Below, in pieces: positions 1 to 44,542 of a DNA stretch of 44,542 bases. Below the pieces are notes generated by a model. That model ran no database searches. It was not told where the DNA came from and was given only the letters and a program-made list of their open reading frames with translations. The DNA lies in contig MNVH01000069.1 of assembly GCA_001871595.1 (NCBI GenBank), positions 1 to 44,542 of the forward strand, read 5' to 3'. How positions within the stretch are numbered: the stretch's first letter is position 1; each line of letters starts with the position of its first letter. Source of the DNA: Candidatus Micrarchaeota archaeon CG1_02_55_22. Lineage in GTDB: Archaea > Micrarchaeota > Micrarchaeia > Norongarragalinales > UBA97. The translations under genes and the position numbers were made by a program.

Positions 1-4
1 GGGA

Positions 5-2494
5 GTGATGATAGTTCGCGTGGAGAGCAATAACGGCAACCTGCCGGAAACCGAGCTCGGCATTGACGAGACGCGCGCGCAGCTCGGCGAGATAGCGCTC
101 TACCCGTCGCAGGGCGGCATTTTATATGTTAAGTTCCCGTCGGGCGAGAAGGCGGACAAACCACAGGACCGGAAGATAGATGTAACCAGCGAACGCGTGC
201 TTCAACCCAGTTCTCCGGCGCGTTTGTGGGCGCTCGCGGCCACCAGTAAGGCTAGAGCGTTCCGCGCGGAAGAAAAGCCCGAGTTCTCTTACACATTCCA
301 ACAAGGAAATTCCGGCCTCACCTCGGTCAAGGGCAAGTACACCGTGACAATTACGACCAAGTCGGTCAACTCCGCAGGCAAGCTGGTGTCCAAGCAAGAG
401 TCGTTCATCGTTACTGTACTCGACCCAGGCAAGCTGCAGCTCGTAATAAACGGGGAGTCTTTAGACGCGAGCCGCTCGGCCTCGGCGAATACAGAGCTCG
501 CCGCGGCGGAAACGCAGGTAAAACTATTTTTCGCCGACGCGCCAGTCAGTTACGCGAAGTGGAAGCAGACTAATGCAGATATTGCCGCTAAATTAAGGCC
601 AGTGGCTACGGCTACCGTCGTCTTGACCAACAACGGCGGGTCCAAGTCGTTCACGCTTAACGGCAAGCAGTTCACGGTAAAGAACCTTGAAATAGTGAAG
701 ACGCTTGGAATCCACACCGTAAACGGGGTTCCTTGGACGCCTGCGTTCACGCCAATGGCTCGGTTCAGGGTTGAAGGCGATCATGCAGCTGACGCGCACG
801 TTGACCAGAGCGACATCCGGTACTGGCCGTTCCCCTCGGTCGAAGACGGGTTCATGGTTTGGGGCGAAACGGAAATCTCTGCAGCGGACTTAGATACCGT
901 CGAGTTGGGGGCAAAGGTCGAGAAAACATATTGTAGCGCGTACTCTAAAAGGGACGATTTCCACAATGAGTGCGAGTCCGGCAAGGGTAAGGCAACCATA
1001 GTGTTCTACCTCCTCTCAAAAGGCACTTCAGCCGAGGTGTACAACGAGGGGAGTACTGCCGGTATTTACAACTGGCCGACTTCGAGTACTACACAAAGCC
1101 AGCCGAATACAGTGCAAGGCCAGTCCACGGCACAGCTTGCCCCCGCAGCTACAGCGGCGGACGTTGAGGTCTTTGACGACGACCAAATCAGTATTAAAGC
1201 AGTCTTCCCGCTTGCCGGAGACCCTGAATCGTTCAGGCTCGTCGAAACCCAGCTCTCAAAAATGTCGGGCGGCAAGCTCGTTTCAGCGCACAACGAAGCA
1301 ACGCTTTACACTGGCACCGAGGGCGAAAACACCGTCGAGAGGACACGCAAGCGCGAGGCCGGGCTGTACCGGTACACGGCCACTGCGACTGATTACACTG
1401 GCAAGGAACTGAGTGTTTCGGCGACGGTGCGGATAACCGTGCGACCCAAACCCGCTCCCGAGAAGCCGCCCGCCACAACGCAGCCATCTGGCACCACGCA
1501 ATCAGGCTCAACACAACAAACCGTGGCCCCAACCGGTGCAGGCGTGACCGCGGGAACGCTTCCTCCGGCCAACCCCGCACCACCCGCGAACGGAGGCAAC
1601 GGCAGAAAACCGGCTGGAGACGCGCCTGCTGGCCATACTCCCGTAAAGCCGCCTGCAGCAGTATCGCAGTCGGGTTGGGATGACGCTAAGTGTTACTGGA
1701 AGCAGTACTGCACGATTATCGAGAAGCCGTCGGGCGCCAAGGGGCCGATGTCTTTCGCGCTCAAGAAGGCCGAGAGTGACGAGGCGAGCGTCGAGAGGTG
1801 GAACGGCATCGCATTATCGGCAGTAAAGGAAGGGTATTTCCGGTTGTCCAACACACCGGCAGCCGAGAGCAAAACGGCGTACGTCGTCTCATACGACGCT
1901 GGTTCTGGCAAACGCGTGTCGTGGAAGTACAATACGAACGCTGAGGGCAACAAGTGCGACCCCAAGAAGGAGTGCTGCAAGCGCGCGATAAGCACGGACT
2001 GCAACATCCCGCCGACAACGGTTGCCCGCGCGGCAGGACCCACGGCCGGCGACAGTGCTATCCAAAGTGTTTCGGAAGCTGAAAAGGTGGCATTGCCTAA
2101 CACTTTTGATTTAAGCAAATGCAATGCTAGGCAACTAAATAAACCGCTTGGATGGGGCAACACGTGGGCTACGACCACTAACACCATTATGCAAAAAGGA
2201 GAAATTGGCTGCTGGTCGAATAGAGCCTACTCTTACATGGTAAAGCTTGATGACGTAATCGTACGAAACAAAGTTAATACTGCGATAATATCTGTTTGCG
2301 CGTACAATACGAATAACAAGAAGCTTGCAGACCCAGCAAGCGGAAAGCGCGCGTGTGCAAGGGTATACGTACCTGGCAGCCCTGCTGCAGCTCGACCGTA
2401 CCTGATAAATGTAGTTGGAACGGGGAACGTTGTAGCTCGGGGGTCACAACTCAATGCGGCAAGAGACAGCGGATTCATATACCTTGGCGGATAG
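5..2494 (+). CDS. Secreted/surface protein with beta-rich regions, Pro/Thr-rich linker and Cys-rich C-terminal part; 5' end may lie outside the window
   Basis: Long open frame with low-complexity PAPEKPPATTQPSGTTQSGSTQ...PPANPAPPANGG linker and Cys pairs (CDPKKECCKRAISTDC). No stop visible upstream of position 5, so the N-terminus may be truncated. Confidence 0.75.
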   Translation: MMIVRVESNNGNLPETELGIDETRAQLGEIALYPSQGGILYVKFPSGEKADKPQDRKIDVTSERVLQPSSPARLWALAATSKARAFRAEEKPEFSYTFQQGNSGLTSVKGKYTVTITTKSVNSAGKLVSKQESFIVTVLDPGKLQLVINGESLDASRSASANTELAAAETQVKLFFADAPVSYAKWKQTNADIAAKLRPVATATVVLTNNGGSKSFTLNGKQFTVKNLEIVKTLGIHTVNGVPWTPAFTPMARFRVEGDHAADAHVDQSDIRYWPFPSVEDGFMVWGETEISAADLDTVELGAKVEKTYCSAYSKRDDFHNECESGKGKATIVFYLLSKGTSAEVYNEGSTAGIYNWPTSSTTQSQPNTVQGQSTAQLAPAATAADVEVFDDDQISIKAVFPLAGDPESFRLVETQLSKMSGGKLVSAHNEATLYTGTEGENTVERTRKREAGLYRYTATATDYTGKELSVSATVRITVRPKPAPEKPPATTQPSGTTQSGSTQQTVAPTGAGVTAGTLPPANPAPPANGGNGRKPAGDAPAGHTPVKPPAAVSQSGWDDAKCYWKQYCTIIEKPSGAKGPMSFALKKAESDEASVERWNGIALSAVKEGYFRLSNTPAAESKTAYVVSYDAGSGKRVSWKYNTNAEGNKCDPKKECCKRAISTDCNIPPTTVARAAGPTAGDSAIQSVSEAEKVALPNTFDLSKCNARQLNKPLGWGNTWATTTNTIMQKGEIGCWSNRAYSYMVKLDDVIVRNKVNTAIISVCAYNTNNKKLADPASGKRACARVYVPGSPAAARPYLINVVGTGNVVARGSQLNAARDSGFIYLGG

Positions 2495-2527
2495 GCTAGA
2501 GAGTAGTCAGAGAACTGCTGAGCACCG

Positions 2528-2545
2528 CACTCTTTTTATATACTC
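2528..2545 (+). promoter_or_regulatory. Archaeal TATA-like promoter for the giant surface protein gene
   Basis: CTCTTTTTATATACTCC about 35-40 nt upstream of the TTG start at 2575. Confidence 0.5.
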
Positions 2546-2574
2546 CCTCGTAAATTCTAGCGGGGGAATGTATA

Positions 2575-5500
2575 TTGGCAGAAGCCGTAAAACAGCCGGA
2601 AGGCAATATTCTTAGCGATTTCTATCACGGTCTTGAAGACCATTACTATGGTGCTTGCGATTGGCTCGAAGAACGCGGGCTCAAAATCTACGAGTACTGG
2701 GTTGAGCCTTTAGAGAAGAGCGGCGTGCCGTCATTCCCCGTGAGCGCGTTGCTTCTGCTCTTAATTCTCGCCGGGCTCGTGTTGGGCATTGCATTCCTCG
2801 CCGGCGGCATCAACTTCGTTCCCGACCAAGCCACCTCCCTCGCAGTCTCGGTTTACAACGACGCGGGCGAACCAATAGCCGGCGCCTCCCTACAATTATT
2901 GGTCAACGGAGAGACGTTTACTGGCGTTACCGACTCTAGCGGACGCTCTACATTCAATAACATTCCCTCCAACCAGAACGCTGCATTGCAAGTATCAAAA
3001 GACGGTTTCCAGACTACGGCGCAATCCGTAAGGACGGGACAAGAGTTGTCGAAGAGCGTCAACTTGCAGGCTGATACGCGGCCGGAGACAAAAGTGCGCG
3101 TGATCTTGCAGGATGACTCGTCGGGCGAGCCCGTGGCGGGCGCCACGCTGCGTTACATTGATTCTAATAAGGGCGTCGTGCGCGCCGTGAGCGGCGCGGA
3201 TGGTAGTGCCTTGCTCTCTTTCCGTGATTCGTCAGTCCTCGTCTCTATTACGCAGGGCGATTACCGCGACAAGCAGCAAACAATTGCGTCTAACAGTAAT
3301 GGTGTGGTCATCCGGCTCACGCGCATCGGCGGCAACGGCCAAGTCTCGCCAACGCCCCCGCCTTGCGCGGGAAGCCAGTGCGGCCAGCCCGACAAGGGCT
3401 CGGTTATAGTAAGCGTTTTCGACGAGTCGGGAGCGCCGGTCGCGGCTAGCGTTGACTTGTACCGTCGCGGCAGTTCGACGTCGCTTGGCTCGCGCAACAC
3501 GTTCGAAGGCGTTGCTTCTTACCGCAGCATCATCGAGGGCGGAACCAGCGTCTCCGCTCGCGCCGTGCCGGTCGACGAGGCGTACGAGGAGGGAACTTCT
3601 GATTACGTCACCGTTGTCGAGAACGGGGAAGTAGATTTACAGATTACTGTCAACAGAAAGGACTCGCCAGATACGCCGTTGAACTCTTTGGAAGTCGAGG
3701 TACGCAACCAGGCTGACGAATCGGCTATTTCGGGCGCTACGGTGAACTTGTACTCGGCTTCGGGCGACAAGCGTTTAGTCACGTCTAAAGTAACTGGCTC
3801 GGATGGAAAGGCCTTGTTCAACGTCGTGCAAGACGCGGGGTTCATCGCAGTAGCGTACAAGGATGGATTTGTTTCAAGCAACCGCGAGGACTTGGCAGCG
3901 AACGACTTGTACGGACGGATATACTTACGGGAAATAATCATCGGTAATAAGGCGAGCGTGCGTGCGCGCGTCTACGATTTGGACGGTGTTACGCCCGTTG
4001 CAGGTGCGGAAGCTGTTGTTACTTACTCGGACGGCGTGCCGTTCGGGCCATCTAGCCAGTTGACGGACGAGCTCGGCGAAGCGGTTAGAGAAGACTTGCC
4101 GGTTGCTCAAGACTTGCGCGTGAAGGCGTTTTATGGCGCGTTGACGGGCGAGAGCTCGACTTTCAGGCTTTCGGCCGAGACAGAGAAGCTTGTGACGTTG
4201 ACGCTCGAGAAGCCAACTGCATCCGTCACGATACGCGTAATCAACTCTACTGATAACACGGCGGTTGTTGGCGCGCTCGCGTCGGTCACATCAAGCGTTG
4301 ACACTGAGACGCCAGTCAAGGTTTCAGCGTGCGTTACCGGTACGACTGGCGTGTGCACGATGAACAACGTGACCGCGCTTGAAACCGTGCAGCTTAACAT
4401 TTCAATAAGAGGATTTTTGCCGAAGACGATGGCGCTCAATTTGCAGCCCAACGAGGAGGGCGTGACGCACACTTTCCGGACCGAGGACTTTATTGACGAG
4501 CGACTCGCCGACCAGCGGCGGTTGTCGGTGCGGCTATACCAAGCGGATTGCGCTACCGAGATAACCGCTAACCAGAAGGTCGAGAAGGGACGCGTGTATT
4601 GCGTTGCTCTAGACTACAACATTCCTCCTGCCGACGTGGGCCACCCTAGCGGCATCTTCCTACGCGTTGACGGTAGTGGGGTCGTGGGCGAATCTAATTA
4701 CTGGATAAACAATTTCGACAAGCACTCGGACTTGGCGCTCGACGTCGACCAACTCACTATAAGGCGCGGGTCATCGTTCGCGACAAGTGATTACTCTTGC
4801 AACGACGACGATGCCAATACTATTGACGAGTCGAGCTTGAAATGGATTAATTACGAGTACTTACAGAAGCAGGGTAACAGCGTGACGCGCGCCTACGTCT
4901 TTATCAGCCCTAGTGCGACAGAGAACGAGAAATTCGACTTGAACTACTTCAGCTACGCGCTCGACGCTGATGAGAAATGGTACCGCTCGCCGTTGGATTC
5001 CGGCCTCGGCACGGCACAAAGCGCTGGGAGCCGCGACTGGTGCACTGCGGCCGTGAAGACGATTACGCGGACCATTACGGAAGGAAGCGCTGCGTATAGC
5101 GACGATGCGGCCGTGTCTTTAAGCATGGCTAAATTGAACGCGGATGGCAGGGGCACTTTCAGCCGCACTGGACGCGTTAATACGGGCGAGAACGTGACGA
5201 TTCGCGTGTTCGGACGGTTGTTCTCACAGCGCAACTCGGTGAGCGTGACGCTGCGGTTGACCGACCGCAACAACGTTGCGCGCAATTACGCCGAACTCAA
5301 AGACTTTGTACTGCTCGACCCCAAGACGCTTGCGCCGATTGACGGCACGCAGGCGCGCTTGAGCGGCTCTGAAGACGAAGCGGTAATAGACCCGCTAGGG
5401 ATTGCGCGCATTGCGGCCAACAACTACGAGTTCGTGTTGCAGGCGAACGCCACAACGCTTTCACCAATCGCCTCGTCGCGCGTACACGCAGTAGTGAACG

Positions 5501-8500
5501 ATTACGATTCAGCTACCGCGCTAATCGCTACCAACGGCTCGCTCATAATCGATGGTACTGGCTTAATCATCATCCAGACTTCTGAAACGCAACTCTCCAC
5601 CAACAACGAGTACGATTTGACTGCGATAGTCCAGCTCTACGATGCGTCAACCGCTTCGACGCGGGGTGCGGTGGCGAACACGGTAGTCGAACTCGTTGCC
5701 GGCACCGGCGTGCTCGGGCAAGGCGCGAACCCGTCAATCAACGGCGATGGCTCGTCGGGAAGGGGCGAGAACGGCCAATACGTATTCTACGGCGTAAGGC
5801 CGCTTAGAACCGGGCAGCTACAATTCAGGGCTGGCGGCGACCTCGACCAACGCTTTTTAGAGGCGTCGAGCGGAATAATCAGGGTTTACCACAACGACTT
5901 CCTCTCGGTTTCACAGTCAAGCCTCTCGCTCTCGTGCGCCGATGCGACGCTCACAATCACGAACAACCTTGTTGAGGATAATGCCGACGTCTCGCTCGAG
6001 AGCGATTCGGAGTGCGTGGGTGCTGACGTCAACTCGTTCACCCTGACAGCTGGCGCGTCACGCCAAATAACGCTTTCTCCAGCAATAAACGGCGCTTGCA
6101 CACTCACCGTCTCGTCAACACACGGAATCAGCGTTTCGAGCACGCAAGTCCCGGTGTCGGTATCTTGCCAAGACCTAGCGCCAGTATGCAACTCTTTCAC
6201 CGTCGCATCAAGCGGCGGCGACTTGAACGGCTTGCCCGTAATCGCCGCAGGCGACACCGCACAGCTCGAGTTCTCTTTCACTAACGTCGGCGACTCGGCG
6301 TCAGTGAATTGCGGCAACGGACTTGACAACCAAGTCGTAGCATTGTCGGAAGGCAGCGGCACGGCATCGTGCGACTACTCAACGATAACTACCAGCTCGA
6401 CGCGTACACTCACCGTGGCAGCCGCAGGCGAGTTTTGTCCAACTGCCAGCGTGTTCGTTGTCGCTGGCACTCAACCCTCGTGCGTGAGCGCGCTCACCGT
6501 AGTGACGCCTTACCCCAACAGCCGGAGCGCCGCGGTAACCGCGACGTTTGAAAACCTTCCCCGCGAAATCAACACCGCGTCCTTCGAGTGCGACTCGACC
6601 GACCCGTTCCTTGAATTGCAGGACGAACCATTACAGTTCTCGCGCGACGGAACAATAGCCCAGGCAACCCACATCTGCGATTACACTGACCGACCCGGCA
6701 CGAGCTTTACTGCCCGCGCGCACTTGATTGGCGTTGGCACTACTTGCGACAACATCGCGGTCACTCTTGCGACAGGCAGCGGCGACTCTTGCCAGTTCGG
6801 CAACGACGAGGTTGCTTTCGACTCGTGCACCAACGGCTTGCCGTTCAAGTGCGGGGGCGATTCGGACAACCCCTCGCTCTCCGCGGATGCGACCTGCTGC
6901 CCTGCGGGCACGGTACTAGAGATGTCTCCCTCGCCGTACTGCCGCGACACCGCCCCAGAACCGGGAACGTGCGACGGCACGCAGGTAGGCCAGTGCCACG
7001 TAGAGACGAATGCAGCAGGAGGGCAAGCGCCCACTCCGTTGACGTGCACGGCGAACGGGCTCTCCTCGTCGCAGGCATGCTGCAACGCGGTGGCAGGATT
7101 TGCTTACCAATCCCAGATTATCGACGGCGCGAGGTACGACTTGTGCGTGCCGGTAGACCCGTCTACCACAGAAGATTGCACGGTGAGTGCGGCGGTGAAC
7201 GGTCAATCGTTCAACGTCAATGTCCCTTACGGCGAATGCTGGGCAAACCACCAAGGCCTCTCTTGCAGCGGTGACCCGACCGCTCCAGAAATCACTCCCT
7301 CGGACTCGTGCTGTCCCGCTGGACAAGCGTACGACTCGGACAGCCAGCGCTGCGTCACGCCGCCACCGGAAGGCACTACCCCGACTCCGCTGCCGGACGG
7401 CAATTGCGACGAGTTCACGCACAACGACGAGTGCCAATCAACTCCTGCAGGCCAAGTACAGAAGCCGTTACAGTGTTCGAACGGAGACTGGGTCACTGCA
7501 CCCGCGTGCTGCCCTGAAGGCTATGCCTACGGCACGGACACCGGCGGAATCGAGGCGTGTATCCCCATTCCCGCATCACTTACTGAACCGACTTGCACGT
7601 TTAGTGCGGCGCTCACATCCACCAGCGCTACGGCGCAAAGCTTTACCTTGACTGCAACGTTCAACCACTTGAACGCGTTTATTGGCTCAAACTACGAGGC
7701 TGAATTCAACTGCGACCAGGACAACGAACAGCCATTCACTCCAACGGGCCGCGTCACAAGCACGCAACCCGGCACGATTACGCGCACGTGCTCGCCCAAC
7801 CGCGCCTACTTTGATTACTACACGCGCCCGCTGGCACGACTCGTAATCGACAGCGACAACATTGACGAACGACGTACGATTGACTGCAACTTGAGGGCGG
7901 GCGACGGCGCTACGGGTTTGGTAACCGGAGAAGGCCAGCTCCTAGTTGAGGGCGTGGCCGCCAACGCGCACCTCGACTTTGCTACGAGCGTTCTCTACAA
8001 CGGCAACCAAGTACTCGGCTCGAACGCGGACGGCGCCTTGCTCGGCCCGCTCGACGGCGTGGGCTACAAAGTACAACTCACCAACGCCGCGTCATTCAGC
8101 GGACTGACAACCGACGACTTTACTCTGTATCTGGACTGCGAGGGCGACGGCACGGACGAAGCGCTCACGGGGATGACTCCCCTTGCAACGCAAGCATTCA
8201 CTTGGCAGGCCCGGTGCTCGTACTCGTCATTACAATCTTCGACTTTCCCGATAGTCCACCAAGCAGCAGCGTTGTACCGCGTGGAACGCAACGGCGTGCT
8301 GCAACCCCCCGACAGACGGGGCGGGATTGGAAGCGCGTTCACCGCGTTGAACGAGTTTGCCGAACCAGTTGCAGAATCCCTGCGAGTTGACTCGGTGCTC
8401 GGTGAACCAACCGTCGCATCACAGACGCGCAGCGTGCGCGTCAAGGCAACGTTCACCGGCATTCCCCGCCTCGGAAACGCTCAGGAGGAAGCGTTGATGG

Positions 8501-11500
8501 ACTGCGGCGACGGCGTTGAGACTAACCACATCTTGCTTGCTTCAGGCGCACGGGCGAACGCAGTTAAGGGCTGCAATTACAATTCCGACAGCGTTGCCAC
8601 GGCGCGCTACCCGTACGGTAAATTAGTTGCTAACCGTGCCACGAACGCCGAGGCACGCGTCCAACTAGAACTACCATTCACCCCTGCGGAGGAGGCGTTC
8701 ATCTGCGAGTTTACTGCTGATGGTTTACCCTCGTTCGTCGTAGAAGGCACGGACTCGGCCGACGGCGTGATAGTTGTCGGCGCTACGGGCAAGGACTCGT
8801 TCCGGCCCAACGCGGTAGTACACGGTGCGAACACCGTTCCCTCACAAGTGACTTTCGACTGCGGCAACGGCAAGACTGTTTCGGCAACGCTCGCGCCAAT
8901 GTCGTCCATCGGACTCGAGAAACGCGTTGAAGCATCGGCATCCACGACGTGCAAGTACTCTTTCGCAGACTTATCCGGCGAATCCGCCCGCGAGATAGAG
9001 GTCCGCGTGCTCGCCGACGGGCAGGACTGCGGCAACGCACCCGTACTAGTACAAACTGCCGACCGGCCCTCGCTCTCTTACTCGGTTTCACCCTCGCCCG
9101 CTGACGACGAGGAGCGCTTCGACTCGGCACGCATCCGCATCCTCGTTTCAAGCGGCTTCCCTGACAATTGGGCAACGCTCTCCCCGCAAGTGGAAGTAGA
9201 TTGCGGCGGCACTGCCGATTTACAGCGCGTGGCTCTACAGAACAACGGCGGCACGTACAGCGCGAGCACAATCTGCTCGTACTCGCCCGTCAACGCGGAC
9301 AGGAAGCGCACCGTCACAGTACAGCCGTTCGACTCGCTCTACGGACGATACCAAAGCGCGGACACGTCGTTCACGCAACTGCGCACTCCCGGCGCGACTG
9401 GAGAAGAAGGAACGACGGACGAATTCAAGGCGTGCACCTCGATTCTCCCGCTACTGTTGATGACGGGCATGGGCGACGACTTGTTCCCGACGACGAAGTC
9501 TCTCGGGCAGACGCTCGGAGTACGCGCCAAACAGCTGGCGGTCGCCGACTACCAGATAAGGAACGGCCGAGCGTACGTACTGCAAGCCGATGTGAACACT
9601 GGCACACCCTTGATAAAGTCCAGCCTCAACAGTGTAGAACTGGGCGTTGACCCTGTGTACACCGATTCGGCGTTTATCACGATAGCTAACGCGATTCCAA
9701 CCGGCCTCGTCGCCGGCGACACGGTCTCGTTCGACGTCCGGCCAGACAGCGACTGCATCGCAGCAGTAACAAGCGGCGGCTTAGAACAGATGCCGCACGT
9801 TACTCTCACCGCTAAAGGCACGGGCGAATTCACGCCGGAAGACTACGGCACTTACTCGACTAACGGTTGCAGAGGCGCAAAGGCGTGCGTGATAGAGTTC
9901 AAGTACGCCCCGAGTTGCGTGAACACCAAGATTTCAAGCAACGGGGATATCAGCGCGGCCAGCGTGAAGACCCCAATAGTCCACGTCAACGTTCGCGCGC
10001 AACTCGTCGGGGTCAACGCCGCAGCGCTTACTATTAACGCCAAGCCGATAACCACTACGCTTCCGGGTGCAGCATTCTTCTCCCCGCAGCCATTATCGCA
10101 ACACTTGCAGTATGCAGGCAAGACCGCGGTGCCGCTGTTGGTGGCCAACAACTTCCCGAAGGTTCAGGGCGAAGACGGCAAGACGGTAACCATAAACGGC
10201 GAGGCAATCGCCGCCGGAGAAAGCAAGCTAACTGACTTGACCACGCTCTCTTGGACTGCCAAGATAGACTCTTCGCAGGCCACGCTGAGCGTGACCCAAA
10301 AGAACATTGCCCCGCCTGACGCGCTTTCGCAGCTGTCCAAGTACGCGCCGATAGGCGTTGTTGCAGGCATTGACGACTCCAACCCCGACTGTTCGAGCGA
10401 ATTCTGTTCCGAGAGCCAGCTTGCTGCGTACTCGCGGGAAGTCAGGCAAAAGCTGGCACAGTTCCTTGAACGCACCAAGCAGCAACGCAACCCTGCAACC
10501 CACGCGCTCATCACGCGCGAGGAGTACGCCAAAGACATACTACGCGACTTGTCGCAGATGAGTTCCGACCAGAACAACGTGCAAGCGCTGCAGTCAGGAA
10601 GCCAGACTGGATTCAACCCCATGCTCTTGCTTGCAATGGGCGGGAGCGGCTTGGGCGACGAGTCGTGCAGCGCGGCACTGCAGTGCATGATGTACTTCAA
10701 GATGCTGGGCCAGTCCGGCGACAGCACGATGAACTCGCTGCTCCCGTTGGTCTTGTGCTCGCAAAAAAGCGTCCAGAAGGGCATCGCTGAAGGCGACTCG
10801 AGCATAATGACCAACATCCTGCTGCTGCAGATGCTTACCCCGATGGTGAAGAACGAAATCGAGGTATACGACTCGGCCGGCGACGCCAAGGACACAGTAC
10901 GCGCGGCGTGGCAAGCCACGCCCGCAAACGGCGCGGGCGAGCCGTTCACGCAGGCTAACGGGCCCTCAGTAAGCATTTCAAGCGAGCTTGTCGGCACAGT
11001 CCCAGTACGCGGGCCCCAAGGCTTGGGCACGTACGACGACGGATACAAACAATTAGAAGACGGCAAGGGATTCCCGTACGCCGACTGCTCTGGTACGTGC
11101 AAGGTTGCATACGACGGCGGGAAGCCCAACCTCGCTACTATTGGGAAGTACGGGCTAGAAATTGAATCACTGCCGCCAGAAAAGGACCAGCTCGCGAAGG
11201 AAAGGCAGGCGCTTTCCGAGTCGCTTGGCAAGGTCGAGGGCGTAGGCGTTCCCTTAACCGTAAAGCTCTCGCTCGGAGTGCCAGACGCTAATGCGCCTTC
11301 GACGATAACGATAAGCGTTGACGCAAACAATGAAATTTCGGTGGAGATAAAGCACCCTGACAACAACGAAGCACTGCCGAAGGACGAAATTGGGCGCAAG
11401 GACAGCGGCGAAACCAAGGAGATTACGTTGGCTGAGTGGGCGGGCAAGATACTGCGCGTGCTCGCGTTGCCGGAATACGGAAAAGCACAGCTTGAAGCTG

Positions 11501-13158
11501 AAGGCTACGTATTCGGAACGGTTAATGACTGCACTGTAACCGAGTATACGCTAGATAAGCTGGTATTTTCGTGCCCGACGCATGCCGCAACCGACCCTGC
11601 GACGGCGGACGGGGCCCTGCCGGCTAGACCAGCAACAGCCGCAGAAACTACTCAACCCGCGCCTATTGTAAACCCGTTCGAAGGCTTGAAAATAGATGGC
11701 CAGCAAGTTCCCGCGGATGGTAAGTTAACGCTCGAAGCAGGCAAGCTGTACCCGCTTGCTAAGCCCGCGATCTGCACGGACTTGAGCGTGTCTGGAATGG
11801 CGCCGTTCGAGGACCAAATTTACTTCATGCCCGATAACACGCGGGATAACGTGCTCTTGCTCGGCAAAACAACTCCGGAAAAAATAGCTGAAATTAAAGC
11901 AATACAAAAATACGACGTCCGGAGCGTCAAACTGGTCTGCAATTATGATACTGACCCGCAGTATTTCTTGCCTATCGAATTGGAACTAACTAGACCGACT
12001 TCGGCAGTCTATACTGCGGCCGCACCAAAAATAGTGAACGACGCGGTCGTGCTTTCTTCGAAATTGAAACCCGATTACAGCGTTGCCAACTGGTACTTGA
12101 CGTACCTATTGCCAGCACAAAACGGCGAACTTGATTTATCCTCGACCAATTCGCGGGATAGTTTAAGTGTTGCGCCGGGCCAGACGCGCGTGTGGGTTGA
12201 CATGTACGGCAACGAAATAACTAGGGTTACTAACACTCAGCAAGTAGCCCCGCCACAGGTATCAACTGCCGCCGGAGTGTGCGGCCCGATTACCGGCACG
12301 GATTACTCGGCCACGCCGGTTGATTTAACGCTCAAAAAGGCGGCGGTAATAGAGTACATTAACCGGTACTTGCTTCAACTCGAGGGCAACATAAACCTAG
12401 TGATGAACAATGGCGAGATTGATGACCGAAAGGCGTTTACGTACGGTACGAGCTATTGCGGCGGGCAACTCGGCGTGGGCTTCATCGCCGGCTTCAATAG
12501 AGATAGTTTGGACTGGAGCCTTAGTTATGGAACTATTAATGCCAATGGTGGCTTCACTTCGGGACAAGACCTTGTTTACACGGTAGTGCCCAACGAGAAG
12601 GTCAGTACCATAACTTACAGCTCAACTCGCACTAGTGACCAAGACCGTGCTGAATTCAAGGCGTATTCGGCTAAATACGCAGGCACGGGCGCCGGCAAGG
12701 TTGACACGAGCAATAACCTTGTATCTATGATACTAAAGAATAAACTCGCAATGTATCTGCCCGATGATGCCAAATTAGCAGGGTACGTGCTTAACGAAGC
12801 CGGAGTTGTTAGTAGGCAGTCTAGTACTGAGATATCCGCTAATAATCATCCTAACGGATACGGCTTGTATTATGATGGCCTTAGGGTTGCACAGGGATAT
12901 ATGCAAATCTGCCTTAACGGAGAAGCGTTCCCAGTAGCAAGCGCACAATCAATGGTGTTCGACCTGCAATCGTACCCAAGCTGCTCGAAGGACAACCAGG
13001 ACTGGTACCGCGTCGCGCTCACGCCAACAGTCACTACATCAACTGGTAAACCAATAATTAGCGACGTTACGCGCACCATCTACCACTGCCGTGCGACTCC
13101 GGCGGTGGGCGCGAAACAGTGTACGCTCGTCGCCACCAACGTCCTGACAGGAGAATGA
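2575..13158 (+). CDS. Giant (3527 aa) membrane-anchored surface protein with carboxypeptidase-regulatory/Ig-like repeats and tandem Cys-rich modules
   Basis: TTG start. N-terminal cytoplasmic segment then TM helix (FPVSALLLLLILAGLVLGIAFLAGG). About 5-6 repeats of the 'V.V.D..G.PVAGA.V.L.....G.T.SDG.A.F' type, then Cys-rich modules with a CCP(A/E)G.AY signature. Confidence 0.85.
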   Translation: MAEAVKQPEGNILSDFYHGLEDHYYGACDWLEERGLKIYEYWVEPLEKSGVPSFPVSALLLLLILAGLVLGIAFLAGGINFVPDQATSLAVSVYNDAGEPIAGASLQLLVNGETFTGVTDSSGRSTFNNIPSNQNAALQVSKDGFQTTAQSVRTGQELSKSVNLQADTRPETKVRVILQDDSSGEPVAGATLRYIDSNKGVVRAVSGADGSALLSFRDSSVLVSITQGDYRDKQQTIASNSNGVVIRLTRIGGNGQVSPTPPPCAGSQCGQPDKGSVIVSVFDESGAPVAASVDLYRRGSSTSLGSRNTFEGVASYRSIIEGGTSVSARAVPVDEAYEEGTSDYVTVVENGEVDLQITVNRKDSPDTPLNSLEVEVRNQADESAISGATVNLYSASGDKRLVTSKVTGSDGKALFNVVQDAGFIAVAYKDGFVSSNREDLAANDLYGRIYLREIIIGNKASVRARVYDLDGVTPVAGAEAVVTYSDGVPFGPSSQLTDELGEAVREDLPVAQDLRVKAFYGALTGESSTFRLSAETEKLVTLTLEKPTASVTIRVINSTDNTAVVGALASVTSSVDTETPVKVSACVTGTTGVCTMNNVTALETVQLNISIRGFLPKTMALNLQPNEEGVTHTFRTEDFIDERLADQRRLSVRLYQADCATEITANQKVEKGRVYCVALDYNIPPADVGHPSGIFLRVDGSGVVGESNYWINNFDKHSDLALDVDQLTIRRGSSFATSDYSCNDDDANTIDESSLKWINYEYLQKQGNSVTRAYVFISPSATENEKFDLNYFSYALDADEKWYRSPLDSGLGTAQSAGSRDWCTAAVKTITRTITEGSAAYSDDAAVSLSMAKLNADGRGTFSRTGRVNTGENVTIRVFGRLFSQRNSVSVTLRLTDRNNVARNYAELKDFVLLDPKTLAPIDGTQARLSGSEDEAVIDPLGIARIAANNYEFVLQANATTLSPIASSRVHAVVNDYDSATALIATNGSLIIDGTGLIIIQTSETQLSTNNEYDLTAIVQLYDASTASTRGAVANTVVELVAGTGVLGQGANPSINGDGSSGRGENGQYVFYGVRPLRTGQLQFRAGGDLDQRFLEASSGIIRVYHNDFLSVSQSSLSLSCADATLTITNNLVEDNADVSLESDSECVGADVNSFTLTAGASRQITLSPAINGACTLTVSSTHGISVSSTQVPVSVSCQDLAPVCNSFTVASSGGDLNGLPVIAAGDTAQLEFSFTNVGDSASVNCGNGLDNQVVALSEGSGTASCDYSTITTSSTRTLTVAAAGEFCPTASVFVVAGTQPSCVSALTVVTPYPNSRSAAVTATFENLPREINTASFECDSTDPFLELQDEPLQFSRDGTIAQATHICDYTDRPGTSFTARAHLIGVGTTCDNIAVTLATGSGDSCQFGNDEVAFDSCTNGLPFKCGGDSDNPSLSADATCCPAGTVLEMSPSPYCRDTAPEPGTCDGTQVGQCHVETNAAGGQAPTPLTCTANGLSSSQACCNAVAGFAYQSQIIDGARYDLCVPVDPSTTEDCTVSAAVNGQSFNVNVPYGECWANHQGLSCSGDPTAPEITPSDSCCPAGQAYDSDSQRCVTPPPEGTTPTPLPDGNCDEFTHNDECQSTPAGQVQKPLQCSNGDWVTAPACCPEGYAYGTDTGGIEACIPIPASLTEPTCTFSAALTSTSATAQSFTLTATFNHLNAFIGSNYEAEFNCDQDNEQPFTPTGRVTSTQPGTITRTCSPNRAYFDYYTRPLARLVIDSDNIDERRTIDCNLRAGDGATGLVTGEGQLLVEGVAANAHLDFATSVLYNGNQVLGSNADGALLGPLDGVGYKVQLTNAASFSGLTTDDFTLYLDCEGDGTDEALTGMTPLATQAFTWQARCSYSSLQSSTFPIVHQAAALYRVERNGVLQPPDRRGGIGSAFTALNEFAEPVAESLRVDSVLGEPTVASQTRSVRVKATFTGIPRLGNAQEEALMDCGDGVETNHILLASGARANAVKGCNYNSDSVATARYPYGKLVANRATNAEARVQLELPFTPAEEAFICEFTADGLPSFVVEGTDSADGVIVVGATGKDSFRPNAVVHGANTVPSQVTFDCGNGKTVSATLAPMSSIGLEKRVEASASTTCKYSFADLSGESAREIEVRVLADGQDCGNAPVLVQTADRPSLSYSVSPSPADDEERFDSARIRILVSSGFPDNWATLSPQVEVDCGGTADLQRVALQNNGGTYSASTICSYSPVNADRKRTVTVQPFDSLYGRYQSADTSFTQLRTPGATGEEGTTDEFKACTSILPLLLMTGMGDDLFPTTKSLGQTLGVRAKQLAVADYQIRNGRAYVLQADVNTGTPLIKSSLNSVELGVDPVYTDSAFITIANAIPTGLVAGDTVSFDVRPDSDCIAAVTSGGLEQMPHVTLTAKGTGEFTPEDYGTYSTNGCRGAKACVIEFKYAPSCVNTKISSNGDISAASVKTPIVHVNVRAQLVGVNAAALTINAKPITTTLPGAAFFSPQPLSQHLQYAGKTAVPLLVANNFPKVQGEDGKTVTINGEAIAAGESKLTDLTTLSWTAKIDSSQATLSVTQKNIAPPDALSQLSKYAPIGVVAGIDDSNPDCSSEFCSESQLAAYSREVRQKLAQFLERTKQQRNPATHALITREEYAKDILRDLSQMSSDQNNVQALQSGSQTGFNPMLLLAMGGSGLGDESCSAALQCMMYFKMLGQSGDSTMNSLLPLVLCSQKSVQKGIAEGDSSIMTNILLLQMLTPMVKNEIEVYDSAGDAKDTVRAAWQATPANGAGEPFTQANGPSVSISSELVGTVPVRGPQGLGTYDDGYKQLEDGKGFPYADCSGTCKVAYDGGKPNLATIGKYGLEIESLPPEKDQLAKERQALSESLGKVEGVGVPLTVKLSLGVPDANAPSTITISVDANNEISVEIKHPDNNEALPKDEIGRKDSGETKEITLAEWAGKILRVLALPEYGKAQLEAEGYVFGTVNDCTVTEYTLDKLVFSCPTHAATDPATADGALPARPATAAETTQPAPIVNPFEGLKIDGQQVPADGKLTLEAGKLYPLAKPAICTDLSVSGMAPFEDQIYFMPDNTRDNVLLLGKTTPEKIAEIKAIQKYDVRSVKLVCNYDTDPQYFLPIELELTRPTSAVYTAAAPKIVNDAVVLSSKLKPDYSVANWYLTYLLPAQNGELDLSSTNSRDSLSVAPGQTRVWVDMYGNEITRVTNTQQVAPPQVSTAAGVCGPITGTDYSATPVDLTLKKAAVIEYINRYLLQLEGNINLVMNNGEIDDRKAFTYGTSYCGGQLGVGFIAGFNRDSLDWSLSYGTINANGGFTSGQDLVYTVVPNEKVSTITYSSTRTSDQDRAEFKAYSAKYAGTGAGKVDTSNNLVSMILKNKLAMYLPDDAKLAGYVLNEAGVVSRQSSTEISANNHPNGYGLYYDGLRVAQGYMQICLNGEAFPVASAQSMVFDLQSYPSCSKDNQDWYRVALTPTVTTSTGKPIISDVTRTIYHCRATPAVGAKQCTLVATNVLTGE

Positions 13159-13200
13159 ACGCACGCCCTGTCGGAGCGTTGGCGTGTAGTCGGAACCGGC

Positions 13201-13220
13201 GCCGCAATGGTTTTTAAGGG
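13201..13220 (+). repeat. Copy 1 of the GCCGCAATGGTTTTTAAGGG element
   Basis: Exact 20-mer also at 14697-14716; near copy at 13326. Confidence 0.85.
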
Positions 13221-13270
13221 CGTTATGGATAGACGGTTCAACGACAGTTTCTGGGGTGCGGGGGTCACTG

Positions 13271-13290
13271 GCCAAGCAACTGGGCTACTA
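13271..13290 (+). pseudogene. Fossil vapC 3' end
   Basis: GCCAAGCAACTGGGCTACTA identical to 14651-14670, the C-terminal codons of the intact vapC; encodes (L)AKQLGY-stop. Confidence 0.75.
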
Positions 13291-13325
13291 AAAAGACGCC
13301 CGGTAAGTCGCGAGACCGCTCTGCC

Positions 13326-13353
13326 GCCGCAATGGTTTAAGGGTTCTGGGGCT
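13326..13353 (+). repeat. Copy 2 of the repeat (GCCGCAATGGTTTAAGGGTTCTGGGGCT)
   Basis: Identical to 14697-14726 except for a 2-nt T deletion. Confidence 0.85.
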
Positions 13354-13387
13354 AAAAGCACGCAGTGCGCAACCAATATATAGCGGA

Positions 13388-13409
13388 GTGCTCATTGAGT
13401 ACTCATTGG
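13388..13409 (+). promoter_or_regulatory. Candidate antitoxin operator: tandem 11-bp direct repeats downstream of a TATA box
   Basis: GTGCTCATTGA immediately followed by GTACTCATTGG; TATA-like CCAATATATAG at about 13373-13383. Confidence 0.45.
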
Positions 13410-13417
13410 TGGTAGCA

Positions 13418-13654
13418 GTGAATGTTAATTTGGGCGCGCCTTACGAGGCGATTGTGAAGAGGCTTGTCGAACGGGGTTATGCAGGCAACCAGACCGAGCT
13501 CATCCGGCACGCGCTCGTCGCGTTCGAGCGGCAGGTTGATGACGAAGAAGTGCGGCTCGTGCAGAAGGGCGTGATGCAGGAACGCGAGCTCATCAAGTCT
13601 GGAGAAATGAAGACCATTCCTGCAGCGCGGGTGTTCAAGGAAGCGGGTTTGTAG
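13418..13654 (+). CDS. Ribbon-helix-helix (ParD/CopG-like) antitoxin
   Basis: VNVNLGAPYEAIVKRLVERGYAGNQTELIRHALVAFERQ is an RHH pattern. The ORF track start is 13388, but GTG 13418 (or TTG 13406/GTG 13409) fits the TATA spacing better. Confidence 0.75.
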   Translation: MNVNLGAPYEAIVKRLVERGYAGNQTELIRHALVAFERQVDDEEVRLVQKGVMQERELIKSGEMKTIPAARVFKEAGL

Positions 13655-13915
13655 ATGGAACTGGAATTCACGGACGCGGGCCGGTACGAATTCCTAGCTT
13701 TGGACAAGCAACTCAAAACTTTCTTCAAAAAGCACGCTGAAAAGTTATTGGCCATGCCGCCACGCCGGCATTTGCGCGGGCGCAACCCGTTCTTCGTCGA
13801 GAACGTGACTTTACAAGCCCGGCTGGTTTATTTTGTTGAAGGAGACAAGCTGACGGTACACCACTGTTTTGCGGCGCACAAGGATTACGAGGCGTGGTAC
13901 ACGTCGTTCAAGTGA
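13655..13915 (+). CDS. RelE/ParE-superfamily toxin
   Basis: 86 aa, directly abuts the antitoxin; LEFTDAGRYEFLALDKQLKTFFKKHAEKL...ARLVYFVEGDKLTVHHCFAAHKDYEAWY. Confidence 0.75.
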   Translation: MELEFTDAGRYEFLALDKQLKTFFKKHAEKLLAMPPRRHLRGRNPFFVENVTLQARLVYFVEGDKLTVHHCFAAHKDYEAWYTSFK

Positions 13916-14034
13916 GACCTGCCGCCGAACCGTTTTCAATCGTTTGCGGGAGTGATCGGCCGGTTTGCGCGGCGAGCGGGGCAACCAAAACGCTTAATAA
14001 CGTGTACACACGCATAGTTATATGTGGATGCACT

Positions 14035-14277
14035 ATGAAGAATTTGACTTTGGCGATTCCGGACGACCTCAAGGCGAGGATGGATGCACGGCCGGAAATC
14101 AACTGGTCTGCGGCAGTAAGGGTAGTCCTACAAAAGACCATCGACGATTTCGACAGGCTCGAAGCGGTTCTTTCTAAGAGCAGGTTTACGCAGGCCGACG
14201 CCGACGGGCTGGCGGCAACGATGGACGCGGGAATGGCCGCCCACGCGAGGAAACTCTTAAATGCTCCTCGTGGTTGA
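14035..14277 (+). CDS. VapB-like antitoxin
   Basis: ATG at 14035: MKNLTLAIPDDLKARMDARPEINWSAAVRVVLQKTIDDFDRLEAVLSKS; overlaps vapC by 17 nt. The 127-aa ORF in the track uses an upstream start overlapping relE. Confidence 0.75.
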   Translation: MKNLTLAIPDDLKARMDARPEINWSAAVRVVLQKTIDDFDRLEAVLSKSRFTQADADGLAATMDAGMAAHARKLLNAPRG

Positions 14278-14671
14278 CGCCAACGTGCTGCTTTCCGCGC
14301 TGATACGCCCGGAGGGCTTGACGCGCAAACTATTCGCAGACTTGCGGCTACAGCTCAAGGCGCCGGCGCACCTGCTTGCGGAATTCACGCTGCATGCGGC
14401 GGAGGCCCGCGAAAAGAGCGGCTTGACGACGGCGGAATTCACTGCGGCAGCGCAAACGATCTGGAGCCGCATCGAGACTGTTCCCGACGAGGACGCTGCG
14501 CCGTTCCTCAAGCCGGCTTCGACGCTCATCAAGGACGGGAAGGACTGGCTGTACTTGGCAAGCGCACTGGCCTGCAACGCGGACGTGTGGAGCAACGACC
14601 GCCACTTCAAGGCTCAGGGCCGCGTGCGCACGTGGACGACCCAAGAGCTAGCCAAGCAACTGGGCTACTAG
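14261..14671 (+). CDS. PIN-domain VapC-like toxin
   Basis: MLLVVDANVLLSALI N-terminus and 'DWLYLASALACNADVWSNDRHF' acidic PIN motif. Confidence 0.85.
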   Translation: MLLVVDANVLLSALIRPEGLTRKLFADLRLQLKAPAHLLAEFTLHAAEAREKSGLTTAEFTAAAQTIWSRIETVPDEDAAPFLKPASTLIKDGKDWLYLASALACNADVWSNDRHFKAQGRVRTWTTQELAKQLGY

Positions 14672-14696
14672 CGATACAAGTCTTTCAAGTGAAACC

Positions 14697-14726
14697 GCCG
14701 CAATGGTTTTTAAGGGTTCTGGGGCT
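14697..14726 (+). repeat. Copy 3 of the repeat, in front of secF
   Basis: GCCGCAATGGTTTTTAAGGGTTCTGGGGCT. Confidence 0.85.
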
Positions 14727-14778
14727 TATAGTAGTCCGTTAGTATAGTGGGAGAACTTTAGTGTTTTAGCTGGTTTGC

Positions 14779-15900
14779 TTGAAGATACCCAACCCTTACG
14801 ATTCGATTGACTACCGTTGGCTCATGGCCGTACCGGTCTTGCTAGTTATTGTCAGCCTAGTCTTCTTCGCCCCGCACTTGGAGAAGGGAATCGACTTGAA
14901 GGGCGGTTTGCTGGTAACGTTGCAGACGAGCCAGCCAATCGACACCGTTGCTTTGAAAGGCGTTCTTACCAAGTACGGCAACGTCGAAGTCCGCCAGTAC
15001 TCTAGCCCGGCAGGAAACGGTGTTGAAGTCGAGCTCGAGAACAACGCGGCGCTTGAAGACGCGGGCGACGCGGTAGGGCGCTTGTCGGGGTTGCAGCGCG
15101 ACTTAGAGTCAACTACTCTAGCATTACAGCAAGCAGAGGAGGATGGTTTGCCGACGCTCGAGTTACAGCAGCGCATCGACTCGCAATCGCTAGCCATAAT
15201 CGCCGAGGCGAACACTGCGCTCACTGCAATAGGATCTAGCAAGCGCGTCAGCGAAGCGGGCGGGGCGAGCGACATTGTCGGTACCGAGTTCGCCGCCTCG
15301 AAAGCGAGATTGAGAGCGAACGTGATGGCAGACATCGCTTCGGTTGCGAGCTACGACGCGTACTCCTTCCGTGAAGTGGGTTCGAGCCTCTCCAAATTCT
15401 TTGTCTCGAAAACGCAGGAAATCATCTTGTACTCATTCATCCTCACCGCGATAGTCGTGCTCGTCGTCTTCCGCAGCCTCGTGCCGAGTTTGGCAGTCAT
15501 TTTCGGCGCAGTCGCCGACGTTTCGCTCACAGTGGGCGTGATGGCAATACTCGGAATACCGATTACGCTCGCCGCGATTGCCACGCTCTTGATGCTTATC
15601 GGCTTCTCTTTAGACACGGACGTCATGCTTACCATGCGCGTCTTTAGGCGCAGGGAAGGCCGCGCCCGTGACCGCGCTTTTGAGGCCATGAAGACGGGCT
15701 TCTTAATGAACGCGACGACGACGGGCGCGTTCGGAGTGCTATTCCTACTGGGCTTGTGGCTCCAGCTTGATGTCTATCGTACAATCGGTGCTATCGCGGT
15801 TATAGGCGGAGTAGTGGACTTTATTGCCACGTGGGGCTTTAACGCCGGACTTATCCTGTGGTTCATCGAGAAGCAAGAAAAACAAAAGACGCTGGCTTGA
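14779..15900 (+). CDS. secF: Protein translocase subunit SecF
   Basis: TTG start; N-terminal TM, 'GIDLKGGLLVTLQ', and the C-terminal SecF/RND core 'SLAVIFGAVADVSLTVGVMAILGIPITLAAIATLLMLIGFSLDTDVML'. Confidence 0.93.
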   Translation: MKIPNPYDSIDYRWLMAVPVLLVIVSLVFFAPHLEKGIDLKGGLLVTLQTSQPIDTVALKGVLTKYGNVEVRQYSSPAGNGVEVELENNAALEDAGDAVGRLSGLQRDLESTTLALQQAEEDGLPTLELQQRIDSQSLAIIAEANTALTAIGSSKRVSEAGGASDIVGTEFAASKARLRANVMADIASVASYDAYSFREVGSSLSKFFVSKTQEIILYSFILTAIVVLVVFRSLVPSLAVIFGAVADVSLTVGVMAILGIPITLAAIATLLMLIGFSLDTDVMLTMRVFRRREGRARDRAFEAMKTGFLMNATTTGAFGVLFLLGLWLQLDVYRTIGAIAVIGGVVDFIATWGFNAGLILWFIEKQEKQKTLA

Positions 15901-15902
15901 AA

Positions 15903-17525
15903 ATGGATTATTCTTCGCTTGCAGGTAATTGGCGCATCCGCCTCGTCGCGCTAGTCCTCATTCTCGCGCTCGGCGTGCTCTTCCTGCGCGACGCGAACCC
16001 TTCGACGGTTGATTTGAACTTGGGAATCGAGTTCGTGGGCGGAGTCAGGATTCCGGTGACGCTCGAGCGCAGTGTTGACCAGGCAACCATGGACTTGATT
16101 ATCGAGACGATGAAGCAGAGAGTCAACAAGTTTGGTTTGTCGCAAGCGGTTGTCAGGCCGTTAGGGGATAACGAGATACTCGTAGAGATTCCGCAGGCCG
16201 ACGAACGCGCGATTGACTCTGTTCAGCGCCTCTTGCGGGAGCAGGGCAAGTTCGAGGCAATTATTGACGGTAAAGTCGCGCTTGACGGCAAGGACATCAT
16301 CGCTTCAACGGTTGGTGGACCGAGTGAGAGCGTGAGCGCGAACGGCGACGGTTCTTACGGCTGGCAAATCGGCTTCACTGCGACGGTTGAGGGAGGCAAG
16401 CGCTTCTCGAGCGCGGCACTGGGCAAACCGCGTTACCCTGTATACATGTTCTTGGACCGGCCGAGCAATGCACTCGTCATCATTCCAGAAGAGTTCATGA
16501 ACTCGTCAAGCACTCCTGCGTTGCTGTTGGGCACGCTCGAGGACGCGGCGGCAAAGGAAGGCGATTCGATAAGGGTTTTGACGCCTAAAGAGGTCTCTAA
16601 CGAGTCGATAGCCAATTATACTGAAGCAGTCGTCTCAACTAGCTTCACCAAGACAAAGGAATTCAACGTTCTTGTCAAGGCAGGCTTCCGCGAAGAGGCG
16701 AACGCGTCGCGCAAGCTCATCGTGAGAGACGACGCAGAGCTCATCCCAACGCTTCGGCAGGGTACGAACGGGTTGCTCGTTGACGCGTGGGTGGCAATAG
16801 GTTTGACCAGCAGCCCCGAACTACAGCCCTCGCTTGCTGAAGGCAGGACTGCCGGCGTGCCTAGCTATATTATCACGGGCAGCGGGCGCGGCGAGACGCC
16901 GGACGAACAGCACGACAGCGCGGTGACCGAGCTCAAGCTTACGAAGATTGCCTTGACGCAAGGACGCTTGCCGGTTAGCACCGTCATCGGCAGCACATAC
17001 ACGATTGCCCCGTCACTCGGTAGGCAGTTCTTGACTTACAGCGCTATAGGCGTGATTTTTGCCATCCTAGTCGTCGCATCGATGATTATCCTGCGTTACC
17101 GCAACGTATGGCTTGCCATACCGATAGTCATCATTAACGTCATCGAGATGCTTATCACGCTCGCCATAGTCGGCAACTTTACGCTCGACTTGGCTGCAAT
17201 GGCCGGTATCATCACGCTTATTGGTACGGGTGTGGATGACCAAATCATCATTACGGATGAGTTGCTCAAGAAGAAGCGCGGCGAGTCTGGCGAGGAAGAA
17301 GAATTGGGCGAGTCGAACATCAAGCAGCGCATCGGCAAGGCGTTCGAAATAATAATGACCAACGCGCTCGTCGCAATCGTCGCCATGCTGCCGCTCCTGT
17401 TGAGCGGCATAGTAGAGATAATGGGCTTTGCTCTGGCGTACGTCATCGGCGTGCTCGTCGGCGTCTTCATCACCCGGCCCGCGTACGGGTTGTTAGTCGG
17501 CGAAATCGTGAAGAAGCACGGCTAG
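15903..17525 (+). CDS. secD: Protein translocase subunit SecD
   Basis: ATG at 15903, directly after the secF stop. 'DLNLGIEFVGGVRIPVTLE' and 'AAMAGIITLIGTGVDDQIIITDE' are SecD motifs. Confidence 0.93.
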   Translation: MDYSSLAGNWRIRLVALVLILALGVLFLRDANPSTVDLNLGIEFVGGVRIPVTLERSVDQATMDLIIETMKQRVNKFGLSQAVVRPLGDNEILVEIPQADERAIDSVQRLLREQGKFEAIIDGKVALDGKDIIASTVGGPSESVSANGDGSYGWQIGFTATVEGGKRFSSAALGKPRYPVYMFLDRPSNALVIIPEEFMNSSSTPALLLGTLEDAAAKEGDSIRVLTPKEVSNESIANYTEAVVSTSFTKTKEFNVLVKAGFREEANASRKLIVRDDAELIPTLRQGTNGLLVDAWVAIGLTSSPELQPSLAEGRTAGVPSYIITGSGRGETPDEQHDSAVTELKLTKIALTQGRLPVSTVIGSTYTIAPSLGRQFLTYSAIGVIFAILVVASMIILRYRNVWLAIPIVIINVIEMLITLAIVGNFTLDLAAMAGIITLIGTGVDDQIIITDELLKKKRGESGEEEELGESNIKQRIGKAFEIIMTNALVAIVAMLPLLLSGIVEIMGFALAYVIGVLVGVFITRPAYGLLVGEIVKKHG

Positions 17526-17788
17526 CGATAGGCTTCGTCGTGGTGGGCGTAGTTTTGTACTACTACTGTCTTTCGACTTTCATCTATAGAGTATAACAAG
17601 ATGAAAGACGAGTCGATGTGAACCCGCCAGAGTCCCTGCAAAGGCGCTTTTAACGGCTTGAAGCGGTACGGATTTTCGAGAACTTGATTTACTTTCTTTC
17701 CTACCGCAACAAAAGCCACGTTATTCTTCTTTTGTAGTGCCGCAATCTTGGCTCGGGCGGTCTGTGTCAGTTCAAGTGCGTAGGCCAA
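17522..17788 (-). CDS. RelE-family toxin
   Basis: ALELTQTARAKIAALQKKNNVAFVAVGKKVNQVLENPYRFKPLKAPLQGLWRVHIDSSFILLYSIDESRKTVVVQNYAHHDEAYR is a classic RelE fold pattern. Confidence 0.85.
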   Translation of the reverse strand: MAYALELTQTARAKIAALQKKNNVAFVAVGKKVNQVLENPYRFKPLKAPLQGLWRVHIDSSFILLYSIDESRKTVVVQNYAHHDEAYR

Positions 17789-17794
17789 GTGGCA

Positions 17795-18028
17795 TCACTT
17801 CAAGCCGAAATAAGCGTCAACATCTTTCACCTTGAAACGCTTTTCTTTTTCTATGCGTTTCATTTCATCGACGAACTCCGGCCGGTACTCTGGCTCAAGG
17901 ATGCTCTGCGCGTATTCCCGTACCACGAAGTCTATAGCTTGCGACTTGTCCTTCAAGCCCTCCTTGGCCTTGACTACGTTGAGAATCCGGTTCGCGTCCT
18001 CGGAAATGTTTACCATTGCCTTCACCAT
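17795..18028 (-). CDS. DUF2683-type antitoxin
   Basis: VNISEDANRILNVVKAKEGLKDKSQAIDFVVREYAQSILEPEYRPEFVDEMKRIE, immediately upstream of the RelE gene. Confidence 0.8.
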   Translation of the reverse strand: MVKAMVNISEDANRILNVVKAKEGLKDKSQAIDFVVREYAQSILEPEYRPEFVDEMKRIEKEKRFKVKDVDAYFGLK

Positions 18029-18136
18029 GCTAACACCGCATATATACGGGCTAAGCGCGTATTAATCAGTTCCGGTGCCAACTTGGATTTGGCATCCGGC
18101 AGCGTAAAAACCTTTCGGGGGCGCATTGCCGGACGC

Positions 18137-18574
18137 CTAGAACGTCTTCTCGAGGTTTATCCGGCTGTCCTTGGTGTTGGCCCTTGCTTCCACCGAGAGG
18201 ACGTCGTAGCCTTCGGCCACCAGGAAGGAGAGCATTTCGCGGCGCTCGTTGCGCGTCCTTATCTTAAGCTTGGCGTGCCCTTGTTTTCGCGCGTATTCTT
18301 CGACGTGGTTCATGAGCGCGGTCAGCGCGCCCTTGCGGCGGTAGCCGGGCAGCACGCCGGTCATCCAGACGTAGAGTGAGTTGTCGTTATCGCGTTCGTA
18401 GGCGATGGCGAATCCTGCGGGCGCATTGCCGTCGAACGCTGCAAGGAATACGGGCTTGCGGCCTGGCAGGCGTTCGGCGCATTTCTGTTTGGCGGAATCT
18501 GCCGACTCAGCGAATTCGGGTATTGCAGCCCACAATGAGAGCGCGTCTTGTTCGCTGCACTCGCGTACTTGCAT
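18137..18574 (-). CDS. GNAT-family N-acetyltransferase
   Basis: VWMTGVLPGYRRKGALTALMNHVEEYARKQGHAKLKIRTRNERREMLSFLVAEGYD acetyl-CoA binding motif and C-terminal signature. Confidence 0.85.
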   Translation of the reverse strand: MQVRECSEQDALSLWAAIPEFAESADSAKQKCAERLPGRKPVFLAAFDGNAPAGFAIAYERDNDNSLYVWMTGVLPGYRRKGALTALMNHVEEYARKQGHAKLKIRTRNERREMLSFLVAEGYDVLSVEARANTKDSRINLEKTF

Positions 18575-18619
18575 GGCTTCAAATAGGGACGCATTGGTTA
18601 ATAGCGGTTGCGGGAGGGG

Positions 18620-19018
18620 TCAATGAATGCGTTTGAGGCCTTTGACGCGGTCGAAGTCGGAGTCGAACGAGGCGATGCGCCTGATTCCGCGTCCCTGCAT
18701 AAGCGTCACTGAGAGAGCGTCCGCGTAGCTGGAGAATGAATATTGTTTGAGCGCGTCGAGCGCGCCCCGTATCTCGGCTGGGGTTGGAACAACCAGTGAC
18801 AACGCTGAAGACTCCATCAGTTTAACCGATTCGTCGCGGGCGGCGGCAGGCCCGTGGTACCGTGAGACGTACGAAGCGAACTCGGCCAGTATGGCTTCGC
18901 TGAAGACAAGGGTTTCGCCCGACGCCTCTAGTTCGTGCGACAAGGAAACGGCGCGCGAATGGTGCTCATCTGCGACTCGGGCTAATGCTATGAATACGCC
19001 CGTGTCAACGAAGATCAC
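18620..19018 (-). CDS. PIN-domain VapC-like toxin
   Basis: MIFVDTGVFIALARVADEHHSRAV...FSSYADALSVTLMQGRGIRRIASFDSDFDRVKGLKRI. Confidence 0.9.
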   Translation of the reverse strand: MIFVDTGVFIALARVADEHHSRAVSLSHELEASGETLVFSEAILAEFASYVSRYHGPAAARDESVKLMESSALSLVVPTPAEIRGALDALKQYSFSSYADALSVTLMQGRGIRRIASFDSDFDRVKGLKRIH

Positions 19019-19278
19019 GTCTTATCAACATCCCCGTAGACCACGTCGTCGAGTTCGGCCGTGGCGTTGGCCTTGGGCCCGCCCTTGAGGCTGCCGCACA
19101 AATCCTTCAACAAATATTTCTTCTTCGCGGCCACGTACGTCCTGTCGCATTCCTCGACGGCTTCGGCAATGACTTCCGCCTCGGTAACGCGCCGGCCTTC
19201 GGCCAGTGAGCGCTTGGCCTGCAGCCGGTGGATTACGGGCACCAGCCTTCTTGGGACCTTCTTTGTAACATACTCCAC
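19015..19278 (-). CDS. VapB-like antitoxin
   Basis: 87 aa, 4-nt overlap with the PIN toxin gene; KVPRRLVPVIHRLQAKRSLAEGRRVTEAEVIAEAVEECDR. Confidence 0.75.
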   Translation of the reverse strand: MEYVTKKVPRRLVPVIHRLQAKRSLAEGRRVTEAEVIAEAVEECDRTYVAAKKKYLLKDLCGSLKGGPKANATAELDDVVYGDVDKT

Positions 19279-19281
19279 GAC

Positions 19282-19316
19282 TTACACCCATTACATTTAG
19301 TGTAATTAGTGTAATA
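19282..19316 (-). promoter_or_regulatory. Candidate VapB operator of tandem and inverted repeats
   Basis: Minus strand reads TTACACTAATTACACTAAATGTAATGGGTGTAAG: two direct TTACACTAA copies facing two TGTAA half-sites, immediately upstream of the ATG at 19278 and downstream of CTTTTATTAC. Confidence 0.55.
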
Positions 19317-19374
19317 AAAGCGTTTCGGGGCGCTTTGCCGGAGGCTGGCGGCTGAAAGAGATTCGGGAAGACGG

Positions 19375-19926
19375 CTACTCTTTCTTTTTGTCGGCGAGTT
19401 GCTTGCCGATTTCGGCGCGGCGCTTGAGCTTTTCCTCGAATTCGGCGTACTCTTCGGGCTTCATCACGTTCTTGAGGATGTAGGCCGAGTACTGTTGTGC
19501 TTGCGAGGAGATATCTAACAGCAGGGTGTGGGCTTCCGAGAGATTGAGGCGGATTTCGGGGGGGTTTAGTATTTCGACGCCGACGGGGCCGTAACGCATT
19601 GTGAGTTCAGCGAGCTTGGCAAAATCTTCCACGAGCGCGGTTACTTCGGCGCTCGTGGAGTAGGAGATAAGCGTGTTTTCGGCGGACTCTTCGGCGGCAA
19701 GGCCCTTCTCGTCTGTCACGCGCTTGTAGGGGGCGAGTATTTCACCCTTGCAGTAGAGCACGCCCTTCTCGTTTGCGAGGCGGTCGATGAATTCGATTAG
19801 CGAGTTCTTTACCGATTCTTCCTCGCGTCCGTGGGCATCAAAGTAGAGGAGGCAGTGTACTGCTCCGTGTTTGGTTGTTTCGGCGATGACGCGTTCGAGG
19901 TCGGCTTCGTTGTATTCCTTTGCCAT
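19375..19926 (-). CDS. Conserved-looking soluble protein of unknown function
   Basis: 183 aa ORF with highly charged C-terminus; no family recognised. Confidence 0.7.
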   Translation of the reverse strand: MAKEYNEADLERVIAETTKHGAVHCLLYFDAHGREEESVKNSLIEFIDRLANEKGVLYCKGEILAPYKRVTDEKGLAAEESAENTLISYSTSAEVTALVEDFAKLAELTMRYGPVGVEILNPPEIRLNLSEAHTLLLDISSQAQQYSAYILKNVMKPEEYAEFEEKLKRRAEIGKQLADKKKE

Positions 19927-19967
19927 TTTAATTCCCGGATACTATTTGGGGACAAAAAAGCTTTAAA

Positions 19968-20903
19968 TCAGCCGTAGGAGAGGCGTGCGCCCGTCGGCCG
20001 CAGCTCGGAGGCGAGGGATTGGGCGAAGCCGGTTGAGAGTTGGGAAAAGAGCGCTAGGATGCCCGATGGTGGTTCCTGTAGTACGCACAATGCGGGCGTG
20101 CCGTCGTAGGAGACGTTGCCCATTGCTGCTGCGATGCGCAACGCGTCACTGCGCGTTGCCACATCGTCTACGAGGCCGATTTTTTGGGCTTGCGTTGCCG
20201 AGAGTACGCGCGCGTCGAGCGCTTGTGCCTCGAATAGTTTTTCGTTGAGCCTGCCTTTGCGCGCGGCGCGCACGTCGTTGGCAAAATTCTCGCCCGACTC
20301 GTTAATAATCGCTTCAAGTATGGCGCGTTCTTCAGTAGTGATGTTGCGGTAGGGCGCGCCCATGTCCTTGACGTCGCCGTGCTGGATGGACTCCATCGAG
20401 ATACCGAGCTTTTCAAGCAGGCCGGCGTAGTTCAAGAGAGTAGCGCGGGCGCCAATGCTGCCCGTCAAAGTGTTCGGGTTGGCGACGACGCGATCGGCTG
20501 CCGAAGCAACGTAATAACCGCCACTCGCCGCGACCTCGCCCAAATATGCCACAATGGGCTTTTTGGCGGTTCTGACGGCTGTAAAGGCTTCCTGGCTTGC
20601 GACTGCGCCGCCGCCGGGTGAGTTTATTACCAAGAGCACGGAGCCGACGTCGTCGTTTTCGTCTGCTGCCCGCAGTTGGCGTTCAAGCTCTTGCGGCTGT
20701 GCTGCGGAGTCGTAGAAAGCGGCGTGTTCGAGCGTGATTTCGCCGTCGAGTGTGATGATGCCGACGCACGACGCGTTTTTGTCGTTCGAGAGGAAGCCCC
20801 TGCCGAGGCTGGCGTAATCTGCTGTTGCGAGTGCGATTGCGATTAGTGCGACTGCGACGAAGGCCAGTACGTAGAGGCCGGTGCGGGATTGGGCGTTTTT
20901 CAC
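19968..20903 (-). CDS. sppA: Signal peptide peptidase SppA-like serine protease (S49), membrane anchored
   Basis: GTG start at 20903 (VKNAQSRTGLYVLAFVAVALIAIALA TM). Catalytic core 'INSPGGGAVASQEAFTAVRTAKKPIVAYLGEVAASGGYYVASAADRVVANPNTLTGSIG'. Confidence 0.9.
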   Translation of the reverse strand: MKNAQSRTGLYVLAFVAVALIAIALATADYASLGRGFLSNDKNASCVGIITLDGEITLEHAAFYDSAAQPQELERQLRAADENDDVGSVLLVINSPGGGAVASQEAFTAVRTAKKPIVAYLGEVAASGGYYVASAADRVVANPNTLTGSIGARATLLNYAGLLEKLGISMESIQHGDVKDMGAPYRNITTEERAILEAIINESGENFANDVRAARKGRLNEKLFEAQALDARVLSATQAQKIGLVDDVATRSDALRIAAAMGNVSYDGTPALCVLQEPPSGILALFSQLSTGFAQSLASELRPTGARLSYG

Positions 20904-20958
20904 GAGTAAGTGTATTCTCCTGCAATCATTATATTGGTTGCGGGCGGATATTCTTGGT

Positions 20959-21465
20959 ATGGATGCGTTGCAGTTGTTGGCATTCGTTTTGCCGGCGTAT
21001 GTAGCGAACGCGAGCCCGGTTGTCTTCGGCGGGGGCACGTCGGTGGATTTCAAGCGCTTGCTCGGCGGGAAACGCGTTTTCGGCGATGGAAAGACGTGGC
21101 GCGGCCTTCTCGCAGGAGTGGTTTTCGGTACTTTTACGGGCTTTGCTTTGGCATTGCACCCAGCGCTCTTTCTGCCTTCGCTCTTATTCCGCGAGAGGAT
21201 GATTGTCGCGTTGTTGCTTTCAGTCGGTACGATGGCGGGCGACTTGGCTGGGAGCTTCGTGAAAAGGCGTTTAGGCATTGCTGCCGGAAGCCGCCACGAG
21301 TTCTTCGACCAGCTCTTGTTCTTGGGTTTCGCTCTCGCCGCGGCCAGCATCTATATAGTGCCGTCGCTCGAAGAGATTGCCTTGCTCGTCGTTGCGACCT
21401 ATGTATTGCACAAGGCGGCTAACTGGTTGGCGCACGTGGTGCGGCTCAAGCGCGTCCCGTGGTAA
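20959..21465 (+). CDS. carS: CDP-archaeol synthase (CarS/DUF46)
   Basis: MDALQLLAFVLPAYVANASPVVFGGGTSVDFKRLLGGKRVFGDGKTWRGLLAGVVFGTFTG...GDLAGSFVKRRLGIAAGSRHEFFDQL; characteristic P-A-Y-x-A-N, GDGKTWRG and GD.xGSFxKRR motifs. Confidence 0.93.
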   Translation: MDALQLLAFVLPAYVANASPVVFGGGTSVDFKRLLGGKRVFGDGKTWRGLLAGVVFGTFTGFALALHPALFLPSLLFRERMIVALLLSVGTMAGDLAGSFVKRRLGIAAGSRHEFFDQLLFLGFALAAASIYIVPSLEEIALLVVATYVLHKAANWLAHVVRLKRVPW

Positions 21466-21920
21466 CCTTGGCTTCAAAATCGCTATCGTTTCTTGCACGA
21501 TTCTTTCCGTTGATGGCGCTGTTGTATCTAGCCGTGCTGGTCTTCCCGCAGCCTTGGCTCTACGCGGGCTTGGCAGGAATCGAGGGCGCGTTTTTGGAGG
21601 CGTCGGGCGTGCCGGTTGTGGTTGACGGCGCGTTGTTGCACGCGGGCGGAGCGTCATTCGAAATCGTTGCAGAATGCTCGGGCCTCATCATGGTCGCCAT
21701 GCTTGTAGCGTTGTTTTTTGCGAGCGGTTGCCGTAGGTGGGGGTGGCTCGCGGGCGGCATCGTTTTTCTCCTGTTGTTCAACGTGGCACGGCTGTGGTTG
21801 ACGCTTTACGCGGGTGCGGCTTGGGGCCAGAGCGCGCTGGGCGTTGTGCACCCGGTGTTGTGGTTCGTTGACGCCGGAATCGTGCTCGCATGGTGGGCGA
21901 AGATGGAGGCGTTGCTGTGA
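21459..21920 (+). CDS. Archaeosortase/exosortase-family transpeptidase
   Basis: Multi-TM protein with ordered C/R/H motifs: 'VAECSGLIMVAMLVALFFA', 'LLFNVARLWLTLY', 'VVHPVLWFVDAGIVLAWW'. GTG start overlaps the carS stop by 7 nt. Confidence 0.85.
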   Translation: MVTLASKSLSFLARFFPLMALLYLAVLVFPQPWLYAGLAGIEGAFLEASGVPVVVDGALLHAGGASFEIVAECSGLIMVAMLVALFFASGCRRWGWLAGGIVFLLLFNVARLWLTLYAGAAWGQSALGVVHPVLWFVDAGIVLAWWAKMEALL

Positions 21921-21951
21921 CTCGGCAAATTGCCTCCGAAAAGCATAAGTA

Positions 21952-21964
21952 TTAGTCCGACTAA
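21952..21964 (+). promoter_or_regulatory. Candidate TA operator dyad
   Basis: TTAGTC-C-GACTAA perfect inverted repeat upstream of the DUF2683-like antitoxin and downstream of CCGAAAAGCATAAGTATT (BRE/TATA-like). Confidence 0.4.
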
Positions 21965-21990
21965 GTCCTTGTTATCTTGGATTATTCAGG

Positions 21991-22254
21991 GTGGTTTGTT
22001 TGGCGGACGTGAACGTGAACTTGAAGGTGAAAAGGTATACCAACCGTGTCTTGGGGGTCGTCAAGGAGAAATACGGCTTGAAGGACAAGTCCGAGGCGCT
22101 CGACAAGTTTGCCGAGCTCTACGGCGGCGAGTTCGTGGATTCGGAGGTCGGGGACGAGCTCGTGCGCGACATCATTCGGAGCACCAGCGCGCATGTGAAG
22201 AAGCACGGGTTCAGGAAGATGTCTCTCGAGGAGCTTGAAAGGCTTGGCGAGTGA
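21991..22254 (+). CDS. DUF2683-type antitoxin
   Basis: ADVNVNLKVKRYTNRVLGVVKEKYGLKDKSEALDKFAELYG; paralogous to 17795..18028 (shared V...KEKYGLKDKS core). Start could be TTG at 22000. Confidence 0.8.
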   Translation: MVCLADVNVNLKVKRYTNRVLGVVKEKYGLKDKSEALDKFAELYGGEFVDSEVGDELVRDIIRSTSAHVKKHGFRKMSLEELERLGE

Positions 22255-22539
22255 GTGTCAATGCCGTTCGACTTCGATTTTACTGACGAACTGAAGCTCA
22301 CGCTGTCGCGCCTGGCCAAGCGCAACAAGCCGCTTGCCGAGGAAGTGAAGAAGAAAGTGCGGCAGGTCACGGCTTCGGATGGCGAGACGGTGGAACACTA
22401 CAAGAACCTGCGCCACGACTTGAAAAACTACAAGCGCGTGCACGTTGGAAGCTTCGTCCTCTTTTTCAGGGTCTTCAAGGAAGAAAATTTCATCCTGTTC
22501 GACAGGTTGGCGCACCACGACGACGCGTACAAGCGTTAG
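22255..22539 (+). CDS. RelE-family toxin
   Basis: FDFTDELKLTLSRLAKRNKPLAEEVKKKVRQV...HYKNLRHDLKNYKRVHVGSFVLFFRVFKEENFILFDRLAHHDDAYKR; C-terminal AHHD(D/E)AY shared with 17522..17788. Confidence 0.85.
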   Translation: MSMPFDFDFTDELKLTLSRLAKRNKPLAEEVKKKVRQVTASDGETVEHYKNLRHDLKNYKRVHVGSFVLFFRVFKEENFILFDRLAHHDDAYKR

Positions 22540-22540
22540 G

Positions 22541-23863
22541 CTAACGGAGCGCGTCGCACACTTGTGGTATGGAGAGGAGTTTTTCTTCGCCGCTATTCAG
22601 GTCGCGCAGGGTTGCCTTGCCTTCCTTGATTTCGTTGGGCCCGATGATGAGCGCGTATTTAGCTCCGCGTTTTACTGCGTAAGCGAGGTTTTTCGATACG
22701 CCGCGACCGGCAAGGTCGATTCCTGTGTTGATTCCGGCGCTGCGCAGTTGTTGGCAGGCGCGGATTGCTGGTAAGGCGTCGCCGATTGGGATGACGAAGA
22801 CTGCGAGACCTGTTCTTTCTCCCAAGGTAGTTCCTTGTGCCTTGAGTGCTTCTAGGAGGACATCGAGTCCGAAGCTTATGCCGACTGCCGGAACGTTTCT
22901 CTCGGCGCCGCCGGATTCCTTGACGAAGCCGCCTATTAGTTCGTCGTAGCGGCCTCCGGCGCAAATCGAGGAAGTTATGCCTATCTTAGCACCATTGTTT
23001 AGGAAGCCTTCGAACACCATTCCGGTATAGTAGTTTAGTCCGCGGGCGAGGGTGGGGGAAAAGACGAGCTTGTCCGCGCAACCGTACTCTTTCGCGTAGG
23101 AAAAGAATTCGTTTAGTTCGGCTAGGCCTGCTTTCGCGTCGTCGTTTGCTGCAAGCGCAGTGAGAGCTTCCAGCGTTGCTTGTGGTGAGAGCGTGGAGAG
23201 GACTCTTTGAGCGACTGGAGCGGGGAGTTGTTTTTCTTCGAGTTCTTTCTTTACTGCGTTTTCACCGATTTTTTCGAGTTTGTCGAGTGAGAGGATGACG
23301 TCGGAAAGCATTTCGCGCGGCACGCCCGCACCAATGAGGAGCCCGTTGAGGAGCTTGCGGTTGTTTACTTTAAGCGAGTAGTTGAGACCCAGCCCTGAAA
23401 GGATGGATGCGGCGAGGGAGGCGAGTTCGGCGTCGGCGGCCAGTGAAGCAGTACCCATGGTGTCGGCGTCGCACTGCGAGAACTCGCGGTAGCGGCCTTT
23501 CTTTAGGGGTCCGTCGCGCCACACGCTCGCTATTGCGTAGCGTTTGAACGGCATTGCTAACGAATTGTTTTCGGCGACGAAACGGCAGAGGGGCACGGTG
23601 AGGTCGTAGCGCAATCCCAAATCACGCCCGCCTTGGTCTTTGAAGGAATAGGTTTCTTTGAGTATTTCGTCTCCGCCGGCGAATTTCGCGGTAAGCACGG
23701 CCAAATTCTCGAATGCGGGCGTTTCTAGGGGCTCGAACCCGTAGCGTTCGAATTGTTCACGGATTGTCTGGATTATTGCGTCTCGAAGGCGTTTTTCGCT
23801 TCCGCTGAAGTCGCGCGTGCCGCGCGGGGCCTTGAACTTGTTTTCGTTAGTTTCTTCAGCCAT
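22541..23863 (-). CDS. hisS: Histidyl-tRNA synthetase
   Basis: KAPRGTRDFSGSE; 'SFKDQGGRDLGLRYDLTVPLCRFVA', 'KRYAIASVWRDGPLKKGRYREFSQCDADTMG', 'ARGLNYYTGMVFE'; class II HisRS motifs. Confidence 0.96.
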   Translation of the reverse strand: MAEETNENKFKAPRGTRDFSGSEKRLRDAIIQTIREQFERYGFEPLETPAFENLAVLTAKFAGGDEILKETYSFKDQGGRDLGLRYDLTVPLCRFVAENNSLAMPFKRYAIASVWRDGPLKKGRYREFSQCDADTMGTASLAADAELASLAASILSGLGLNYSLKVNNRKLLNGLLIGAGVPREMLSDVILSLDKLEKIGENAVKKELEEKQLPAPVAQRVLSTLSPQATLEALTALAANDDAKAGLAELNEFFSYAKEYGCADKLVFSPTLARGLNYYTGMVFEGFLNNGAKIGITSSICAGGRYDELIGGFVKESGGAERNVPAVGISFGLDVLLEALKAQGTTLGERTGLAVFVIPIGDALPAIRACQQLRSAGINTGIDLAGRGVSKNLAYAVKRGAKYALIIGPNEIKEGKATLRDLNSGEEKLLSIPQVCDALR

Positions 23864-24667
23864 TCAGCATACCGCCCTACACGCGTATTCTGCTTGCGTT
23901 TTTAGGGCGCGGGCCGAGAATCGAACTCGGTACTTAGGATCCACAGTCCCACGTGATACCAATTCACTACACGCGCCATTGTCTAGCTTGGGGTACCGGA
24001 GCGCCCAATTCCGTATTTTCTCCACGTATTTGGGGCTATTCCAGCCTATAACTTCACAGAACCTGAAGAGGTTTCCATAACCGCACAGCTGTATTGACCA
24101 ATATTTGCCGTCAAACCAGCGGCTTGCTTTCAAGCCTAGCATCGAAAGGATTTCCGCGGTATCCTCGATTAATAATTTTGAAGCAGAGGTCACATTAATG
24201 TTTGGATAACTGGCAGGACGACCGTTCTTTGGCAGGAAAGATATACTGCCATCGGTGTCAAAATACCCACGCAAGAATGCCGCAAGAATCTCTTGGTTGT
24301 TTACCTTTAGCACATCAGGCACGCGTATCCCGCGTTTGTTCCCTGTTGGAATACCGACTACATTGCGCTTGAAGGTCCATAGCGCCTTCGAGTAGAACTC
24401 GAACCCGTAACTATCCGAATACTCCCTGATTTGCACGTCGGCATTGTAAACGGTTTTGTACAAGGTTCTAACGAAGTTATCGTAGAATTCTCGCTCGTCA
24501 ATCTTAGATCCTTTGAGGCGATACTCGTATTTCTTGTCGGACAGGAACCCGTCGCCTAGGTGCATGCCTATTTCTTCCGCGAGCGCGGGGGTCATCTCTT
24601 GCGGCAGCTTCAAGTTCTTTCTTTTGTCGAAGATGCTGAAGGAAACTACGGACGTATCGAGGGCCAA
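23864..24667 (-). CDS. Free-standing LAGLIDADG homing endonuclease; reading frame continues through the tRNA-His gene
   Basis: Two LAGLIDADG helices (LAEEIGMHLGDGFLS; ILAAFLRGYFDTDGSI). TTG start. Recognisable domain ends near 'GWNSPKYVEKIRNWALRYPKL', just before the tRNA. Confidence 0.85.
   Translation of the reverse strand: MALDTSVVSFSIFDKRKNLKLPQEMTPALAEEIGMHLGDGFLSDKKYEYRLKGSKIDEREFYDNFVRTLYKTVYNADVQIREYSDSYGFEFYSKALWTFKRNVVGIPTGNKRGIRVPDVLKVNNQEILAAFLRGYFDTDGSISFLPKNGRPASYPNINVTSASKLLIEDTAEILSMLGLKASRWFDGKYWSIQLCGYGNLFRFCEVIGWNSPKYVEKIRNWALRYPKLDNGACSELVSRGTVDPKYRVRFSARALKTQAEYACRAVC
23906..23977 (-). tRNA. tRNA-His (anticodon GTG), G-1 encoded, no intron
   Basis: Minus strand GGCGCGTGTAGTGAATTGGTATCACGTGGGACTGTGGATCCTAAGTACCGAGTTCGATTCTCGGCCCGCGCC. 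Acceptor, D-arm (GTG/CAC), anticodon arm (TGGGA CTGTGGA TCCTA) and T-arm (CCGAG TTCGATT CTCGG) all fold; G-1:C73 is present, with one T6/C67 mismatch. Confidence 0.93.
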
Positions 24668-24885
24668 GTCCTCGCAGGTATACGTAATGTCCGGCTCCGG
24701 AAGCTTGTTTCGTCCCCGACCGAATGAGGCAATCGAATTCCGAGGCTTGAGACTAAGTAGTTCGACTGTTTGGTCAGATTGGAGACGCTGAACGCTGGGG
24801 GCAGCTTGGTTGATGAAGTAGACCGCCTTTCACCTAGTGACACCTGTTAGTGTTTTGGGGCGGCAAGGTATTTAAAACGCGGCGG

Positions 24886-25713
24886 TCACGCCAGTAACAG
24901 GTAGAGTCCGGCTGCGGCGAGGCCGCCGACTATTGAAGCGGCGAGGTTGACGATGTCGTTGTCGAGCCACCGGTGGCCACGTATGAGAACGTTTTTCTCG
25001 TTATCCGTAAAGGAGCGCTCGGTTTCTTTCCGGTGGTGCTTGCTGTAGTACATTACTTGTACGGTAGCGCCGAGGAACGAGTCTGCGAGCGAGCCTATGA
25101 ACGCTGCTGCGCCGGATATTGCCAGCACCATGAGAAGGGGGTAAGTGGATACGGGTGTGCCGAAGAGGTTGATGCTGGCGGAGGCGACTGCGCCGATGAA
25201 CACGCCGGCGATGACGGTGATTGCGAGGCCGATTGTTGATACTGCGCCCGAGGTTCCTATTGGCACGGACTTGAGGTTGGTGATGAGCAGGGGCTTGCGT
25301 TTACCTAGGATGCCTAGCTCTGTTGCCCAAGTGTCGGCGGTGACTGTGCCTATTACGCCGAGGAAGGCGTAGTAGATGACTGGCTCGTGGTAGTAGAAGA
25401 ATGCTACTGCGAGTATTCCGACGATTCCGCCGTTGGCCAGAACTTGCCAGAAATCTCTGGTGCCGCCTTTAGCGAATTGTTTGACTACGTCCGCCTTCTG
25501 TGATTCCTTGTAACGCGTGAGGATTATGGAGGAGACAAGGAACGCGGCGAGGACAACGAACCAATCCGTTCCGCCTAGCCAGAACACGCTTACGCCTAGG
25601 AGCACGGCTGCGAGTGTGCCCGTTGCCGAAAGCGCTTCTTTACGGAAGGCGTAGATTGCGAGTGCTAGCGAGATTATTGCGCCTGCGAGTATGCGGTGGA
25701 ATTCAGTGACCAT
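24886..25713 (-). CDS. DUF92/TIGR00297-family integral membrane protein
   Basis: 'RKEALSATGTLAAVLLGVSVFWLGG', 'GIVGILAVAFFYYHE', 'GTVTADTWATELGILGKRKPLLITNLKSVPIGTSGAVSTIG' are DUF92 motifs. Confidence 0.9.
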   Translation of the reverse strand: MVTEFHRILAGAIISLALAIYAFRKEALSATGTLAAVLLGVSVFWLGGTDWFVVLAAFLVSSIILTRYKESQKADVVKQFAKGGTRDFWQVLANGGIVGILAVAFFYYHEPVIYYAFLGVIGTVTADTWATELGILGKRKPLLITNLKSVPIGTSGAVSTIGLAITVIAGVFIGAVASASINLFGTPVSTYPLLMVLAISGAAAFIGSLADSFLGATVQVMYYSKHHRKETERSFTDNEKNVLIRGHRWLDNDIVNLAASIVGGLAAAGLYLLLA

Positions 25714-26056
25714 TTTCTAGGAGCATTATGGCTTCGGCGATGTCGCCGTCGGCCTTCTTGAGCGCGGCTTCAGCTTTCTCGCGGCTCACGCCAGCCTGTT
25801 CAGCAACGAGTGCCGCGTCATCCTGTTTTTCGTCCTTCTCTCCAGCAGCTTGTTCGTTGAACTCGCCGGAGACTTGCAGGGATTTTTGTCCGCGCATCTC
25901 TATCATTACCACTTGCGCTGGGTCGACTACTAGTTTCGAGCCGTCGCTTTTTTCCACTATAACGCGCGTTGCGTCGACGGGGGTTTGGTTTATGCCCATT
26001 TGGCGCATCATTTGCTCCATCTGTTTCGGGTTCATGCCGCCTAATCCGGGAATCAT
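25703..26056 (-). CDS. nac: Nascent polypeptide-associated complex (NAC) protein with C-terminal UBA-like domain
   Basis: MIPGLGGMNPKQMEQMMRQMGI ... VDATRVIVEKSDGSKLVVDPAQVVMIEMRGQKSLQVSG ... AGVSREKAEAALKKADGDIAEAIMLLE. Confidence 0.93.
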   Translation of the reverse strand: MIPGLGGMNPKQMEQMMRQMGINQTPVDATRVIVEKSDGSKLVVDPAQVVMIEMRGQKSLQVSGEFNEQAAGEKDEKQDDAALVAEQAGVSREKAEAALKKADGDIAEAIMLLENGH

Positions 26057-26126
26057 TGTAATATCACCTATCGAAGGGTTTTAGGAAAACAAGGTTTATT
26101 AGGCGTACCGGTAAATAGTCGGTAGT

Positions 26127-26552
26127 ATGGAAAAGTTCGTGTTTCACGACCACGTGGTTGACGTGCTCTTCGAGTCGTTCGGTTTCAGTTTTGAGGAGGC
26201 GCTGGAGAACGCGGCGCTGGCAATGTTTACCGTCATAGCCGACGTTGAAAAGGTGAAGGACGACGAAAGGATTGAAGTCGAGGAGAAGGCCGAGTCCATG
26301 GAAGAACTGGTCGCCTACACGCTTTCAACGCTGTTGAGCGAGTTGGATTCTCGCGAAATGTTCTTCTCCAAGTTCGAGGTTTCGAGCTTCAAGAAAATCA
26401 AGGAGGGCTTTGCGGTTAAAGGCGTGGCGTACGGTAGCCCTGCGGAGCCCGAACTCGGCAAGACTTTTGTTAAAGCCGTGACGTACCACGAGATAAAAGT
26501 AGAGCAAAAAGAAAACGGCCAGTGGCACATCCACGTGCTCTTAGATATCTAG
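26127..26552 (+). CDS. Archease
   Basis: MEKFVFHDHVVDVLFESFGFSFEEALENAALAMFTVIADVEKV ... KAVTYHEIKVEQKENGQWHIHVLLDI, archease length and terminal motif. Confidence 0.88.
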   Translation: MEKFVFHDHVVDVLFESFGFSFEEALENAALAMFTVIADVEKVKDDERIEVEEKAESMEELVAYTLSTLLSELDSREMFFSKFEVSSFKKIKEGFAVKGVAYGSPAEPELGKTFVKAVTYHEIKVEQKENGQWHIHVLLDI

Positions 26553-26582
26553 GGCGCGCGCCGGCGCGAAATGTTATTTGTT

Positions 26583-27077
26583 CTAGCGGCGCTTGCGCTT
26601 CTTTGCCGCCGGCTTGGCTGCGCGGTGCACGGCTTGGGAAGCGGAGTTCTTGGCGTTCTTCCACAGCGCGATTGCGATGACTGCGCTTACCACGAAGGAG
26701 ACGAGTTGCGCGCCCCAGTCCCATACTATTACGGGTTCGGCGGCCACGCGTGTGGCGTCAGTAACAACGAGCGTCCAGCCCATTACTAGCAAGACTAGGT
26801 GAGTTACTGCGTCGATTCCGAAGAATCCTGAGAACCATAGTGATACGGTCTGCTTGGGCTTTTCGCCGGCCACGCCGACGCGGTAGACTAGGTAGGAGAA
26901 TACTAGAGCGATGAAGAAGACACCGGAGTAGAATAATCGCGACGGGTTGAATCCTATCTCGGGTATAACGTAGGCCCACGAAAAGATTAGCGCGGCGAGG
27001 AATGTTACTGCTTTGAGGCCGGCTGCTCCGGATAACCAGACCAGCGCTTCTCCCTTCCCTATCTTGTCAAACGTCAC
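26583..27077 (-). CDS. Four-TM membrane protein with basic C-terminal tail
   Basis: Four hydrophobic helices; Lys/Arg/Ala-rich end AAKPAAKKRKRR. Confidence 0.75.
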   Translation of the reverse strand: MTFDKIGKGEALVWLSGAAGLKAVTFLAALIFSWAYVIPEIGFNPSRLFYSGVFFIALVFSYLVYRVGVAGEKPKQTVSLWFSGFFGIDAVTHLVLLVMGWTLVVTDATRVAAEPVIVWDWGAQLVSFVVSAVIAIALWKNAKNSASQAVHRAAKPAAKKRKRR

Positions 27078-27140
27078 AAAACCACCTGCAAGGATTACTG
27101 CAAGTCGGTTTTAAAACATTGGGTTTGGTAATAGTGGCAT

Positions 27141-27716
27141 ATGGCTTTTCAAATCACGCGGGGCCGGGAGAAGCTGCCTGCACTGCTTGCCAAGGAACTC
27201 GAGGCGGTTGCCGCAGGCGACGGCGAATTCGAGGTGGGCGGGGCGGTCGAGGGCCGCACGTACCGGAACCACCCGGTGACGCTTTACAGGCTCGACCGGA
27301 TTATTAACGCTGTGCGGCCAAGGCTGCCGAACCACTTTTTCGTAGCCGTTTCCGACGACGGCATAGCCGCAATCAAGCAACTGCATTACGAGACCTCGGG
27401 ATTGATACTAAAAGCACAGCTATGGCTCGGAGACCAAAGGCACGTTGATTTTGTCGTGAAACCATCCGGCCGCGGCATAGGGGGCATGCTCTCGGCGGAA
27501 GCTATCAACCACGTGGTAACCCGGAACAAGGCTGACGGTATACCGGTAGCGATATTCCTGCCCAACGTGGAGAACCCGCAGTGGGCGCAGTTCCACAGAC
27601 GCATCGGAATGACAAGCGGCCCAGATGGCCTGCACGTGCCCGCTGAAGGGCTTGCGGAGTTCGCCAGCCGTGAAGGACCCACCGGTTACAAGCATTACTT
27701 GTTGCGCCGAGCCTAA
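27141..27716 (+). CDS. Hypothetical protein
   Basis: 191 aa ORF; distal 'GIPVAIFLPNVENPQWAQFHRRIGM' loosely resembles GNAT C-termini. Confidence 0.65.
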   Translation: MAFQITRGREKLPALLAKELEAVAAGDGEFEVGGAVEGRTYRNHPVTLYRLDRIINAVRPRLPNHFFVAVSDDGIAAIKQLHYETSGLILKAQLWLGDQRHVDFVVKPSGRGIGGMLSAEAINHVVTRNKADGIPVAIFLPNVENPQWAQFHRRIGMTSGPDGLHVPAEGLAEFASREGPTGYKHYLLRRA

Positions 27717-28963
27717 GTGCCTTCGCGCCACGAGTCGAGGTAGGCTATTTGTTCTGGCGTGAGTTTTTCAAGTCCGAGGCCGTGGGCTTCGAGCTTGTGG
27801 GTTGCGACTTGGTCGTCGAGCTCTTTAGGCAGGTCGAGCACGCCCTTGCCGAGCTTGCCCTTGTTCTTCGCCAGGTACTCGCTGGCTAGTGCTTGGTCGC
27901 TGAAGCTCAGGTCCATTACCGCGCTGGGGTGTCCTTCAGCTGCGGAAAGATTCACGAGTCGGCCTTCGGCGAGCACGAACACACGTTTTCCGGCGATGGT
28001 GTACTCATCCATGAACGGCCTGACGCGCGTTTTCTTGGAAGCGATTTTTTCTAGTGCCGGCAACTCTAGTTCTACGTTAAAGTGGCCGGAATTGCAAACG
28101 ATTGCTCCGTCCTTCATTGCCGCGAAGTGTTCGCCGCGTATTACGTGCTTATTGCCCGTGACGGTGACAAAGACGTCACCGGTTACCGCCGCCTCGGCCA
28201 TGGTCTTTACCGCAAAGCCGTCGAGAAACGCCCGAAGCGCTTCTACGGGGTTGACCTCGACGATGGTAACGTGGCTGCCCATGCCTTTCGCGCGCTGTGC
28301 GACGCCCTTGCCACAGTGGCCGTAGCCGACGACGACGAAGTTTGCTCCAGCAAGAAGCACGTTGGTGGCGCGTAGCACGCCGTCAATGGTGGACTGTCCA
28401 GTACCAAAAAAATTATCAAACAAATGCTTGGTTGGCGTGTCGTTGACTGCGACGACGGGGTACTGGAGCGCGCCTTCCTTGGCCATGGCACGCAGGCGGA
28501 TGACGCCCGTCGTGGTCTCTTCTTGCCCGCCGATTATTTCTGCGAGGAGTTCTTTGCGCGTGGTGTGGATTGCGTTAATCAGGTCGGCGCCGTCGTCTAG
28601 AGTGATATGCGGTTTGAGGTCTAGGCACGCGTTGAGTGCCTTGTAGTAAGCGTCGTTGTCCATTCCTTTGATTGCATAGGTCAGTATACCCTGACTTGCT
28701 AGTGCTGCCGCGACGTCGTCCTGCGTCGAGAGGGGGTTGGACGCGCAAAGGCGCACGTCTGCGCCACCCACGACAAGCGTCTTCATTAGTACCGCGGTTT
28801 CTTTCGTAACGTGCAAACACGCGGAGATGCGTACGCCGGAAAGGGGTTTTTCCTTGCTAAAGCGCTCGCGGAGACGCATGAGAACCGGCATCTGTGACTC
28901 GGCGTACTCGATATTCTTCGTTCCCTGTTCGGCTAGAGCGGGGTCTTTAATCATTGAATCCAT
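27713..28963 (-). CDS. ahcY: Adenosylhomocysteinase (S-adenosyl-L-homocysteine hydrolase)
   Basis: 'ISACLHVTKETAVLMKTLVVGGADV', 'VNDTPTKHLFDNFFGTGQSTIDGVLRATN', 'VVGYGHCGKGVAQRAKGMG', 'CNSGHFNVE'. Confidence 0.96.
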   Translation of the reverse strand: MDSMIKDPALAEQGTKNIEYAESQMPVLMRLRERFSKEKPLSGVRISACLHVTKETAVLMKTLVVGGADVRLCASNPLSTQDDVAAALASQGILTYAIKGMDNDAYYKALNACLDLKPHITLDDGADLINAIHTTRKELLAEIIGGQEETTTGVIRLRAMAKEGALQYPVVAVNDTPTKHLFDNFFGTGQSTIDGVLRATNVLLAGANFVVVGYGHCGKGVAQRAKGMGSHVTIVEVNPVEALRAFLDGFAVKTMAEAAVTGDVFVTVTGNKHVIRGEHFAAMKDGAIVCNSGHFNVELELPALEKIASKKTRVRPFMDEYTIAGKRVFVLAEGRLVNLSAAEGHPSAVMDLSFSDQALASEYLAKNKGKLGKGVLDLPKELDDQVATHKLEAHGLGLEKLTPEQIAYLDSWREGT

Positions 28964-29054
28964 ATTGATAGCACCCTATAGAATTGTTTTAAATGCAAAG
29001 GTTTATGGCGGTAAAACACTTAAAAAGGGTGTCGGAGCGAACGGGGAGAAGCTA

Positions 29055-29804
29055 GTGAAATTCTTAAACAAGCCTAGAAAAGTAGCGGTTGTGGGCAAGC
29101 ACGCGCAGTCTTTCAAGCGGCTGCTCGCTGGGCGCGGTTATTCGTTTACGGAGAAGCCCGAGCTCGTGTTTTGTTTCGGGGGCGATGGAACGATACTCTT
29201 CTCGGAAACACGTTTTCCGGGCGTGCCGAAGGTTGCCATCAAGCACAGCGATTATTGCACGCGGTGCAACGTCGGCTCCCCGCCCCAGCCTTTAAGTCAT
29301 GCTAAGATGTTTTATTGCGCGGAATGTGTGGATAAGGCGCTCGACGCGCTCGACGGCCGGGTAAAAATAAAGGAACACTTCAAGCTTGACGGCACCGCGT
29401 ATACGAGCAGGGGCGTTTTTAGGGATACTGCTTTGAACGAGGTGCAGGTGCACAATAATTCGCCTTTGCACGCCGTGCGTGGAGACGTTTTCGTTGACGG
29501 CGAACGCGTTTTTAGGGATTTTGTTAGCGATGGGGCGATTGTCGCGACGCTGTTCGGTTCGACGGGCTACTTTTACTCGGTGTCACGCGAAACCTTTGAA
29601 GAAGGCATCGGAGTCGCGTTGAACAATTCGACGCGGCCGGAAGAACCGCTGGTGGTTGACGAGGATAGCACGATAAAAATTGTTTTGACGCGCAGGCACG
29701 GGCGCTTTGTTGTGGACAACCACGCGAAGACCGTGCAGCTAGATACGGGCGACAAGGTAATCGTGAAAAAGTCTAAGCAAGTGGCGCGGTTCGTGGAGTT
29801 CTAA
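29055..29804 (+). CDS. nadK: NAD kinase-family protein with Cys-rich insertion
   Basis: FGGDGTILFSE motif, NEVQVHNNSP, 'DGAIVATLFGSTGYFYSVS'; GTG start at 29055 by alignment of the core. The ORF-track start at 28737 lies antisense to ahcY. Confidence 0.85.
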   Translation: MKFLNKPRKVAVVGKHAQSFKRLLAGRGYSFTEKPELVFCFGGDGTILFSETRFPGVPKVAIKHSDYCTRCNVGSPPQPLSHAKMFYCAECVDKALDALDGRVKIKEHFKLDGTAYTSRGVFRDTALNEVQVHNNSPLHAVRGDVFVDGERVFRDFVSDGAIVATLFGSTGYFYSVSRETFEEGIGVALNNSTRPEEPLVVDEDSTIKIVLTRRHGRFVVDNHAKTVQLDTGDKVIVKKSKQVARFVEF

Positions 29805-29806
29805 GA

Positions 29807-30157
29807 TTATTTTCCGGCGATGACGTTGAGTTTGGTCGGGTCTTTAGTTATTTTCTTGACGAGGTTGCTTGGGCCGACTATTGTCAGGCCTTGAGAGCCG
29901 CCGAGCGCCTTGATGAGCAGGGATTTGAGGTCTGGCGTTGGTTGCGACAGGGTGCTGACCTCGATTCCCGGAAAACCTTTCGAGATTAAGGGCATGGTCG
30001 CTTTGATTAAATCGCGCTCTTCGGCTACGGTGAAGCCGCTTTCTAGTACTAGTATCTTGCCTTTCTTGACCGAGTCTAGGACTATCTTGATTTTTTCTTC
30101 CGACGCCTTGCCTTCGAAGACGCGGGCGGCGACGAATTCAATGTTCAAGTTAGCCAT
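29807..30157 (-). CDS. DUF2073-family protein
   Basis: 116 aa, immediately downstream of the Era-like GTPase; FVAARVFEGKASEEKIKIVLDSVKKGKILVLESG...EERDLIKATMPLIS. Confidence 0.8.
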   Translation of the reverse strand: MANLNIEFVAARVFEGKASEEKIKIVLDSVKKGKILVLESGFTVAEERDLIKATMPLISKGFPGIEVSTLSQPTPDLKSLLIKALGGSQGLTIVGPSNLVKKITKDPTKLNVIAGK

Positions 30158-30160
30158 TCT

Positions 30161-30781
30161 TTAAGCCCTCTTGGCGATTTCTTCGTAGATTTTAGGGAAG
30201 TTCTCTCCGGTTAGCGCGCTGATTGGCACGACGACGTGCTGGGGGAAGGCGTCTTTTATCTTATCGACGCGAGCTTTCTTGAGGTCGATTTTGTTAGCGA
30301 TGAGTATGACCGGTATGCCGCGCGCCTCGAGGTTGCCTAGGATAGTGATATTGACTTGCGTGTAAGGGTCCTCGGTGGCGTCCATTACCACCAGCGCGGC
30401 GTCAACGTGCTCGAGCCACTTTATTGCTTCGATGATTCCTTTAGTCGCCTCGCGTGCGCGCGTCTGGGCTTTCTTCGCGTTCATACCGGTTTTTACAAAG
30501 TCTTTGTAATCAACTTTAGTGGCGATGCCCGGCATGTCGAGCAAGTTCATTGAGAAAGTTTTGCCGTTCGAGCTGATGACGATTTGTTCTTTCTTCACGA
30601 CTTGGCGGGTCTCGTGGGGTACTTCGCTCACTGTGGACATTTCTTCGCCGGTCCACTCTTTAGCGATGCGGTTGGCTATCGTGCTCTTGCCCGCGCCGGG
30701 CTGTCCGTAGAGGCCCAACGAGAAGGACTTGCGGTGGCCGAAGAAGCCCTTAATCCACGAGAAGAACTTACGGAAAGGCAT
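30161..30781 (-). CDS. Era-like GTPase
   Basis: P-loop GQPGAGKST, DMPGIA (G3), NKIDL (G4), SALTGEN (G5). Confidence 0.92.
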   Translation of the reverse strand: MPFRKFFSWIKGFFGHRKSFSLGLYGQPGAGKSTIANRIAKEWTGEEMSTVSEVPHETRQVVKKEQIVISSNGKTFSMNLLDMPGIATKVDYKDFVKTGMNAKKAQTRAREATKGIIEAIKWLEHVDAALVVMDATEDPYTQVNITILGNLEARGIPVILIANKIDLKKARVDKIKDAFPQHVVVPISALTGENFPKIYEEIAKRA

Positions 30782-30909
30782 TGAAACGTTGCACCTGTTG
30801 CTTGAATCGCTGAGTACTAATCGTGCGGCGCGCTTTTAATTGTTTCCGCAAGCGCTTTGGCGCATCGCAACGGCAACAGTTTAAAGCGGGTGGCGGGCAT
30901 AACCGGTTA

Positions 30910-31548
30910 ATGCCGGCTGCGATGGAATGGAATAGCGCGCGCGTCAACCTGACTGCATCTGGGCAGCTGGCGCGGGAGAACGGCTTCGCATTGGACAGCG
31001 GCGTTTGGCGGCATCCCGACGGCCACGCGTTTTCTCCGGGCAATACGTTGAAAACTACTACTGCGCGGATTAACGGGGAGAGTTTGAGCGGAGTGCAAGC
31101 GTTGCGTGCGGTTGCCGCACTGACGGGAACGCGCCGCATTACGCTGGACCAAGGAACGGTTAAAGCGCTTCACGTACTGCACCCGCTTTCTACCGCGTCA
31201 GCAGAGCGTGCGCGTGCGACGCCGGAAGGCATTGAAATCAATACGACTAGTTTATCGCCGTACTCTCGCCGCGTGGGCTTGGCGTACGCGACTCACCGGC
31301 TCGAAAGCGCATTGCTTTACCAGCGTGGCGGAAAGTGGCGCTTGAAGGGCTCACTAAGCATTACAATTGTTTCGTCCGGACAAACCGACCACGTTTCAGA
31401 GGATTTTGAGTTAGAACACAATGGTTCGGAGTGGTTGCGGGGCGGCGCGTCGACTGAAGCCGCCGTGCTTGCTAATCGGCACGTCAAGTTATTGGGCAAC
31501 GAGCTAGCTATAGCACAAATACCCGCAACCTTCAAGGGCAAGCGTTAG
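30910..31548 (+). CDS. Hypothetical protein
   Basis: ATG at 30910 (MPAAMEWNSARVNL), about 30 nt downstream of ACGGCAACAGTTTAAAGC promoter-like sequence. Confidence 0.65.
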   Translation: MPAAMEWNSARVNLTASGQLARENGFALDSGVWRHPDGHAFSPGNTLKTTTARINGESLSGVQALRAVAALTGTRRITLDQGTVKALHVLHPLSTASAERARATPEGIEINTTSLSPYSRRVGLAYATHRLESALLYQRGGKWRLKGSLSITIVSSGQTDHVSEDFELEHNGSEWLRGGASTEAAVLANRHVKLLGNELAIAQIPATFKGKR

Positions 31549-31751
31549 CCAGCGGGGAGCACGGGGGGCTTGCGAGTGTTCGTTATTACCACTGGCGTTG
31601 AAGTCGGAGTAGGCGTAACGCTTGGCACATGGGTTGCTGTGGCGCCGGAAGGAGTTGGCGTGACTATGTTTGTGGAGAACATGCTTCCAGCGTAGAATGC
31701 TGCGGCGAGCAGGATTATGACCGCCACGGCAGTCAGGTACGAATCATCCAT
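31545..31751 (-). CDS. Small single-TM protein with Pro/Thr-rich tail
   Basis: MDDSYLTAVAVIILLAAAFYAGSMFS TM then TPTPSGATATHVPSVTPTPTSTP. Confidence 0.6.
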   Translation of the reverse strand: MDDSYLTAVAVIILLAAAFYAGSMFSTNIVTPTPSGATATHVPSVTPTPTSTPVVITNTRKPPVLPAG

Positions 31752-31767
31752 TCATATTCCCCAATAT

Positions 31768-34086
31768 CTATTCTACGGGCAGGCTCGGCACGGACGGGCT
31801 TGGCCGGTGGAGCGTACAGCTATTATCCGATTTCACTAGCAAGATAGTGCCGGAGTAATCGAGCCCCACAAGGTTCTTGGTCCATTTTTGTGTTGAAGCA
31901 TCGAACGCGTACGCGCTGGACAGGTTGCATCCGGCGTCAACTGCGTAGACGTTCGTCATCCAGTTGCTTACGCGGACGAAGTTCCAGCCCTTGATTAGAT
32001 TCAGGCTTGACGGAGCATCGTTCTTCTCTAGCGAGTAACCGCACGAGTTGTAGGTGTAGAGCCACGCGGCGTGCATTGAGTCTGCGGACTCTTGAGTTGA
32101 CGGCGTTTCGGCGAGCTTAAGGTAGCTGCCGTCGGTTGTTAGTGCGTAGTAGCGCGCGTCTGTGTGCGAATATGCCCACGCGTCTGTTGCGTGGCACTCG
32201 GGCGAGAGCTTGAGTTGCACGGCGCCGTTTGCGTCGAATGGTACCAGGTTCCATCCCGGAAAGAGCGTACGGCCGTATTCTTCAGGCATTGGTGGAATGT
32301 CCTGCGAAACTACTCTAGTAGTGGTCGAACAGGATACTCCGGACACTATTGAGGAAAGGACGAGGTTTCCTAATTGCGTAGCGGGAACGTTCGCGGTGCA
32401 CGAACCGCTGGTACCGTAGCAGTTGTAAGCTGACATCGTGCCGAACGAGGAACTCGACGAGTAGTTCACGTCCAACATATTGTTCTTTGCGGCTGCGGGC
32501 AGGTCCTGGTACGTTATCGTGACAGGAAAAGTCTGGCCCTCGAACACAGTCTGAGGCGCAGAAAGCTTGCAGTAAGCCGATAACGATTCGGGCGTGATGG
32601 ATGGCGCGGGTTTGCAGGCACCGTTACTGCAGCCATACGAACAGTAATACGTTTCTGAAGCTAATTGACCGTTCTGACAGCTGTACTCGAACAACGCGTT
32701 TTGTAGCGTGCTCTCGGACGCGCCATAGCTTGAGCCCGGCTTGTCCCGCAAACATATGTCGGAGTAGTCGTCCCAGCCGGTAGGCTTCGAGGTTATTGTA
32801 CGACCTTGTACGAGGTAGTTCCTTCCGCCGTCGGAGTCAGTACAGGAAGATACCAGCACGGGAGTTACAATGGCGCCGCTGGTTGAGTCAGCCATGACGA
32901 TGGCGTAGGAAGAGCTGCTGCCGGCGAACACGTAGATTACATCAATGAACAGTCCGTTCTTCGTGTAATTAATGCTGGTTTGGTCCATCGAAAAGTAATC
33001 TATTCTATTGCCGTTGGCATCAGTTAACTCGAAGAAGGCCGTGGGCAAGGAGTTCGACGCTGAGACGGGTGATGCGACGCTAATGAGTTCGAGCGTTATA
33101 TTGTCGTCGAACGTCCAAGGCACGCCGAATTCAAGTTTTTCGGTTTGCGCAGGCAGCTGGCACGCGCCGTTGCTGCAGCCGCCCGGGCAATAATAAGTTT
33201 CCGAGTCAAACTTTCCATCGTGGCAACGGTACTCGAAGAGAGCAACGTCCGAGGTATCGCCGTAGGTACTGTTGCCGTACATGTCATACCTGCAAATATC
33301 GTTGGTGTCAACCCAACCGTTGTCCTGTGAGTATATCGTGCGGCCGTGCACGTAATAGTTAAAACCGCCGTCAGAGTCATTGCAACTTGGCGACAGCGTA
33401 GGGGAAGGCGTCACAGAATCTATGGCGTTCTTGAATTGCGAATAGGGTTGTGCGCCGACTAGGTCTACATGCATATAGTTGGGGCCGGGGCCGATGACGA
33501 AGAACGTTGGTGTACCAGTAACGCGGGGATTGCTGATTAAATTGCCTTCAACCAAGTCTAGATTGTTGTTCACGGTCTCGTTGGCATAGTTGCTGTACTG
33601 CATGCAGTTGTCATATGAACCCGCGTCAACGCCCAAATCTAGGGCGATTTGACGTAGCACGGGCTTAATTTGCCCGCCGGAGAGCGAAGAAATGTCGGAA
33701 TAACGCTTGAAGACCGTTTCGTAGTACTGCCAGAAGAGTCCGTTGGTTCCGTACGCGCCCCTCAAGCAAGCACCGGCTCTAGCCGCTTCGTAAGCGCCTG
33801 GGTGCATGCTGGTAAGCGGGTAGTTGATGAAGCCAAAGCGTGCCTTGCCAGTAACGATATAGTTAGCGTAGATTTGAGGGTAAGTTTCGGTTGCGAAGCG
33901 CGCGTCGTAAGGCGCTTGGAAGTCTTGGAATGCCAGTATAAGCACTGGCGCGGAAGCGTTGCCTATGCTGGGGTAACCGCCTAAAGTCGAGTACAAGAAA
34001 CCCGAGTCCACCGCGTGGGCAGCAGGAGCTAATGTGGTTACTATCATGACCGCGAGCGCGGCCAACACGAGAAATTTTGCATTCAT
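31768..34086 (-). CDS. Exported protein: signal peptide, DsbA-like thioredoxin-fold domain lacking CxxC, two Cys-rich repeats, Ig-like and C-terminal domains
   Basis: Signal MNAKFLVLAALAVMIVTTLAPAAHA. 'GNASAPVLILAFQDFQAPYDARFATETYPQI...PRVTGTPTFFVIG' is DsbA/Thioredoxin_4 architecture. Duplicated 'C.DSDGG.NY.V.GRTI.S...GW.D..DIC...LFEY.C..G...SETYYC..GCSNGAC' modules. Confidence 0.85.
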   Translation of the reverse strand: MNAKFLVLAALAVMIVTTLAPAAHAVDSGFLYSTLGGYPSIGNASAPVLILAFQDFQAPYDARFATETYPQIYANYIVTGKARFGFINYPLTSMHPGAYEAARAGACLRGAYGTNGLFWQYYETVFKRYSDISSLSGGQIKPVLRQIALDLGVDAGSYDNCMQYSNYANETVNNNLDLVEGNLISNPRVTGTPTFFVIGPGPNYMHVDLVGAQPYSQFKNAIDSVTPSPTLSPSCNDSDGGFNYYVHGRTIYSQDNGWVDTNDICRYDMYGNSTYGDTSDVALFEYRCHDGKFDSETYYCPGGCSNGACQLPAQTEKLEFGVPWTFDDNITLELISVASPVSASNSLPTAFFELTDANGNRIDYFSMDQTSINYTKNGLFIDVIYVFAGSSSSYAIVMADSTSGAIVTPVLVSSCTDSDGGRNYLVQGRTITSKPTGWDDYSDICLRDKPGSSYGASESTLQNALFEYSCQNGQLASETYYCSYGCSNGACKPAPSITPESLSAYCKLSAPQTVFEGQTFPVTITYQDLPAAAKNNMLDVNYSSSSSFGTMSAYNCYGTSGSCTANVPATQLGNLVLSSIVSGVSCSTTTRVVSQDIPPMPEEYGRTLFPGWNLVPFDANGAVQLKLSPECHATDAWAYSHTDARYYALTTDGSYLKLAETPSTQESADSMHAAWLYTYNSCGYSLEKNDAPSSLNLIKGWNFVRVSNWMTNVYAVDAGCNLSSAYAFDASTQKWTKNLVGLDYSGTILLVKSDNSCTLHRPSPSVPSLPVE

Positions 34087-34212
34087 TCTAGTACAACACC
34101 TTTGATGTTTTCAATTTTGATTCGCGCGGCTTTTGCGCGCTGCTTAGATATAGCGTGCTTTGGACTCCTTTAAATGCGTTGGGCGGAACCGATTGATACC
34201 TTGCAGTTACAG

Positions 34213-35259
34213 CTAGGCCTCATCTTGTTTTCCGGTGAGAAACCACTTGGTTGGTCTCATTACCGCGCGGTTTTCGTGCTTGTCGACGCGGATTATGCGC
34301 TTTGTCTCAAGGCGTTTGACTACGCGGAAGAACGTGGCTTTAGGTATCATAAGCGCTTTTCTCACCGTACTTTCGCGGCTGGCGCCGTGCTCGAGCAAAT
34401 ATGAAACAACGCTTTTCTCGCGTTCGTCAAGCGTCGATATTACTGCAGACATCCGTGCGTCAACAGGGTGGCTGGCTTGTTTAACGGGCTCGTGTGGTGC
34501 AACAAACTGCTTTTCTTTGACGACTTGTGCAGGTTTGGCGCGATAGGCGAGGTAAGCTAGAATAATTAGTACCAGTACTGCCAGTATTGCGGTGTAAACA
34601 TTGGAATTCAACCAAGACGCGGGTTGTTCTAGGGCGTACTCTAGTTGCAGATCCACGTTAGAGATTTGTCCGACGCGAAGGTTCACGGGCGTTGAGGTGG
34701 CGGCAGTGTCGTGCCGGGCGTAGACTACGCAATCACCCGAGGGCGCGTTTTTCATTAGGAAGCTCCCGTACTCGTCGGTTACAGAATAGACTGGCGTTTC
34801 TGAAATGTCTCCCGCACAACGCAGCTGTATCTGACTGCCTTGAACAAAGGAACCGTTGTTACTAACCGAACCGAAGAGCGTTGAAACTTGGGAAAGGAAT
34901 ATTGGAACGCGGGATTTTGCTGGAACGTCTAGGGTGAAGTCTTGGCGGTAGTAGTCGTATGCAGGCGTGGAACTGTTATCGGCAGAGCAATCGACAGAAT
35001 AGCTTCCTGGTGAGAGCTCGAAAGATATTTCTCCAGCGGGGTTAGAGAAACCTTCATAGTAAGCGCCGGACAAAGCCGCGCTATCGAAATCGCATTGCAC
35101 GAACAAGCGAGCAAGGAGAGTTCCACCAGACGACGCTAAGAGCTGTAATGTCATCGCAACAGGATTATCATCGGCCGGCAGGCTTGGCACACTGGGCGCC
35201 GCTGCCGCAAAACTGGATACTAAAACCAGTATAATCGGCATTATTTTTACGTATTGCAT
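34213..35259 (-). CDS. Membrane-anchored regulator: signal sequence, extracellular beta domains, TM, cytosolic winged HTH
   Basis: Signal MQYVKIMPIILVLVSSFAAAA; TM VYTAILAVLVLIILAYLAYRA; C-terminal wHTH 'STLDEREKSVVSYLLEHGASRESTVRKALMIPKATFFRVVKRLETKRIIRVDKHENRAVMRPTKWFL'. Confidence 0.85.
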   Translation of the reverse strand: MQYVKIMPIILVLVSSFAAAAPSVPSLPADDNPVAMTLQLLASSGGTLLARLFVQCDFDSAALSGAYYEGFSNPAGEISFELSPGSYSVDCSADNSSTPAYDYYRQDFTLDVPAKSRVPIFLSQVSTLFGSVSNNGSFVQGSQIQLRCAGDISETPVYSVTDEYGSFLMKNAPSGDCVVYARHDTAATSTPVNLRVGQISNVDLQLEYALEQPASWLNSNVYTAILAVLVLIILAYLAYRAKPAQVVKEKQFVAPHEPVKQASHPVDARMSAVISTLDEREKSVVSYLLEHGASRESTVRKALMIPKATFFRVVKRLETKRIIRVDKHENRAVMRPTKWFLTGKQDEA

Positions 35260-35402
35260 GATAGCTTATCTCATCCGGCCTTTTAAAGAGTGCGGAAAAG
35301 TTGGCTGTTTAGGATAAGTCTCGAACGATAAGAACATGCATCAAATAGCGGCAACCGTCGGCTCGAAAGCCTTTTTAACCGAGTGCGAGTAATGGTTGGG
35401 AA

Positions 35403-35759
35403 ATGGGCGAGTATTCGTGTCCGGCGTGCGGTGCTTCCGCACTCGACGTCGATGCAGAGAACAGTGTTGTCTACTGCAAGAGCTGTGGCTTTGCCGCGCG
35501 AGTCGACCCGCAGACGGGCCAGAGCGAAGTAATCAGCCCGGGTGGTGGCAAAGGCGGTGCTGCTCCACAGAGCCAGTACGCTGGCGGTGGTGGCGCGTCC
35601 GCGGTTTATAGCAAGACTATTTTCGGTGTCGACCCGTCAACGTTCCTGCTCGGCGGCACACTAATATTCTTGATTCTAACGTACTTGCTTCAGCTGGACC
35701 TTTTCTTGTTCATCATACTCGAAGTCCTCTTATTCTTCTATTGGCTCAAAGGAAAGTAA
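35403..35759 (+). CDS. Zinc-ribbon membrane protein
   Basis: YSCPACGASALDVDAENSVVYCKSCG zinc ribbon (TFIIB/TFIIS-like spacing), Gly-rich linker, hydrophobic C-terminal hairpin. Promoter-like CTCGAAAGCCTTTTTAACC at about 35360. Confidence 0.8.
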   Translation: MGEYSCPACGASALDVDAENSVVYCKSCGFAARVDPQTGQSEVISPGGGKGGAAPQSQYAGGGGASAVYSKTIFGVDPSTFLLGGTLIFLILTYLLQLDLFLFIILEVLLFFYWLKGK

Positions 35760-35765
35760 AGCGCA

Positions 35766-38150
35766 TTAGTATTCGCCGAGAGTTTTTTGTCCGTTAGGCT
35801 GCGCTTGCACTGGCTCGTCTTCGGTTGCAGCGCCGTTGAGTTGGAGCACGCCGTACTCGCCGTCGAAGCCCGGTTTTACGTTTATACTGCCTGTTCGGTT
35901 GAGCATCACGGCGTCGGCGATTTTTGGCAGCGTCTCTTTACGCAATTCTTCTTCACTGATGTCTAGGAGTACGCCGAGTTCGGTGCCGAACCTTGCAATG
36001 AGTTTGTCTCCTTCGCGCGAGACGGCTTTGGATTGCAGGCCGACGCCCATTGAAGCGGAAACGAGTTCGTGTAGTGGAAGGATTTTTTTGAACGGAATCG
36101 CGTTCTTGCGCGTGGCGCCGACGGGGCGGTCGGCGAGTTCTTCGACGCGGCTTTCAACGCCAATCGTAAGCGGCTTGCGGCATATTGGGCAGATTCCCTT
36201 GAGTTCGCGCGTCTTGGCAGGGCCGCACGAGTACTTGCAGCCGCGGTGGCCGTCGTAGTGGTACTTTCCGTAGCCCGGGTCGGTTTCAAGTGTGTAAACT
36301 AGTTTTGATGCATCGCCGGTGCGAATCGTTTCAAAAACTTCTTTGTAGGATGGTTGGGTGAGGTTGAACGCGTTGCATTCCCGGCCAAGGCGCCATGGGT
36401 GGTTGGAGTGCGAGTCGCTGTTGGATAGAAGGGTGTAACGGTCGAGCTTCGAGTAACGCCAGTTCATTGCCGGGTCAGAATTTCCGCACCATACCGGTAT
36501 GCCATTACGACGCACGTATAGCACGTGGTTTGGGACTTCCAAGCAATATACTTGACCGGCGTAATCGACCCAAGATTCGCTTGCCGCTCCTTTTTTTATT
36601 GTTGAAGGCAGAACGGCGTGCAGGTTTTTTCGTATGAAATAAACTACCCAGGTATCGTGCGCTTGCAAGTAACGACTGCCGCGAGCGCATGGCAGGGACG
36701 TAATTGGCGTGCCTTTCTTTCGGCCCAGCTTGTAATAAGCAGAAATGCCGAGCTTGAGTGCTATTTCTTGTAAGTCATCCCTGAGGCGCATTGAAGAGGT
36801 CGTCGCGGAAAGGCCTTTACCACTGCGGCCATACTTGTGCCCGTCTCCTTTAATGTAGTAATCGAGAAAGATTTGCAATAGTTCCTTGGAAAGAGACTTC
36901 ACGTCCACTGGCACGTGTTTCTCCGAGGCCTTGCCGAATTGTTTGAGATACGTGTAGAGCTGGCAGTCGCTTACGCGAAGAACAAGTATACCCCGATTTA
37001 GGTACTTGTAGACGTGATAGCCAAATTCTTGCAAGATTAGTTCAAACTCGCCCAGCAAAGTGGCATCCGAATTTGCGAGGTAAATATTGTAGCGGCCATT
37101 CTTTTCATTTGTAGTCCAACCTTCAGCTATCCAAAATCCGAAGAATTTAAGCCAAGGGATTATTGGAACATTCTTTGGTTGTTTGTACCGCGTGCCAGAG
37201 TAATGCCTGCTGCCGTGCCGCATCGTCAAGCCTGGAAGAACAAACGTATCAGGAGAAGACCCGGCCCAGATACCATCCTTCTTGAAGCGCTTTGACTTGC
37301 CGAAGAGATCCTCTGCCTTTTTTAGTGACAGCTTTGGCTTATTTCTGAAATCACAAGGCGCGTAAAGAAGCTTGTGGTTTGGAGTCACCAGCAAGTCTAC
37401 CCGCTTGGTTTTTACGCGATACATCTTTCCAACGTAAGAGTAACTAAATAGATTCAACGGCTTCTGATACACTATCTTCTCAGTCTTGGAATCAAGCGTG
37501 CAGACCAAGTCCGATTTACCGACGTCTGCGACTCTTTTCCAGCCGTCACGGGTAAGCACTTCGGTTTCTGGGTCATAGCAAGACATGCCGGTCTCAAGCG
37601 CGTAAATGTGTTTGGATTGGTCTTCATAGCAATCTTCAACAACGTCGTAACCGCTCTTGCTGCCGAGCACTCCAAAGTACGGAGTCCAGGCGTGGGCGGG
37701 GTAGACCAGGATGTCCTTGCTTACGCCCATGCAGGCTTCGACGAGCTTGGCGCCGGTTGTCCGGGCGAACATGGGGCGGCCGTCGGCGGCCAGATTGCCC
37801 CATTTGCTGAATACTTCGTTTAATTGTTCGACGACTTCGAGGGAGGGGGCGTGGATGACGTGGTGGACGTTGCGTTGGCCTTGCGGTGTTGACCAGAAGG
37901 TTGCGACTTCGTTGGTGAGCGTGTAGAGAATTTGGGATTCAGGCATTGTTTTGAGCTTGTAGAACCCGTTGCCCTGCGATTCGAGCTTTTCTTTCAGTTC
38001 TTTGAACCAGGCCGGGTGGGAGAAGTCGCCCGTTCCAATCAAACCTAGCCCCTTGGTTCTTGCGCCCTCGTTGAGTCCTTCGAGAGTCATTTGTGGCGAT
38101 ACGGCGCGAGAGTACTTTGAGTGGAAGTGAAAATCTGCGTACATGGTCAT
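35766..38150 (-). CDS. endoQ: Endonuclease Q-family (PHP domain + zinc finger; TIGR00375-like) precursor interrupted by an intein
   Basis: N-extein MYADFHFHSKYSRAVSPQMTLEGLNEGA...YPAHAWTPYFGVLGSKSGYD; C-extein SDPAMNWRYSKLDRYTLLSNSDSHSNHPWRLGRECNAF...HRGCKYSCGPAKTRELKGICPICRKPLTIGVESRVEELADRP...GFDGEYGVL. Confidence 0.88.
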   Translation of the reverse strand: MTMYADFHFHSKYSRAVSPQMTLEGLNEGARTKGLGLIGTGDFSHPAWFKELKEKLESQGNGFYKLKTMPESQILYTLTNEVATFWSTPQGQRNVHHVIHAPSLEVVEQLNEVFSKWGNLAADGRPMFARTTGAKLVEACMGVSKDILVYPAHAWTPYFGVLGSKSGYDVVEDCYEDQSKHIYALETGMSCYDPETEVLTRDGWKRVADVGKSDLVCTLDSKTEKIVYQKPLNLFSYSYVGKMYRVKTKRVDLLVTPNHKLLYAPCDFRNKPKLSLKKAEDLFGKSKRFKKDGIWAGSSPDTFVLPGLTMRHGSRHYSGTRYKQPKNVPIIPWLKFFGFWIAEGWTTNEKNGRYNIYLANSDATLLGEFELILQEFGYHVYKYLNRGILVLRVSDCQLYTYLKQFGKASEKHVPVDVKSLSKELLQIFLDYYIKGDGHKYGRSGKGLSATTSSMRLRDDLQEIALKLGISAYYKLGRKKGTPITSLPCARGSRYLQAHDTWVVYFIRKNLHAVLPSTIKKGAASESWVDYAGQVYCLEVPNHVLYVRRNGIPVWCGNSDPAMNWRYSKLDRYTLLSNSDSHSNHPWRLGRECNAFNLTQPSYKEVFETIRTGDASKLVYTLETDPGYGKYHYDGHRGCKYSCGPAKTRELKGICPICRKPLTIGVESRVEELADRPVGATRKNAIPFKKILPLHELVSASMGVGLQSKAVSREGDKLIARFGTELGVLLDISEEELRKETLPKIADAVMLNRTGSINVKPGFDGEYGVLQLNGAATEDEPVQAQPNGQKTLGEY
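36480..37580 (-). mobile_element. Intein (367 aa) with LAGLIDADG/DOD endonuclease domain inside the EndoQ-family protein
   Basis: Starts CYDPETEVLTRDGWKRVADV (block A). Block B 'LLVTPNHKLLYAP'. DOD motifs 'WLKFFGFWIAEGW' and 'LLQIFLDYYIKGDGHK'. Ends 'VYCLEVPNHVLYVRRNGIPVWCGN' followed by Ser. Excision joins ETGMS to SDPAMNWR in frame (1101 nt). Confidence 0.92.
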
Positions 38151-38241
38151 TTCAACTTTTTTGGGTCTAAGGGCTTAAGATTGTTTCGGGTTGTTGGGCG
38201 CGGCAGGGTTTTAATACTCGGATTGAGTGACTTAATACGGG

Positions 38242-38895
38242 ATGGAATCGCCGCAACAGGCAGGAGCGGGCATAGTGTCTAGTCCAAGCTTTGTTCCCGC
38301 CACGCCTCTTGTTCAACCGGTGACACCAACGCTTACCCCGATTAATGCAACGCCGTTCAAGTTGTCCGGTTCGTTGCGCGAGGAATTGGACTTGGTGCAC
38401 TTGCCGCAGAGGTTGTCGCACGAGGCTACAATGCTTTCATTCAGCGGCTTGTTTTTGTTGAACGCACTGATTTTGCCGTGGGCTTTCGGCGCATCAAACT
38501 TTTTGATTGGCGTTTTTGCGTGGTTGGCTGTGAGCGTTGTCTTCGGATTCGTTTCCGGTTCAGTCGCGTCACGGTTGTACGGTGCGAAGCCTTTCGCTGC
38601 GGGGTTGGCAGGCTTGTATTCTTTACAGGCGGCGCTGGCAACGTTCTTGGTGACCGGCGCCGTGATTGCACTGGTGGCTTCGCAAACCGTTTTCTCGTCA
38701 GTGCCTGCGCTTTCTCTAGTTTTCTGGCTTTTCGTGTTTTCCGCTCCGCTTTTTGTCGGCTTGAAGGTCTTTGCTTGGTTTGAGTCGCACGCAGTGCCTT
38801 CAGTGGCGTTGACGCGCGTGGCTGGTGCTTGGCTTGCGGGTTTTGCGGCAGCGGCAATTCTTATTGCAGCTTTGGGGGGTGTGGCGTTTGGATGA
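38242..38895 (+). CDS. Polytopic membrane protein
   Basis: About five hydrophobic helices after a proline/threonine-rich N-terminus; precedes 38888 CDS with an 8-nt overlap. Confidence 0.75.
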   Translation: MESPQQAGAGIVSSPSFVPATPLVQPVTPTLTPINATPFKLSGSLREELDLVHLPQRLSHEATMLSFSGLFLLNALILPWAFGASNFLIGVFAWLAVSVVFGFVSGSVASRLYGAKPFAAGLAGLYSLQAALATFLVTGAVIALVASQTVFSSVPALSLVFWLFVFSAPLFVGLKVFAWFESHAVPSVALTRVAGAWLAGFAAAAILIAALGGVAFG

Positions 38896-39928
38896 GGACG
38901 TAATCCTTTCGGGCGTCGCAATCTTCGTTGCGCTGTGCGTTGTTCTTGCTGGCGGGTACTTGTCTTTCGAGGCGTCGTCCGCCGTAGTCAATACTAGTTT
39001 TGATTTCGGCGCGGTTGATAGCGAAGCGTACAACGCGCCCGCAATGGCTTCTTTCCGGGCGGCGGTGGAAGAGGTTTCAGGACTCAAGGCGTTGCAAGCT
39101 TCGGCGGCGGCATCGCGCTCGCTCGGCCCGTTGTCGAAAGCGGTTTCGGGTGTTATTGGTGACAATTATGCGTACCGGAAGCGACTGGTACTCTCGCTGG
39201 ACGCGGGTTCGGAGCTTTTCAGTGCCAAGGAAAAAGCTTTACGCGAGGCGCGCATGGTTAGCGCGAACGCGGAGTACGGCGCAATGTTTCTTGACGGTAC
39301 CAAGAGCTTGTCGGCGCGCGTTGCGGTGTTGTCTGACCGTGTTGCCATTGCTAGAGGCGGGCTTGGGGCTGGTGCAGAGGATTGCACGGCAAGGATGGCG
39401 TCCACGGGGATTTCTACGCCCAATACGCCCTTGCTTGAGTCGATTGCGCTGAGGCTCTCGCCGGCTGCTTGGCTAGAGAACTGCGCGCTCGAAGAGGGCT
39501 TGATTGAATCGGGCGCAACGTCGCTGCGGTTGGCCGGCGTAGAGGTCGACGGCGAGACGGCAGTACAAAAAGCAGTGCGACTTTCGGCGGCGCTCGTTGA
39601 AGAAGAAAATGAGTTCGAGGACTTAACGGACTACCAGCCCGCCGTTATTGTCGCGGTAAATCAAGTTAAGCGGTTGAACGCGAAGGGCGGCGAACTCGAG
39701 TACGAGAAAATCTTTCTGCCAAGCCATGCACGAATTGATTTCAGCAAGATATCCGTGCGGTCGGGCGCGGAGGTTTCTTTGAGCGTTTCGGCGAAGGACG
39801 CGCTCTCGCCGGAAGACGGCTATTACCTCGTTAGAGAAGGCGGTGCTACTGCATTCGTTTCGACGCGCAAGCTGTGCGAAGAGTCGTGCCGCTTTATCGT
39901 CACTATTTCAAACGCGCCGCCGGCTTGA
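38888..39928 (+). CDS. Signal-anchored extracytoplasmic protein of unknown function
   Basis: TTG start overlapping the preceding stop; LDEDVILSGVAIFVALCVVLAGGYLSFEA anchor; coiled extracytoplasmic part with a few Cys pairs. Confidence 0.7.
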   Translation: MDEDVILSGVAIFVALCVVLAGGYLSFEASSAVVNTSFDFGAVDSEAYNAPAMASFRAAVEEVSGLKALQASAAASRSLGPLSKAVSGVIGDNYAYRKRLVLSLDAGSELFSAKEKALREARMVSANAEYGAMFLDGTKSLSARVAVLSDRVAIARGGLGAGAEDCTARMASTGISTPNTPLLESIALRLSPAAWLENCALEEGLIESGATSLRLAGVEVDGETAVQKAVRLSAALVEEENEFEDLTDYQPAVIVAVNQVKRLNAKGGELEYEKIFLPSHARIDFSKISVRSGAEVSLSVSAKDALSPEDGYYLVREGGATAFVSTRKLCEESCRFIVTISNAPPA

Positions 39929-39956
39929 CGAAAAGCTTTTGATTGGCCTTTTGCCG

Positions 39957-40095
39957 AAAGCGTGATTACTATTTTGGTCGAGCTTTCGCAAGCAAACGCT
40001 ACGGCGTTTGCGCGTGTCGTTGGCCAAAGCCAACTGACATCGAGAACCGCGAGCGGCGCAGAACCGTAGTTTGAGCCGGCGAGCGGTTCGAAGAA
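39957..40095. ncRNA. Candidate structured RNA or bidirectional hairpin region between convergent genes
   Basis: GCAAACGC-TACG-GCGTTTGC (39992-40011); TGTCGTTGGC-CAAA-GCCAACTGACA (40015-40039); GAACCGC...GCGGTTC further 3'. Confidence 0.3.
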
Positions 40096-40104
40096 AAGGT
40101 CGGG

Positions 40105-40890
40105 TTAGTGGATGTAGGAGAGTTGGCCGGGTAGGACCGGCGTGGTGTTGGCTTTTGCTGCTTCGGTTTGTTGTCTCTCGAATTCGGCGACTGCTTTTGC
40201 GGTCTTTTTAGCGCGCTTGGACAAGTCGTCTGTGCCGATCTCGGTTTTCAAGTATTTGGCTAATACGCCGGTTAACGATATTGCGCCTTTGGCGTCGATG
40301 ATTGGGCCCGGCGTTTCGACAAGGAGGCACGCGCCCTTAAAACCATAGAGTTTGGCGTAGGCGGGTAGGAGCCCGGCCATTCCGATTATGGGGATGACTC
40401 GGCCGGATGGTTTGGCTCCGGCTGCAACGAATTCTTGGACGAGTTTTTTGCTTGTAGATGCGATGAATACGCCGGGTGATTCGATGGAGTGGTTTACGGC
40501 GTAGCCTGCCATGGAGATTACTGGGCCGCCGCCGAGTGAAGAGAAGTAGGAGAGGAGTTGGGTGGAGACTTCGTATTGTCCTTCAACGGTCATTGGTTGT
40601 AGGTCGCCTTTAGTGATTACGATGTCGCGTTTGCCGATTTTGCCGTGGTAGAGTTGGATTGCGAAGACGCGGATGCGGCCGTTTTCTAGTGTGAGGATTT
40701 GGTTGGGAAAGTGGGGTGAGTAGAGGGTTCCGTAGTGTTTGGCTTTGGTTACTTTGATGAGGTTGTCTGCGGTGAGCTTGCTTACCAGGCCGACTCCGGG
40801 GAGGCCGGTGACAAAAATAGGGGTTTTGAGCTTGGGTTTGGTTTTGAGTTTGATTACCGATTCGGTGAAAGGCTTTTCTAGAGTCTTCAT
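40105..40890 (-). CDS. PAC2-family protein (proteasome assembly chaperone-like)
   Basis: TPIFVTGLPGVGLVSKLTADNLI...GPVISMAGYAV...IPIIGMAGLLPAYAKLYGFKGACLLVETPG. Confidence 0.9.
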   Translation of the reverse strand: MKTLEKPFTESVIKLKTKPKLKTPIFVTGLPGVGLVSKLTADNLIKVTKAKHYGTLYSPHFPNQILTLENGRIRVFAIQLYHGKIGKRDIVITKGDLQPMTVEGQYEVSTQLLSYFSSLGGGPVISMAGYAVNHSIESPGVFIASTSKKLVQEFVAAGAKPSGRVIPIIGMAGLLPAYAKLYGFKGACLLVETPGPIIDAKGAISLTGVLAKYLKTEIGTDDLSKRAKKTAKAVAEFERQQTEAAKANTTPVLPGQLSYIH

Positions 40891-41051
40891 TTGGTTGCCT
40901 CCAGTTCGGGGTATTTTGCCTTGCGGCGGTATACGGCGAGTTTGTCGGGGACCGAGTATTTAGGTGGGTGCGGGGTAAGGGTTTTTTCGCTGCATTTGGG
41001 GCAGGCTGCGGTCAAAGTATAGGTACCGTCTTTCGGGCAGCGCTTAAGCAT
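40887..41051 (-). CDS. nop10: Ribosome biogenesis protein Nop10
   Basis: MLKRCPKDGTYTLTAACPKCSEKTLTPHPPKYSVPDKLAVYRRKAK. Confidence 0.95.
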   Translation of the reverse strand: MLKRCPKDGTYTLTAACPKCSEKTLTPHPPKYSVPDKLAVYRRKAKYPELEATK

Positions 41052-41053
41052 TG

Positions 41054-41833
41054 TCACTTCTTCCTCTCGATCGTGTACTCGCATTTCGCTTGTTTGAGTG
41101 TTGATTCTAAGTATTTTTGTATCCTGTCGATTTGTTTTTCGGCAGTCTTGTAGTCGCCGGATTCGAAGTCAAGGTAGTAGTTGGGCGCGCCGAGGTAGAT
41201 TACTTGGGTTTGCGTTTCCTTGTCCGAGAACTTTGTCTCTATTTGTTGAAGCGTTTTGCGGAGTTCTTCGACTCCGTTCGAGTCGTAGAATGCGAGCATG
41301 AGTTCGGCGCGGATGGCGACGCGTTTGGGCGTGAATTCTTTGGTCACGAGTTCCGAGAGCGCGGTTGCGATGTCTTTCGGGAGCTTTGTTTTCAGGGTGC
41401 CTTCGTGCAGCGCTTCGAGGGCGGTTGCCGCGCTGCCGTTCTCCGCCAAAAGCGGTGCCATTATTGTTTCGCGGACTTGGATTGGTGTGAGGCCGGTTTT
41501 TGCGCTTACGACTTCAATGAGCTTGCGTGCCTTGCGTTCGGCCTTGTAGGCCTCCATCTTGCGTTTCTTGTCCGATTCACTCACTTGCTTTAAGGAGAGG
41601 TCTATTTGGTGCTTGGATTTGTCGAGGCCGCTGATTTTGACGACGAGCTTCTGGCCTTCGCGCAAGTGCTCGCGGATGTTGCGTATCCAGCCGCTTGAGA
41701 CTTGCGAGATGTGCAGGAAGCCATCGTGGACGGGGTATTCATCAAGGTTGCAGAACGCGCCGTAAGGCATTATTTTTTTTACGGTTGCGAGTACGAACTC
41801 GTCTTGTTCTGGGTAGTCGTCCTTCTCGGCCAT
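41054..41833 (-). CDS. eif2a: Translation initiation factor aIF2 alpha subunit
   Basis: S1 domain 'DEFVLATVKKIMPYGAFCNLDEYPVHDGFLHISQVSSGWIRNIREHLREGQKLVVKISGLDKSKHQIDLSLKQV'. Confidence 0.95.
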   Translation of the reverse strand: MAEKDDYPEQDEFVLATVKKIMPYGAFCNLDEYPVHDGFLHISQVSSGWIRNIREHLREGQKLVVKISGLDKSKHQIDLSLKQVSESDKKRKMEAYKAERKARKLIEVVSAKTGLTPIQVRETIMAPLLAENGSAATALEALHEGTLKTKLPKDIATALSELVTKEFTPKRVAIRAELMLAFYDSNGVEELRKTLQQIETKFSDKETQTQVIYLGAPNYYLDFESGDYKTAEKQIDRIQKYLESTLKQAKCEYTIERKK

Positions 41834-41902
41834 AATAGTATCAATAGTACTACTGCGGCTTAAGAGTTAATAAGATTCGCCTCGGCGCCGCTTAAAAGGG
41901 TT

Positions 41903-42445
41903 CTAGGCCGTGGCGTCGCGGGCCATTCCTTGTTCGATTAGGAGCTTGGCGTCTTCTGCGTCGAGTACGGCGGTTTGTTCGGGCTTGAACGGGCCGACTG
42001 TTTCCTTGACTCCGACGAATTCGGGTACTTCGGCGAGGATGCGTACTTCCAAACGGTTGCGCGCGGGCGGTTGCGGGGCGGGCTTGACTGCTTTCGAGGG
42101 GTTGACGCTTTGCTCGTATTCGGAGAGCAGGCGTATCACGCTGGTGTAGAGTTCTTTCTCTTCCTTTGCAAGGCCGGTACTTGATACTTCCCCGCCTTGA
42201 AAGTCGCGGATGGCTTTGAGGAGGATTTTTTGTTGCCGTCGGCGCATGAGGTCGGAGAGGAGCTTGCGCGTGCTCTCGAAAGTCATTGCCGAATCGAACG
42301 AGAACTTGTCGGAGAGCTGTTTTTGCTGGAGCGCGACGTAATCCGAGTAAGCGGTATAGAAGTCTTCGTCGAGGTTGACTAGCGCGGCATAGTTGCGTTC
42401 CTGCAGCTGGATCTTCCGCAGAGACTCGAAACCAACCTCAACCAT
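41903..42445 (-). CDS. GINS complex subunit (Gins51/15-like)
   Basis: N-terminal A-domain 'LQERNYAALVNLDEDFYTAYSDYVALQQKQLS' and C-terminal B-domain 'VRILAEVPEFVGVKETVGPFKPEQTAVLDAEDAKLLIEQGMA'. Confidence 0.9.
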   Translation of the reverse strand: MVEVGFESLRKIQLQERNYAALVNLDEDFYTAYSDYVALQQKQLSDKFSFDSAMTFESTRKLLSDLMRRRQQKILLKAIRDFQGGEVSSTGLAKEEKELYTSVIRLLSEYEQSVNPSKAVKPAPQPPARNRLEVRILAEVPEFVGVKETVGPFKPEQTAVLDAEDAKLLIEQGMARDATA

Positions 42446-42485
42446 CTTGCTAGCCCACCAGTAGGCTATAGGAAGCGTAAAGCAC

Positions 42486-43595
42486 TTAAAGGCCTACGAG
42501 CACTGCGTACCCCTTTCTTAAGAGGAGCAGTCCCGCCGCGAGGGGTAGTTCCTTTGTTTTGCCGTCTTCGAGCTCGAAAGTTGTCCCGCCGAACTCTAAT
42601 GCTAGAGTTTTGTTTGGCGTGACTTCGATTGCACCCCTGAACGCGACCGCGTCCTTGTCTGGCGCGAATGCGTCGAGGGACTGTAAAACTTTCGCCGTGA
42701 GGCACGAGTCGCCGTGAAGCGTGTTGGGTATGCGTATTAGACGGGATAAGTCGAACGTCACGGGCGCGTCGAGTTCGACGCGTGTCTTGCGGATTGCTTC
42801 GGTGGCTAGTGCGGTGAATGATTTTTCGAGGTTTTTCCAGCTCCAATCCCCCCGCTCGAGGCGGGAGGCGAGTTCGGCGTTGTTTTGGGCGGCGTGTTTG
42901 GCGGTGCGTGAGCCTGCACCCATAGCACGCCAGGCTTGCGTGTCCGCGGTCAAGGCGAATTGTTGGGCGTAGTTGAAGACTTTTTTTGACCAGCCGGATG
43001 ATGCGGCCGACGGTCCGACGAGTGCGCCGGCTTGCTTGGTGACGAGTTTTTCTGGCGAAACTTCGAGTGCGCCGGCGTAGTCGCACAACTCTTTGCGCGC
43101 CGCGCTTGAAAGTTGTTGCACGGCGGGCGTGCGGATGTGAAAGTGGTAGCCCTTGCTGCCGGAGAAGTTTATGGCCACGTCACTCTTGCCGAAACCGTAG
43201 TCTTTGAGGAGGAATTCATCGTAGAAGCGAGCGGCGTCTTGACGTGCGCGTTCGAGGCAGTGCGGACAAAAGGCGGCGCCGTGCTTTTCAGGGTGTTCTT
43301 CAGCGTAGGTCTTGTCGAGGTCGAACACTAAATCGGCGCTAACAAAGCCCTTGTTCGGCATTGGTTTTGCTGCGGGGCGTTCGTAGCGGGCGGCGGAATA
43401 GGATGCGTAGAGTGGTGCGTCTTGGATCAGAAAATCTCGCAGGGCGTCGTTTGACGGGAAGGAGACGTGGCGAAAATCGATTTTGCCGTTTACGCCGGCG
43501 CCGTATTCGCGCGAGCGGGCTTCGGGCACGTTGATTGAGTCGCGGTGCTTGGCGTAGTACTCGGAAAACTTTTGCTGGAAGAAGGAAGTGTTCAT
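42486..43595 (-). CDS. priS: DNA primase small (catalytic) subunit PriS
   Basis: 'REYGAGVNGKIDFRHVSF', 'SADLVFDLDKTY', 'CPHCLERA', 'INFSGSKGYHFHIRTP', 'DLSRLIRIPNTLHGDSCL'. Confidence 0.96.
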   Translation of the reverse strand: MNTSFFQQKFSEYYAKHRDSINVPEARSREYGAGVNGKIDFRHVSFPSNDALRDFLIQDAPLYASYSAARYERPAAKPMPNKGFVSADLVFDLDKTYAEEHPEKHGAAFCPHCLERARQDAARFYDEFLLKDYGFGKSDVAINFSGSKGYHFHIRTPAVQQLSSAARKELCDYAGALEVSPEKLVTKQAGALVGPSAASSGWSKKVFNYAQQFALTADTQAWRAMGAGSRTAKHAAQNNAELASRLERGDWSWKNLEKSFTALATEAIRKTRVELDAPVTFDLSRLIRIPNTLHGDSCLTAKVLQSLDAFAPDKDAVAFRGAIEVTPNKTLALEFGGTTFELEDGKTKELPLAAGLLLLRKGYAVLVGL

Positions 43596-44542
43596 GCTAG
43601 CTCACTTTTTACAGGCGTTTTTGCGGGCGGGGGTCTGCGCAAAGATATGGGACACTTTCCGGCGGAGCATTCCGGCAAATCGGCGAGGCCGTGCTCCCGT
43701 TGGTACTTGCAGGAAAAGTTTATGTTGCGTTTGTAGACCCAGTCGCGCGAGGCCAGCGCTTCCCGCGGGGTGAAGGGGCGTTGGCTTGGGGGGTTGGCGT
43801 CAACGAAGGACTGCATTACTGTTGTCGATTCGTCGAGTGAGAGGCCGTCGAGCTTGCAGGCGATTGCGAGGGACATGCTGGCGTAGTAACGGTGGCCTTC
43901 GGGCACGCCGGAAAGCATTTTTTGTATGCACGGCAGCGCAAGGTATTTCCCGGAATAGGTCTTGCGTTCGATTGGTGGGAACTTTTCGCGTAGTTCTTCG
44001 CGGAGCGAGACGGCTACCGCCGCGGCGTCGCGCGAGTATTCTTTTACGCGGGGCTCGGTGCGTGCTTTACGGTAGACCACGTTGCGGACGACGTCGAGGA
44101 GCTCGCCTTGGGAGAGAAGTATGTGTCCGTCGGTCACGCTGCGTTTGGAAAGGTTTTCAGCGTTTTGGGAGAGGTATTCGATGACCTGTACTTTGGCGGA
44201 GTAGTCCCCGGACTCGTTGAACTCTATTTTTGGGAAGAAGTCGCGGGCGACGTCGACGAGTTCCCCCGGGTTTTCTGTCAGCAGCTGTATTGCTTGGCGT
44301 GCTTCGCCTTTTGCAAAGGCACGCCAGTAGTACTCGCATCCTGCTGCGCAGAGGAGCATTCGAGCGATTGCGTAGGAGAGCACGTTTTGGGAGACGGTTT
44401 GCGGCGAACGGTGCGCAGAAACGTCGTTTTTTGGGATGCCGCGGGCGATTGAAGCGAGTACGCGGTTGCGGCCGCGTTCAAGGTCTTCCCGAATGGGTTC
44501 TGCGGCGTTTCGGGCGATGACGTTGCGCGCGGCTGAAAGGAA
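43592..44542 (-). CDS. priL: DNA primase large subunit PriL (N-terminus beyond the right edge)
   Basis: Open frame continues upstream of the 44383 start to the window edge (FLSAARNVIARNAAEPIREDLERGRNRVLASIARG...). Fe-S cluster Cys pattern: PCIQKML, IACKL, CKYQREHG, CSAGKCP. ATGA overlap with priS. Confidence 0.92.
   Translation of the reverse strand, partial: FLSAARNVIARNAAEPIREDLERGRNRVLASIARGIPKNDVSAHRSPQTVSQNVLSYAIARMLLCAAGCEYYWRAFAKGEARQAIQLLTENPGELVDVARDFFPKIEFNESGDYSAKVQVIEYLSQNAENLSKRSVTDGHILLSQGELLDVVRNVVYRKARTEPRVKEYSRDAAAVAVSLREELREKFPPIERKTYSGKYLALPCIQKMLSGVPEGHRYYASMSLAIACKLDGLSLDESTTVMQSFVDANPPSQRPFTPREALASRDWVYKRNINFSCKYQREHGLADLPECSAGKCPISLRRPPPAKTPVKSELA

Follow-up and report, generated by a model that had tools for sequence, protein, structure and literature searches.

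A conserved carS-archaeosortase gene pair and a plausible LPSWPE-tailed substrate in the Norongarragalinales (Micrarchaeota)

Archaeosortases have been studied by experiment in haloarchaea, where the enzyme attaches a lipid (PMC7157517). Processing by Haloferax ArtA depends on both PssA and PssD, with archaetidylethanolamine proposed to supply the nucleophile through its amino group (PMC7157517); direct use of archaetidylserine is an open point of this model. The artA gene adjoins pssA in several methanogens, as reported by Haft and coworkers and relayed in PMC7157517. Envelope building in DPANN archaea is largely unknown, and no archaeosortase study in Micrarchaeota was found in the literature searched. 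The locus described here belongs to the order 'Ca. Norongarragalinales', which includes LFW-144_1, the type of 'Ca. Norongarragalina meridionalis' (PMC8561730), and its study offers a named enzyme together with a candidate substrate and signal.

The window, i.e., the whole stretch of 44,542 nucleotides analysed (contig C67 of a 1.19 Mb genome, 82% complete), carries carS on its forward strand at 20959..21465, encoding a CDP-archaeol synthase of 168 aa. CarS scores 146.8 bits with PF01864, as the one match in the genome, and 161.6 bits with NF003114, exceeding the equivalog cut-off of 148 bits and thus reaching an equivalog-level score for CDP-archaeol synthase. The archaeosortase gene (21459..21920, forward strand; 153 aa) has a GTG start at 21459 and its stop codon at 21918-21920. 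The carS stop is the TAA at 21463-21465, and the two genes are coupled by a 7-nt overlap, GTGGTAA (21459..21465, forward strand), read from the sequence; a TTG located 2 nt past the carS stop is a possible alternative start. The first-pass annotation had described a CarS-like gene ending at 21465 and an exosortase-like gene from 21459 with Cys (ECSG), Arg (NVAR) and His (VHP) motifs. Both genes are borne out by Pfam and NCBIfam scores and by the overlap, and the motifs correspond to C73, R111 and H131, which are invariant in 20 relatives.

The 153-aa protein lies inside the exosortase/archaeosortase superfamily, as had been proposed, with 41.3 bits against a cut-off of 25.7 for PF09721 and 30.6 bits against 23 for the TIGR04178 signature, the latter matched by all 20 relatives at E<=0.1. 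Besides Cys73, Arg111 and His131, the alignment of these relatives (A2) has Asn108, Trp135 and Asp138 invariant, and the conserved Cys, Arg and His fall in membrane-embedded helices, as is characteristic of the superfamily (alignment and helical model). The AlphaFold2 model (mean pLDDT 95.6) comprises four or five long helices, with a small sheet of three strands immediately preceding the Cys; a search of solved structures with this model returned none similar. None of the named NCBIfam subfamily cut-offs is reached by the window protein, its score for ArtE (TIGR04124) being 22.1 bits vs a cut-off of 95. Weak similarity to ArtA (TIGR04125) occurs in 13 of 20 members, the window protein not among them, and neither the equivalog score nor the PGF-CTERM substrates that define ArtA were found, the signal here being LPSWPE-like; these cut-offs were compared for the window protein only, the other relatives being judged by weak E-values. 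On profile comparison, the carS-linked archaeosortase is classed here as a new subfamily, specific to the Norongarragalinales.

The distribution of the pair was followed in 29 Norongarragalinales genomes and 266 sampled genomes from other Micrarchaeota orders. CarS is present in 28 of the 29 order genomes, and in 25 of these 28 an archaeosortase gene lies directly 3' of carS on the same strand, across 20 genera and seven families; five of the 25 pairs were missed by Pfam and recovered by reading downstream open reading frames or with the A2 profile. The exceptions (G019, G020, G021) form a single genus, g20, in which carS has no archaeosortase after it, and one further genome (G003) has an archaeosortase fragment only (contig C54), with CarS not found. 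In the 25 genomes the nearest possible archaeosortase start, the start codons being unproven, lies between about -29 and +93 nt relative to the carS stop, in most cases between -7 and +15; the -7 layout of the window is possible in eight of them. Every order genome with a complete archaeosortase keeps it beside carS. The conserved adjacency for which the first-pass annotation proposed a search is hence not confined to one genome, and its recurrence, with both genes on one strand, in 25 genomes from seven families means that the pairing is not due to chance. One scan of named genomes yielded relatives from the Norongarragalinales only. Complete members in the order score at least 143 bits with the A2 profile, and the 266 genomes of other orders gave nothing above 42 bits. 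The exosortases of other Micrarchaeota families were considered as members of the same subfamily and rejected: they are XrtW/XrtA-like proteins of ~500-540 aa (of ~530 aa in families f8 and f9; L094, L095) and, where checked, do not lie beside carS.

A candidate substrate was sought among protein C-termini. The 3527-aa surface protein of the window (2575-13158, forward strand), which has a carboxypeptidase-regulatory-like domain, was rejected because it has an N-terminal TM segment and no C-terminal TM or tail. In agreement with the first-pass annotation, no substrate is encoded within the window; the candidate sits elsewhere in this genome, on other contigs. In a scan of the open reading frame C-termini of sampled stretches, covering part of each genome, two homologous proteins from different taxonomic families ended in ALPSW-TM-Arg; other C-terminal TM proteins in these stretches had no common motif. 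Profile searches found this giant protein family as a single copy in 28 of the 29 order genomes and not at all in the 266 genomes of other orders. It has the same spread as the carS-linked archaeosortase, i.e., the order only; this joint restriction is a single phylogenetic event and not repeated co-gain. Complete copies have ~1250-1800 aa; a signal at the N-terminus and a single TM at the C-terminus occur in nearly all of them and are essentially the only hydrophobic stretches of the full-length proteins inspected. In G006 and G017 the gene and the carS pair are ~8-9 kb apart; the copy in the window's genome is divided between contigs, with its C-terminal part at C25:1-1070 and an upstream part on C29.

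The tail consensus is [LIV]-x-[LIV]-P-[SAG]-[WFVI]-P-[ED], followed by ~17 hydrophobic residues, Arg (in 25 of 26 tails) and a short, usually basic end; G009 and G010 have acidic extensions instead. Across the 26 tails, the motif carries 3.0 bits of information per column, compared with 2.18 for the folded domain and 1.5 for the linker. The combination that marks substrates in this superfamily, a motif, a TM and basic residues on an exported protein, was thus found in 26 genomes, and the shared signal anticipated by the first-pass annotation occurs in genomes with the archaeosortase; that the two are cognate is the likely interpretation. A search with a tail-only profile (A4) gave one strong match per genome and nothing else clear, the other matches being weak, with E of 0.002 or more. 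Judged from these profiles, the giant protein is likely to be the single plausible substrate of the carS-linked enzyme.

With regard to the lipid, nearly every order genome has CarS as its sole PF01864 match. The exception, G001, has a second copy (L053, G001:C2), seen in no other order genome and without an adjoining archaeosortase. A single copy must serve bulk phospholipid synthesis, and the term "dedicated" originally applied to this lipid unit was overstated, CarS being general. A CDP-alcohol transferase (PF01066) occurs in 28 of 29 order genomes, usually once; typing in G000, G026 and G014 gave TIGR00473 scores above cut-off, so that these three have the PssA homologue of an ArtA-type pathway. 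The PssD homologue of such a pathway was not found: PS decarboxylase (PF02666) gave no match in any of the 29 order genomes, with Haloferax and Methanocaldococcus controls positive. The proposed analogy to Haloferax lipid anchoring thus stands as regards the PssA-type enzyme and fails as regards the decarboxylase, so the Haloferax archaetidylethanolamine route appears unlikely in the Norongarragalinales. Since no decarboxylase was found and archaetidylserine also bears an amino group, archaetidylserine would be the likeliest donor.

On balance, it is fairly probable that carS and the archaeosortase gene form a coupled pair whose enzyme cleaves the giant protein at its LPSWPE tail and links it to an amino-bearing archaeal phospholipid. 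In the proposed mechanism, carS and the order-specific archaeosortase would be translationally coupled; the giant protein would first be exported by Sec, and the archaeosortase would then recognise the LPSWPE-TM-Arg signal and cleave near the LPSWPE motif through its Cys/Arg/His site. The new C-terminus would be handed from the Cys to the amino-bearing phospholipid, which a PssA-type enzyme would build from the CDP-archaeol made by CarS. Against this explanation, genus g20 keeps its tail, there LPGWPT-TM-RIKK, despite having no carS-linked archaeosortase, and a second-type exosortase would have to substitute. It is also weakened by the joint restriction to one order, which counts as one event, by the confinement of the signal to a single protein family, by the general role of CarS and by the acidic extensions in G009 and G010. 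A more specific version, an anchoring system of one enzyme and one substrate in which CarS is co-translated with the archaeosortase, the sole target is the giant, order-defining envelope protein bearing the new LPSWPE-CTERM signal and undecarboxylated archaetidylserine is the donor, is put forward tentatively and is rather doubtful.

The wider gene neighbourhood bears on whether a lipid is involved. Around carS often lie a secF-like (14779..15900, forward strand; PF02355, 74.6 bits) and a secD-like gene (15858..17525, forward strand; PF02355, 55.7 bits), both of a wider export block conserved by synteny, the syntenic gene u19375 (19375..19926, reverse strand; no Pfam match) and, divergent from carS, an S49-family membrane peptidase gene (19968..20903, reverse strand; PF01343, 136.8 bits; GTG start at 20903 taken by reading the sequence). 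By tblastn, the S49 peptidase gene is conserved next to carS in roughly half of the order; u19375 adjoins carS in most of it, g20 included, and some members of family f4 have a Prok-JAB gene after the archaeosortase. Such a block would fit a setting of export and surface processing. An unlikely alternative is that the archaeosortase processes the giant protein without lipid, the protein being released or otherwise held, and that the adjacency to carS belongs to an inherited membrane/export block. It agrees with CarS being a single general copy, on which account the adjacency may reflect expression coupling only, and with the partial conservation of the secF-secD, S49 and u19375 block round carS even without an archaeosortase: g20 keeps carS-u19375-secD and lacks the enzyme (G019, G020; L298, L329). 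It is opposed by the haloarchaeal archaeosortase, which attaches lipid by experiment (PMC7157517), and by the carS-archaeosortase linkage itself, the tightest of the neighbourhood, kept by all complete archaeosortases whereas the S49, secDF and hisS neighbours vary more.

Several further features of the window were recorded. Just downstream of the archaeosortase, 21991-22539 (forward strand) encodes a ParE-family toxin (PF05016) and an 87-aa protein that matched nothing in Pfam, likely a toxin-antitoxin pair; another ParE-type toxin, this one with a DUF2683 partner, is encoded at 17522-18028 (reverse strand). A LAGLIDADG-domain protein (23864-24667, reverse strand), possibly a homing endonuclease, adjoins a hisS-like gene (22541-23863), and a DUF92 membrane protein is encoded near the carS locus at 24886-25713 (reverse strand). 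The DUF92 gene and hisS stay near carS in family f1 only.

It is improbable that the LPSWPE tail is a mere conserved TM anchor of one protein family and that the carS-linked archaeosortase has other, undetected substrates. The idea arises because the signal is seen on that family only; g20 retains the tail without the carS-linked enzyme, and other C-terminal signals were scanned in part of each genome. The tail nevertheless has the layout of known sorting signals (PMC7157517), a motif after a variable linker, then a TM and a near-invariant Arg at the C-terminal end, and the genome-wide tail profile search, as described above, gave no second strong signal.

About half of the order has a second exosortase type, unlinked to carS (L021, L022, L023, L024). 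That this enzyme handles the giant protein, leaving a different role to the carS-linked one, is suggested by g20, which has the giant protein and the second type and not the carS-linked enzyme, and is very improbable given that roughly half of the order gave no match to the second type, the near-complete G002, G015, G022 and G026 among them, each with the giant protein.

Taken together, the profiles and alignments show that the gene pair is real and extends across the order; its archaeosortase belongs to a new subfamily, for which a single protein is the plausible substrate. A genome-level prediction on the lipid donor follows for the Norongarragalinales and, because no PS decarboxylase was found, the order would provide a natural test of direct archaetidylserine use by archaeosortases.

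Among known systems, ArtE, ArtB, ArtD, pacearchaeosortase, heimdallarchaeosortase and XrtX (NCBIfam) share a similar small size and a sub-threshold similarity with most members; unlike in these, no cut-off was reached (tested for the window protein) and no common signal was identified. The artA-pssA pairs of Methanosarcina and other methanogens, as far as relayed from Haft and coworkers in PMC7157517, likewise place an archaeosortase next to a phospholipid synthesis gene. The gene linked here is instead carS, one step earlier, CarS making the CDP-archaeol that PssA uses, and pssA of the window's genome is on another contig. The ArtA/PGF-CTERM system of Haloferax volcanii differs in that the motif here is LPSWPE-like with one substrate found per genome, carS takes the place of pssA as the linked gene, no PS decarboxylase was found and no member reaches the ArtA cut-off, relatives of the window protein being judged by E-values. 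Like that system, which depends on lipid genes working from CDP-archaeol (PMC7157517), the present one combines a Cys/Arg/His enzyme of the exosortase family with a tripartite C-terminal signal on a predicted surface protein.
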